Source: Strigamia acuminata (taxonomy: Eukaryota > Arthropoda > Chilopoda > Geophilomorpha > Linotaeniidae). Taken from it: a DNA stretch of 64,000 nt. The stretch covers positions 3,968,001 to 4,032,000 of the forward strand of contig OX442322.1 in assembly GCA_949358305.1 (NCBI GenBank). Direction: 5' to 3'. This document shows, piece by piece, positions 1 through 64,000 of this stretch (its first letter is position 1; each line of letters begins with the position of its first letter). The position numbers and the translations under genes were made by a program. The notes below the pieces were generated by a model. That model searched no databases and had not been told where the DNA came from. It saw only the letters and a program-made list of their open reading frames with translations.

Positions 1-707
1 TTTCGTGTGATTCAAATACATGTTTATTAACATTACAACTGGGTTGGGGTTCTGGATAAGTGTAACGGCGGCTACACTGGTTGAGGATCCGGGCGATTCT
101 GTTCGAGTGGTGCGGCTGACTTTGCGGCATCGTCACAGTTAGCGCTACGGAGACGTATTCGGTCCCGCAGCTCGGATATCTATTAATACGAAGAATCCTT
201 CGTATTTGGTCGGGAATGTTCATTAGAATATTCCGTGTTCAGATCAATAAAGCATTATTAGTGTAATATAACAAATGAATTGTTATATTGTTATTCTATG
301 GGCGGGGACAGTCACGACAGTCGAGGGGACCATCGCGGGAGTTGTTGAGGCTCCATCCGCCAGCATGCCTTACGACGACAAGATCTCGTGATAAGGCGCC
401 GAGTATTTGTTTTCTGCATCAAGTCGCTTTCAGTGGTACCAACCACTGGGTAAACAGTTCCTGGGGGACTACCAGATCGGCATTACCAATACCCGAGTAT
501 TTGTTTAGCGCAAGGTATGAATGCAATTGCTCACGGGCTACCAACCCGGTGCGTCGCCTGTAGATAAGGCTTTTACCAACCTCAGGCAAATCTTGCCTAC
601 TTAACGGAAGGGCCAATGCACTGCATCGGAACCCTGGGAAAATGGTTTGCCCGCATTTGTTTGACGGGTTTGACTTCCCGTGTATATGCTCTGGCAGAGC
701 ATCTGAC
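1..707 (-). mobile_element. LTR-B0, left part of a long terminal repeat split by the P element
   Basis: This segment aligns throughout with the solo LTR at 5675-7420 (shared blocks include GGTTGAGGATCCGGGC, CGGAGACGTATT and CCATCCGCCAGCATGCC). It lacks roughly the first 165 bp, which lie outside the window. It continues at 8038-8761 after the P element. Orientation is taken from a third copy that is followed by a primer-binding site (59670), so transcription would run on the minus strand. Internal hairpin modules are visible, for example at about 299-395. It has no coding capacity; short ORFs here are chance. Confidence 0.8.
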
Positions 708-734
708 CAAGGAGGTGAGAAGGAGATGTAACTG
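708..734 (+). repeat. Left 27-bp terminal inverted repeat of the P element
   Basis: This is identical to the reverse complement of 8011-8037 over all 27 positions. The 7-bp target duplication ATCTGAC lies immediately outside, at 701-707. Confidence 0.93.
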
Positions 735-837
735 AATATACACTTCCGGTACAATGCTCACCTTCGGTGAGATGACATCATAAAATCTCAAGCGGCCATT
801 TTGCATACAACCGTAACAGTAGTTTACTACGGTGATA

Positions 838-1900
838 ATGGCAAATAACTCGATACAAGAACAGAATATGTAAGTACAACAAATAATTAAGTTTAAACAT
901 TTAATTCAATCCACTGTCTACTGTTTTAGTGTATGTGCTTTGAAAGAAATATGTGCAAAAACGCAAAGCAGCTTGAAAAGTGTTACTTGTCCAGATGTAT
1001 TAATCGTGGATGCCGTGAAGAAACTTACTCAACAGGACACCTGTATAGATTGGAAATCATTTATTTTGAATTCTGAAACTATTGCCTTTATTAAAAAATG
1101 CAAGCTAAGTTATTCTTGGCACTCGGGCCACGTATTTCGATCAAATTCATCTGTTGAAGACGGTGTAAAGATCTGTCTCTTACAAGTTGAAGTTAGTTTT
1201 TTATTTATAAATATTTTATTTATTTATTTATATTTTGTTTACTTTTTGTCTGCAGCAATGCAAGCTACTGCTACCTGGTGATCTCCGCTATCTAGCTCAG
1301 TGTTTTTTACGTCGATTTCTAGATTTAGTAGCTAAACAGCAATCACAACGCGAAGTAAGTAGCCACCAGCAACAGCAGCAGCAACTAGTCAATGGGTTGG
1401 AAAACAATGATTCTGCGGGTGTATGCCATGTTGCAGGATATGCTTTAAAAAAAATTAAAAGAAAATATTCAAAGCATAAAGAATGCCACCTATTTCTTGC
1501 ACAAAACATTAAAGAAGCAGATGCTGTAGCAGAAGAAAATGAGTGGTTTACATTGGCCATTAATAATGGCGGTTTAATAAGAGTGTCTAAAACATTGTTT
1601 AAATTTGCGCAAAATATTCATTCCATTATTTTTAAGTATTTGAATTCGAATGCAACCACTAGCAATGTCACAGATATTTTAAATTTATTAAAAACTAATG
1701 ATATGATCACAACTGAATGGGAAAAGTTCTGGATAGAAATTAATTCATGTTGTAATCTAAAAAAATTAATTTTTGAAGAAATTATTCGTGTAATGTGTAA
1801 TGTAACTGGAACAGCACTATGCTTAACAGCAAATCAAAAGCGCAGAATTAAGGGAAATAAAAAAAAAATTACAAAATTATTCAGAAAAGAATGGTATTAA
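838..1900 (+). CDS. Three-exon P-element accessory gene, 307 aa, convergent to the transposase
   Basis: The exons I infer are 838-869 (ATG; donor AT|GTAAGT), 930-1185 (acceptor TTTTAG; weaker donor CAA|GTTGAA) and 1256-1900 (acceptor CTGCAG). Together they give one open frame of 307 codons. Without splicing only fragments appear. The third exon has a short glutamine run. It then has an AGYALKKIKRKY block, a Cys-containing stretch, and an NNGGLIRVSKTLFKFAQNI block. That pattern resembles the C-terminal part of P/THAP9-type transposases (a Gly-Tyr motif, then 'GGL-x-x-S' before a helix); this comparison is from memory and only suggestive. The main transposase on the other strand ends before any such block. 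Its role may be to complete or modulate the transposase. A chance retained fragment is the alternative, but the conserved splice signals and length argue against that. Confidence 0.6.
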
Positions 1901-2036
1901 AACAATTTTAATTTATTTCCAAATAAACTTATATAAAAATTACAAAATCATTCAGAAAAGAATTTATTCATTATTAAACTTTATATAAAAATTAAAAAAT
2001 CGTTCAGAAAAGAATTTATTCATTAATAAACTTAAT
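1868..2036. repeat. Short tandem repeat at the convergent 3' ends
   Basis: About three copies of a roughly 60-bp AT-rich unit containing TTCAGAAAAGAAT and TAAACTT. It starts within the last codons of the plus-strand gene and stops at the transposase stop codon. The repeat may supply poly(A) signals in both directions (AATAAA-like words occur in it). Confidence 0.6.
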
Positions 2037-2038
2037 AT

Positions 2039-5000
2039 TCAAGAAATATTTGTGTTCCTTCCTTTTATAACAGATTTTTTCAAAATGTCAAATTTCCTAC
2101 AATTCTGTGTATATTGCAACAAATTTGGGGTTTCATTGCATCCTCCTGCAGCACGGTGTTTTGCAAATTCTTCCTCCACTGGGTCCTGATTAAATTTTTT
2201 GGTAAAAATATTTTCTGCTCCAAGATCAATTAAATATTTAATCATTTCACAGATTGATTTTGCTGTAATCACAAAAGAAATAATTCATTTACAACTATTT
2301 TACAGGTGGATTTTACTGTATTCAAAATACAAAAATAATTTTATGACTGGGAAAACTTACTGGTGATTTTTAAGGCAGTTCTAGTTTGCTCAGGCAACAA
2401 GGAATCTGATTTTTCTGCTTCTTCTTCCCAACTTTGAAGATAATTGAGGAAAACATCTTTAAGCCACTAAAAAAAATTAAAAATTGAAGCAAAAGGTGTA
2501 TGAGAAATAAATAAAATACTTACTAATAATCTGGTGTCACTAGATGATGTGTAGGGATTAAGGTCTTCATTTCTTTTCCGCCTTCCTTCAAAACAATTAC
2601 GCGTGTTGAACATGTCAAACCAGCGATTGAAATGAGAAATAAATAGCTGCGTTTCACTTGATTCATCCCCACAGTATCTTGCAACAGCTTTTTCCACTGA
2701 TTTGCTTAAAATTTGAGTGGCAAATTTCACTCGCATCTTCCCCGCACAAGTTAAATAAACATGCAAATCAGTAATTTTGTGCAAGATACGTGGGTTATTG
2801 TCAAGATTCCTTCTGTATGTATTTTCAATGTGGTCCCAAATTATATGCTTTCCATTCTTGAAAAGGAGCCTTTTCTTGCTGGTGCTTCTGCTGCTGTGAA
2901 GTGCATTTCGAGCTGTCTTAATTACATGACAGGGATCACACACAAAGTATAATGGTCTTTCTTCATTTCTGGCATAGATGTTTTTGCATTTGTAATTATT
3001 TCCATCAATGTTTCCTTTGCTCAATTTAAACATTGATTTGTTAATTGAGGCTCCATCACAAACCAAACACAAAATTTTTACACCAACACCTTCCAGATGT
3101 TCAATGGCTTCCCAGATAATGGCTGCTTGTTGCTCAGCGGTTAAATTTTTGGTTGCAAAAAAACCAACAGGCATCAGTGTGTCATTTACAATACCGTGGA
3201 CCATTAGCTGTAAAATATGAGTGGCTACTGGAGTATTGGAGACACAGTTGGCAGAATTCAATTTAAACACCTCATTTTGTGCATCATTCAAATGTACATA
3301 TCCTATTAATTCTCCTGTACACCTTTTGTACACTACCTCCTCTGAAATCTTTATCTCGTCAAAGATTAAGGTGAAATATTTTTCATAATTATTTTGCAGC
3401 AAGTCCACTTTATTTTTCAAACAGTCCAAAGCGCTGGCTGAAAAGCCTGGAGCTGACACAACATCTTTACTATAGTTGTAGAGTGTTTTCTCTGAAGGCA
3501 GAGTCACAAATCCTCTTTCTCGAAGGGCCCTGTAAGATGAACTAGACTTGCACTTCAGGTAAAGGCACCACTTTATGAGTAATGGATGCCAACGATGTCC
3601 ATTTGGAGATTTGCACTTTGCTGCACGCAATTGTTCCTTCAAAAAAAGAGATTGAAATTCACTCAGTTGATTTTGGTTTCCTCTCAAAATGTCTAATAAG
3701 TTTTCATTGTCAGAGGCATCAAGGTAATGAGCAGACTTTTTAAATGAGTCCTTAATTCTTTGCTGTAATCTCTTTATGGTTTTGGAAGCAGAAATCATTT
3801 TCCTTTTATTTTCCTTCATCTTCGTTTGTAGGTTTGCTCTTGATAAGTAGCGATTATTGCATTGAGGAGCAAAACTTGTAGATATGGTCACATAGTTGCA
3901 CATTTGTCTATCTGTTTTTAGATATTTTACACAGTTTAGACATCTGATCCCTTGGGTAAATCCTTTACAAGTAATGGATCTCACAGCTCCAGTCTGGGCA
4001 CAGTAAAGTCCTTTTTCAGATTTTCCAGCTTTGAAAAATGCTCCTACAAATTTTTCATCGGTAATACCAAGGCAAATATGACGAGATTCCAGTTCTTTTA
4101 ATAACTTCACGAACTCGTTTTGGTTTTTAATGTCTGCTGGTATTGGATAAATGTAAGGCTCTGGTGTCCATTCTTTCCCCAACAATTCAATTCTGCAGCT
4201 GAAGTCATTAGTGACAGTCACTGCAATGTGCACCAAGTGCTGGTTGTTTTTCTGATACATTTTGAAAAATGTTGCACTATTTTCTTGCTTGAGAATGGCC
4301 CATTTGTCACCAGAAAATGATCTTATAAAAGTTTGCAGGTTTCCAACAACTGCATCTAGTTCACCTACAAATAAATTATAAATTTTATCTTACTGATATT
4401 GATTAAATGATTAAAGTTTTACCACAATCAATTTCTTCATTTGTAACTGGTGTAACTGGTGTAACTGGTGGGTCTTCTACATGATCATTTAAAAGTGGAT
4501 CCTCAACCTTAAAACAAAGTAATTTATATATAATAGATGCTGGTACTCCTATTTTTCTCAGAAAATACCTGCAGCAACTTTCTTTTTTTCTTTGGGGATT
4601 GAACTAAAACTTGTTCACGGTTCCGAGGTGAAGGTCGTCGTTTTGAGATCTGAAATGTATATTCGATTTTATTTGTTTTAGTTGATATTTTATTGATTTT
4701 ATTTGTTTTAGTTGATATTTTATTGATTTTATTTTTTTAAGTTGATTTTTTATTGATTTTAATTCTTTAAGTTGATTTTTATTGATTTTATTTCTTTAAG
4801 TTGATTTTTATTGATTTTATTTCTTTAAGTTGATTTTTATTGATTTTATTTCTTTGAGTTGATTTTTTTTTATCAATTTTATCGGATCGTTTAGTCGACA
4901 GTCGCTTTGTCGACTACGGCGACAGTCGCTTTGTCGACTACGGCGACTAAACAATAATTTAATGAGTTCAACTGTTAAATTGGATTTAAGGGTGATTGTT

Positions 5001-7883
5001 TTCTAACATTTTTTCGCCTCAAACGTGCATTTTTTTGTCCCAAACGTGCATTTTTTCGCCTTAGACGTGCATTTTTTTGCCTTAGACGTGCATTTTTTCG
5101 CCTTAGACGTGCATTTTATTTGCATAAAATTTCCTTTTTTTTGCAAAAACGTACATTTTTCACCAAAACATGCATTTTTTGGCCTTAAACGGGCATTTTA
5201 TTCGCATAAAAGTGCATTTTTTTTGCAGAAACGTACATTTTTCACCAAAACAAGCATTTTTTCGCCTTAAACGGGCATTTTATTCGCATAAAAGTGCATT
5301 TTTTTTGCAGAAACGTACATTTTTCACCAAAACATGCATTTTTTGGCCTTAAACGGGCATTTTATTCGCAGAAAAGTGCATTTTTTTTGCAGAAACGTAC
5401 ATTTTTCACCAAAACATGCATTTTTTCGCCTTAAACGTGCATTTTTTCGCATAAAAGTGCATTTTTTTATACCTACGTGCATTTTTTGTATTATCGTACA
5501 TTTTTTCGCTTAAACCTGCGTTTTTGACGACGGTTGTCAAAACGGCGTAACTATTGAGATGCGCGCGTTTAGGGCATGCACATTTGAGATGCGCTCGTTT
5601 AGGGCACGCAAATTTGAGATGCGCGCAACTGGCCGTGTAATTTAAGATGCCCCTGATCTCAAAATTTAAATCGTTGTGACGATTCTACTTTTGGGCTAAT
5701 TTATTAGTCCTTTTGAGATAGATAATTCGGTTTATACAAGACGTTGCTAAGTTTAGCAACAACCTAACCGAGATAAGCTACGGAAGCCCTTACAAACATG
5801 AATATGTAATCAAGTAGAAATAACTTACAGTTTTAGTGTGACATGACATATTTATTACTAAATATTAACAACAAAATATGGGTTCTTGACGCGTGTAAAC
5901 GGGCGGCATCAACTGGTTGAGGATCCGGGCAAAGCCAGAGGGATACGGCTGACTTGCGGCATCGTCACAAATATCGCTACGGAGACGTATTTGGTCCGCA
6001 GCATCGAGTATCTAATAACGCGAAGAGTCCTTCGCATAAGTAGGAATATTCAGCAGAATATTCCATGTTCCAAATGAATAAAAGTAAAGTAATTAGTGGA
6101 ATACGACAAATGAATTGTTGTATAAATATTAATTGGGCGGGGACCGTCACGACAATTGAAAGAACGTCGCGGGAGTTGTTGAGACTCCATCCGCCAGCAT
6201 GCCTTACGACGACGAGATCTCGTGATCAGGCGCCGAGTATTTAATTGTGTGCTTTAACTCGCTATCGGTGGTACCAACCACCAGGTAAACATTTCTATGG
6301 ACTTACCGGTATAAAAAGATATTGCCAATACAGGATTACCAATGCCCGAGTAATTTATTTAACACAGTGTTGTTCAACTCCTGTTCACGGGTTACTAACC
6401 CGGAGGGTACGATGGGGCGGGGACCGTCACGACGGTCGAGAGAACCATCGCGGGAGGATTTGACTCCTCCATCCGCCAGCATGCCTTACGATGGCGGGAT
6501 CCAATGATCGAGCACCGGGTAAAATATTATTTGGCCACTGCCGTTGGATTACCATTATCCAGGTAGTTATTTATCGCAACATCTGAAGATATTACTCACG
6601 GGCTACCAACCCGGCGTGTTACCTGTGCATTAGGCCTTTACCGACTTTTAACGAGCGGAAGGACCAATCGTAGAAAGACGGGAACCTGCGTGGGTTGTTT
6701 ACAACAACCATCCTGCAGCGGACTGTGGCCAGTTAGCTGAGGGACCTACTTTCATTTAGCAAGGTCGTACTGTATACGACCGTTATATTAAGCCACCGTA
6801 CGAAGTCCTACTGTCCCGTAGAACAGCTGGCTAACGTTACGGGGCCATTTCATGCGAATGCATGTCTATTACCGGAGTTAGCCTTCCCGAAATAGCCCTA
6901 CAACAGCAATAACAAAATAGTAATGAATACTAACTGTGGAGAGCTGAGGTGGCCTGATGTGTCGATAGAGAATAATGAAATCAAACAATAACAATTCAAC
7001 TACAGACAATATACAAGTTCAGTTATCAAGCCAGGCTCTGGAAGTGAGAAAACTGAAGCTTATATAGTTCTGTAGAACTACTAGATTGGCGACAGCCAAT
7101 CAGCGTACGAATCGGTGGATTCGTGGGTCACTAGTCCGGACCTAATATATGACTATGTCCAGATGGGCCCAGTTGGGGTCCAGAAAGGTCCGATTGGTTC
7201 CCTTTGACAGGTAAGTAATGTGGATATTGATTCGATAGAATCAACACCATCAAGTAATTAATACTTAATTCATATTGAATAAAATAGTTATATTTTATTC
7301 ACCGTGTTTAAATAATTATTTATCACACTTTTTAGTTTTAACCGAGTTTGAAATACGCGCGTTGGTTAAACAGCGCCATCTATGGTGAACATTGATAACT
7401 ATCGATTTGTAATCATCACATCGTGCACACATCTAACTTGTAAAATGAGCACATTTGCTTCCCACTCTTATAAAAAAAATATTTTTAAATTCATACCTTT
7501 GAAGAATCAATAATAGTTGAGGCTGCAATTGGATCCTGATCTTCTGCAGGCAAATTCCCATCTTCAACATTAAAATGCTTTAAGCAGATGTAAGTATTTC
7601 TTTTTACATGTTCCAAAGAATTAAACTTTCCATCTGAACGTCTACATAAATTTATCCAGCGCTGACATTTTGAACAAGAAACACAATTGTTAGAATTGTG
7701 TTTGTTTGGTTCACCACTTAAAAGTTGCTGCAATTGTTGATTTCTGAACTCGGTGCATGGTTTTGGAAAAGGAATAAACATAACATTATTTTCATACCTT
7801 GTATCACTTTTACAAAGGCCATAACAACAGTGTTTAGTTCCCTTTCCAGTTGGATTTACTGGTCTGCCAATTCTAGGCAACAT
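2039..7883 (-). CDS. P-element transposase, THAP9-like, six exons, 907 aa, no visible lesion
   Basis: The exons read on the minus strand are 7883-7497, 4649-4569, 4507-4423, 4364-2524, 2466-2361 and 2262-2039. Every junction has GT/AG and the phases join into 907 codons, close to the length of human THAP9 (about 900). Exon 1 encodes a THAP zinc finger: a Cys pair near residues 20-24, then WINLC, then ICLKHF giving the C-x2-H end. Exon 2 has a PKKKRK nuclear-localisation sequence. Exon 4 holds the RNase-H-like core with FDEIKI, CDGASIN and FVCDPCHVIKTARN. The last exon has NQDPVEEEF followed by a Gly-rich, Asn/Pro segment typical of the P-family C-terminus. The protein should bind the terminal repeats and catalyse excision and integration in the nucleus. 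Intron 1 is 2.85 kb and contains a solo LTR. The start is the first ATG ahead of the zinc finger. Confidence 0.87.
4650..4880. repeat. AT-rich tandem repeat in transposase intron 1
   Basis: About seven imperfect copies of a 28-32-bp unit of the form TGATTTTATTTGTTTTAGT. It is non-coding and lies just upstream of the exon 2 acceptor on the minus strand. Confidence 0.75.
4895..4948. repeat. Two tandem copies of a 24-bp unit with internal dyad
   Basis: The unit CGACAGTCGCTTTGTCGACTA is repeated with GTCGAC palindromes, flanked by TTTAGTCG and CGACTAAA. The whole block can fold back on itself. Confidence 0.65.
5005..5530. repeat. Minisatellite of about 22-bp units (CGTGCATTTTTTCGCCTTAAA)
   Basis: More than 20 diverged copies of a CGTGCATTTTTT / CGTACATTTTTCACC unit, with higher-order repetition of about 88 bp. 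The short ORFs here only reflect the repeat. It sits within intron 1 of the P transposase. Confidence 0.8.
5557..5640. repeat. Three copies of a 33-bp unit (GAGATGCGCGCGTTTAGGGC)
   Basis: Three direct copies separated by ACATTT/AAATTT, immediately left of the solo LTR insertion. Confidence 0.7.
5675..7420 (-). mobile_element. LTR-B1, solo LTR (1.75 kb) inside the P-element intron
   Basis: It starts TGTGACGATTC, ends AATCATCACA, and is flanked by the 4-bp duplication TCGT (5671-5674 and 7421-7424). No internal region or second LTR is present, so it is a solo LTR formed by LTR-LTR recombination. It matches LTR-B0 and LTR-B2 along its length. It holds two related structured modules (about 6134-6241 and 6413-6525) and a CTCF-like motif near 7371. 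It is inserted in intron 1 of the P transposase without touching a splice site. Confidence 0.88.
7371..7385 (+). promoter_or_regulatory. CTCF-like motif in LTR-B1
   Basis: CAGCGCCATCTATGG reads on the other strand as CCATAGATGGCGCTG, close to the animal CTCF core (CCA-x-x-AG-R-x-GGC). The same block lies near the equivalent end of LTR-B0 and of both gypsy-3 LTRs. Binding is inferred only. Confidence 0.45.
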
Positions 7884-8010
7884 TGCATACGATGGAAATT
7901 TGAAATCAACGCATTTGTATGTAAAATGGCGTCATGTATCCCATAATGCAATGCTTTTATTGCACATGCGCATATGAACTAGTCTGCGCATAAAACCCGT
8001 GTTTTGTGTG
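7884..8010 (-). promoter_or_regulatory. Upstream region of the P transposase
   Basis: There are 127 bp between the transposase ATG and the right terminal repeat, which must contain the promoter and subterminal transposase sites. It includes an ATGCGCATATG dyad near 7967. No convincing TATA box was seen. Confidence 0.35.
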
Positions 8011-8037
8011 CAGTTACATCTCCTTCTCACCTCCTTG
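8011..8037 (-). repeat. Right 27-bp terminal inverted repeat of the P element
   Basis: This is the perfect inverted partner of 708-734. The target duplication ATCTGAC follows at 8038-8044. Confidence 0.93.
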
Positions 8038-8761
8038 ATCTGACCTATGACCGGGGAATCGCTCAGATAGATGCGACTATCACCGATCATATAGTTTGAT
8101 ATTTATTTAACGTTGTTAATCAATCCCGTGCATGGACGATATACTATGCCACCGTACGAAATCTAACTGTCCCTTGGGACAGCAAGCTAGCGCTACGGGG
8201 CCATTTCATGTGTGAAACATGTCTATTACCGGAGTTAGCCTTCCCGAAAGGGCCCTACAACAAGCAATAACAAACTAGTAATAATACTATTTGTGGAGAG
8301 CTGAGGAGGCCTGATGTGTCGATAAAGAAAGTGAGATCCAACGATAACAACTTATCAATACAAACAATATAAACATATTCAGAATCAAGCCAAGGGGGCC
8401 GCGCTGGTGAAAACCAGAGCTTATATAGTTCTAGAGAACAATCAGATTAGCGACAGCCAATCAGACGTCAGAATCCATGGATTCGTGGATCACTAGTCCG
8501 GACCTAATAATGAACTGGGTCCAGAAGAGTCCGATTGGTCCTCTTCAAAAGGTAAGTATAACAAGATATTGATTCGATAGAATCAATATCCCAAGTAAAT
8601 AATACTTTGTGGAGTCTAATAAAATACCGCATATTTTATTCGCAACGTTTATATTAATTCTTTAATATATCTCGTAACTTTATCGAGTTTAAACTGCGCG
8701 CGTTAGATAAACAGCGCCATCTAGTGTGAACATTGGATAATACGGTTTTATAACCGTCACA
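8038..8761 (-). mobile_element. LTR-B0, right part
   Basis: This continues LTR-B0 after the P element and matches 6760-7420 of LTR-B1 (shared CCACCGTACGAA, GGGGCCATTTCATG and GGCCTGATGTGTCGATA). It ends CCGTCACA at 8761. The next base starts copia-1 coding sequence, so the LTR is inserted in copia-1. The target duplication cannot be checked because the left end is outside the window. Confidence 0.82.
8712..8726 (+). promoter_or_regulatory. CTCF-like motif in LTR-B0
   Basis: CAGCGCCATCTAGTG is the best CTCF match in the window (reverse CACTAGATGGCGCTG). It sits 36 bp from the LTR end. Confidence 0.5.
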
Positions 8762-9741
8762 ATGTGACGACAAAGGAACCGTTGTTCGCCATCGCGCACG
8801 ATTAGTGGCAAGAGGATTTGAACAAGTTAAAGGCAGGGATTTTCATGAAGTATACAATCCGGTTGTCACATTTGCACTCGTTCGCCTATTATTCTTCTTG
8901 CTTGTGGTATGTGCTGGATGGGTGACTAAACATCTGGATGTAAAATGTGCCTTCCTTTAAGGATCTTTGGAAGAAGAAATCTACATGGATCCTCCAAGTG
9001 GCTTCGAACGACATGATGGAAATGTGTGGAAATTAGAGAAAAGTCTCTACGGACTCCATCAGGCGGGCAGGTGTTGGTGGTTAGAACTTGACCGTGCATT
9101 AAAAGAGACTGGTTTAATTCCCCTCGCGTCATGTGAATGTATCTATCGTTCCGGATGGAATGCATTCGTATTGGTTTACGTCGACGACGTTCTCATTATC
9201 GGTTCAAATGACTTTGTGATCGATAACGTGATACGAACAATTAGAACTATTTTTGATATTAAGGACTTAAGTCGTGTTCAAAAGTTTTTGGGAATTAATT
9301 TCCGCCACAATGAAGAAGACAACTGTGTTTATTTAGAACAAACGTCATGTATACGCAAACTGTCTAATATTTTCTCTTTTATATCTTTTCAGAGAAAGTA
9401 TGAACCAATGAAATTCGGGTCGGTCATCAATGCAGAAACGATGCGAAACGAAAAGGGCATTGATCTACCATATCGAGAGTTGGTTGGATCTTTGTTGTTT
9501 CTCGCACGAATGACAAGACCAGACATCCTGTACGCAGTCAGCGTTTTGGCGAGATATTCTTCAAAACCTAGTATCGTTGCCTGGATGCATTTAGAACATT
9601 TATTCAATTATGTGAGGTCGACCCCGTATCAGTGCATTAAGATGAAGAGACCAGAGCGCGTCGCCTTTCAATGTTATTCCGATGCATCGTTTGCGTCCGA
9701 CATTGATACATGCAGGTCGGTTTCTGGACATATCGTGTTTC
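8762..9741 (+). pseudogene. Copia-1 pol fragment: reverse transcriptase and start of RNase H
   Basis: The translation runs from RARLVARGFEQVKG through HLDVKCAFL, SLYGLHQAGR, the catalytic YVDDV and the SLLFLARMTRPDI block to CRSVSGHIVF, all standard Ty1/copia RT-RNase H motifs. One in-frame TAA (about 8959, at the position of a usual Tyr in 'AFLYG') interrupts it. The upstream gag, protease and integrase lie beyond LTR-B0, outside the window. The reading frame continues at 16504 after copia-2. It is not expressible as a whole protein. Confidence 0.85.
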
Positions 9742-10298
9742 TGTAGCTCTGTGACGCAATAAATGCACGATAAATCGTGCTGGAAGCGTGAAAATAACGT
9801 GCTCACGGCAATGCATGAGCTGGAAAAATTGCCGTGATGCGTAAACGCGAGTTCGGGTCTGTATTGGGCCAGAAAACGCGTGTACCACACTTATAAAGAC
9901 GTGTGGCACATAAACTAATACTGATAATTAACAAAATACACTTTAATTCGAGAAAACTTACATAATTGATCCAAAAACCATTGGAAAACATAGAGAAACA
10001 CACTGGCTGTGTGCGCGGCCATTTGCAATGTGCCAGAGACATCTGGTGGCCGATATTATAAACAATAATAATGAAAAACATAAGAACAAGATAGAGGATG
10101 CATGAAACCTAATGTAGTGAGTACATTTAACCCGGTATCATGCATTCTCTTTACAAACAAGCATGAAAACACTAAATAAACACTGAATAACCCAGGAAAA
10201 TGGAAACAATTACCGATAAATGATAAAATAAACATTTTAAAGCCATTTCACATCGAAAAACGATTTAATTAGGTGAAAAGCGGTTCCAAAGTCCAACA
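9742..10298 (-). repeat. Copia-2 3' LTR
   Basis: 557 bp, TGTAGCTCTG...GTCCAACA, nearly identical to 15947-16503. The interior next to it (10299-10312) reads as a purine tract (TCGAAGGAGGGAAT) on the element strand. Confidence 0.92.
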
Positions 10299-10344
10299 AT
10301 TCCCTCCTTCGATGTAAAATGTTGGTGTTGAATGATCGAAAAAG

Positions 10345-13300
10345 CTACTTCGAGACGAAAATGCGTGATAATAAATTCCGGAGGCGCTCTGAACTGAGCC
10401 ACTTGGTGAAAATGTCGGATACATTTATCTCACCCGGAATCTTGCGGAGTTCGAAACATCCGGCAATATGCCACTCACGAAGCCAGTGAAATTTTACTCG
10501 AATATGTTTCGTTTTCGAGTTCTCGATATCGTTGTTTGTGAACTGAATCGAGGCGAGGGCATCGGAAAATATGATCGGTTTCGATAATCGACGTAAAGGT
10601 GGAAATACTTGATAAATACTGTCCAACCAGTATAATTCCTTGACGATTTCGACTAATGCCACAAACTCGGCTTCCATGGTGGAGCAAGCAACACTGGTCT
10701 GTTTTTTGCAGCTCCAGCCAATGGGCACACTTCCGATGTAGACAATGTATCCGCCGAATGATCTCGATGTAGCAATGTCGGAGGCCCAAGAGGCGTCTGT
10801 GCAACCCCACAGTTGACTCGAATTGCATTTCGAAAGTTCGATGGAATAATCACTCGTATTGGCCACATATCGAAGAACTTGAAGCAAACACTTAATGTGG
10901 CTTTGGTCGTAGCAGTTGTTGTACTGAGAGAGAGCGATGACCGAGTATAAGATGTCGGGACGAGTGCGAGAAGCAAGGAAAAGTAACGATCCGATGAGCG
11001 ACCGATACGGGAAATCCGGAAGATTGTCCAACGAGCCTTTCACGAGCGTGGTTCCCGGTGTAACAGGCACTTTAATGAGTGCATCGGACGAAACATTAAA
11101 CTTTTTGAGGAGTTTATCGATGTAATTGCGTTGAGTCATGAAGACTTTCCCGTCACGACGCTCGAATTCCACTCCGAGCAACTTGGTTATCGGGCCGAGG
11201 GTGACGATTTCGAACTTGCTCGTGATCAATGCAAGAATACGGTCTCGGATGTTTTCCGACGCGTAAAATAAAACGATGTCGTCAACGTAAACTAACATGA
11301 TGGCCGAATGTCCAAATGCGTAAACGCAATTACAAGCCGGAAATTTCTGGAATCCGAGTCTGGTTAACGTTTCATCGAGCTTTTGGTACCACATGCGCCC
11401 CGACGGATGAAAACCGTAAAGCGACCTGGTCAACAACCAGACGTTGTCGGGCGAGGAGCATGTGGCACCGGCGGGAATCCGCATGTAGATTTCGTGGTCG
11501 AGGTCGCCGTAGAGGTAGGCACATTTTACGTCGAGATGAGTATCCCTCCATCCCAACAAGACGACTAGAAGACAGAAGAAGAATCGGATGAGCACGAAGT
11601 TAACTACCGGGCTAAAAACTTCATCGAAATCAACGCCCATTGTTTGGCGGAAACCTTGTGCGACAAGTCAGGCACGGTATCGATGAATTGTCCCGGTGGC
11701 GTCCGATTTTAACTTGAAAATCCACTTGCAACCTAGGACTGTCTTATCCGGTGGACGCGGAACCTCTTTGTAAACCTCGCGCTTCTTGAAAGTAGAAAGC
11801 TCCTCGTCGATTGCTTCGGTCCATTTCGGTGCTTCGGGCAATTTAACCGCTTCGGCATATGTGGCCGGTTCCCGAAAACACATGAGGACACGATGAGGCG
11901 ACGGGGGAACGTAGGGCATGTGGTGTTCCAAATTGCCAAAAAAGAAAATAGACTCGTCATACGGTAGCCGATGTGCGAAACAATAAGCGGCGATATCGTT
12001 CTGCGACCGCAAGCGGACACCGTGTTCCGGATAATAATAAACGTCGACCTTGATCTTTCCCGGGATTTGATCTTTCCGGAGATGTTCCTCTCTCCTCCAT
12101 CCGCTGAAGGGCGAAACGCCGCCAATGAAACTCCAAGGGCAATGAAGAGCACGTAAAGGGGCCAAATTAGGCGTACCCGGAGCGGGAATAGGCAAGGCGG
12201 CCGCTTCGTCAAGAAGGTCGTCGTCAAAGTCAGAACCCTGTACAGACATCGCCGTGGTATCGTCAAGACATGGAAGAGTTGGGTAAGAGATCGAACGTCG
12301 CAGCTGGGGTAAACGCGTGGAACGTATGGTTGGAGAAAATTGGCCATGTCCTGCAACGGTCGCTGCAGTAACGGAGTCATCGGCAGCGGTCACGGAGCCA
12401 TCAGGAATAGCCTCACCATCCAGAGGCACGCTTGCAGCGGCGGACGGGGCAAATGAAACGAAAGACGGAGCGGTCGAAGCGACAGACTGAGCACGACTGA
12501 TAATTCCATCATCGTCACTACTGCCGGCGGAAGAATCGTTATCCGAATCGCGACGTTGTCGAGGCCAAGGTTGAGTTGGGAAATTATCATGAAAAGTGAC
12601 ACGCGACGGGGTGTGGCCACGAGCAGGCTCCTCCATGGGTGGAGCATTGTCATCCGGATCCGGAACATAAAAGGGCGAGCGTTTAAAGTTCTGCCGTTCA
12701 TCAGTTTCGGTGACAGTGTTCGTAGCCGGATTCAAAACACGATATCCTCGAGTTCCTGAAGCATAGCCGACGAGGAATCCCTCCCAAGCTCAAGGGTCCA
12801 GTTTATTGCGTCCAGGTGCGGTAAAGTGCACCCAGCACTTAGAACCGATTTTACGAAAATGTCTGACGGAAAGGGCACGCTGTCGCCACAAAATGTATGG
12901 GATTTCGTCGTTGAGCTTTGAATGCGGACTACGGTTTTTGATGTACACGAATGTCACAGCAAGTTCGGCCCAAAGCGTAATCGGAAATCCGGTTTCGGAT
13001 CTAACGGAACGGAGATAATCGCCCATCGTCCGGTTCAGGCGTTCGGCGACTCCATTCATCTGTGGGCTCGCGGGGTTGGTCCGTTGCGCAACAATACCCT
13101 TGTCGGCGAGATAACGGTCAAAATCCCTTGAAATGAATTCTCCTCCACGGTCGGTACGAATCGTTTTGATCCGGCAATCGGCTATACGTTCGACACGGGA
13201 AACAAAGTCTTTGAACGTAGCGAAAACATTGGATTTACGGGCAATCGGGAAAAGCCAGGCATACCTGGTGGCGTCGTCGATAATGGTGAAGGCGAAATTA

Positions 13301-15224
13301 GCGCCACCAATGGAAGGCAGTCTCGACGGGCCCCAGACGTCCATGTGAAGCAATTCAAGCGGTTTCGTGGTCGAAGGCGCGGAAATCGACTTATGCGGAG
13401 CACGCGTAGACTTGGCGACACGGCACGTGTTGCATGAAAGTTCCTGTCGAACAGCAGCTGGATCAAGTCCGTAAACCTGGGAGTTAGCAGCCAAAGTCCG
13501 CATGGCTTTGGTGTGCAGGTGACCCAGTCTGCTGTGCCACAATCCCGTGGCATCCGCGACATTGACCGACGTAGTAACCGGTTTAGGAGGTGATGTTGCA
13601 TTTGACTTAGCAACAGGAGGAGGTGATGTTGCGTTTGACTTGGCAATGGGAAGAGGAGAGGTGAGGGCATTGGAATACATCCGGATCTGTTGAGGTTGGG
13701 ATCCGGGAATAGGAGCAGGACTGGTAGGAAAAAATGAAGGGACCAGTAAGGTGTTGGAGGAGACGGGCAAGCGGAAATCGGTCATATTGTCAGCCGACTT
13801 CGTCTTAGCCTTGTTGGAAGGCTTGGGCAATGCGGGAAAGTCTTCTTCCTTCGTCACTAGAGTGGTCGGTGTCGGAGTCGGAGGCAACGATGAAACGGGT
13901 GGAGAACTCGAAACATTAGTCGGAGCGGCGAATGGCGAGATAAGCCCATCCACGAAATAAAGTCCAGACTTCTGTTTCGCCCGAAGAACACTTAGTTTGA
14001 TGTCCGTTTCATACATATGCAATTCCGAGTTGTGAATGTGGATGTGATGTCCGCATTTATCAATCCGAGAAACCGAGATTAAGTTGGCGCTGAAGTCAGG
14101 TGCGAATAAGACGTCGCGTAGCATTACGGTGCATTCGCAGCCATCGATGAGCGACTTGACCGGAACGTCACCTTTGCCTGTGACCTTCGAACTGCCTTGT
14201 CCTAACTCGATGTTAAACGGGACAACGGAAACAAAGTTCGTGAACCACGCTTGAACGTGCGAGACGTGGTCTGTTGCGCCACAATCAACGATCCACTCGT
14301 GGCATTGGAGGAAATGTACAGTCGGTGCTGTAACAACTGGTGGCGCAGACAAGAGGTACGCAGCATCACGTCTCGGGCGGGAAATTTCACGGCTTTGACC
14401 ACCGGGTTGCTGAGAATTGGTTCTTTTCCGTCGTCGGTTTTTGCTGCGAGATCGACCTTGTAGTGCAGCTGCCGGTTGCTGTTCCTTCGATTGTCGGCGC
14501 GGAAGAGGGCATTTGTTCGCGTAGTGGCCCATCTGATCGCAATTGAAACAACAAATTTGCGATAGTGGACGAGGATTGCGAGATTGACTGCGGTTGCGAT
14601 TGTCCGCGGCGAATGCCGACGTCTTCTTCGTATTGTGATCGGATTTCAACTTCAAACGAAGGTATTCCGACAAGAGCTGTTCGGAGACTTTGGCCGGGGT
14701 AAAATTCGCCAACGGCCAATGGTAAATGGAGAACGTTGCCTGGTCGTAATCCGCCGGAAGAAAATCGAGGTACTGGTAGGCCTGATGTCGAGGGAGAATG
14801 TCCTCCGATGTCCTTCAATTGACGAACCATCAGGTCTACACGCCCCATCTCCTCGTTCGGCTCCAGTTTCAATTGCAAGAACTGTCGGCGCATAGCTGCC
14901 TGACGGGCGAGTGAACTGGGGGCGTAGATCTTGGCGAGCATGTCCCATTGTTCCTTCGGTGTCTCGCAGCCATCGAGTGCCGACTGTTTGGCTTCGGATA
15001 CCAAACAATAAATGGTTCCTAGGGCTCGTTCCTTGCGACGTTGATATTTGCGTTTCTCCTTGTCATCCGCCGTCTTCAGGAAATCCTCCTCGCCGTCTTC
15101 TGTGACGTGATGCCACAGGCCTTCACTTTTGAGCAACATCTTAACTGTTCGTTGCCATTGTTCGTAGTTGCCGGTCGTCAGGACCGGTACACGTCCCGAC
15201 GTCGCTTCGGAAGCCTTTTGCATG
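10345..15224 (-). pseudogene. Copia-2 gag-pol polyprotein, three lesions
   Basis: Starting at the ATG at 15224, the order is: gag (UBN2-like, with LWHHVTEDGE and ARQAAMRRQFLQL), a zinc knuckle (CFNCDQMGHYANKC), protease (WIVDCGATDHVSH), GAG-pre-integrase (LWHSRLGHLH), integrase core (HMDVWGPS, FTIIDDATRY, IRTDRGGEFIS and NGVAERLNRT), connection domain, RT (VYVDDIV) and RNase H (SVACSTMEAEFVAL) ending DIFTKWLSSERLR. The lesions are a one-base-type frameshift in gag near 14815-14825, an in-frame TGA at about 12790 between integrase and connection domain, and a TGA at about 11667 just before the RT motif LVAQGF. Both stops sit where the flanking frame simply continues. Confidence 0.88.
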
Positions 15225-15946
15225 ATTGCGGAGGAAAAATCGTCGAAAAATTTCCGAAAATCGAAGCACAATTGACGAAATCAAAGCACTTTTCACTCGA
15301 AGCACTCGAAGCACTACCGACGCACACACAAACGTTGTTCGAAGCGGAAAGACCTCGACGGGGAGCCAATGCTAAAATTGGCTTGAAAACCTTAGACAAG
15401 TGTCCCCCTAACGTCCTTTATGACCACCTGGGGCCGCGGGAATGTTAGGTGGCGCAGGGCTCAGCCTTGTCTAAGAATACAGTGACGCTTGCCCAGATTT
15501 GGACGAAGGGCGCCAAGGATTCTAATTGACCCACACCAAAAAAACTTAAAACTAACAAATAAATTCGAAATCTGAAATAAAAAGAAGGAGAAGTTGATGA
15601 ATCTGTATGCACAGACGTCCCTGTGCACACCGCGCATAAAAAATGCGGAATTCTTCAAAAGATCGCCGACCGATTTCGAAAATCGGGAAAAAAATCGCCG
15701 TCCGATTGTGAAAATCGGGAAAAACTTCTGAAAAAAAATTCGCCGTACATCGGGGTACTAAGCGAGATGAAGTTCTATGTGGCCACACTGTACTCCGGGG
15801 TACAAAGTGTGTCGAGACATCGGAAATTCGGCGAAAAACTGAAAATAAACAAAAATTTCCGCACAAATCGCGAAAAAATCGCGAAATTAACGGAAAATTA
15901 GTGAAAAAACGAGGCACTGGTGTCTTTCCAGGCCTCTGCTACCACT
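15225..15946 (-). other. Copia-2 leader with initiator tRNA-Met primer-binding site
   Basis: This is the untranslated leader between the 5' LTR and gag. The complement of 15933-15944 reads TGGTAGCAGAGG, 12 nt matching the 3' end of animal initiator tRNA-Met, two bases inside the LTR. The short ORFs in the leader have no recognisable similarity. Confidence 0.75.
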
Positions 15947-16503
15947 TGTAGCTCTGTGGCGCAATAAATGCACGATAAATCGTGCTGGAAGCGTGAAAAT
16001 AACGTGCTCACGGCAATGCATGAGCTGGAAAAATTGCCGTGATGCGTAAACGCGAGTTCGGGTCTGTATTGGGCCAGAAAACGCGTGTACCACACTTATA
16101 AAGACGTGTGGCACATAAACTAATACTGATAATTAACAAAATACACTTTAATTCGAGAAAACTTACATAATTGATCCAAAAACCATTGGAAAACATAGAG
16201 AAACACACTGGCTGTGTGCGCGGCCATTTGCAATGTGCCAGAGACATCTGGTGGCCGATATTATAAACAATAATAATGAAAAACATAAGAACAAGATAGA
16301 AGATGCATGAAACCTAATGTATTGAGTACATTTAACCCGGTATCATGCATTCTCTTTACAAACAAGCATGAAAACACTAAATAAACACTGAATAACCCAG
16401 GAAAATGGAAACAATTACCGATAAATGATAAAATAAACATTTTAAAGCCATTTCACATCGAAAAACGATTTAATTAGGTGAAAAGCGGTTCCAAAGTCCA
16501 ACA
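15947..16503 (-). repeat. Copia-2 5' LTR
   Basis: Identical in length to the left LTR, with about three substitutions (for example GTGGCGC against GTGACGC at the start). Confidence 0.92.
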
Positions 16504-16918
16504 GTTTCTAGGACCAGTACCTATAATTTGGAGATCTGCAAAGCAGTCCTTGGTTGCAGCATCCGCAATGGAATCGGAATTATACGCTATGACTGATTTA
16601 GTGAAAGAAGTTATTTGGTTAACACGCATTTTAACCGAATGTTCTCGTGTCTTACCGATTGATGATGCACATCCAACTATTTTCGTGGACAATCAGAATG
16701 TACTTTTCAATTTGAAGAATCATGTGGAGAATCGATTGACACGTTATATGGATATAAGATTTAAGTTCGTTCGAGAGCATTTGATGTTAGATTTATTTAA
16801 AATCATGTATGTTAACACAAAGTTTAATTATGCAGATTTATTTACCAAACCTTTAATGAAAGGAAGATTGTTATCTTTAGTTCCATATTTAGCCTCTCTG
16901 CAAGAAACAGCAAATTAG
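16504..16918 (+). pseudogene. Copia-1 RNase H, C-terminal end of pol
   Basis: This resumes the frame cut at 9741: WRSAKQSLVAASAMESELYAM, VDNQNV and NYADLFTKPL are the closing RNase H motifs of Ty1/copia pol, ending at a natural stop. A purine tract (AATTAGGGGCAG) and the 3' LTR follow at once. Confidence 0.85.
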
Positions 16919-16926
16919 GGGCAGTT

Positions 16927-17109
16927 TGTTAATGTAATTTGCTATCTCGATAAGAGATGGCACTCTTCTCTGTTTAATTTTATGTATCACCACCTGGTGA
17001 CAATTTCTTTTATTCATCACTATTAAAGTCTCCAAGATGGCGACCTACATGGCCGTGTGTGTTTCTTCACCTGACAACACTTCTAGAGATATAAAGATAA
17101 GCGCCAACA
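16927..17109 (+). repeat. Copia-1 3' LTR (about 183 bp)
   Basis: It starts TGTTAATG directly after the purine tract and ends GCGCCAACA, where copia-3 coding sequence begins on the other strand. The TGTT...AACA ends fit an LTR. It contains CCAAGATGGC at 17032. The right boundary is inferred from where copia-3 homology begins; the 5' LTR is outside the window. Confidence 0.65.
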
Positions 17110-18086
17110 GTGCAGGATTAGGATTAGGTAACGGTTTAGTAGGAGTTAGGGTCGGAATATGGTTTACGACGTCCGGAGGAAGTAACTCCATACGAAAATC
17201 CGTTATGTGCTGCATTTTAGATTTCGGTTTCCTTTTCGGTTTCGGAATGGGCTCGAAATCAACCTCGGAAGTGACCAATGTCTTGACAGGAACTGTCGGT
17301 GGAGGCTGAAGAGCTGTCGAAACTGTTGTCGAAATAGTCGGAGTCACACAAAGTCCGTCAACGTAATATAATCCACCCTTCTCTTTTGCTCGGAGAACCG
17401 ATGAGCGAATGTCAGATTGGTAAACATTTATTTCTCCGTCGTATACGTGGATGTGAAACTTATGTCTGTCGATTTTGCTCACGGAGACCAGATTTGCCTC
17501 AAAGTTTGGTGCAAATAAGACATTGTGCAATGTTACGAAGCAATCACACTTATCAATCGAGGTCTGAAGTCGTACATTTCCACGTCCGGTGACTTTGGAC
17601 TTGCCCTGTCCGAGCTCGATGTCGAATGGCGTAATCTGTTCAAAGTCCGAAAACCACGACTGAATGTGAGAAACGTGGTCGGTGGCCCCGCAGTCAACGA
17701 TCCATTCGTTTGACTGCATAAAATGTGCAATGGGACTCTCGATGATTTGAGGACAATTTACGAAAAAGTTCGCATCTCGGCGTGGTCTGGAACTGCCTCG
17801 GGGTTTGGAATCCTCCTGCTTCGGCGCGTTTTTATTACGTTGACGGCTCTTGCTGCGAGATGAGCGTTGGACTTGTGCAGCGGGTGCCTGGCGATTCTGT
17901 CCATCGCCTTTCTGATGAGGGCACTTATTCGCATAATGTCCAAGTTCTTGGCAGTTAAAACATTTCACCGTAGACAAATCACGCGAAGGTCGAGACGAGT
18001 TCCGTTGTTGCCGAGACTGATTAGTGTTCAAAGCATGCGCTGAAGATTGTTGGGAATTGTTCGTATGTATTGACTTTAGACGCATG
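17110..18086 (-). pseudogene. Copia-3 gag end and protease, cut at both sides
   Basis: On the minus strand it reads from the 6-bp target duplication into an Asn/Gln/Ser-rich stretch, a zinc knuckle (CFNCQELGHYANKC), an Arg/Ser-rich region and the protease (WIVDCGATDHVSH), ending in a Pro-rich linker where copia-1 is inserted. It is collinear with copia-2. Its N-terminal gag half is at 32018-32598, 14 kb away across the palindrome, and the two halves rejoin in frame. The remaining pol would lie left of copia-1, outside the window. Confidence 0.82.
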
Positions 18087-18157
18087 AGTAGTGGGTTTGT
18101 GGGGATCCTGGGCCAGTGGTTGGTGGTGAGGGGGGGGTGGGGGTGGTGAGGGTTAAG

Positions 18158-18245
18158 TGGGGAGGGGGAGATAAGGGGAGGGGGAGATAAGGGGAGGGGG
18201 AGATAAGGGGAGGGGGAGATAAGTGGAGGGGGAGATAAGGGGAGA
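18158..18245 (+). repeat. G-rich terminal repeat, left end
   Basis: Five to six copies of the 16-bp unit GGGGAGGGGGAGATAA, preceded by more G runs (18127-18150). G runs of four to five bases at this spacing can form G-quadruplexes on the strand with its 5' end at the element terminus. Confidence 0.85.
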
Positions 18246-18740
18246 GCTAAGTGGGGGTGACTAATTGCTTCAATCAATTAGATCATTAGATCATTGTGTC
18301 TTAGTCTATTATTTGTTATTGTTGTTTTACTTTACTTAAGTGCCTCGTTGTTTTTCCCAAAATTCAAAGGACCCTTAGGTTACTTTTAACTAAAGGCAGG
18401 ATATTATTGGCTAGTCATCTTTGATCACTTGGAATCATCAATCAATTAGTCTTATCATTTGATCTTTGTATCCTAGACTGTTATTTGTTATTGGTGTTTT
18501 TCTTTACTTAAGTGCCCTGTTGATGTTTTTCCCAAATTTTCAAAGGACCCTGGTATCATCATTCAATTAGACTTATCATTTGATCATTGTGTCCTAGACT
18601 ATTATTTGTTATTGTTGTTTTTCTTTACTTATGTATCATGTTGTTGTTTTTCCTAAATTTTCAATGAACCCAAAGGCTACTTTAAACCAAAGGAAGGATA
18701 TTATTGGCTTGACATCCTAACCCGTGAGAAACTAGTAATG

Positions 18741-18748
18741 TATATATA
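18741..18748 (+). promoter_or_regulatory. TATA box of the left PC4-like gene
   Basis: TATATATA, 78 bp ahead of the ATG at 18827; the right arm has the same sequence in mirror position. Confidence 0.5.
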
Positions 18749-18826
18749 CCTGCAATTTCCTACACACTTCTCTTCACTTCTTCCATCGCATTTTGGGATA
18801 CTCACCATTTCTTTCACAAACTAGCC

Positions 18827-19336
18827 ATGTGTACTACTACAAGCAGCAGAATCCTCTCACTTGGTGGGGAGAATTATTGCCAAATCACCTCATTTTTGTC
18901 AACTGTTTTTATCCACCTGAGACGTTTTCAATCTTGCTCGAATGGAAAACTTTATCCTAGTTGTGAAGGTATGGCTATGAATACGTCATTATTTTATGAT
19001 TTCATGAACCATTGGGAGCAGATTTCAAGCGAACTTTCATCTATGAAAAACAATCCAATGAAAACATCATCATCTATTGACTGTGGTGGTGTATTAGTTA
19101 GCATAAGCAAGTCAAAAACTGCAGTTGTATCCATGAAGATATGGTGTTCTTGTAACCCAGGAATGTTTATTATTCTTCCTATTGATCAATGGCGTCAACT
19201 CTTGATGTATAAATCATATATATTTTCAACCATTGATGTGGCATTGGCAAAGCTGCAAGATTGTAACCCATTTGATGAGGAGGAAACACCTGCTGCAACT
19301 GGAATTGAAACTTCAACCACATCTCGTGTTTTCTGA
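18827..19336 (+). CDS. PC4-like candidate protein, 169 aa (left copy, intact)
   Basis: An uninterrupted 169-codon ORF from an ATG, with a TATA box upstream and pointing inward to the tandem array. Residues 86-143 show a beta-rich stretch (GGVLVSISKSKTAVVSMKIW), then IILPIDQWRQLL, then a helix ending TIDVALAKL. This order matches the PC4/Sub1 single-strand-DNA-binding fold, whose C-terminus has 'I-S-L-x-x-x-Q-W-x-x-L' followed by 'I-D-x-A-x-x-x-L'. The match is by eye, so I treat it as a candidate; if right, the role would be single-stranded DNA binding in transcription or replication. The N-terminal 50 residues are Cys/Ser-rich and unrecognised; the C-terminus is acidic and then Thr/Ser-rich. 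Confidence 0.5.
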   Translation: MCTTTSSRILSLGGENYCQITSFLSTVFIHLRRFQSCSNGKLYPSCEGMAMNTSLFYDFMNHWEQISSELSSMKNNPMKTSSSIDCGGVLVSISKSKTAVVSMKIWCSCNPGMFIILPIDQWRQLLMYKSYIFSTIDVALAKLQDCNPFDEEETPAATGIETSTTSRVF

Positions 19337-19917
19337 TGAAAATGATGAAGATTAGATTTCTACTTAATTTGTTATTTGTATTGATATAATGGAAATTGTA
19401 TACTTTTTGTTTAGATTTTTTGTACATATTTCTACTTTATATTAATTATAAGTTAGCGATAAAATTGCTTTATTTTCATTCTACCATTGAATTGGGGTTG
19501 TAGTCTCCTTTTTTTTTTAACATAATAATGCATATCTCTTCCTTTGAAATACAGCATAAACTGTAATATCATGTATGCATATATTGTTTCTATGATTTCT
19601 CACTAGTAGGTGCGCGAGCAGCTTGAGGTTATGTGAATGAAAACGAGTAACCTGTGCAGCACTTACGTTGCATGAAGACTAATGAACTGCATGAGGAGTT
19701 TGAGCTGGTGTACCATTCACTGTGTTAACAGGAGTCCATAGCAATCTATTGTTACGCATCACATTTTGCTGAGAACACAACTACTTTCAAGTGAATATTG
19801 GAACTCTATTCAATTGGATCTAATCGAGCGGATCATACCCACCCAAACTCAACCCGTTAGTGTTATGATATTATGACACGACAACACATTGAACCTCTTC
19901 CTGATTCTACAGATGGT
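19337..19917. other. Downstream region of the left PC4-like gene
   Basis: About 580 bp without a supported gene. It includes AT-rich 3' sequence with ATTAAT and TTTATT words and a more mixed segment (19610-19900) of no recognised kind. It is mirrored at 30186-30767. Confidence 0.5.
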
Positions 19918-22110
19918 GAGTAATTTTAAATGAATCAAAAGTGCTTTAAAATAAATCAAAAGTGATTTAAAATGAATCAAAGTGATTTAAAATGAATCAA
20001 AGGTGATTTAAAATGAATCAAAAGCGATATAAATTGAATCAAAATATGATCAAAACTCATTCAAAATGAATCAAAATATGATCAAAACTCAATCTTAATG
20101 AATCAAAATGAATAAAAAAAAAGAATGAAAATTTGAATGAAACAAATACTTAATCAAAATGAATCAAAAATGATTCAAAACTTAAACAAAAGAAATCAAA
20201 ACTTAATCAAATGAATCAAAATCAATCAAAACTGATTCAAAACGAAATCAAAGTGAATCAAAGTGATTTCAAATGAATCAAAAGTGATTTAAAATTTATC
20301 AAAATTTAATCAAAATATATCAAAACTTAATGAAATGAAATCAAAACTTAATGAAATCAAATCAAAACTTAATGAAATGAAATCAAAACTTAATGAAATG
20401 AAATCAAAACTTAAACAAAAGAAATCAAAACTTAATCAAACTGAATCAAAATTGTTTCAAAACTTTATCAAAATGAAACAAAACTGATTCAAAACTTAAT
20501 TAAAATGAATCAAAAATGTTTCAAAACTTAATCAAAATCAATCAAAACTGATTCAAAACGAAATCAAATTGAATCAAAGTGATTTCAAATGAATCAAAAG
20601 TGATTTAAAATTTATCAAAACTTAATCAAAATATATCAAAACTTAATGAAATGAAATCAAAACTTAATAAAATCAAAACTTAATGAAATGAAATCAAAAC
20701 TTAATGAAATGAAATCAAAACTTAAACAAAAGAAATCAAAACTTAATCAAACTGAATCAAAATTGTTTCAAAACTTTATCAAAATGAAACAAAACTGATT
20801 CAAAACTTAATCAAAATGAATCAAAAATGTTTCAAAACTTAATCAAAATCAATCAAAACTGATTCAAAACGAAATCAAATTGAATCAAAGTGATTTCAAA
20901 TGAATCAAAAGTGATTTAAAATTTATCAAAACTTAATCAAAATATATCAAAACTTAATGAAATCAAATCAAAACTTAATGAAATCAAATCAAAACTTAAT
21001 GAAATCAAATCAAAACTTAAACAAAATAAATCAAAACTAAATCCAAATGAAATCAAAACTAAATCTAAATGAAATCAAAACTAAATCCAAATGAAATCAA
21101 AACTAAATCCAAATAAAATCAAAACTAAATCCAAATGAAATCAAAACTAAATCAAAATGAAATCAAAACTTAAACAAATAAAATCAAAACTTAATCAAAA
21201 TAAATCAAATAAATAAAAAAGGAATCAAAATTTCAAATGAAACAAATACTTAATCAAAATAAATAAAAAAAAAAAAAAAAAAAAAAATGAAATCAAAACT
21301 TAAACAAATGAAATCAAAACTAAATCCAAATGGAATCAAAACTTAATCAAAATGAAATCAAATCACATTCAAAACTAAATCCAAATGAAATCAAAACTTA
21401 AACAAATAAAATCAAAACTTAAACAAATGAAATCAAAACTTAAACAAATGAAATTAAAACTTAAACAAATGAAATCAAAACTTAAACAAATGAAATCAAA
21501 ACTTAAACAAATGAAATCAAAACTAAAACAAAATAAATCAAAACTTAATCAAAACTTAATCTAAACGAAGTCAAATCTCAATCAAAACTGAATCGAAATG
21601 AAATCAAAACTCATTCAAAACTTAATCGTAATGATACAAATACTCAATCAAAACTTAATCAAAATGAAACAAAATGAATCAAAACTAATTCAAAACTTAA
21701 TCAAAATGAATCAAAAATGATTCAAAACTTAAACAAAATAAATCAAAACTTAATCAAATGAATCAAAACTCAATCAAAACTTAATCGAAATAAAACAAAT
21801 ACTTAATCAAAACTTAATCGTAATGAAACAAATACTTAATCAAAACTTAATCTGAATGAAATCAAAACTCAATCAAAACTTTAATTGAAATGAAACAAAT
21901 ACTTAATCAAAACTTAATCAAAATGAAAACAAATCTCAATCAAAACTTAATTGAAATGAAATAAAAACTGAATCAAAACTTAATTGTAATGAAACAAATA
22001 CTTAATCAAATCAATCAAAACTGATTCCAAAACTTAATCGAATGTTTCAAAACTTAATCAAAAATGATTCAACATTTATTCAAAATGAAGCAAATACTTA
22101 ATCAATTTTT
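19918..22110. repeat. AT-rich tandem array, left arm (about 2.2 kb)
   Basis: Continuous degenerate repeats built on AATCAAAACTT / AATGAATCAAAA words (about 11-22 bp), with higher-order blocks and one long A run at about 21260. It lies between two convergent genes. Confidence 0.9.
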
Positions 22111-22294
22111 ACTTCATAATTTATAGATTAAACTGATAATTTGTTGATTTCTCTTAGATTTGATTGAAATGTCACTCAGAACTTTCACTGCTGGGAAATA
22201 ATGATTAAAAATAAAAGTAAAAAAATAAAAAAAAATAAAAAAAAAAATAAATAATGGGTTTTAAAATGACAAAATTTATTTTTTATAATTTTTA

Positions 22295-22807
22295 CTATGC
22301 TTTGCGACAATGGGGACATTTATGAACAAACTTTCCCCATTCTCTTATACAAATGTGGTGAAAAGTATGTCCACACCCTAACATATTAACATTTTCTCCT
22401 ATACAAATTACATTACTACAAATGATACAATCCTTGTTAATATCCTCCAAAAGTATTTTTGGAATTAGTTGCACTGCAGGTGGAACTGCTACATCTGCGG
22501 GTGGAGGTAGTATTTCTGCTAATGGGGCTGCTACATCTGCTGGTGGAGGTAGTATGTTTGCTGCTTGAGGTCCTACATCTGCTGGTGGTTGCAGATATCG
22601 CAACATTTGTTGCTGCTCACTCATTATCAACTCCAATGTCTGAATGTGATTTTGGAGTGATTGAATATGTTCACGCATATTTTCGTTTTCCTCATTTTGC
22701 TGCTGTATGTATTGGAAAACATACCGGAGCTCGCCTGGTCTTGGGATATTCATCATCTGTTGCGGTGGTAGTAATGGTGGTGAATTTGCTGCACGATTTT
22801 CTTCCAT
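22295..22807 (-). CDS. RING-H2 protein, 170 aa (left copy, last residue lost)
   Basis: A minus-strand ORF starting at an ATG with a TATAAAAGG box about 80-90 bp upstream. Residues 28-70 are Gln/Glu-rich and probably coiled coil. Residues 72-116 hold three copies of a PPADV-containing unit. Residues 127-167 form a RING-H2 finger: C127-C130-C145-H147-H150-C153-C164-C167. RING-H2 proteins are usually E3 ubiquitin ligases; the substrate is unknown. Compared with the right copy, the final Trp codon is TAG here, so it ends one residue early, which should not matter. It is convergent with the PC4-like gene across the array. Confidence 0.85.
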   Translation of the reverse strand: MEENRAANSPPLLPPQQMMNIPRPGELRYVFQYIQQQNEENENMREHIQSLQNHIQTLELIMSEQQQMLRYLQPPADVGPQAANILPPPADVAAPLAEILPPPADVAVPPAVQLIPKILLEDINKDCIICSNVICIGENVNMLGCGHTFHHICIREWGKFVHKCPHCRKA

Positions 22808-23843
22808 TATTTCTTCTGAGTGTTCAAATATTTGAAGTGGTGCTCTCTATGTCAAGTTTGTCTATGCTGTAGAGTCTTTAAGTAAACCCTTTTATACCTA
22901 CTCTTGCTGTAAGATCACCTGACACCACCACCACCATTATTCATATTGTTTTGTATGTAGTTGTCATCATTTTCCATTGTTTTCAAAGAATGTGCACTCT
23001 ATTTTTAAACAAAGTTGTTTTTCACAATTGTAGTCCCCCTTAATGACTTTCAGGTGCATGTTTACGTGAAACTATCACCATTATTCAGTGTACATTAGGT
23101 CTAGTTTTTAACATTTTCCTTGTTTTCAAAAATAAAAGTCAACTCTATTTTTAAACAACTTTGTTTTTCACATATATATAGTACTCCTTATTTTACTTGA
23201 AGAGTTTCTTTAGATTTGTTTGAAATGTCTCTCAGAACTCTCTCTAATGACAAACCCAAACTAATCCATTAAATTAATTTATTATTTCCCTTCATCAATT
23301 AATAATTTTTTCTTTCTTTTATCGTTTTTTCTCATTTTTCAACTTTCCTTCAAACAACTTCTAAATTCCACCTACATTTTAAATAACTGAATTTTACAAA
23401 GAAACTAATTTTTTTTTAAATAAATTATACAAAAAGTAACTAAATTTTTAACTAATTTATAGAAGTTTATAGAAACTAAATTCATAAAACTTTTAAAACC
23501 TTTAATTTGCAACAATGTCAGCCTCCAATTATTGAGAATGTGCAGTGATTTTATGACGACAAGTGTTGCGGTGATATCATTTTTAGATCTCTACAGATTT
23601 TTTTAATTGTATAAAATTAATTATCAAGAACTATAAAGGTGTTCTCTAGATATTATAGAAAAAATCAGATAAATCTTCCTTAAAAAAAAAAAAAAAAAAA
23701 AGCAAATCCTCACTCTTATTTCATCTCATTTATTTTTTTTTTAAAGATAAATGGATAACTCAGAGAGAAAAAAAGTACACACATAATTTTCAAACAATAC
23801 AATTATTTAAAGCATCACACAAAATAATAAAAAAAAAAATGAT
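22808..23843. other. Spacer between the RING and membrane-protein genes, left arm
   Basis: AT-rich, with the RING promoter (TATA at about 22889-22896) and poly-A/T tracts. Nothing coding is supported. It is mirrored at 25464-26500. Confidence 0.55.
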
Positions 23844-24354
23844 TCAGTTATCCGGGAAAATTTCCTTTGGGTGGGGCCAAGGAATAAAAGTAGTTGATGA
23901 CATTTCTTTCTTCATCAGAGGTAATACTGCTTCAGGGGCATTCCCGCAAATGCTTTCATCACTTGAAGTCGAGAAAGTAACATCTAAGGAGAAAAAACAA
24001 AGAAAAATTTAAAAAAAAAAAAAAATAATAATAATAATAATAATATTAATAATTTTAAAAGCTGACAGAAAATGTTTTACTTACACCCCATTGCATATCC
24101 AAATATCATTATAAAAAACGAAATAATGGTCATTAAAAGCCATCTCCTCTTGTTGAAAAAAATTGAGCAAGTCTAAACATTTTAAAAAAATAATAATAAT
24201 AATAATAATAATAATTAAAATTCATTGTCTTAAAATTAGTAAAATATCTCACCATCATGCTAATTTTCCTCATAATTTCATTAGAAGAAGAAACTTGTTC
24301 ATCTTCACTCCTTTCAAATTGAGAGAGATTTACCTGAACAGCAATTTCAACCAT
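23844..24354 (-). CDS. Three-exon single-pass membrane protein, 109 aa (left copy)
   Basis: The exons on minus are 24354-24253, 24172-24085 and 23983-23844, with the same GT/AG signals as the right copy. It differs at one visible codon (Lys where the right copy has Glu, in the PLM-x-KE segment). The architecture is described under 24954-25463. Confidence 0.7.
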
Positions 24355-24648
24355 GTCTGATGCATAAAGTTTTAACTATTAGTTTCACTTTTCTAAAATA
24401 ACACAGGAAATACAGGAAAGGTGGGTTAAATATAGAAAAAAAGGGGAGAAATAAAACTTTTATTGATGGAGTAATCTGGTGGTGAAATTCACTTCCACTT
24501 TTATTTTATTTTTTTTTTTTTACAAAATTCAGAATATTTCATCTAAAATCATCCAAATATGATAAAATTTCGTAATATTTCATCTATTTTCAACTAATTA
24601 TAATAAAAATCGTAATATTTTATGTAATTCCATCCAAAATTTGATAAA

Positions 24649-24659
24649 ATATTATGAGC
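24649..24659. other. Centre (spacer) of the palindrome
   Basis: ATATTATGAGC, 11 nt not shared between arms, flanked by GATAAA and TTTATC. Such a short asymmetric loop fits a fold-back replication product. Confidence 0.9.
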
Positions 24660-24953
24660 TTTATCAAATTTTGGATGGAATTACATAAAATATTACGATT
24701 TTTATTATAATTAGTTGAAAATAGATGAAATATTACAAAATTTTATCATATTTGGATGATTTTAGATGAAATATTCTGAATTTTGTAAAAAAAAAAAAAT
24801 AAAATAAAAGTGGAAGTGAATTTCACCACCAGATTACTCCATCAATAAAAGTTTTATTTCTCCCCTTTTTTTCTATATTTAACCCACCTTTCCTGTATTT
24901 CCTGTGTTATTTTAGAAAAGTGGAACTAATAGTTAAAACTTTATGCATCAGAC

Positions 24954-25463
24954 ATGGTTGAAATTGCTGTTCAGGTAAATCTCTCTCAATTTGAAAGGAG
25001 TGAAGATGAACAAGTTTCTTCTTCTAATGAAATTATGAGGAAAATTAGCATGATGGTGAGATATTTTACTAATTCTAAGACAATGAATTTTAATTATTAT
25101 TATTATTATTATTATTATTTTTTTAAAATGTTTAGACTTGCTCAATTTTTTTCAACAAGAGGAGATGGCTTTTAATGACCATTATTTCGTTTTTTATAAT
25201 GATATTTGGATATGCAATGGGGTGTAAGTAAAACATTTTCTGTCAGCTTTTAAAATTATTAATATTATTATTATTATTATTATTTTTTTTTTTTTTAAAT
25301 TTCTCTTTGTTTTTTCTCCTTAGATGTTACTTTCTCGACTTCAAGTGATGAAAGCATTTGCGGGAATGCCCCTGAAGCAGTATTACCTCTGATGGAGAAA
25401 GAAATGTCATCAACTACTTTTATTCCTTGGCCCCACCCAAAGGAAATTTTCCCGGATAACTGA
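24954..25463 (+). CDS. Three-exon single-pass membrane protein, 109 aa (right copy)
   Basis: Exon 1 is 24954-25055 (ATG; donor ATG|GTGAGA). Exon 2 is 25136-25223 (acceptor TTTAG; donor GGT|GTAAGT). Exon 3 is 25324-25463 (acceptor CTCCTTAG; TGA). Phases 0 and 1 join into 109 codons. Residues 1-34 are polar with Ser/Glu clusters. After NKRRW a hydrophobic helix runs from about residue 45 to 62 (LLMTIISFFIMIFGYAMG). The remaining 46 residues hold one Cys and end in a Pro-rich tail. With basic residues before the helix and no signal peptide, a type II orientation is likely. The family is not recognised. Unspliced reading gives only a Tyr-repeat artefact from intron 1. The gene points outward from the palindrome centre, back to back with its mirror copy. 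Confidence 0.72.
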
Positions 25464-26500
25464 ATCATTTTTTTTTTATTATTTTGTGTGATGCTTTAAA
25501 TAATTGTATTGTTTGAAAATTATGTGTGTACTTTTTTTCTCTCTGAGTTATCCATTTATCTTTAAAAAAAAAAAATAAATGAGATGAAATAAGAGTGAGG
25601 ATTTGCTTTTTTTTTTTTTTTTTTTTAAGGAAGATTTATCTGATTTTTTCTATAATATCTAGAGAACACCTTTATAGTTCTTGATAATTAATTTTATACA
25701 ATTAAAAAAATCTGTAGAGATCTAAAAATGATATCACCGCAACACTTGTCGTCATAAAATCACTGCACATTCTCAATAATTGGAGGCTGACATTGTTGCA
25801 AATTAAAGGTTTTAAAAGTTTTATGAATTTAGTTTTTATAAACTTCTATAAATTAGTTAAAAATTTAGTTACTTTTTGTATAATTTATTTAAAAAAAAAT
25901 TAGTTTCTTTGTAAAATTCAGTTATTTAAAATGTAGGTGGAATTTAGAAGTTGTTTGAAGGAAAGTTGAAAAATGAGAAAAAACGATAAAAGAAAGAAAA
26001 AATTATTAATTGATGAAGGGAAATAATAAATTAATTTAATGGATTAGTTTGGGTTTGTCATTAGAGAGAGTTCTGAGAGACATTTCAAACAAATCTAAAG
26101 AAACTCTTCAAGTAAAATAAGGAGTACTATATATATGTGAAAAACAAAGTTGTTTAAAAATAGAGTTGACTTTTATTTTTGAAAACAAGGAAAATGTTAA
26201 AAACTAGACCTAATGTACACTGAATAATGGTGATAGTTTCACGTAAACATGCACCTGAAAGTCATTAAGGGGGACTACAATTGTGAAAAACAACTTTGTT
26301 TAAAAATAGAGTGCACATTCTTTGAAAACAATGGAAAATGATGACAACTACATACAAAACAATATGAATAATGGTGGTGGTGGTGTCAGGTAATCTTACA
26401 GCAAGAGTAGGTATAAAAGGGTTTACTTAAAGACTCTACAGCATAGACAAACTTGACATAGAGAGCACCACTTCAAATATTTGAACACTCAGAAGAAATA
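25464..26500. other. Spacer between the membrane-protein and RING genes, right arm
   Basis: Mirror of 22808-23843. It contains the TATAAAAGG box at 26412-26420 for the RING gene; otherwise AT-rich with no supported gene. Confidence 0.55.
26412..26420 (+). promoter_or_regulatory. TATA box of the right RING gene
   Basis: TATAAAAGG, 89 bp ahead of the ATG at 26501, a good match to a metazoan core promoter at a usual distance. Confidence 0.6.
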
Positions 26501-27016
26501 ATGGAAGAAAATCGTGCAGCAAATTCACCACCATTACTACCACCGCAACAGATGATGAATATCCCAAGACCAGGCGAGCTCCGGTATGTTTTCCAATACA
26601 TACAGCAGCAAAATGAGGAAAACGAAAATATGCGTGAACATATTCAATCACTCCAAAATCACATTCAGACATTGGAGTTGATAATGAGTGAGCAGCAACA
26701 AATGTTGCGATATCTGCAACCACCAGCAGATGTAGGACCTCAAGCAGCAAACATACTACCTCCACCAGCAGATGTAGCAGCCCCATTAGCAGAAATACTA
26801 CCTCCACCCGCAGATGTAGCAGTTCCACCTGCAGTGCAACTAATTCCAAAAATACTTTTGGAGGATATTAACAAGGATTGTATCATTTGTAGTAATGTAA
26901 TTTGTATAGGAGAAAATGTTAATATGTTAGGGTGTGGACATACTTTTCACCACATTTGTATAAGAGAATGGGGAAAGTTTGTTCATAAATGTCCCCATTG
27001 TCGCAAAGCATGGTAA
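26501..27016 (+). CDS. RING-H2 protein, 171 aa (right copy, complete)
   Basis: Same protein as 22295-22807 but ending CRKAW before TAA. All eight zinc ligands of the RING-H2 finger are present. Its 3' end faces the tandem array, where the right PC4-like copy also ends. Confidence 0.87.
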   Translation: MEENRAANSPPLLPPQQMMNIPRPGELRYVFQYIQQQNEENENMREHIQSLQNHIQTLELIMSEQQQMLRYLQPPADVGPQAANILPPPADVAAPLAEILPPPADVAVPPAVQLIPKILLEDINKDCIICSNVICIGENVNMLGCGHTFHHICIREWGKFVHKCPHCRKAW

Positions 27017-27199
27017 AAATTATAAAAAATAAATTTTGTCATTTTAAAATCCATTATTTATTTTTTTTTTTATTTTTTTTTTATTTTTTTACTTTTATTT
27101 TTAATCATTATTTCCCAGCAGTGAAAGTTCTGAGTGACATTTCAATCAAATCTAAGAGAAATCAACAAATTATCAGTTTAATCTATAAATTATGAAGTA

Positions 27200-30185
27200 A
27201 AAATTGATTAAGTATTTGCTTCATTTTGAATAAATGTTGAATCATTTTTGATTAAGTTTTGAAACATTCGATTAAGTTTTGGAATCAGTTTTGATTCATT
27301 TGATTAAGTATTTGTTTCATTACAATTAAGTTTTGATTCAGTTTTGATTTCATTTCGATTAAGTTTTGATTGAGATTTGTTTTCATTTTGATTAAGTTTT
27401 GATTAAGTATTTGTTTCATTTCAATTAAAGTTTTGATTGAGTTTTGATTTCATTCAGATTAAGTTTTGATTAAGTATTTGTTTCATTACGATTAAGTTTT
27501 GATTAAGTATTTGTTTTATTTCGATTAAGTTTTGATTGAGTTTTGATTCATTTGATTAAGTTTTGATTTATTTTGTTTAAGTTTTGAATCATTTTTGATT
27601 CATTTTGATTAAGTTTTGAATTAGTTTTGATTCATTTTGTTTCATTTTGATTAAGTTTTGATTGACTATTTGTATCATTACGATTAAGTTTTGAATGAGT
27701 TTTGATTTCATTTCGATTCAGTTTTGATTGAGATTTGACTTCATTTGGATTAAGTTTTGATTAAGTTTTGATTTATTTTGTTTTAGTTTTGATTTCATTT
27801 GTTTAAGTTTTGATTTCATTTGTTTAAGTTTTGATTTCATTTGTTTAAGTTTTAATTTCATTTGTTTAAGTTTTGATTTCATTTGTTTAAGTTTTGATTT
27901 TATTTGTTTAAGTTTTGATTTTATTTGGATTTAGTTTTGAATGTGATTTGATTTCATTTTGATTAAGTTTTGATTCCATTTGGATTTAGTTTTGATTTCA
28001 TTTGTTTAAGTTTTGATTTCATTTTTTTTTTTTTTTTTTTTTTTATTTATTTTGATTAAGTATTTGTTTCATTTGAAATTTTGATTCCTTTTTTATTTAT
28101 TTGATTTATTTTGATTAAGTTTTGATTTTATTTGTTTAAGTTTTGATTTCATTTGGATTTAGTTTTGATTTTATTTGGATTTAGTTTTGATTTCATTTGG
28201 ATTTAGTTTTGATTTCATTTAGATTTAGTTTTGATTTCATTTGGATTTAGTTTTGATTTATTTTGTTTAAGTTTTGATTTGATTTCATTAAGTTTTGATT
28301 TGATTTCATTAAGTTTTGATTTGATTTCATTAAGTTTTGATATATTTTGATTAAGTTTTGATAAATTTTAAATCACTTTTGATTCATTTGAAATCACTTT
28401 GATTCAATTTGATTTCGTTTTGAATCAGTTTTGATTGATTTTGATTAAGTTTTGAAACATTTTTGATTCATTTTGATTAAGTTTTGAATCAGTTTTGTTT
28501 CATTTTGATAAAGTTTTGAAACAATTTTGATTCAGTTTGATTAAGTTTTGATTTCTTTTGTTTAAGTTTTGATTTCATTTCATTAAGTTTTGATTTCATT
28601 TCATTAAGTTTTGATTTCATTTCATTAAGTTTTGATATATTTTGATTAAGTTTTGATAAATTTTAAATCACTTTTGAATCATTTGAAATCACTTTGATTC
28701 AATTTGATTTTGTTTTGAATCAGTTTTGATTGATTTTGATTAAGTTTTGAAACATTTTTGATTCATTTTGATTAAGTTTTGAATCAGTTTTGTTTCATTT
28801 TGATAAAGTTTTGAAACAATTTTGATTCAGTTTGATTAAGTTTTGATTTCTTTTTTTTTTTTTTTTTTTTTTTTATTTATTTTGATTAAGTATTTGTTTC
28901 ATTTGAAATTTTGATTCCTTTTTTATTTATTTGATTTATTTTGATTAAGTTTTGATTTTATTTGTTTAAGTTTTGATTTCATTTTGATTTAGTTTTGATT
29001 TCATTTGGATTTAGTTTTGATTTTATTTGGATTTAGTTTTGATTTCATTTGGATTTAGTTTTGATTTCATTTAGATTCAGTTTTGATTTCATTTGGATTT
29101 AGTTTTGATTTATTTTGTTTAAGTTTTGATTTGATTTCATTAAGTTTTGATTTGATTTCATTAAGTTTTGATATATTTTGATTAAGTTTTGATAAATTTT
29201 AAATCACTTTTGATTCATTTGAAATCACTTTGATTCAATTTGATTTCGTTTTGAATCAGTTTTGATTGATTTTGATTAAGTTTTGAAACATTTTTGATTC
29301 ATTTTGATTAAGTTTTGAATCAGTTTTGTTTCATTTTGAATCAGTTTTGAAACAATTTTGATTCAGTTTGATTAAGTTTTGATTTCTTTTGTTTAAGTTT
29401 TGATTTCATTTCATTAAGTTTTGATTTCATTTCATTAAGTTTTGATTTCATTTCATTAAGTTTTGATATATTTTGATTAAGTTTTGATAAATTTTAAATC
29501 ACTTTTGATTCATTTGAAATCACTTTGATTCAATTTGATTTCGTTTTGAATCAGTTTTGATTGATTTTGATTAAGTTTTGAAACATTTTTGATTCATTTT
29601 GATTAAGTTTTGAATCAGTTTTGTTTCATTTTGATAAAGTTTTGAAACAATTTTGATTCAGTTTGATTAAGTTTTGATTTCTTTTGTTTAAGTTTTGATT
29701 TCATTTCATTAAGTTTTGATTTCATTTCATTAAGTTTTGATTTGATTTCATTAAGTTTTGATTTCATTTCATTAAGTTTTGATATATTTTAATTAAATTT
29801 TGATAAATTTTAAATCACTTTTGATTCATTTGAAATCACTTTGATTCATTTTGATTTCGTTTTGAATCAGTTTTGATTGATTTTGATTCATTTGATTAAG
29901 TTTTGATTTCTTTTGTTTAAGTTTTGAATCATTTTTGATTCATTTTGATTAAGTATTTGTTTCATTCAAATTTTCATTCTTTTTTTTTATTCATTTTGAT
30001 TCATTAAGATTGAGTTTTGATCATATTTTGATTCATTTTGAATGAGTTTTGATCATATTTTGATTCAATTTATATCGCTTTTGATTCATTTTAAATCACC
30101 TTTGATTCATTTTAAATCACTTTGATTCATTTTAAATCACTTTTGATTTATTTTAAAGCACTTTTGATTCATTTAAAATTACTCA
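27200..30185. repeat. AT-rich tandem array, right arm (about 3.0 kb)
   Basis: Complement of the left array (TTTTGATTAAG words). It contains a duplicated block of about 0.8 kb, recognised from two poly-T tracts followed by the same segment (28021 and 28853), which accounts for most of the arm length difference. Confidence 0.9.
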
Positions 30186-30767
30186 CCATCTGTAGAATCA
30201 GGAAGAGGTTCAATGTGTTGTCGTGTCATAATATCATAACACCAACGGGTTGAGTTTGGGTGGGTATGATCCGCTCGATTAGATCCAATTGAATAGAGTT
30301 CCAATATTCACTTGAAAGTAGTTGTGTTCTCAGCAAAATGTGATGCGTAACAATAGATTGCTATGGACTCCTGTTAACACAGTGAATGGTACACCAGCTC
30401 AAACTCCTCATGCAGTTCATTAGTCTTCATGCAACGTAAGTGCTGCACAGGTTACTCGTTTTCATTCACATAACCTCAAGCTGCTCGCGCACCTACTAGT
30501 GAGAAATCATAGAAACAATATATGCATACATGATATTACAGTTTATGCTGTATTTCAAAGGAAGAGATATGCATTATTATGTTAAAAAAAAAAAAGGAGA
30601 CTACAACCCCAATTCAATGGTAGAATGAAAATAAAGCAATTTTATCGCTAACTTATAATTAATATAAAGTAGAAATATGTACAAAAAATCTAAACAAAAA
30701 GTATACAATTTCCATTATATCAATACAAATAACAAATTAAGTAGAAATCTAATCTTCATCATTTTCA
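30186..30767. other. Downstream region of the right PC4-like copy
   Basis: Mirror of 19337-19917; no supported gene. Confidence 0.5.
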
Positions 30768-31277
30768 TCAGAAAACACGAGATGTGGTTGAAGTTTCAAT
30801 TCCAGTTGCAGCAGGTGTTTCCTCCTCATCAAATGGGTTACAATCTTGCAGCTTTGCCAATGCCACATCAATGGTTGAAAATATATATGATTTATACATC
30901 AAGAGTTGACGCCATTGATCAATAGGAAGAATAATAAACATTCCTGGGATACAAGAACACCATATCTTCATGGATACAACTGCAGTTTTTGACTTGCTTA
31001 TGCTAACTAATACACCACCACAGTCAATAGATGATGATGTTTTCATTGGATTGTTTTTCATAGATGAAAGTTCGCTTGAAATCTGCTCCCAATGGTTCAC
31101 GAAATCATAAAATAATGACGTATTCATAGCCATACCTTCACAACTAGGATAAAGTTTTCCATTCGAGCAAGATTAAAAACGTCTCGGGTGGATAAAAACA
31201 GTTGACAAAAATGAGGTGATTTGGCAATAATTCTCCCCACCAAGTGAGAGGATTCTGCTGCTTGTAGTAGTACACAT
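30768..31277 (-). pseudogene. PC4-like candidate, right copy with premature stop
   Basis: Mirror of 18827-19336. Codon 35 is CAA in the left copy (18929-18931) but TAA here (31173-31175), so the full protein is not made. Reinitiation at a later ATG (31133) would give 121 residues that still cover the PC4-like region. Confidence 0.8.
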
Positions 31278-31857
31278 GGCTAGTTTGTGAAAGAAATGGT
31301 GAGTATCCCAAAATGCGATGGAAGAAGTGAAGAGAAGTGTGTAGGAAATTGCAGGTATATATACATTACTAGTTTCTCACGGGTTAGGATGTCAAGCCAA
31401 TAATATCCTTCCTTTGGTTTAAAGTAGCCTTTGGGTTCATTGAAAATTTAGGAAAAACAACAACATGATACATAAGTAAAGAAAAACAACAATAACAAAT
31501 AATAGTCTAGGACACAATGATCAAATGATAAGTCTAATTGAATGATGATACCAGGGTCCTTTGAAAATTTGGGAAAAACATCAACAGGGCACTTAAGTAA
31601 AGAAAAACACCAATAACAAATAACAGTCTAGGATACAAAGATCAAATGATAAGACTAATTGATTGATGATTCCAAGTGATCAAAGATGACTAGCCAATAA
31701 TATCCTGCCTTTAGTTAAAAGTAACCTAAGGGTCCTTTGAATTTTGGGAAAAACAACGAGGCACTTAAGTAAAGTAAAACAACAATAACAAATAATAGAC
31801 TAAGACACAATGATCTAATGATCTAATTGATTGAAGCAATTAGTCACCCCCACTTAG

Positions 31858-31950
31858 CTCTCCCCTTATCTCCCCCTCCACTTATCTCCCCCTCCCCTTA
31901 TCTCCCCCTCCTCTTATCTCCCCCTCCCCTTATCTCCCCCTCCCCACTTA
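31858..31950 (-). repeat. G-rich terminal repeat, right end (C-rich on plus)
   Basis: The mirror copy of 18158-18245 with single-base differences. The G-rich strand again has its 5' end at the element terminus. Confidence 0.85.
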
Positions 31951-32017
31951 ACCCTCACCACCCCCACCCCCCCCTCACCACCAACCACTGGCCCAGGATC
32001 CCCACAAACCCACTACT

Positions 32018-32598
32018 CGCATGTATTCCGAGAGAAGTTGTTCGGCCACTAGAACGGGCTTGAACTTGTCATCCGGCCAATGATATATGGCAAACGAAAC
32101 TTGAGAATATTCTGGAGGAAGACGATGGAGGTATTGGTACGCATGGTGGATATCTGATACCTCCTCTTGGACGGATTTAAGTTGGCTGACATGGTAGTCG
32201 ACGCGGGCGATGAAATCCGCCATTTCCTCGTTCGGTTGGAGACGAAGCGCAAGGAAATCCCAGCGCATCGCGGCTTGACGCGCGCGAGAGCTGGGAGCGT
32301 AGATCTGGGCCAACTTATCCCAAGATTGTTTGGGAGTGTCACAATTATCGAGGACTGACTTTTTCGCCTCCGAAACAAAACAGTAAATCAGGCCAAGCGC
32401 CTTGTCCTTTTTGCGCTGGTATTTCACTTTTTCTTTGTCCGATGCGGTTTTCAAATATTTGAGTTCGTCGGTTTCCGTTACGTGGTGCCATAGTCCTTCT
32501 GCTTTGAGGAGCATTCGCATGCTCCTCTGCCATGAGTCATAGTTCCCCACAGCAAGCACGGGCACTCTGCCGCTGTTCGGATCGCTCACTTTCTGCAT
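32018..32598 (-). pseudogene. Copia-3 gag, N-terminal half
   Basis: Starting at the ATG 32598, it reads a UBN2-type gag collinear with copia-2 (NYDSWQRSMRMLLKAEGLWHH, QAAMRWDFLALRL, NEEMADFIARVDYHV, FAIYHWP and AEQLLSEYM). No internal stop is seen. It stops at the CGCATG duplication where the palindrome begins. The frame resumes at 18086 on the other side. Confidence 0.87.
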
Positions 32599-33133
32599 GA
32601 TGGTGGCAGCAAAGGCGACACAAAACACGAAAAATCACACAAGCGACGAGAGTGGTATTGGCGCACTAAATTCGAAGCACAGATAAACACGAAGCACTTC
32701 ACCGACACACACTTTCCCTCGTGGTTCAATGCGGAAACCGAGATGGGGCGATTCCTTCTGAAGGAATCAGAAAACCCCCGATAGCCAGTCTGAGAGGGTC
32801 CGACCGGTTGCCTGGAACCGCGGGAAACCTCACTTGTACCTCGACAAGCACTATCGGGGAATACAACGACGCTTGCCCGGATTCGAGCGAAGGGCGCCGA
32901 GGATTCTAAATGTCCCACACCAAAATCCCCCTTAAATCTAACAATAATAATAATACGACCCTGAAAAATAAAGAAGGCGAAATGGAGATTCTGTGTGGGC
33001 TGGTCACCACACCGTCGTGTAGAAAACACGGGTTTGCTCGCTTTTCTCGAAAAAGCGGCTGAAAAGCGCATTCGACTTGAATAAATCGAGGAAAAATCCA
33101 AAAATCGTCAAAAAATAAGTAAATCGACGATAC
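32599..33133 (-). other. Copia-3 leader
   Basis: About 0.5 kb between gag and the presumed LTR. I did not find an initiator-Met primer-binding site, so the boundary is approximate. Confidence 0.45.
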
Positions 33134-33655
33134 TGTAGACACACCGGGGTGAATACAGCGGGTTTTGCCCGTTTCTAGATGAGAACACGCCTCGTCGGCG
33201 GTGTCGAGTCGAATCTCGAAGAAAATCCACGTCGGTGACAAATTCAGCCGTGCAGAAGCACTTATATGCCGGCAAATAAACTCAAGTGGTTTAACAAAAG
33301 ATAAAAACACGGTTTAATAAATAATAACTTACAAATAGTTTATTTTGAATTGGAGAAACACTGAAGAGGCGAGCACACCTGTGCAGCGCCATCTTGGATT
33401 CAAGAGAGTGTGAGAAGCGACACCTTGTGTCGCAATACAACATTACAAATTAGGAAAATAGTCAAAGTAACTTCCAAAACTAACAAATGCATGGTGCCTC
33501 TTGCTAAAATACATAAACAATGACTAAATGACCAAAATATGATAAACAACTGAAAAGATCGGTAAATAAGCGATAATTGAGAAATACACTGGGAAAATGA
33601 TAATTCAAGCCGAATCTATCTTACATTGACCACAAACACGGTCCGTAGACCAACA
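33134..33655 (-). repeat. Copia-3 5' LTR (left boundary uncertain)
   Basis: It ends in ACCAACA at 33655, exactly where copia-4 coding sequence starts on the plus strand. It resembles the copia-2 LTR in its middle (TTACAAATAG, GAGAAACACT and AAATACACTGGGAAAATGATAA). The TGTAGACACACC at 33134 is the likely inner end. It contains CCAAGATGGC on the minus strand (33388-33397). Confidence 0.6.
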
Positions 33656-33780
33656 GGTTCACGGTGGAACGCTTTGATCTCCGAAAAGTGGATAGTGAGT
33701 TGAATACTGCAGACATTTTTACAAAATGGCTCAGTTCAGAGCGCCTACGATCGCTGATTGCCAACATCTTCAGATCATAG
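33656..33780 (+). pseudogene. Copia-4 pol, extreme C-terminus
   Basis: It reads RFDLRKVDSELNTADIFTKW and LSSERLRSL to a natural stop, closely matching the end of copia-2 pol. Everything upstream lies beyond copia-3. Confidence 0.8.
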
Positions 33781-33999
33781 AACTGCACTACCTTCTGCAA
33801 TGACATTCATAAGTTATTCTTCCCAAAGTTGAGGATAATCAAGTTCAGTGGAAATTTTCGGGCTTCCTTAGTGAAGAGTTCTTCAATATCAGTACCCGGT
33901 TTGATTATTCGCCCTTATTATTTGTTTTTCTATATGTGACACACTGTAATTCCAGTATATGTTTGTATTTTTCCCCCATTTGTCATCGAAGAGGGGATT

Positions 34000-34651
34000 T
34001 GTTGATCAAAAGACCACATATTTGTCGATACCAAATGTTATTTACATTATCTCGATGTTTAGTTCAATGTATTATTTACATTTATTGTTTGCATATGTCA
34101 AATACGGCATTTATTAACTGTTTCATGCTGTTACATACGTAATTCCGTATGATTTGCACTGTCACATACGTAATTCCGTATGATTTGCACTGTCACATAC
34201 GTAATTCCGTATGATTTGCACTGTCACATACGTAATTCCGTATGATATCTGTTTATATCTGTGAGATTTATTCTTTTGTTAACTTTAATACTGTTATCTT
34301 GCACCAGAGTGCCCAAGTTGTATTGTTTTTCCAATCCAAGATGGCAGACACCTCGGTTAGAGCTTTCCTGCCAATTTTCACTCCATTATGTAAGTTTCTT
34401 TTATGTTTCAATAATTAAATAGAGTTATATTTTGCTTTAACTGGTTTTACACGTTTGTATAAGTGTAAAACACTCGTTTATTGCGAATTTCCACGGCGCA
34501 TTTCACGATACGGATGCGTATCGTTCGTCGCTCGTTTGCGAACATCGGCGACGCCATTTTCGTTATCGGAAGTAACCGTCGTAGATTTGCGACGCCATTT
34601 TGCACGCTTCCTGGCGACATTTCGCCAATATCTGCGCCCCTCTGTCCTACA
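34000..34651 (+). repeat. Copia-4 3' LTR (652 bp)
   Basis: It follows the purine tract GAAGAGGGGATT, begins TGTTGATC and ends CTGTCCTACA. It aligns with the copia-5 LTR (60728-61265; shared AAGACCACATAT, CAATCCAAGATGGCAG and TTTGCGACGCC). It contains four 31-bp tandem units. Gypsy-2 integrase sequence begins at once on the other strand. Confidence 0.75.
34130..34250 (+). repeat. Four 31-bp tandem units in the copia-4 LTR
   Basis: Each unit contains ACATACGTAATTCCGTATG, whose arms CATACG/CGTATG are inverted around TAATTC. One diverged unit lies at the equivalent place in the copia-5 LTR (about 60853). Confidence 0.8.
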
Positions 34652-37600
34652 TGGGTGACCCCATCGATTTGATACAGATCTTAATTCTTGAACGCAATTA
34701 GCGCTCATGGCTTTGGTTAAAGCTTTAATCGCTACAAATTTAGTACAGTTGTCAATTATAACAAAGGCGTACTGATTTTGGGGTCTCCCAGCTGGCTTTG
34801 GCCCCATTAAGTCCATATTAAAATGTTCCCATGGATTGGTCATGTTATGTGGCACGTAAGGGCCTGCACGCTTCTTCTGCTGATCCGGTTTGTATTGACT
34901 ACAATGTGGGCAGCTTTTAACGTAATTTCTTACGCTTCGGCTCATTCCGGGCCAATAATATATCGAGTTTTCTCGAGAGTTTTACTCATTCCTGCTCATT
35001 CCGCTCAAAGGGTGACCATGACAGGCGAAGAGTACTCGTTTTATGAGTGAACTGGGAACAACCGCTTTGAAGCCATTACCAAAGTCATTGAGCTCTTCTT
35101 CAAATGAAGGATTAAAGAAAATGATCATTTGATCGCCATCATCTTCCCTTTTGTCTAAAGAATAGTTTCTAACTTTGTTTTTCCATTCTTTTATTTCCGA
35201 TTTTGGAATTCCAACAATTCTGTCAAATAAAAGATACTCTCGAATGCGTTTACATTCAGTGTCGACTAATTGCGCGTCAATTATTTTCCTTCTTGTAGGT
35301 GGGACTTCTTTTATCACATCTGTGAGAGCACAATACAAGGTTTCTTGTATCTCCTCCCCCTCCCTTTCTTCAGAACATTCTTTAGAATTTTCTGAAAAAT
35401 GGACACGAACATCTACTAAATATTCTGACCTACCTGGAGCACGATTTAATGAAATCGAGGGGTTACCGTCCCATTCAGGCCAGTACTGATTTATTTCGAT
35501 GGGTTTCACATGATCACGAAGAGGAATATCTTTCTCTCAAGAGTGCGTCTGCAACTTGGTTACAAGCACCCTTTCGAAATACAATCTTAAAAGCACCACA
35601 TTGGATTCTTAAGGCCCATCGGCCAAATTTTCCCGATGGTTCAAGCGTTCGCATGAGCCATTTTAATGCTTCAGCATCTGACTCGAGTGTAAAAGTACCA
35701 TATTCTAAATACGGTTTAAAACGATCAATAGCCCACACGACTGCGACGCATTCGACTTCTGGCGTTGTGTAACGCTTCTCCGCTCCTCTCAATACTCTGC
35801 TTGCGTAAGCTACAGGTTTTGCTGCCGTACCAGTTTTCTTTTTGTCTTTATCTACAAGATCAACATCTTGACAAAGGACAGCTCCTAAGCCTTCGTGGGA
35901 TGCGTCAGTCATGACTACGAAAGGTTTGGACATGTCTGGTTTATGCAGACAATTGTCATTACAAAGCAGCTCTTTAATTTTATTAATAGCTTCAGTTTGA
36001 GCATCTCCCCATTCGAATGGAGTTTTCTCATTCATCATACATGTGTATGGTGCAGCAATGGCTTCGTGATTAGGAACGACCTTCCTGAAGAAGTTTGTCA
36101 TTCCATGAAACCGTTGAATGTCTTTAGCACATGTCGGAGCCGGAAATTTCATAATTGCAGAAATTTTATCTGGGTCTCCGAACAAACCGTCAGGTTTAAT
36201 CCAATGACCTAAGAACTTAAGTTCTGTTTGCCCAAAACGAGATTTCGCTTTATTAATCGTCATGTTAGCCTTGTTAAGCTTTTCCAACACGTCTCGGACA
36301 TGAATGAGATGTTCATCCCAAGTATTCGAATAGACAATTACGTCGTCTAAATAAACTAACGCGTAGTCTTGCAGAGCTGAGCCTAAAATGCCTTCCATCA
36401 ATCGTTGGAAAGTGCAAGAAGCATTGCAGATTCCAAATGGCATTGGTAAGGGCCATTTGGCGTATAAAATGCCGTCTTTGGACGATCTTCTTTACACATC
36501 TCGACCTGGTAATAACCTTTGACAAGGTCAATGGATGTGAAATACCTACCTGGTCCAGTATTATGCAATAGCAGATCTATACTAGGCATCTGTATCACAT
36601 CTAGCTCGGTGATTGCATTCAACCACCGGTAGTCGATACACATTCTGTACGTACCATTAGGTTTCGCAACAATTACAGGATGGCTAATGAATGGCCCAGT
36701 GGCCTTTTCAATTAGTCCATCTTGTTCTAGTTCAGCAACTAATTTGGACATAATGGCTCTCTTGGCCGGATTGTACATACGGTACTGCATTCTGGGTAAT
36801 GAATGCCTTCCTTAAACTAAATACGATGTTGAGTAACATTCGTACATCCAACTTGATCGCGAAATACATTTTGTACCGCATTGACTACTTCGCGGATTGC
36901 CAATCGTTGTTCAGGAGTGCAGTCACTACCTTCAACTAACTTCTCATCCCATTCTAAAACAGGTGCATCGGATAATTCAGTTGAATCAGCGGCTGACGCA
37001 AGTTCTTCTAAATATTCGTAAGTAATTCGATTTAGAGGTGCCATTGCAAAATTATCTTCTTCCGACTCGTAAGGGGCGGACCAATTAGGTTTATCTGCAC
37101 AAGAGAATTCTTGGAGATGTGGATGTGTACTAATCTTTTGTCGACGCATGAATTTGTGACCAAGTATCACTCCACAGACTCGCTTTGCTAAAACGATAAA
37201 ATTCATCGGTGTGAATTCATCAGCCCACTGTACGCACAAAGTTATTTGTCCGACTGGTTTATGTGCTACACCTACAGCATTAACCAACATGTTTCGGGGT
37301 GCTTCTTTTAAAAATTCAGGCAGAGCTTGAGTTTCTGATAAAAGCTGTTCCCCAATATAACATTGAGATGCTCCTGTATCCATGAGCGCATTGTAGGTAA
37401 GCCCACCAATTGTGCTTTTCATTCGAGGATCGTCTTTGTTATTACCCAAAGTAATATTGTGTAAATTATTGCTTCCTATGACTCTGTTGAGTCATCGAAG
37501 TCTACAAAATTTCTTCGTGTAACATCCATGTGGAAACAATGTCAAATTCTTGAATTGCTCCGTCATCTTTTGTAGATTTTCATCTACTCCACTGCTATGA

Positions 37601-37713
37601 CTAGTGGCTTCTTCAAGAAACGTGGTTTCCGTCTCCATGAACAACGAGCCCGATATAGCATTAGCTACTTCTGGGGGCTGAATGATTCCTTCATCCCCCG
37701 GATCTAGTTTTTT
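34652..37713 (-). pseudogene. Gypsy-2 pol, decayed and truncated
   Basis: In order from the frameshift site: a linker (SSGVDENL block shared with gypsy-3), protease (ALMDTGASQCYIG), RT (YRMYNPAKRAIM, IDYRWLNAITELD and YLDDVIVYS), RNase H (FVVMTDASHEGLGAVLCQD) and integrase (CPHCSQYK zinc finger, NMDLMGPKPAGR and FVIIDNCTKF). Integrase stops after RWGHP at the copia-4 insertion, so the second half of the catalytic core is missing. An in-frame TAG and frameshift lie near 36790-36817, with more frame changes near 36443, 35510 and 34960. Confidence 0.85.
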
Positions 37714-39077
37714 GTACTAGAATCAGTTGAATCGTTAGATTCAGGTCTAGCCAATTGCTTGACTATCTCAGTTAATTGATTAGTGAGCGATGATTGTAAC
37801 TTATTCTCAAAATTGTTAAATTTAGAATCAAGTTTCGCATCCAGTGTTGCATCCAACACTTCTTGGGTTACCCAAATAGGTTTACGCTTAGTAGAAGGAT
37901 CCAAAGTTGGATTATCTGGGGTATTTCGTTTCTGAATGTCTTCAGATTTAAAATTCGGACGAGGTTTTAAATCTGGACATTCTCGTCGGAAATGTCCGGG
38001 TTTCTTACAATTAAAACAAACCATTTGTCTCCTCCTGTTGGGATCTACTACACCATTTACTGCGTAAACTAGTTCACATTCTGCAGGTAACTCCTCTGTA
38101 CAGAAATTGATTTGTTGACTCGAATCCATAGTCAGGGATTTGGCGTTAGTTTTAGGTTGCGAACGAGTGTCCGGTTTCCTTGGTGAGAAAACGACTGGAT
38201 CGATTACTTTTACCCCGTTGGCTGTACGACTATACAGTCCCTTCCTTTTCGTGATAGCATTATAAATCTCCAAAAAAGGAAGTTTGTCTAAGCCTTGCGT
38301 GTGCAAGAGAAGATCGTTGGCGGGAGTAATGCTCCCCAAAAATATACTGGCAGCTCCCTGAGCGTTAAGGCTATCTTGTAATAACCAGAGTTGGTAGAAC
38401 TTATGTGTATAATCATACAAGTTCTCCGAGTCGACTTGTCTCAACTTAGTTAATTGGGTGGTTCGTTCCAAACATGTGGCAACAAACCTCCCTCTGAACG
38501 CTTTTTCAAAAGTGTCCCAATTATTAAAGTCGTCTTGTCTCTCTTGAAACCAACTATATGCGAGGTCGGTTAAGTAACCAGCCATGCCCTTTACTAGCAT
38601 TTCATCGAGTGAAATGTTTCGCAGAAATACAACATTTCGAATTATACTAAGGAAGCGCTCACTTTCTTCAGTTTTACCCAAAAAAACAGGTATGTCGGGG
38701 GGTTTCAAACTTATAGTTTGGGGTGTGGCGAGAGTGGAATTCTTTCCTACTTGTGCTAATTTATGCATATTCAATGCAATAGTAGCTAAGTCGTCCGCTG
38801 ACATCCCAAAACTACTAGTTGGTCGCGAATTATCATTTGTCGATCCATTATTAGAGTGACTCGAATTATTTTGAATAGAGCCGTTAGAATTATTGAGGTT
38901 GAAATTATTCGTCCCTCCTTGATTCTGTCTACCTTGATTGCCAAAGTTCGAATGATTATTCGTTCCACCTTGACTTCCAAAATTTGAATAGTTATTCGAA
39001 CCACTGGGATTCTGTCTTCTTTGGTTACCAAAGTTCGAATTATTATTCGATTCACCGTGATTTCCAAAGTTCGGCAC
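37704..39077 (-). CDS. Gypsy-2 gag, open
   Basis: A long open frame (457 codons to its TAG). It starts with Asn/Gly/Ser-rich low-complexity repeats (NFGNQG units), then a gag core (PPDIPVFLGKTEESERFL, WFQERQDDFNNWDTFEKAF) and a CCHC zinc knuckle (CFNCKKPGHFRREC). No good ATG marks the N-terminus; the listed first codon is a GTG, so the true start may lie upstream or be lost. The last codons form an A_AAA_AAC slippery heptamer (37707-37713 in complement) directly before TAG. Confidence 0.8.
   Translation of the reverse strand: MPNFGNHGESNNNSNFGNQRRQNPSGSNNYSNFGSQGGTNNHSNFGNQGRQNQGGTNNFNLNNSNGSIQNNSSHSNNGSTNDNSRPTSSFGMSADDLATIALNMHKLAQVGKNSTLATPQTISLKPPDIPVFLGKTEESERFLSIIRNVVFLRNISLDEMLVKGMAGYLTDLAYSWFQERQDDFNNWDTFEKAFRGRFVATCLERTTQLTKLRQVDSENLYDYTHKFYQLWLLQDSLNAQGAASIFLGSITPANDLLLHTQGLDKLPFLEIYNAITKRKGLYSRTANGVKVIDPVVFSPRKPDTRSQPKTNAKSLTMDSSQQINFCTEELPAECELVYAVNGVVDPNRRRQMVCFNCKKPGHFRRECPDLKPRPNFKSEDIQKRNTPDNPTLDPSTKRKPIWVTQEVLDATLDAKLDSKFNNFENKLQSSLTNQLTEIVKQLARPESNDSTDSSTKN
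37707..37713 (-). promoter_or_regulatory. Candidate -1 ribosomal frameshift site, gypsy-2
   Basis: A_AAA_AAC in the gag frame followed by TAG and then a G-rich segment (GATCCGGGGG). Shifting back one base opens the frame into the linker before the protease. Gypsy-3 has the same arrangement. Confidence 0.7.
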
Positions 39078-39084
39078 TGCAAAA

Positions 39085-39540
39085 AAAGTGAGATTTCCAG
39101 TATGGAAAATGTATGGGAAATGTTATGGAAAGACCTACTTTCCATACGTGGAAATGTTACATTTCCATACTGTGTAAAGGTTATGTTTACACATCATATT
39201 TCCATATGGAAAGACATCTTTTCCATACCGTCTTTCCATAAGATTTCCCTATCTGTGTGATTTCATATTTCCATTACATTTACATACTGTTTGATTTCAA
39301 ATTTCCATTACATTTACATACCGGTACTGTTTGATTTCAAATTTCCATTACATTTACATACCGGTACTGTTTGATTTCAAATTTCCTGGTTGATTTCCAT
39401 ATTTCCATTTCATTTCCATGTTGGTTAATTTAATATTTCCATTTCATTTCCACATTGGTTAATTTAATATTTCCATTTTATTTCCATACTGATTGATTTC
39501 ATATTTCCATTATATTTCCATAGATTACATATGACATTTC
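39085..39540. repeat. Degenerate tandem repeat (CATTTCCATA words)
   Basis: About 450 bp of TTTCCATA / ATTTCCATTACATTTACATAC units with 38-44-bp higher-order repeats. It lies directly upstream of gypsy-2 gag and may be its leader or later expansion. Confidence 0.75.
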
Positions 39541-39833
39541 CACTTTTTTTTTTTTTACTTTCTTGTTAAAATTTTTTTTTATTTTTCATTTTTTTATTGT
39601 TTTTTGTTAGTTTTAACTAACTAAAAAAAGAATTCACAAGTTTATACGGTATATAAAGAAGTGCTAAATAACAAAAAAAAATTATATTATCATCAAATTG
39701 TAAATTTAAATGCTAAAAATACCCTTTTGTCCACATGGGCTGGCATTTGTATCTCCCTTCTGCATTTCTTTTTACATATGTTGCATAGTAATAAAGCAGA
39801 AAACTGGCAGAAAACAAAATGGTTCTTTAAATC

Positions 39834-41075
39834 CTTCAGCAAACTGAACTCCTCAAAACACCCATACAAAAGATTTTTTCAAATTAATTGCACAAAATTT
39901 CAGTAAAACCAAAACCAAAATCCTATGCAGCAGTATTATGGCATTATTACAAGTCGCTTTTCCGTTACTATCAAACTTTTTTTTCGGTTTTCCTGCACAT
40001 TTTCTGTAAAAATCCAAAAATCCCATTTCAAATAAATTTAACAAATAATAAAAATCCAAATACGCATATGAATCTTGTAATTACTTTCCTCAGATTCACT
40101 AAACTCACTTTTTGCAACTGGACGGCTCCGGTCACACCTAAGTAATTATCTTGCAATTTTAGGAAGTTTATATCTAGCCCTATAAAAAAAAATCTTAAAT
40201 GATCCATATATTTTCTAAAAAAATACTCCGTACAATATTTCGTGCCTTTTCAAACAGCAGATCTTATTTGGGTCCCATCGTCCGCTTCTTGCTTCGGTGG
40301 TGGCGGCGGCGGCAGCAGAGTGGGTGCATTCGATCTAAAAACAGTAAAAAAAAATTAATAAAATCGAATATTTAATTTACTGTAATAATTAAAACAAATC
40401 ATTACCTCTTGGCCACAGATTGTTAAATGATATTGGTAGCCGTCTAAAGAAATGTCTTTCCACAGCCTTCCCGCAAACAATGAAGTCTCAAAACATCCCT
40501 ATAAAAGATTTTTTCATATTAATTACACAAAATTTCAACACAACCAAAACCAAAATCCTACAGTATTATTACAAGTCGCTTTTTCATTATTATCAAACTA
40601 TTTTTTTTCGGTTTCGTGTACATTTTCTATAAAAATCCAAAAATCCAATGTAAAAAAATTTAACAAATAATAAAAATCCAAATCATATGAATCTCGTAAT
40701 TAGTGTACTCAGATTCACTGGACTCACTTTCTGCAACTGCATGGTTCCGGTCGTCTAGCATTCCCTAACTTTATATCTAGGCCTATAAAAAAAATCTTAA
40801 ATGTTCCATAATTTTTTTAAAGAATTCAATTTTTCATGCCTTTTAACAGCAGATCTTATCTGGTTAGCATCATCCACTTCTTGCTTCGGTGGTAGCGGCG
40901 GCGACGGCAGATGGGTGCATTCAATCGAAAAACACTGAAACAAAAATTAATAAAATCAAATATTTAATTTATTAATTAAAACAAATCATTACCTCTTGGC
41001 CACAGATTGTTAAGTGATATTGTTAACCGTTTAAAGAAATAAAAGTCTTCCCCAAGCCTGCCCACAAACAATGAA
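39834..41075. repeat. Diverged direct duplication, two units of about 620 bp
   Basis: Both units share AAACA(C/T)CC(C/T)ATA, ACAAGTCGCTTTT, CTTCTTGCTTCGGTGGT, a CCGCC-type triplet run, CATTACCTCTTGGCCACAG and an ACAATGAAGTCTC edge. On the minus strand each contains sequence like an exon edge (GGCCAAGAG|GTAATG). The reading frames differ between units, so I do not call a gene. Confidence 0.7.
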
Positions 41076-41308
41076 GTCTCTTCGACACGTACGTGTTTCG
41101 TATAGGTTTATTGTGTTCGTGGTTTAACTTACAATTGAATTCTCTCCTCTTCGTTAAATGCTTGATCCATGCCATTTTTTGGAGTCTGAAATTTACGGGC
41201 TTTTGCGAAATGTACGTAATTACAAAACTGATGATTCAAGATAATATTGGTATTTTTTTGCAGAATTTTAGCATGTTGCAGTAGAAAAGCACGTGGAGAT
41301 CGAAAAGG

Positions 41309-41490
41309 TGAATGGTGACCTTGCTTGGTTATTGGTGTAGGGGGCGCAAAAAATTGGGACCATAATGACCAATCATGTCTTCGACCTGTCAATGCTTGAT
41401 GTGGATTGGCCATTACTCTTTATCGTCCCAAACTTATGCGCCCCCTATACCATTAGTCGGACAATGGTAACCATTCATATTTTGGACCTC
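41309..41490. repeat. Imperfect long hairpin (about 75-bp arms)
   Basis: GGTTATTGGTGTAGGGGGCG...TTGGGAC is followed about 60 bp later by its approximate complement (GTCCCAAAC...CGCCCCCTATACCAT), and the similarity extends outward to the GAATGG/CCATTC edges. Confidence 0.6.
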
Positions 41491-44155
41491 CGCGTGATAT
41501 TCGCAAAAGTGCAACACCCGAGGCAACACCAGTCGCCAAAGACAAACTTATCCTTCACATTTCACAGGAATTATTTACAATCCCTAATTTGTTCCGAAAT
41601 CAGCTGTGTATAACAATACTGTACTGTGTACTCCGTAATAAACAAAATTTCATCCAACGAAGCACTGAACTCTTATCTCTTGTAATCTCTCCAATTCTTT
41701 ATCTTCTGGCGCTGCGCACATACGTTATCACAGTTTCAAATACTGTTTTCATCGAGACCATTGAACAGCATATAATTTTTTTCCGTGAATAAAAAATATA
41801 ACACGTAACACAAAATGAATCCATGCCGACAATGAGTAAACGCCATTTGTTCGCAGAAAAATTTACTATTAAAACAACAATTCGATAAAAAATGGCGGTG
41901 TAAATTGTGTATGTTTTCGCTCTAGTTTTAAATGGGTAATCATAATTACGATGGCCAATTTCATCAAAAGAAAGAATAAAACGTTTTCGCTTGATTTTAT
42001 TTGGTTTTATTCGATTTCATTTGGTTTTATTCGATTTCATTTGGTTTTATTCGATTTCAATTGATTTTATTTAAATTTTCTGGCTGCAAATGTTTCTTCT
42101 CGACTCATTGCATTCACTTGGCGACGTTATGGACAAATCCGGGCACCTCGTGCCCATATGACTGGAACAACGAGATGAAAAAACACGAAGCCGACGTCGA
42201 AGATTCAACAATCGCAAACAGCAAAAGGAAGAAATAGAATTTTGACAACATTTTTGTGTATTTAATTCCAAACTCTCAATGTATTTACATTTAGTATACA
42301 TTTTTATAAATTATAAAAACAGGTTATGCAAATTTAGTATTTATTTATCGACAAATGGGCTTCTTCAGTCAGCTAAATCGATCGCCAAAATTGTCGCCGA
42401 TATTGCTGGGCGACGAATCGCCGCTCGTAATATCACTTGCCACACTGAGGAATATGCAAATGTTTGTTTATTTTCTAAACATAGATAGGCACAACTCGTC
42501 AAACCTTTACAAACTGAACATTCCAGTCGGCACCGTGAGCGGTGCCCGTTCCGGAAGGAGGTTTAGAAGCGATTGCCGAGACTCTGTCTTGAATTTCGTA
42601 TTTTTATTTTAACAAATATAAAATCAACAAATCCGTCAGCATGCAACGAACTAAAATTTATTAAAGACGCATATCATGGTGTCCGAATTATTTTCAATTT
42701 TGGCACTCAAAGTAATCGCCTGTGTTTAATTTATTAAGCCTTCTTTCTACCTGAAAATTGTTCGAGAAAATTTGATAAAATCCTAGGATTTTATTAACTA
42801 ACATCTATAAACGACAAGAAATCCCGTTGAATAGCCGCTGCCACATAGGTCATTTCCACAGTTAAAATGATAAACAGCGGCGATTGGAAAAACGACGAAA
42901 TCTGTTCGACGTTGCAGCCAGATGAAAAAATCGAATATTGTTTACTTTCTCATATCACGTTTCAATTCTTGCAAATAATTTGTTTGTTAGTTGTTTAGTT
43001 GTTGTTTAATCGTTTGTTGAATAAATCCTTCTAACCAAGTTAGCATTTTTACGTAAAAAGCGCACAGCATTGCCGCTGAATGTTCACCTATTGCGGTAGC
43101 GGTAAATCACAATTCATCGTCGAAAAAAATAATATTTTTAACTGGAAAACAACTTAATTTTGTATTTAATTAAAAAACCATTTGAAAAAAGGAATAATAA
43201 AGGAATAAACAAATTAACAAATAAACACTGGAATTGCAGCCGGTCATCGGTCCGAGCGTTGAAGAGAATGTTGCGGATCGTTGTTTGTAGTTCCCGTCCA
43301 AGATTTATTTGGACTGAAACAACTCCAAGCCGAGATGGACATTTTAGGCGAGGTCGATTTGGCCGCGAACTTCTGGAACGGTTGCAAGAGAGAATTTCTT
43401 CCTCGCGCATCGTCAAATCCATCGGCGGATTGAGCGAAACGCGTTTCACATTGACCAAATCGAACAAAACGATGGTATACCGCCACTCAGTAATAGGTGA
43501 ATGAAACATGTGACTTTTTGCTGTCCCGGTTTTGTGTGCTGGATTGCTGCTGCATCGCAAAATAAAAACAGAGGGAACGATCTTGCGCCACTGCCCAAGA
43601 TGGCTGAAAAATGTTCGAAGAAGAGAATGTAAAGCGAGAGGAGACTCAAAGCGTGTTTTTTACTCTTTCGAGTTTATTTTACAAGTGAAGTGAAAATCCC
43701 TTCTTTCAATGGGAGAGCACGATCAAATGACACATGAAACACATCAGAAGCATTGTTAATTGAAATGACAATAATGTAGAATAAAACAACATGCCTTCTC
43801 TGGGCAGATCAACGGGTGTTCAATCACTTCGGCGCCTGAATTGGCGCCTGAATTGGCGCCTGAATTGGCGCCGAAATGATGGAGTTTTCCAGTTTTGTTT
43901 TGTTGTTTTATTTCTTTTTTGTCCGATCATTTCGTCGCCGATCACCGTGAACGTGTACACAAAAAACAAGACATCAACTGCATTCGGATAATAAGTTAGC
44001 TGCATTCGAAAAGTCGTGTCTATCTTCTTTAAACCAGTCTAAATGCATATTTTAGCCAGTTTTTAAAAGGCTGTTTACCCGCAATAAATTTAGAAACGTG
44101 TTTAGAATTGCGGTTAAACATATTTCTGTCATTTAAACATTGTGCGCATGCCCAT
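41491..44155. other. Unassigned region with short simple repeats
   Basis: No supported gene or complete mobile element. Visible items are a 20-bp repeat (GGTTTTATTCGATTTCATTT, about 42000-42065), a CCAAGATGGC word at 43595 and three 15-bp units (GGCGCCTGAATT) at about 43836-43876. Several short ORFs overlap on both strands without recognisable motifs. It may hold the old 5' end of gypsy-2. Confidence 0.5.
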
Positions 44156-44264
44156 TGTGAAACTTGATAAAACTAAAAAGTGTGATAAATAATTATTTAG
44201 ACACGGTGAATAAAATATAACTATTTTATTCGACATAAACTAAGTATTAATTACTTGATGATGT
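44156..44264 (+). mobile_element. LTR-B2, first part of a 5' LTR split by gypsy-3
   Basis: It starts TGTGAAACTTG and matches the reverse complement of LTR-B1 from AACTAAAAAGTGTGATAAATAATT onward. Compared with LTR-B1 it lacks about 70 bp near the end, including the CTCF-like motif. It continues at 58101-59667. Confidence 0.75.
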
Positions 44265-45853
44265 TGTGACGATTGACTTGGCGAGATACAAATTGCTTAA
44301 CAATTAGAGCGAGAACTCGTGTGGAAGTGTAAAAGTACGGAGGCTTGTGATTTCTCAAATCATGTAACAATTTATTACGAATGGAAGACTTATATAAAAC
44401 CTATGCCTACAAATGGCTAAATAACTTATGTTAAATATACAATGGGTTGGCAAAAGCCCTGAAATAATATCACTTGCGGTTTTCAGTCGTGTAATAAGAA
44501 TATGTAACTTTCTTATTACGGTGACGTAAAAGATGTCGTCTGAGTATGGTTCGAGCTTCCAAATGGTCCTGGATCGGTTCTAAAATGGTGTGTAATGGTT
44601 AGGCTTGGGTATGTTACATCCGAGAGGTGCGGTTGACTTTGGCACAATCATCACACGTATAATTATTATATTGTTAATAATTATACAGCGCGATCATAAG
44701 AATGATGAAACAATCGAAATAAATATTCGTGTAAATTCTATTGAATTAGACATGATATTGTATTCTCGATGCTGAATAAATAACTATAAAAATAAAGAAA
44801 TAATTAAAATAGCGCCGAGCTATTTTTGCCCCGAGTGCAATCAACATTTGAGTCAGACTGAAATGTTCCGTCAAACCAACAACGAAATGAATCGAAGTAT
44901 TTCGCAGGAAAGGTTATCCATCGCCGGGAAACTACTCCACTCGGTTCTGGCTGGCGGGAGAGTAACCGGGAAATTACTCCGCGTCGATTACTCTGATAAT
45001 GCGTCTGTGAAATATAAATACTCCACTCTAGATTCTACATTACCAATGCGTCTGTGAATTTTACTCCACTCTAGATTCTGCATTCTACAACGGAATGTTG
45101 GCATGAAGCTGGAGGGAGTGCGTCTGTGGGTTGTACCCCACTCTAGATACTACACTTAAATGTGTCTGTGAATTACTCACTCTAGTTACTACATTTCTAC
45201 AACGGAATGTTGGCATGAAGAGGCGGGCAGTGTGTCTGTGAGTCTTCTACCCACTCTAGATACTTACACTAAATACAAAGTATTTCTACAACAGATTGTC
45301 GGAACGCAGAGAAGTATAATATGTGCTCAAGTAATATCAGTATCAAACAAAAACAGAACAAGAGCGAGCTATATCCGTTTTGCAGGGGGATATATACTCG
45401 GTGAGGAGAATAGCTGTTCAGTGATCCAATGGGATCACTGGGCAGTCAAATCCATCCAATCCCAGATCATAGGAAGTGGATACTCAGGACATAGTCTTCT
45501 ACTAGGTCCACTACAGGAACTGGATACGCAGGACACATTTTGGATTAAGTCCTTTTGACTATAATCCAAAAGGAGTCCAACTCACAGTGGGTGATGAAGG
45601 GTGACTTCACCAGGTGTAAAGTTTGCACATAATTCAATAGAATTATGTGACAAATAAATCAACTAGTGTTTAAACATCCAAAAGTATTTAAAAGTGTCTA
45701 AAGTCGCAGTGGAATAAAATATAAATAGTAATTTATATTTTATTCACTCAAAAATTGTCGAAATTTGAAATTACCGCTAAAACGTATCAGCGCCATCTAT
45801 TGGTGGAATAATCGTCCTATACTAACAAAGTGTATGACAGTGTAACCGTCACA
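44265..45853 (-). repeat. Gypsy-3 3' LTR (1.59 kb)
   Basis: It contains internal tandem repeats built on TCTACAACGGAATGTTGGCA and ACTCTAGAT(A/T)CT (about 44990-45290). It also has a CTCF-like motif at 45788. Short ORFs occur in both LTRs and are not genes. Confidence 0.93.
45788..45804 (+). promoter_or_regulatory. CTCF-like motif in gypsy-3 left LTR
   Basis: CAGCGCCATCTATTGGT, the same core as in LTR-B0 and LTR-B1. It is also at 58035-58051 in the other LTR. Confidence 0.45.
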
Positions 45854-46511
45854 AGTCCCCCTTAAATATATGTTAATACCTGTATTAACATACTATTTAT
45901 TCCGAATATCTTGAGGATCAAGACCACACTGTCATCTATGGAACTGGAGTTGTAATCCTTGGTAAGTAAAAACCTTTATTTTATATCTTAATAGTATAAA
46001 TAAAGAGTATTTCTTAATCAAATGCTTCAAAAAATATTTATTAGGATTATAAAACTCTCAATTATCAATAATAACTTCCATCTCTCTTTACAGGTGGACT
46101 TACAACTGCATCAAGAAAAGGTGATAACTTAAACTAACATCAAACTCTTGTACCAAACAAATGATTAATAAAATTTAACAATTATTTTCACAAAACTTAA
46201 CTTCTCACTGGAAATATAATGATTTGCAAAATAACACTTTACACGTTAAAATTCAAGTATTAAAATTAGTATTTTTATAAACAAACTCACATTGACTCGT
46301 AATCAAATTTTAACGAAATTGTTAATTTAAATATTAAAGATCTTTGGATTATTCACAAAAAACGGCATAAAATACACCTGAACCTGACTCAATCTTTGAT
46401 TCATCTCGAGTTAAGCAATGGAGATGGAGAAAATGGACTCGTTACTTCTGGTCTTGCCTTAAAAGGGAAAATATCGGGAAAGTAACGGATCCCGACATCG
46501 TTGACGCTTTT
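45854..46511 (-). other. Gypsy-3 region between ORF3 and the 3' LTR
   Basis: 658 bp, AT-rich and without an ORF of note. The purine tract AAGGGGGACT abuts the LTR at 45854-45865 in complement. Confidence 0.6.
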
Positions 46512-48179
46512 CTAGTCCAACTCTTCATCCTCAATAAATCCTTCCATGGATGTAACAACTTCCGAGACGGCTGCGGGTGGAGAATTAAGTTGAATAGCTA
46601 CCAATTCCGGTACTACATCTGGCTCAACGTCATGGATCAGTGGATTCAGGAGCATTCTGTGTTGTTCCTCGGTGAATACTTCCAGGGGATCAGGCCCTCC
46701 TAACGGAATGGTGTTAGCGCTGGTTGGCTCGGAAAAAACCAAGTGATGGTCGGGTAAGCCAGAGTGCCATCCCTCACGAATCAACGGGTGTGCTGCTGCT
46801 GAGACCTGCTGCAAAATCTTACACCAAATAAAAGAGCGAGTTTGGAAGGATTCCGGCCGGGATGGATGAAAAATCCATTGGATCACGGCCAGTGGCACGC
46901 TTAAATCTGGAATTCGGTCGTTCGAAATTGACACGCTAATACGCTTAGCTGCTTCCAATAAAATTGGGAAATAATGTTCCACTTCCGCCTTAGTTTGTTC
47001 CGTGAGCGACATGTTCGGTCTTGGCATATATGGATGAACCAGTAAAATAACCGGTTCAGCACCGTCGCTTACTTCTGGGAGCGGAATAGTCGCTACAATC
47101 ATGTTGTTAGTCGATGTTCCCTCTGGAGAAGCGGCGGCTTGTGGACCAGAATCGGATGCAACCGGCGGAGAATCCGACGCAGTAACTGACGTCGGTTCGC
47201 TTGTTGGGAGGTTTTCCGCCGAGACAACTGGAGTTCCATCAATCGCAGGGGTGGGAGTTTCCGGCTCGCGTTGTGGCTCCGTAAATCCTCCTCGTGGAGT
47301 CGAGGTGCTGGACATTTGCGCCGGGTCCACGTAAATAGCCTGCTCCGGGCCCTGGTGGATGAGGCCACATTCGCGGCACATCGCCCAATTGCGTGCTGTC
47401 GGCGTACTTAGCCCTTTGACGATGAAAGGAAGAATTTCTTCGTTCCACATGCTCGATATGGCAACGCGCTTACCATCGTGACAGTTCACGCAGACTACGG
47501 CGTGAATGCCGGATAAAAGGGAGGATAGCCACCCGCATCCTGCGCACAATGGGCAGAACATAAGCTTGGACTTTGGCATGATGTTTGTTCCCAAGGCGGC
47601 AGCTTCCATATCGCGGAATACGTGTTCTCTTTGCTGCTTACGGTAACTTGGCAAATTTAGCTCCGATATCGAGCGAGCCTGCGAGGTTGGGCGAGTCAAC
47701 GCTTCGGATGAAGATGCCAGCGTGGACTTGGTGGGTCCCTTGGTTTTGCCTGTCTTGCCTCGACTAGCGGTATCACGCGGATTTCGTGGTCGAGCAAACG
47801 GTCTGCTGGTAGTCTGGAGCGGAGCTTCCTCATACGATTCTTCTTCTTGTGAGAAGTCGTCTTGGCGTCGCCTCCTTGAAGCAGAACGGGAGTATTGTGA
47901 CGAGTCGTCAGAAAAATCCCAATTCGGAGTCTCGTGGGGCGCATCATAGGTTACGACACGCTGACTAGCTTGACGGCCTCTGGAAGGACGCGAGTCGTTC
48001 GGACTAACGCCCATGGCGGTCCTAATTCGTGGCGGTACGAGATCCGGGTTATCACGGGCCCAGTTGGCGACGAGCTCGGGGTCAGAGGAGGGATTAACAA
48101 AGCGATAATCCGTCTCTTCCGACTCTTCTGGATCCCAATGCACGTATTGTCGCTTGCTAGCGCGACCTCGGCGACTCAT
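46512..48179 (-). CDS. Gypsy-3 ORF3, 555-aa zinc-cluster protein of unknown function
   Basis: An intact ORF from ATG 48179, placed after pol where errantiviruses keep env. Residues 1-180 are Arg/Ser/Asp-rich and disordered, with basic runs (SRRRRQ near 105). Residues 207-275 form a Cys/His cluster: C209-x2-C212-x2-C215, C230-x2-C233, C268-x2-C271-x3-H275, enough for two zinc sites. Residues 280-375 are Pro/Ser/Thr-rich; 385-500 look folded, partly helical; the end is acidic. There is no signal peptide or membrane helix, so it is unlikely to be an envelope protein. The family is not recognised. Nucleic-acid binding or a gag-like accessory role would fit the basic tail and zinc cluster. A pyrimidine tract followed by GAAG lies just before the ATG and could be a splice acceptor for a subgenomic mRNA. 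Confidence 0.82.
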   Translation of the reverse strand: MSRRGRASKRQYVHWDPEESEETDYRFVNPSSDPELVANWARDNPDLVPPRIRTAMGVSPNDSRPSRGRQASQRVVTYDAPHETPNWDFSDDSSQYSRSASRRRRQDDFSQEEESYEEAPLQTTSRPFARPRNPRDTASRGKTGKTKGPTKSTLASSSEALTRPTSQARSISELNLPSYRKQQREHVFRDMEAAALGTNIMPKSKLMFCPLCAGCGWLSSLLSGIHAVVCVNCHDGKRVAISSMWNEEILPFIVKGLSTPTARNWAMCRECGLIHQGPEQAIYVDPAQMSSTSTPRGGFTEPQREPETPTPAIDGTPVVSAENLPTSEPTSVTASDSPPVASDSGPQAAASPEGTSTNNMIVATIPLPEVSDGAEPVILLVHPYMPRPNMSLTEQTKAEVEHYFPILLEAAKRISVSISNDRIPDLSVPLAVIQWIFHPSRPESFQTRSFIWCKILQQVSAAAHPLIREGWHSGLPDHHLVFSEPTSANTIPLGGPDPLEVFTEEQHRMLLNPLIHDVEPDVVPELVAIQLNSPPAAVSEVVTSMEGFIEDEELD

Positions 48180-49340
48180 TGTGTCTTCAAAAAAAAAAAA
48201 ATTTTATTTGAGAACATGAATCAAACCGTCGGTATTTAATTTAATTTCAAATTAAATTAATTGTCGACCAACAACTGGATTAATTTCATAATTAATTCTT
48301 AAGTTCCTTTTGTTAGTGTGTTTCCTTCATTTGTCGAATAATTATTAAAATTAATAATTATTCTTGACTCGGTAGATAATTTCATTTTATCTTTTAAAAA
48401 ACAATATCGTTGACAAAATATTCAAATTAGTGTTTATTAAATAAAATAAACCTAATTTTTTGCTTCTAAACGACATAATAACTAAAAAACCTGTCAAAAT
48501 ATTAAAAAATATTTTTGCAAGTATTTTTAGTACCTGACAATAGTCACTTTTCATGATTCTAACTACACGAATAACTCTATAATTCGTCCGAGTAAATGAT
48601 CTATCCCCGACATCTGGTGGCGTTTGTTAGTATCATACACGTGACTTGTTAACACATGTATGCTCACCAATTTCCAAGGAACTTAAGAGATATTTTATCT
48701 TTCATAAAATAAACACTTACTAATTAGGTGTAGTCCTAGAAGGGTATACTTGGCTAGTTTAATGCCTAGCTTCACGTATTTGCGAGGGCTGCTCGGTTCC
48801 GGCGACGTTGGCCGATAAAAACGTTGTGCGGCGCGTGCGAATTCTAAGTCTGCCGTAATGGACGCGGAAAATCACGTAGTGAATTCGCGGGAAGGTTCCT
48901 TGCGATTCTGCCACGAAATGGTTTCGATATACAAGCAGTGTATCGGTAATTTCTATGTCTAAATAGATACCAGCGAAAATCCGTCGAAGTGTCGAAAGGT
49001 CGAGAATAATCCTTGATTTCAGTCCAGTACAAAACTTGGCGAACAAGTGAGTGATAATCTCAAACCAGGAGTTAAGGGGAGTTTCGAGGAGTAATTTGAT
49101 TGGTTTGTAATTACTCATCTCGAAGTTTCTATTAACCCAAAGGGGGAAACATAGTTTCAAGTAAATGTTTACACGTAGATTAATTTAAATACAATCGGCC
49201 GTGTAAAAATAACTCAAACATTTGTTAGATTTTATTCACATCAAAAAAAATGTTTTTAATTAATAAAATTTAACAATCCTTCGTGAATATGATTGGAAAT
49301 ATTTATTTTAAAATAAAATATTTTCAATATATTGTGTTTT
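48180..49340 (-). other. Gypsy-3 region between pol and ORF3
   Basis: 1.16 kb, AT-rich. A 133-codon ORF at 48759-49160 has no recognisable motif and I do not support it as a gene. Confidence 0.5.
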
Positions 49341-52300
49341 TTAACCCAACTTGACTTGTTTTAAACAATTTATGAGTTGTACAAAATCGGTCACGTATTT
49401 TGTGTTCGGCTTGGGTCTACGTTTAGACTGTCGAACGGGAGATGGAAATCTTTTCCTCTTTTTAGACGGATTTTGAGGAGTTTCGTCCTCTTTAGAAGAA
49501 ATCTGAGAAGTTTCCTCCTCTTTCTCTTCAACTAAATCCTCTGTTTCCATGGATACAGGCTCATTTATTAATTCTGGAGAATTAATAACTTGATCCGCCA
49601 TCCAATCTGGAGTCGGGTGTGACTCGTTGGTGCCGACTTTCTGATCTAATGTCCATTCCTCAATCGGGTAACTTGGGATATAAGGCATTAAATCCTGTAT
49701 GTTGATCGCTTTTGCTTTCGTGTTATCAGAAAGCTTACATAGTGTGTAGGAACCTCCGCCGAGAACAGCCGTAATTTCCCAAGGTCCATCACGTTTCTCA
49801 GCGAATCCTGCCGAAATCCCTTTATCTTTATTCGATAAAATATGTGTGGCTTTCCACACGAGATCTCCTTTGGCAAATTGACAAATATAATATTTGTCCT
49901 TATGTAGTCGATCATGCTTCTCGTAATTCGATTGAATTTTTCGATGCATTTCGCTGTGGGCACGTCTAATTACGTCTAAAATACTATAGACATAAGCTTC
50001 GGGATTTTCTTTGTCGAATTTGATGGCTTGTTTAGTAATACGCGGGTCAAATGGCAAAGGAACGATTCTTCCCGTATTAAGAATCATCGGAGAACAATTT
50101 GTTGCCTCGGACTTAGCGGTGCGCATCGCAAAGGCAAAAGAATTTAAATATTTTGGCCAGTGAGAGTGAATGTCTGAGTATAAAGCTAACATCATTTTTA
50201 AAGTCCTGTTAGCCCGCTCTGTAATATTGGCGGCAGCGTGATATGGACTAATGTGAGCAATATCTACGTGATTTTTTCGACAAAAATCATTAAATATTGT
50301 CGACACGAATTGTTTGCCGTTGTCGGAGATTATCTTTTTTGGATATCCCCAACGGTGGAAAACTTCGCTCATCTTATTAACAATATATTCACTTGATGCC
50401 GTCGCTAGTGGGAAGACTTCAATCCATTTTGTACAATTATCAATGATTACTAAAATCCATTTTAATTGTGAACGACCGGCTGGTTTTGGTCCCATCAGGT
50501 CAATGCTTATTGTCTCCCACGGGTTGGTCATGTTGTGGGGTGTATAGCTTGCCCGATGCTTTTGGTGTTGACTAGGTTTGTATTGCTGGCAATGAGTGCA
50601 ACTGCGAACGTAGTTTCGAGTGTCTTTGCTCATTCTAGGCCAGAAATACATCTTTTTTGCTCTATCTAGGGTTTTACTCATGCCAGCGTGTCCTGTAAGT
50701 GGATGGCCATGGCATGCGAATAATGCACGTCTCACAAGAGAGCGTGGAATTACCGCCTTAAACTCGTTGCCGGAGTCGTTTAACTCTTCCTCATCGGTCG
50801 GAGCAAAATAAATTAGCATAACACCTTTATTTTCTTCCGGTTCGTCGAGAGTGTAGCCACGAATCGCATTTAACCAATGTTTATCCGTAATACGATTTTT
50901 TAATTTTTCGTCTCCTTTTAGGTAAACAAGGATTTTACTACATGCTGGATCTTTAAGCTGCGCTTCGATAATTTCATCTCGCGTCGGCGGAACTACTTTT
51001 AGGATATCTGTTAGCGCAGTGTGTACATTTTCGTGATTACAATTGTGGACATCTATATGTCTGCAATTTTCTCTCGTACATCCTTCTTCCTCCCCCTTTT
51101 CTCCAGAATCATGAAATCTAACTGGATTATATGATTCTGAGAAAAAGTCTAAACTAAGGCCAACATTTGTAAGAAAATGTTTGCGCTCAGTTTCCGTCAC
51201 TTGTAAAGATGCACACCTGTTTCCATTCCAAGTTGGATAGAAATGGGTGATTTCCTCTGGTTCGATATAATCATAATCCGGAGTGTCTAGTGCAGATAGT
51301 GGAGCGCGTGATAACGCGTCCGCTACTTGGTTCATTGCGGCGTCTAAAAATAATTTTAAACGCGCCACATTGTATTTTGACGGCCCAACGACCAAACCTT
51401 CTCGATGGTTCCGGCGTACTCATCAACCAGCTAAGGGCCTTAGCATCGGACTCGAGAGTGAAAGTCGTGTATTCAATATATGGGCGAAATCTTTCGATTG
51501 CCCATACAACGGCCAAACACTCCAATTCCGGCGTAGAATACCTTACTTCGGCCCCGTGTAACACTCGACTGGCGTACGCGACTGCTTTCGGGACCATTAT
51601 TAATTTCTGTTTCTTTTCACAGAATAATTCTACGTCTTGACAGAGTACTGCACCTAAGCCTGAATGAGAAGCATCTGTCAAAATGACAAAAGGCTTATTC
51701 ATATCTGGCATGTGGAGAAGGGCTTGGTCCTTGTCACACAAAATATCTTTGATAGTTTCGAATGCAGTTGTTTGTGAATCATCCCACACAAACTTTGCTT
51801 GATCATGCATAATATTGGTCAATGGACGAGCAATATTTGCGATGTTAGGAATGAATTTTCGGAAAAAATTCGCAAGTCCTACAAATCTTTGAATGTCCTT
51901 AGAACAAGTCGGTTTGGGAAAATTTCTTACAGCCGAGACTTTGTCAGGGTCTGGAAGAAGAGATCCCTCCGAAATTAAATGGCCTAAAAATCGTAATGAT
52001 GTTCGACCAAATTTTGACTTGTCTTTATTGATAGTTAGATTTGCGGCATCTAACTTCTCAAGTACGTCTTTAATATGTAATAAATGATTTTCCCATGTGT
52101 CAGAAAAAATAATTATATCGTCTAAATAGACCAGAGCATGTTTATATAAAGAGTCACCCAATACGGTAGTCATGAGGTGTTGAAAAGAACTAGGTGCATT
52201 ACAAAGACCAAATGGCAATCTCTTGAATTGAAATTTGCCTTTTGGGGTGTAAAAAGCAGTTTTGCTCTTATCCTCCTCCTCCATTTCCATTTGATGATAA

Positions 52301-53601
52301 CCTTTAGTTAAATCAATGGATGTAAAGTACTTGGCCTGATTAGTATGATGAATTAACAGGTCAATACTTGGCATTTGAATTGCATCAACTTCTGTGATTG
52401 CATTCAACCAGCGGTAGTCGATACATAATTGATACTTCCCGCCGGGTTTAGCCACTATGACGGGGTGACTTATATAGGGGCCGGTGGCAGGTTCGATTAA
52501 CCCATCGGCCTCCAATTCCTCGACCAATTCCGTCATAATGGCCTTCTTGGCCGGATTGTACATTCTATATGGCTGGTGTTTCCAAGTAGCACCAGGTTTA
52601 AACTTGATGCGGTGCTTGGCAACCTTCGTACAGCCCAATTGGTCTCGAAATACGTTTTTTAATTGCAAAAGAACGTTTACGAGTAACTGTTTTTCTTCCG
52701 CCGAGCTGTTGCAGCCTTCGACGAGTTTTTCTGCCCAGTCAGGTGAAGTGGGAGTTCCTTCACCTTGGAGACCCAAAGTCTTAATGCTTGCTAAGCAACA
52801 GTTAAGTTCAGTGGGCATGTCATCACAGGTGAACACTGCTCGTTTTGGATTTAAATTGACTCCGGTTCTACGCATAAAATTGTGGCCCAAAATTAATCCA
52901 CATACATTCTTGTGTAGAATTATGAAGGTCATAGGCGTAACTCTCTTTTTATCTGCCCATTTGACACAAAGACAAACTTGGCCGATAGGTCGGTGATCTA
53001 TTCCGACTGCGCAGACACGCATTCCGCGGGGACATTCTTGTATGAATTCCACCGGAATTTCTGTGTTTGAAAGGAGTTGTACTCCAATAAAACATTGGGT
53101 GGCTCCAGAGTCCATTAGTGCGTTGTAATCCAAACCTCCAATTTGGACATTCATACGCGGATCATCTTTGCCACCATTGATTAATTTGCTATTGCAAAGT
53201 TTGCCAAGAAATACTTTTCGTTCTTTCTTGTTCCATTTTTCAAGTTTAAGAAGTTTTCTTAACTTGAAAACCTTGGGTACAAGCGGTTTCTTTGGCGCAT
53301 TCCAACTTCCACTGAAAATACTCAAATTTTCTAGTTGGTCTGTCATGATTTTTAAATTTTCATCGACACCACCAGTGGAACTACTCGCTTTCCGACAGAC
53401 AGGTACTGCTTCGTAAGAAATGACCAATGATGGTGGTTTATTCTTCGAATCATCGACATAAGGTACTGTGAGATGACTAGGCTTATGTCTTAATTTAATT
53501 TCTTTTTTATGAAAAAATAAATCATTGGACAATTCCGAGAGAGGAAACAACTCTTTAGGCGGGGGTTGGGCAACTTGAACAACCCCCTGAATCAGTTTTT
53601 T
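49341..53601 (-). pseudogene. Gypsy-3 pol, one frameshift
   Basis: It is entered by -1 shift at 53595-53601. Domains in order: SSTGGVDENLK linker, protease (ALMDSGATQCFIG), RT (PYRMYNPAKKAIM, LCIDYRWLNAITEVD and YLDDIIIFS near 52120), RNase H (FVILTDASHSGLGAVLCQD), integrase HHCC (HPLTGHAGMSKTL, CTHCQQYK) and DDE core (SIDLMGPKPAG, ISDNGKQF and NITERANRTLK). A C-terminal domain (FAKGDLVWKA, GPWEI) and a basic tail follow. One frameshift near 51335-51345, at the RNase H end before NQVADALSRAPL, separates the two halves. No chromodomain is evident. Confidence 0.88.
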
Positions 53602-55640
53602 GTCTTGTCGGGAGTGACTGAATCAGTGGCTGCTGGTAAATGCTTAATTAACAGGTCAACCATGTTTTTCTGGAAGTCAGTAAATTTGGAGTCTAAAGTT
53701 TCTGACGTAACCCAATTTTGTTTGGGTCGTTTAAACTCGGGGTTGGGAGCAGAGTGGTTAAATCTTTTATTTGAATTTAACGAGTCTGTTTTCCCTGCTA
53801 ATTTTTTGGCAAGAGCGGGACATTCTCTTTTAAAATGTCCAGGCTCGTGACAGAAAAAGCATTTTCCAGTAGTCTTTTCATACTGGGCGGCAAATAATCG
53901 CTCCATTGAACCATCGTCAGTTGAGTCGTCATTTTCCGACTCGTCTTCATCTTCAACTTCATCTTACGTTTGCGTTAAACGTAGTGAAGTTTTGGATGGA
54001 AAAATCTTAGATTTTTCGTGAACCTTTGGAGTAGGATGATTCTCTCGATTATCATACTCCAATTTTGCTGCAAGTTGAGAACTTTCAAACTTAGAGCGAT
54101 TTGCTCCTACATATTGTAGAATGTCATCTACTGTAAAGTCACCATACATTCCTTGTGTACATAACGCCGTGAAACTTTCTTGAGTTAGATTGTCGAATAA
54201 TTGCGCACGTCCAGTTTTATCACCTGGCGGCACTTCACCTTGTTCTTGCGTATAACGCAGAAGAAAACTATAAAGTGACTCGTCGGCTCGTTGTTTTACA
54301 TTAAGAAGTCGCCTTTCTCTTGTAAGTGGAACGAGATCGAAACAATCGAGAAAAGAGGCTTCGAAAGTTCGCCAACTATTAAAAGTATGGCGTTGCTTAT
54401 GGAACCAACGTTGTGCATGGCCTAATAGTCGTCCAGGTACAGCAGTGTGTACCATGTCGTCTAAAGGGATGCCTTTCCCGAGTGCGACAGCTTTGACGAT
54501 TTCAAGGAATCGCGCAACCTCTGTCTGTTTCCCGTCAAAAATAGGAATCTCGATTCCTTTTCCAAAATTCTGACTGGGATTACTCGGGCTTCGGATTTGA
54601 CCAACTAAACCCTGAATAATTTGTTTTACGTTTTCGTCTGACAAATTAGAAGCAGAGTTCGAATTGGGTGTAGACCGACTTTCTTGGTCTCTGGGTGGCG
54701 GATTTGGCTCTTCTCGAAAATTTTGATGTCTATCAGGTGGCGGTGGAGAACGCGAATTATTTCGTCGGTGGAAATTATTGTTATAATTTCCCCCTCTACC
54801 AGCGTGAGATTCGTCACTACTCGAGTTAGGATCGGAGTCACGAGGATCACCAGGAGCTCCGGGAAATCGTTGATTTCTCGGCGGAGCTCGTCCACCTTGA
54901 GAGCGGGAATTTCTATAATTCCTAAAATCTCCATCAGATTGGGTGTGAGATTGAAAATTTTGATAATTTTCCTTTCTCCCCCTTGGTTGGACCGACAGAT
55001 TAGTTCGAGGTTGTGGAACTCTGAAAGAATCATTCAAATTTCCAGTGGGAGCGGGTAAATTATTATTTACTGCCGTCGCACTTGGCAAATTTCGGGAAAT
55101 TGGCGCAGAAATATTTCCTTGTCCGGAATTTCCCATTCTTTCGGCCGAATTCGATCGCCAAGAACTAGCTGGTAACTGAATCGAAGGTTGAACAGATAGT
55201 GAAGAATTTAACTGCCCATTGTCGTCACGAGCAACATTCATTCGCCATCCAGGTAATTGCTGGTAGCGATATGTGGCCGGTGAACGAGGGCCAGTTCGAT
55301 CTACAGAAACACTTTGCTCGTTGGTTACAATTACATCGGGAGTAATTGCACGATTTCTCTCGTGATGATTATTCGCCGTGTATTGCTGAGCCTCACATAA
55401 AGTGGAAAACTGCGTCACTTCCAATTGGTAATGGCGACAGTAAACCTCTAAATCATGCGGGACGGATAGTGGATCTGTTCGAGAACTACCTGGGTTGGAA
55501 ACGTCTCTAGGAACATTTTCTTCCCCCTGGCTTTCTGAGTCAGACTCCACAATTCCTCTTGGTGTTTCACACATACCACCACGTCGCCGTGCTCCACGAT
55601 TTCCTCGTGTTCCACGAACTCTTACAGGTCTACGGGCCAT
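53592..55640 (-). pseudogene. Gypsy-3 gag with one in-frame stop
   Basis: From ATG 55640 the frame encodes an Arg-rich N-terminus (RRPVRVRGTRGNRGARRRGG), a long Ser/Asn/Pro-rich segment, and a gag core (IPIFDGKQTEVARFLEIV, WFHKQRHTFNSWRTFEASFL). TAA at about 53964-53966 interrupts it. The same frame continues through an acidic stretch into a CCHC zinc knuckle (CFFCHEPGHFKREC) and ends at the TGA next to the slippery site. Without the TAA it would be about 682 residues. Confidence 0.85.
53595..53601 (-). promoter_or_regulatory. Candidate -1 ribosomal frameshift site, gypsy-3
   Basis: A_AAA_AAC in gag frame directly followed by TGA and a G run (CAGGGGGTT). The -1 frame leads without a stop into pol. 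Confidence 0.75.
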
Positions 55641-55649
55641 AATACTCAA

Positions 55650-56514
55650 AGAAATACACGTACAAAAAGAAAAAATAAAATTTTAACTGAACTAGCGTAA
55701 ATGTAACACGCTTAATATTAAACTAAGAAATAATTTGAAAAAATACAACCTTAGCTGCTGAAACTGAAGTGGCTACGGGAAAGAACTGTCCGGTTGCGTG
55801 GTCAAGAATGGTCCAAACGGGCACTGGTCACAAAGGCACAACTGGATGGTCGCACTGTCGAAAAGCAAGTGTGGCTGAATATTGGTTGTCAAACTAGCTT
55901 CCGGAAAATCTCCTTTGTCAAGACAGTCTGCTGTGATTGGCGATGTTGAAAAATTCCTGATAATTTCTAACCCGAAATTCTCAACAATCCCACATCTGGA
56001 TGACCTACTCCGAGCTGCATTGTGAGTGGCTCTCTTTGTTACATTCTTTACCTTGTCAGGGATTAAAAATCATAATTCCTAACATTGACAGAACAATAGA
56101 AAACTAGTCAAGTTTTCAACCAGTAAAATAAAATATTTTAACTTTTTATTTTTTAGTCAACAGAATTTCTAGTCAAATTCGTTTTTTGATCGAAATTCAA
56201 GGTTTCGCAATTTTCCAGAATATAGCCGAATATTCTGGGAAACTCAATAAAATCAAAATAGATTTTTCGTAAGAGATTCGGAATTATAATGAGTTTTCAA
56301 AATAATCCAAAAATTTGACTTCAGATATTTCCAAAAGATAATGAGAATTTTTTGAAAACAAATGAATATTGCACAGTAGGTTTATAGAGAAAAATCGGAA
56401 ATTTTCTAATTATCATATCTACATAAAATAATCAAAAAATTCATTTTTCTATTTTACACTTGATCACAGAGTTTACTTCAATAAAATGCAACCTATCTCG
56501 GTAGAACCTCCACG
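55650..56514 (-). other. Gypsy-3 leader with tRNA-Gln-type primer-binding site
   Basis: The complement of 56495-56512 reads TGGAGGTTCTACCGAGAT, two bases inside the 5' LTR. It matches the 3' end of animal tRNA-Gln (TGGAGGTTCCACCGAGAT) with one mismatch. The rest of the leader is AT-rich and non-coding. Confidence 0.75.
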
Positions 56515-58100
56515 TGTGACGATTGACTTGGCGAGATACAAATTGCTTAACAATTAGAGCGAGAACTCGTGTGGAAGTGTAAAAGTACGGAAGCTTGTGA
56601 TTTCTCAAATCATGTAACAATTTATTACGAATGGAAGACTTATATAAAACCTATGCCTACAAATGGCTAAATAACTTATGTTAAATATACAATGGGTTGG
56701 CAAAAGCCCTGAAATAATATCACTTGCGGTTTTCAGTCGTGTAATAAGAATATGTAACTTTCTTATTACGGTGACGTAAAAGATGTCGTCTGAGTATGGT
56801 TCGAGCTTCCAAATGGTCCTGGATCGGTTCTAAAATGGTGTGTAATGGTTAGGCTTGGGTATGTTATATCCGAGAGGTGCGGTTGACTTTGGCACAATCA
56901 TCACACGTATAATTATTATAATAATAATTATACAGCGCGATCATAAGAATGATGAAACAATCGAAATAAATATTCATGTAAATTCTATTGAATTAGACAT
57001 GATATTGTATTCTCGATGCTGAATAAATAACTATAAAAATAAAAAAATAATTAAAATAGCGCCGAGCTATTTTTGCCCCGAGTGCAATCAACATTTGAGT
57101 CAGACTGAAATGTTCCGTCAAACCAACAACGAAATGAATCGAAGTATTTCGCAGGAAAGGTTATCCATCGCCGGGAAACTACTCCACTCGGTTCTGGCTG
57201 GCGGGAGAGTAACCGGGAAATTACTCCGCGTCGATTACTCTGATAATGCGTCTGTGAAATATAAATACTCCACTCTAGATTCTACATTACCAATGCGTCT
57301 GTGAATTTTACTCCACTCTAGATTCTGCATTCTACAACGGAATGTTGGCATGAAGCTGGAGGGAGTGCGTCTGTGGGTTGTACCCCACTCTAGATACTAC
57401 ACTTAAATGTGTCTGTGAATTACTCACTCTAGTTACTACATTTCTACAACGGAATGTTGGCATGAAGAGGCGGGCAGTGTGTCTGTGAGTCTTCTACCCA
57501 CTCTAGATACTTACACTAAATACAAAGTATTTCTACAACGGATTGTCGGAAAGCAGAGAAGTATAATATGTGCTCAAGTAATATCAGTATCAAACAAAAA
57601 CAGAACAAGAGCGAGCTATATCCGTTTTGCAGGGGGATATATACTCGGTGAGGAGAATAGCTGTTCAGTGATCCAATGGGATCACTGGGCAGTCAAATCC
57701 ATCCAATCCCAGATCATAGGAAGTGGATACTCAGGACATAGTCTTCTACTAGGTCCACTACAGGAACTGGATACGCAGGACACATTTTGGATTAAGTCCT
57801 TTTGACTATAATCCAAAAGGAGTCCAACTCACAGTGGGTGATGAAGGGTGACTTCACCAGGTGTAAAGTTTGCACATAATTCAATAGAATTATGTGACAA
57901 ATAAATCAACTAGTGTTTAAACATCCAAAAGTATTTAAAAGTGTCTAAAGTCGCTGTGGAATAAAATATAAATAGTAATTTATATTTTATTCACTCAAAA
58001 ATTGTCGAAATTTGAAATTACCGCTAAAACGTATCAGCGCCATCTATTGGTGGAATAATCGTCCTATACTAACAAAGTGTATGACAGTGTAACCGTCACA
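56515..58100 (-). repeat. Gypsy-3 5' LTR
   Basis: 1,586 bp, about 99.4% identical by eye to 44265-45853. The length difference comes from a TTG-containing gap near 56920. The ATGT target duplication follows. Confidence 0.93.
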
Positions 58101-59667
58101 ATGTTGATTCTGTTGAATCAATATCCACGCTACTTACCTGTCGAAGGGAACCAACTGGACCCTTCCGGACCCCAACTGGGCCCATCTGGACATAGTCATA
58201 TATTAGGTCCGGACTAGTGACCCACGAATCCGCCGATTCGTATGCTGATTGGCTGTCGCCAATCTAGTAGTTCTACAGAACTATATAAGCATCAGTTTTT
58301 CACTCTTTCATCCCCCTGGCTTGATAACTGTAAATGTCTGTAATTGAATTGTTGTTATCGTTTGATTTCACTTTCTTATCGACACATCAGGCCACCTCAG
58401 CTCTCCACAATCGGTATTCATTACTATTGTTATTGTTGTTGTAGGGCCATTTCGGGAAGGCTAACTCCGGTAATAGACATGCATCCGCATGAAATGGCCC
58501 CGTAACGTTAGCTTGCTGTTCTACGGGACAGTTAGAGTTCGTACGGTGGCTTAATATAACGGTCGTATACAGTACGACCTTGCTAAATGAAAGTAGGTCC
58601 CTCAGCTAACTGGCCTCAGTCCGCTGCAGGATGGCTGTTGTAAACAGCCCTCGCAAATTCCCGTCTTTCTACGATTGGTCCTTCCGCTCGTTAAAAGTCG
58701 GTAAAGGCCTAATGTACAGGTAACACGCCGGGTTGGTAGCCCGTGAGTAATATCTTCAGATGTTGCGAGAAACAACTACCTGGATAATGGTAATCCAACG
58801 GCAGTGGCCGATTAATATTTTACCCGGTGCTCGATCAGTGGATCCCGCCATCGTAAGGCATGCTGGCGGATGGAGGAGTCAAATCCTCCCGCGATGGTTC
58901 TCTCGACCGTCGTGACGGTCCCCGCCCCATTGTACCCTCCGGGTTAGTAACCCGTGAACGATATATAAAATATATCGTGTTAAACAAATTACTCGGGCAT
59001 TGGTAATCCTGTATTGGCAATATCTTTTAAACCCGGTAAGTCCATAGAAATGTTTACCTGGTGGTTGGTACCACCGATAGCGAGTTAAAGCACACAATTA
59101 AATACTCGGCGCCTGATCACGAGATCTTGTCGTCGTAAGGCATGCTGGCGGATGGAGTCTCAACAACTCCCGCGACGTTCTCTCAATTGTCGTGACGGTC
59201 CCCGCCCAATTAATATTTATACAACAATTCATTTGTTGTATTCCACTAATTACTTTACTTTTATTCATTTGAAACATGGAATATTCTGCTGAATATTCCT
59301 ACTTATGCGAAGGACTCTTCGCATTATTAGATACTCGAGCTGCGGACCAAATACGTCTCCGTAGTGATATTTGTGACGATGCCGCAAGTCAGCCGTATCC
59401 CTCTGGCTTCGCCCGGATCCTCAACCAGTTGATGCCGCCCGTTTACACGCGTCAAGAATCCATCTTTGTTATTGTTAATATTTAGTAATAAATATGTTAT
59501 GTCACACTAAAACTGTAAGTTATTTCTATTCGATCACGTGCCATGTTTGTAAAGACTTCCGTAGCTTATCTCGGTTAGGTTGTTGCTAAACTTAGCAACG
59601 TCTTGTACAAACCGAATTATCTATCTCAAAAGGACTAATAAATTAGCCCAAAAGTAGAATCGTCACA
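58101..59667 (+). mobile_element. LTR-B2, main part of the 5' LTR
   Basis: Reverse complement of LTR-B1, ending CGTCACA at 59667. Two structured modules recur at about 58800-58930 and 59100-59215. A primer-binding site follows two bases later, so this is a 5' LTR and fixes the transcription direction of the family. Confidence 0.85.
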
Positions 59668-60727
59668 AGTGGAGGTTCTACCGAGATAAGCTGCCAAATT
59701 TTAAATAAAATTTGAAGTTTTGTATGTCTGTGGTGAATTCGAGTAGTGTAACGTTTATGGTGATTTTTGTGTGTAAAAAATAAATTTCGTTTGAAATTTA
59801 TAAGTGTTTAATATATTTTATTTTCGTCTTAAGGCTTGTTGTAAAGATAATAAGTGTCACTCACTTTATTCTGTTTTCTCCGCAGTGGAAATTATTTGTT
59901 TTAACAAAATAATAATTTCTACCGCGTGGTCAGGCCTAAAGGTCTAAACCCTGAGAACGGAAAAATCTTGCCCGAACTTGTTAAAGTTGACCCCGCCCGG
60001 GTGACATCATTTTGTCATTGACAATGTGATAAAACCACGCGGTTGGGCCTAATTTTGAAAAATTCGACTTTGACGGAATTCTTAAAGAATTCTATCAATT
60101 TAACAGTTGCCTTATTTTTAGAATGTTCTAAATAAGTAATTTTGCTTGAGACTTCAAGTTAAACCTAAATTTATTTGCCTAAATAAATAGAAGGAAAATT
60201 GACATTTTTCGAAGGAATTAAAATTTATATTTTATTTCAAAATGGTTTACCTTATTTTTAAAATGTAGATTACATTAGAATGTTGGTTAAAAATCGTGAT
60301 TTCAAGGCGTTGGAATCGAATTTTACGAATGGAGTACCGTTCGAATTTTAGCGAAGAAAAATTCTCACTGTTGTGTTGCCTAGCAACCAAGTTGTGCTGA
60401 GAAGCCGTCGATTCAAACGATTCGACGCGTCTTATAAAAAATTGTGGGTTTTAATACTTTAAAATTCTCATAAAGGTCATTTTATTGAATAAAATTTGAC
60501 AATGTTTTAGAGTACTTTGAAAAGTATCCATATTGTTTTGCGACTACGTCATAACCCTGAAATCTGACCAGATTAAGGTTCCACGAATTTAGTAATTTCC
60601 ACCAATCTCGAATGAGATTGGACTCTCGCGAGACTAGCGTTGATGTTTGACCAATCATAGAGGTGTCTTGAAGTACCCATACTTCCTTTCGAATAGTGTG
60701 ACCACTGCTTTGTTTGCGACCCTCCTG
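59668..60727 (+). other. LTR-B element leader with tRNA-Gln-type primer-binding site
   Basis: TGGAGGTTCTACCGAGAT at 59670-59687 equals the gypsy-3 site, including its mismatch to tRNA-Gln. The next 1 kb is non-coding before copia-5 starts; no gag is reached, so the element is truncated here or resumes outside the window. Confidence 0.7.
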
Positions 60728-61265
60728 TGTTGGTCTAAAGACCACATATTATCGATGAATATATTTATTTCGTTTATCTTTCACATTGTATTTAGATATT
60801 CAGCGTATATTAATTATTATTTGATTGTTTTCAATATTCATGTTTATTTAGCGCTGTCACATATGTAATTCCATATAGTGTTTATATTCTCATATGATTT
60901 GTTCTTACATTCAATGATTTATCCTATGATAATGTTAATTCCCGGCACTAGGTGCCACTTGATATTGCCTTTTTCAATCCAAGATGGCAGCCTACATGAA
61001 GGTTGGCCACTCATTCCTTTTCCAATGTGTATTTTGCAGTTATGTAAGTTATTATGTTTATAAAAGAGTTTAATATAGTTTACATATCGTTTGTTTTGTG
61101 TATGGCACGGGATATAAGTGCCAAACAAGGCCACACACACGGAGCTGTGCGGAGAAGCACGCCCGTCAATATCCGTTATCGGAATTAACCATCGCACATT
61201 TGCGACGCCTTGTGCACGCTTCCCATTCGGTATTTCCACCGAATATTGCGCACTCCTCTGCTACA
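60728..61265 (+). repeat. Copia-5 5' LTR (about 538 bp)
   Basis: It begins TGTTGGTCTAAAGACC, ends CTCTGCTACA, and aligns with the copia-4 LTR. It includes CCAAGATGGC at 60979. The left edge is inferred from that alignment. Confidence 0.72.
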
Positions 61266-61266
61266 T

Positions 61267-61282
61267 TGGTAGCAGAGGATGG
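61267..61282 (+). other. Copia-5 primer-binding site, initiator tRNA-Met
   Basis: TGGTAGCAGAGGATGG, a 16-nt match to the 3' end of animal initiator tRNA-Met, one base after the LTR. The leader (61283-61457) is then cut by the next element. Confidence 0.85.
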
Positions 61283-61457
61283 TTGCTGCCCAATTCCACA
61301 TTTATTTTGTTAATTTTCGACGTGAAATTCGCGAAATTCGCGATTTTTGCGCCGAAATTAATTTCGTTTCAGATTGCGGCCACTTTCGGTTCGATTTTCG
61401 TCGTACGAACGTCCAAAAACGTTTCACCGACGTTCACAAGCAGCCTGTGCTGCTTAT

Positions 61458-61663
61458 TGTTGGTTTTGAGTGCCCAGTCTTCACGCCAGGTGAACGTTTC
61501 ACCTGCGCACCCACGACGTCCAGATGACGTACTTGGCGTAAACCAATCAGGGTTGAGCGCACCTGTATATAATGTGTTAGCAATTAGAATAAAGTTAGTC
61601 ATTTGCTGTTAAACCTAACCACGCGTCTTATCATTGTCCCAACCTTCGACACTAAAAACTACA
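61458..61663 (+). repeat. 5' LTR of the gag-only copia element (206 bp)
   Basis: Its TG...CA ends, adjacent primer-binding site and repeat at 63937-64000 define it. Confidence 0.88.
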
Positions 61664-61777
61664 GGTTATGGGCCCAGCACGCTTCCACTGCGGATAATAT
61701 CGACATTTGGGACGAAACGATCGAAGAAGTCAAAACGTTTTTGATACGAACCGTTTCGAGAAACAAAATCAGAAACG

Positions 61778-63706
61778 ATGGCGAATGCAGGCGGAATTTC
61801 GGCTAGAATCGAACCACTGGGGAAAGAAAACTACGATGCCTGGAAAGTCCAAATGGAAGCAATTTTGGGGAAGAACGATCTCTTAAAGTACGCGGACGGA
61901 ACATTGAAGCGACCAGAAGTTGATCCAAGCAACAATAACACCAAGAAAGCCGCCGAAAATTGGGACGTGAGAGACAGAAACACGAGATACGATATTTTGC
62001 TACACGTAAAACAGTCGGAGATTCGATTGTTGAAAAACTGTAAAACCTCAAACGAATTATGGAGAAAATTGGACGAAATTTACGAAGCGAAAGGACCGGC
62101 AAATATGGGCATGTTGCTGAAACAAATTTGCGGAAACAAAATGGCTGAGAACGAAAACGTGCGTGACTATCTGAAGGGATTTTTTGAAGCGGTTGATAAG
62201 CTACTCGACATGGATATGGAAATCCATCCGACACTTACTGGGACGCTGCTGTTGCAAAGTTTGCCGAAATCATTCGATACGTTCAAGATTACGATGGAAT
62301 CGCGAGACACATTGCCGACGCTGGAAGCGCTAAAAGCTAAAATTATAGCCGCAGCAATTTCTCAAGAAAAAGATAAAGAAGAAGTATCCGACGCAATGTT
62401 GGCCAAGAAATCGTTCCAAAAACGGAGGCAGCCGAAGAACGGCGACGATGAATCGGATTCTGATGAAAAGCCGACTTTCAAGTTCAAGTGCCACGGTTGC
62501 GGAAAAATCGGCCACAAAATCGCCGATTGCCGAAGTAAAAGCAAGAAGGAAAGCGCATCGAGAGCCGAGAAGTCCAAGTACGAATTATTTTTCTGCGAAC
62601 AAAACGAGACAGCATTGAAATGCGAGAAGTCACGGCCGAGAAATTAGTGTTTGGACAGCGGCGCAAGTTCCCACATGTGCTCGAGCAATTCAACATTTTC
62701 AACGATCGAATTCCTGAAGAACCAGAAATTGAATTTGGCCAGTAAAGCGAGTACGAACATCGACGGAAAAGGAACCGCGAAAATCGTCGTCAAAACTGGA
62801 GACGGAAATATGAAGTTGGATTTGACGGAGACTCTCTTGGTACGGGATTTGCGAACGAATTTGATGTCAGTCGGAAAGATCACAGAGCGGGGACACAAGG
62901 TGATTTTTGACAATAAATCAGCAGAAATAATAAGCCCGAAGGGAGAAATCGTATTCACCGCCGAAAAAAGAAACGGATTATATTACATCGTCGACAAGAC
63001 CGAGGATGCTGCGACCGCAATGGAAATCGAAGTCAGAACCGGGAACATGAAGACCGAAAAAGCAAGTACGGAAGTCAAGAAGACGAGAACCGAGAACAAG
63101 AAAACAGCTGCGGAAGTCAAGAAGACGAGAACCGAGAACAAGAAAACAGCTGCGGAAGTCAAGAAGACGAGAGCCGAAAACAAGAAAACAGCTGCGGAAG
63201 TCAAGAAGACTAGAACCGAGAACGTAAAAATTCGCGAATGGCACGAGAAGCTCGAATACGAATCAATTTTGAAGAAACTGAAAAACGACTTTGCAGAACA
63301 GATAAGTCAAACATTAATGGAAATGGCGCAATATATGATTTTGCAGCCGAGTGAGGAATCAAGTGTGGAACTAGACAAGAACGAGAACGAAGTCAAAATT
63401 TCCGAGAACGTGAACGAAGCCGAAATTTCCGAGAACGAGAGCGAAGCCGAAATTTCCGAGAACGAGAACGAAGTTGAAATTTCCGAGAACGAGAACGAAG
63501 TAGAAATTTTCGAGAACGAGACGGAACAAGGGGAAGTCGAAATCAAGATCAATGATGAAGTCGAGAACGAGACTGAACAAGGGGAAGTCGAAACTCTCCA
63601 GATCAAAAACGTACGAGCGCCTCCGCGACAATCTTCGAGAACTCGGAGGCTGTATTCAAATCGAAATGGAAAACCACCAGGAAGAATTCGATATGAAGAG
63701 TATTAA
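61778..63706 (+). pseudogene. Gag-protease fused to Lys/Glu repeat region, one in-frame stop
   Basis: From ATG 61778: copia gag (IEPLGKENYDAWKVQMEAIL, then SNELWRKLDEIYEAKGPANM) and a zinc knuckle (CHGCGKIGHKIADC). TAG follows at 62645-62647, then in the same frame the protease (LDSGASSHMCS). Next come three to four 14-aa repeats (AEVKKTRTENKKTA; 42-nt units, 63060-63220) and a GAG-pre-integrase remnant (EWHEKLEYESILKKL). Acidic 10-aa repeats (SENENEVEI; 63385-63560) and a basic tail (RAPPRQSSRTRR) like the linker before copia RT complete it. No integrase or RT follows. The repeats look like expansions in a region released from selection. Confidence 0.8.
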
Positions 63707-63714
63707 TTAGTAAA

Positions 63715-63880
63715 ACAAAATATTTGAATTGTTTGAGAAAAATATGTTTAATATTTGAATTGTTTGAGAAAAATATGTTTAATATTTGAATTGTTTGAGA
63801 AAAATATGTTTAATATTTGAATTGTTTGAGAAAAATATGTTTAATATTTGAATTGTTTAAGAAAAGTGTTTTTAATTATT
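63715..63880 (+). repeat. Five 31-bp tandem units before the 3' LTR
   Basis: The unit AATATTTGAATTGTTTGAGA continues with AAAATATGTTT. The last copy is diverged. Confidence 0.85.
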
Positions 63881-63936
63881 TTAACTTTTGAGATGTAAAA
63901 ATGTTGGAATATGTGGTGACTGGCACTCAGGGGAAG

Positions 63937-64000
63937 TGTTGGTTTTGAGTGCCCAGTCTTCACGCCAGGTGAACGTTTCACCTGCGCACCCACGACGTCC
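63937..64000 (+). repeat. Start of the 3' LTR, cut by the window end
   Basis: 64 bp identical to 61458-61521. Confidence 0.9.

What the first reader, a model, noticed from the sequence alone, without database searches (positions are those of the whole stretch)
18087..32017. A 13.9-kb perfect-architecture palindrome that inserted as one unit with a 6-bp duplication
Seen: two arms around an 11-nt spacer, both outer ends starting 5'-AGTAGTGGG, and CGCATG on both sides. Excising 18087-32017 plus one CGCATG restores the copia-3 gag frame across the site. Known: Polinton/Maverick elements make 6-bp duplications, have 5'-AG ends and are thought to replicate by protein priming, a mode that yields fold-back genomes in linear DNA viruses. 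Inferred: a non-autonomous, mirror-image Polinton-like element made of two copies of one genome end and mobilised in trans by an integrase. This would be a Polinton counterpart of copy-back defective viral genomes.
Basis: partly seen in the sequence, partly recalled or inferred. Interest (0 to 1): 0.92.

Follow-up and report, generated by a model that had tools for sequence, protein, structure and literature searches.

The report
Mirror-image virus-like transposon that spreads
In what looks like an arthropod genome, a defective relative of Polinton "virus transposons" has become one big mirror image, lost the genes needed to move, and yet sits at four places or more, apparently by borrowing the machinery and even the end sequences of intact Polintons.

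Summary
Window 18087-32017 is a palindrome: arms 0.34% different outside a tandem array, 11-nt spacer, CGCATG on both sides. It sits in a copia-like element; 28 places hit by both flanks are uninterrupted there. It is one of at least four palindromic copies in this genome, each with its own 6-bp duplication. Eight Polintons share its ends, each with a 6-bp duplication, an integrase gene and one copy of the palindrome's terminal gene; palindromes have that gene at both ends and no integrase hit. So each arm is the PolB-distal end of a Polinton, doubled. The mirror probably arose once: the three copies that keep a centre share a 29-nt loop in an imperfect inverted repeat. In the outer 1.8 kb, 32 substitutions separating copies are in both arms and 15 others are private to one arm of one copy, so arms were nearly identical at insertion; a fold-back (hairpin) intermediate explains this best. 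Tips are mosaic: the first ~130 nt group with different full Polintons (firmly for two of four copies), the interior only with one another. Best reading: a non-autonomous, all-inverted-repeat Polinton, inherited as a palindrome and mobilised in trans. Replication and packaging are inferred.

The parts
18081..18086 (.). left 6-bp target-site duplication CGCATG
   Evidence: position present once at 28 uninterrupted relatives of the target
18087..24648 (+). left arm (6562 nt)
18087..18270 (+). left tip: AGTAGT end motif and GC-rich stretch shared with full Polintons; mosaic between copies. The inner limit is approximate.
18728..19336 (+). open frame, 202 codons, 55-57% identical to the PolB-distal terminal gene of full Polintons. 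It lacks their start Met and ~50 C-terminal residues; PC4-like match below cut-off
19919..22105 (+). A-rich minisatellite (units of about 11, 21, 32 and 42 nt)
22295..22846 (-). open frame, 183 codons, RING finger protein (PF13639 35.4 bits, cut-off 27.3)
24649..24659 (.). 11-nt spacer. It is the remnant of the ancestral centre after deletion of the 29-nt loop and flanking arm, which copies B, C and D still have in whole or part
24660..32017 (-). right arm (7358 nt)
26462..27013 (+). mirror copy of the RING open frame
27204..30182 (-). mirror copy of the minisatellite, longer by one 815-nt block
30771..31376 (-). mirror copy of the terminal-gene frame, one TAA inside
31834..32017 (-). right tip, mirror of the left tip (inner limit approximate)
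32018..32023 (.). right 6-bp target-site duplication CGCATG
17045..18086 (-). target: left piece of the interrupted copia-like open frame (Pol_BBD, zf-CCHC)
32024..32634 (-). target: right piece of the same frame

Best explanation
A non-autonomous Polinton (Maverick/adintovirus-type) derivative in which the whole element is terminal inverted repeat. A fold-back at a short imperfect inverted repeat (stem of about 40 bp, 29-nt loop) near the PolB-distal end of a Polinton copied that end back on itself once, giving a ~14-15-kb mirror genome without polymerase, integrase, ATPase or capsid genes. Because it kept two proper Polinton ends, the PolB and integrase of resident full Polintons replicate and insert it in trans, with the usual 6-bp duplication. 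At each cycle the two arms are made identical, most simply because single strands fold into a hairpin or the nascent strand completes itself on its own first arm. Tips are exchanged with the helper that replicates it. After insertion the exact centre tends to be deleted. Shown: structure, duplications, empty site, helper ends and genes, concerted arms, mosaic tips, three different centre deletions. Inferred: the fold-back step, trans-mobilisation, hairpin replication, packaging, direction of tip exchange.
For: Four palindromic copies with duplications CGCATG, GAGCAA, GACACT, GTAATA. Eight of eight bounded Polintons also have 6-bp duplications. Element F's first ORF (1135-codon piece) matches Maverick-type PolB proteins: best hits about 50-54% identical, one named adintovirus PolB 48%, several with PF03175 (best 120 of 4284 listed). 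F also has an rve+chromodomain integrase and a below-cut-off A32/IVa2-like ATPase match. INT lies in all eight and in no palindrome (110 of 4710 candidates scored; no frame over 202 codons inside copy A). Terminal gene once per full element, at both ends of each palindrome. Outer 1832 bp: within-copy differences A 6, B 8, C 0, D 1; between copies 17-28. Of 47 gap-free variable columns there, 32 are fixed in both arms of the copies and 15 are private to one arm of one copy; none of the 15 is shared by two copies. Array: within C 0 mismatches/2501, within D 3/2593, within A 11/1693; between copies 22-195 (815-nt piece E left out). Centre: shared loop and the same arm-specific differences in C and D, and in B where sequence remains. 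Tips: palindrome monophyly rejected (p-AU 2.65e-6), D with N/M 100/100, B with I 99/99; interior monophyly 100/100. Copy C, the one with an intact centre, is 14,250 nt against 15,424-15,545 nt for seven full Polintons (by coordinates).
Against: No extrachromosomal form, transcript or virion was seen; movement in trans is inferred from sequence. Capsid genes of the helpers were not identified by Pfam. The parental non-palindromic Polinton was not found in this assembly, so the origin step is indirect. Copy B's arrays are not alike between its arms: 85 mismatches over 1928 columns, mostly in the first 600, as far as from other copies; equality at insertion is supported for B only outside the array. 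Tip partners are firm only for B and D. A matches F/G over 40 nt but is closer to I over the next 95, and a C+H clade is rejected at p 0.009. Chromosomal gene conversion between arms could add to the concerted pattern.
Confidence: 0.8

Rival explanations
1. Recurrent copy-back: a non-palindromic parent (resident, now lost, or an exogenous adintovirus) repeatedly produced palindromic defective genomes at the same seed repeat, and each insertion is an independent fold-back.
For: The seed is an imperfect inverted repeat that could be a hot spot. Arms are nearly identical at insertion and the asymmetry shared between copies is confined to the 35 nt next to the loop. Snapback genomes of AAV are described as subgenomic products of replication (PMC8235507, abstract and passages).
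Against: The centre was found only in palindromic copies, never in a non-palindromic context (5 of 5 candidates scored; a short 60-nt match on C6 aside). Four or more events at one seed from an unseen parent are needed. Different tips on nearly one interior would need several parents.
Confidence: 0.15
2. Chromosomal gene conversion: palindromes inserted long ago and their arms were homogenised in the chromosome, as in Y-chromosome palindromes (recalled).
For: Between-copy differences are shared by both arms, as conversion would give.
Against: A and B hold 15 and 22 unconverted arm-specific substitutions outside the array. Within-copy divergence of C and D is under 0.1% outside the array and near zero inside it. 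The N/M-type tip in D is present at both ends with an intact target duplication.
Confidence: 0.08
3. A local inverted duplication after insertion: a single Polinton end inserted, then the chromosome was rearranged.
For: Inverted duplications arise at short interrupted inverted repeats (ODIRA, PMC4689423; search listing only; mechanism recalled).
Against: Target duplications flank the whole palindrome in 4 of 4 copies and the empty site is clean at copy A. Loci with retained centres share one centre.
Confidence: 0.02
4. Assembly or library artefact (fold-back reads, missed adapters).
For: The assembly does stumble at these elements: copy C's site is also on C1:51.72 Mb, where the element is cut off after 2.65 kb, and contig C78 looks like a chimera of two elements.
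Against: Each copy has two different flanks joined by a target duplication. Arms of A differ by an 815-nt block and substitutions, so they were read separately. Four sites show the same structure.
Confidence: 0.02

Closest known systems
Polinton/Maverick elements and adintoviruses (PMC8097293, passages read)
   Same: 6-bp target duplications; (AGT)2 end motif; terminal inverted repeats; relatives with PolB and integrase in the same genome
   Different: No polymerase, integrase, ATPase or capsid genes; the inverted repeat is the whole element (6.6 and 7.4 kb per arm in copy A, against best TIR alignments of 282-453 bp in the eight full elements here); two copies of one end
Adenovirus type 12 symmetric recombinant (SYREC) and incomplete-particle DNAs with one end doubled (recalled; Daniell 1976 not held; it is in the reference list of PMC12090768)
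   Same: Linear protein-primed virus, same genome end on both sides of a palindrome, dependent on helper
   Different: There a laboratory or virion population; here inserted in a genome assembly at several sites with target duplications and mosaic tips
AAV snapback genomes (PMC8235507, abstract and passages)
   Same: Self-complementary defective genomes from either end, symmetric or asymmetric, replicating with helper functions
   Different: A parvovirus (rolling-hairpin replication, recalled); the passages seen do not describe integrated families
Tetrahymena rDNA palindrome (recalled)
   Same: Giant palindrome seeded by a short inverted repeat with a ~28-nt spacer
   Different: Programmed, single locus, not a mobile element
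Foldback (FB) transposons (recalled)
   Same: Very long inverted repeats that contain tandem repeats
   Different: Unrelated ends and a different target duplication length (recalled); no Polinton relation

Membership tests
Polinton/Maverick (autonomous) | 6-bp target-site duplication | tested here: met
   4 of 4 palindromes, 8 of 8 bounded full elements, I's in a microsatellite; a ninth, on contig C78 (J), has none and was set aside as chimeric
Polinton/Maverick (autonomous) | 5'-AG ends, repeated end motif such as (AGT)2 | tested here: met
   AGTAGT at A, C, B's right end and F, G, H, I, K; AGTAGG in D, N, M; AATAGT at B's left end; motif from PMC8097293
Polinton/Maverick (autonomous) | Protein-primed PolB gene | tested here: not met
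   No frame over 202 codons inside copy A; PolB is in full element F; no PF03175 hit in any palindrome, though that model also misses F's PolB
Polinton/Maverick (autonomous) | Retrovirus-like integrase | tested here: not met
   INT in all eight bounded full elements, none in four palindromes
Polinton/Maverick (autonomous) | Packaging ATPase and capsid genes | tested here: not met
   In copy A only frames of 202 and 183/184 codons at the 150-codon limit
Non-autonomous Polinton derivative | Ends and terminal sequence shared with autonomous elements in the same genome | tested here: met
   terminal gene 55-57% identical
Non-autonomous Polinton derivative | Mobilised by the autonomous element's enzymes | not testable with these tools
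   Inferred from duplications, missing INT and mosaic tips
Copy-back/snapback defective viral genome | Two inverted copies of one genome end around a short unique loop | tested here: met
   29-nt loop in B, C, D; 11-nt remnant in A
Copy-back/snapback defective viral genome | Arises during replication of a parental genome and is packaged | not testable with these tools
   Parent not found in the assembly; no virion data
Foldback transposon | Own family of ends and characteristic duplication (recalled) | tested here: not met
   Ends are Polinton ends with 6-bp duplication

The most novel reading that the evidence does not exclude
A satellite of Polintons: a heritable mirror-image genome that replicates through a self-folding hairpin, so that one arm templates the other at each cycle, borrows the tips of whichever Polinton helps it, and stays near the helper's genome length because it is packaged in the helper's capsid. 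It would be integrated-DNA evidence for protein-primed, virus-like replication of Polintons and for interference by defective genomes in an animal germline.
Probability: 0.4. Interest if true: 0.88.

Novelty: new variant of a known kind. Interest (0 to 1): 0.74.

Why it matters
How Polintons replicate is known mainly by analogy with adenoviruses. A repeated set of mirror-image derivatives keeps a record of that process. Arms are nearly equal at insertion except beside the loop, tips are swapped with full elements, and lengths lie near full-element length. These make hairpin intermediates, trans-complementation and packaging testable in one genome. The copies also show how long palindromes decay in chromosomes: three of four have lost the exact centre or sequence next to it, each differently.

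Tried and rejected
Rejected: four independent fold-back sites. The different spacers of the copies looked like independent turn-around points at first, but B, C and D share one loop and A's 11-nt spacer is a deletion product. Rejected: 'the 15.4-kb elements lack PolB'. PF03175 missed them, but protein search shows that F's first ORF is PolB; the other seven were not tested for PolB. Rejected: element J (C78) as evidence for tip exchange within one Polinton. It lacks a target duplication, its left flank is the reverse complement of I's right flank, and its right flank (AAGATG) pairs with the left flank of the C22 element, so it looks like a chimeric contig. Its two rows were dropped from the trees (22 of 24 aligned rows used). 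Ends of O, C22 and single-end fragments were not put in the alignment or trees.

Led nowhere: protein searches with the terminal frame and the RING frame (no homolog at E<=0.001); RING relative at C1:31.64 Mb (next to a reverse transcriptase fragment; no Polinton gene among the three frames scanned there); Rfam scan of the window (0 matches); NCLDV capsid search (nothing, but no control rang either); literature searches for palindromic, non-autonomous or snapback Polintons (listings only, no such element in the titles or abstract starts shown; one search found 0 papers for six phrases); SYREC (one unrelated paper).

Not tested: selection on the two frames. The terminal frame has lost the start Met and C-terminus of its relatives and may be a relic.

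Full report
What is there. Window 18087-32017 is two self-complementary arms (18087-24648 and 24660-32017) around 11 nt, with CGCATG on both sides. Outside the A-rich minisatellite the arms differ by 6 of 1832 (outer) and 9 of 2533 (inner) positions. The minisatellite is 2187 nt on the left and 2979 nt on the right. It interrupts a copia-like frame. Joined flanks with one hexamer read open for 550 codons. The two 601-bp flanks share 28 other places at 83-94% where they are contiguous and overlap by 5-6 bp, so the uninterrupted site has the hexamer position once (40 of 398 and 40 of 298 candidates scored; one left-flank and two right-flank matches at 70-75% reach the junction without a listed partner).

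The family. The window lies in a 237.5-Mb assembly with TTAGG repeats at the start of C1, which suggests an arthropod (inference). Searching with the arm finds four palindromic copies: A (window), B C13:5261664-5288839 (with a nested Ty3/gypsy-type element in the right arm), C C30:8291-22540 and D C1:60085500-60098983. The searches score only the best candidates, so four is a lower bound. A cut-off duplicate of C's locus lies at C1:51720902; it has the same left flank and breaks off in the array, an assembly fault or allele. Target duplications are CGCATG, GAGCAA, GACACT and GTAATA.

The helpers. Eight elements bounded by the same ends (F, G, H, I, K, M, N, O) each carry a 6-bp duplication (CAGCTA, CAGCTT, GTTAGT, AATAAT, GATTCT, CCCATT, GACATA, CGACTC). 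I's lies in a microsatellite and is ambiguous. A ninth (J, contig C78) has none and appears chimeric. Seven of the eight are 15,424-15,545 nt long by coordinates and N is 31.7 kb. In F the first long ORF (1135-codon piece) matches Maverick-type PolB proteins over its length: best hits about 50-54% identical, several hits with PF03175, and one named PolB of a spider adintovirus at 48%. F also has an rve+chromodomain integrase, a below-cut-off A32/IVa2-like ATPase match and a 2OG-Fe(II) oxygenase. The integrase is present in all eight at 97-100% (one internal stop in N) and at no place inside a palindrome (110 of 4710 candidates scored). PolB itself was tested in F only. Capsid proteins were not recognised by Pfam in F.

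Which end was doubled. The palindrome's outer frame (202 codons) is 55-57% identical to a 233-234-codon gene that lies just inside one TIR of full elements; in F this is the end opposite PolB. Genome-wide it occurs once in each of the eight full elements and at both ends of each of the four palindromes. The palindrome version lacks the start Met and about 50 C-terminal residues. Further in, the arm has the minisatellite and a RING-finger frame; the latter has no match in F, H or N.

One origin. The centres of B, C and D share a 29-nt loop within an imperfect inverted repeat. At positions 14, 26 and 35 from the loop the two sides differ, and the differences are the same in C and D; B agrees wherever its deletion left sequence. 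In the outer 1.8 kb, by contrast, 0 of 15 within-copy variable columns are shared between copies. A lost the loop and about 240 nt of each arm and keeps 11 nt of one side; B and D have one-sided deletions. The centre is found only in palindromic context.

Arms in concert. In the outer 1832 bp, arms of one copy differ at 6 (A), 8 (B), 0 (C) and 1 (D) positions and copies differ at 17-28. Of 47 gap-free variable columns, 32 are fixed in both arms of each copy and 15 are private to one arm of one copy; columns with gaps were left out. In the array the best alignment within C has 0 mismatches and two gaps over 2501 columns, within D 3 over 2593 and within A 11 over 1693; between copies 22-195 (the 815-nt piece E left out). 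B is an exception: its two arrays differ by 85 over 1928, mostly in the first 600 columns, no closer than to other copies. I read this as rearrangement in the array after insertion, but it is not shown. Summed substitutions between arms outside the array are A 15/4365, B 22/4246, C 4/4581 and D 2/3003. So arms were identical, or nearly so, when C and D inserted, and probably for A and B. Full elements show the same for their shorter TIRs (95.8-99.7% in seven, 86.8% in O). The palindrome is the limit in which the TIR reaches the centre.

Mosaic tips. Over the first 130 aligned columns the palindromes do not form a clade (p-AU 2.65e-6): D groups with N/M (100/100) and B with I (99/99). Over columns 190-350 the palindromes form one clade (100/100), and D+N+M, C+H and B+I are each rejected. 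A equals F/G over 40 nt but is closer to I over the next 95. C equals H over 40 nt with 3/98 differences next, but a C+H clade is rejected at p 0.009, K being nearly as close. Tips have therefore been exchanged with full Polintons, at both ends of a palindrome alike; the direction is not shown.

Mechanism. Known for the family from PMC8097293 (passages): protein-primed PolB, 6-bp duplications, (AGT)2 ends that allow jumping-back, constrained element length. Put together: a nascent strand folded back once at the seed repeat; the product had two functional ends; helper PolB and integrase replicate and insert it; in single-stranded form it is a hairpin, and repair or self-templated completion makes the arms equal except beside the loop; copying begun on a helper's tip and switched in the shared GC-rich stretch would change both ends in one event. 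The near-helper length (14,250 nt in C; about 15.0 kb for D if its longer arm is doubled, coordinates) fits packaging but has one origin only and is not a test. Trans-mobilisation, hairpin replication and packaging are inferred.

Against. No molecule has been observed outside the chromosome. The parent is missing. Recurrent copy-back at a hot spot stays possible, and chromosomal conversion may contribute. The assembly has faults at these elements; none was seen at copy A.

Novelty. The open library gave no palindromic or non-autonomous Polinton in six searches (listings, plus passages of PMC8097293 and PMC2836005). The nearest precedents are helper-dependent symmetric adenovirus DNAs (recalled) and AAV snapback genomes (PMC8235507, passages). 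I rate it a new variant of a known kind.

Noticed in passing
G000:C1 ~39.2-40.5 Mb and C8 ~8.06 Mb: Clusters of RING-finger frames related to the palindrome's RING gene, with two partial matches to its terminal gene (C1:39336105, C1:40410581; E 2e-18 and 4e-26). Possibly an old viral or Polinton-rich region; an NCLDV capsid search found nothing, but no control rang.
   Followed up: partly
G000, many contigs: 79 PF03175 PolB matches (fragments included), often in frames of ~1340 codons, and more than 60 integrases about 40% identical to F's: a second, larger Polinton population.
   Followed up: no
G000:C78:55796-71276 and C22:5994: Small contigs that seem to join halves of different Polintons (left flank of J = right flank of I reversed; J's right flank pairs with C22's left flank), a likely assembly chimera.
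   Followed up: partly
G000:C1:51720902 (L024): The main scaffold carries copy C's site with the element cut off in the minisatellite and joined to unrelated sequence, while contig C30 holds the whole palindrome.
   Followed up: partly
window 9742-16503: Two 557-bp direct repeats 99.5% identical around copia-type reverse transcriptase frames: apparently a recent LTR element next to the palindrome's target.
   Followed up: no
window 2467-4389: P-element/THAP9-type transposase-like frame (PF21787, PF21788; the THAP9 link is recalled), 640 codons.
   Followed up: no
window 44265-45854 and 56515-58101: 1.6-kb direct repeat, 99.3% identical.
   Followed up: no
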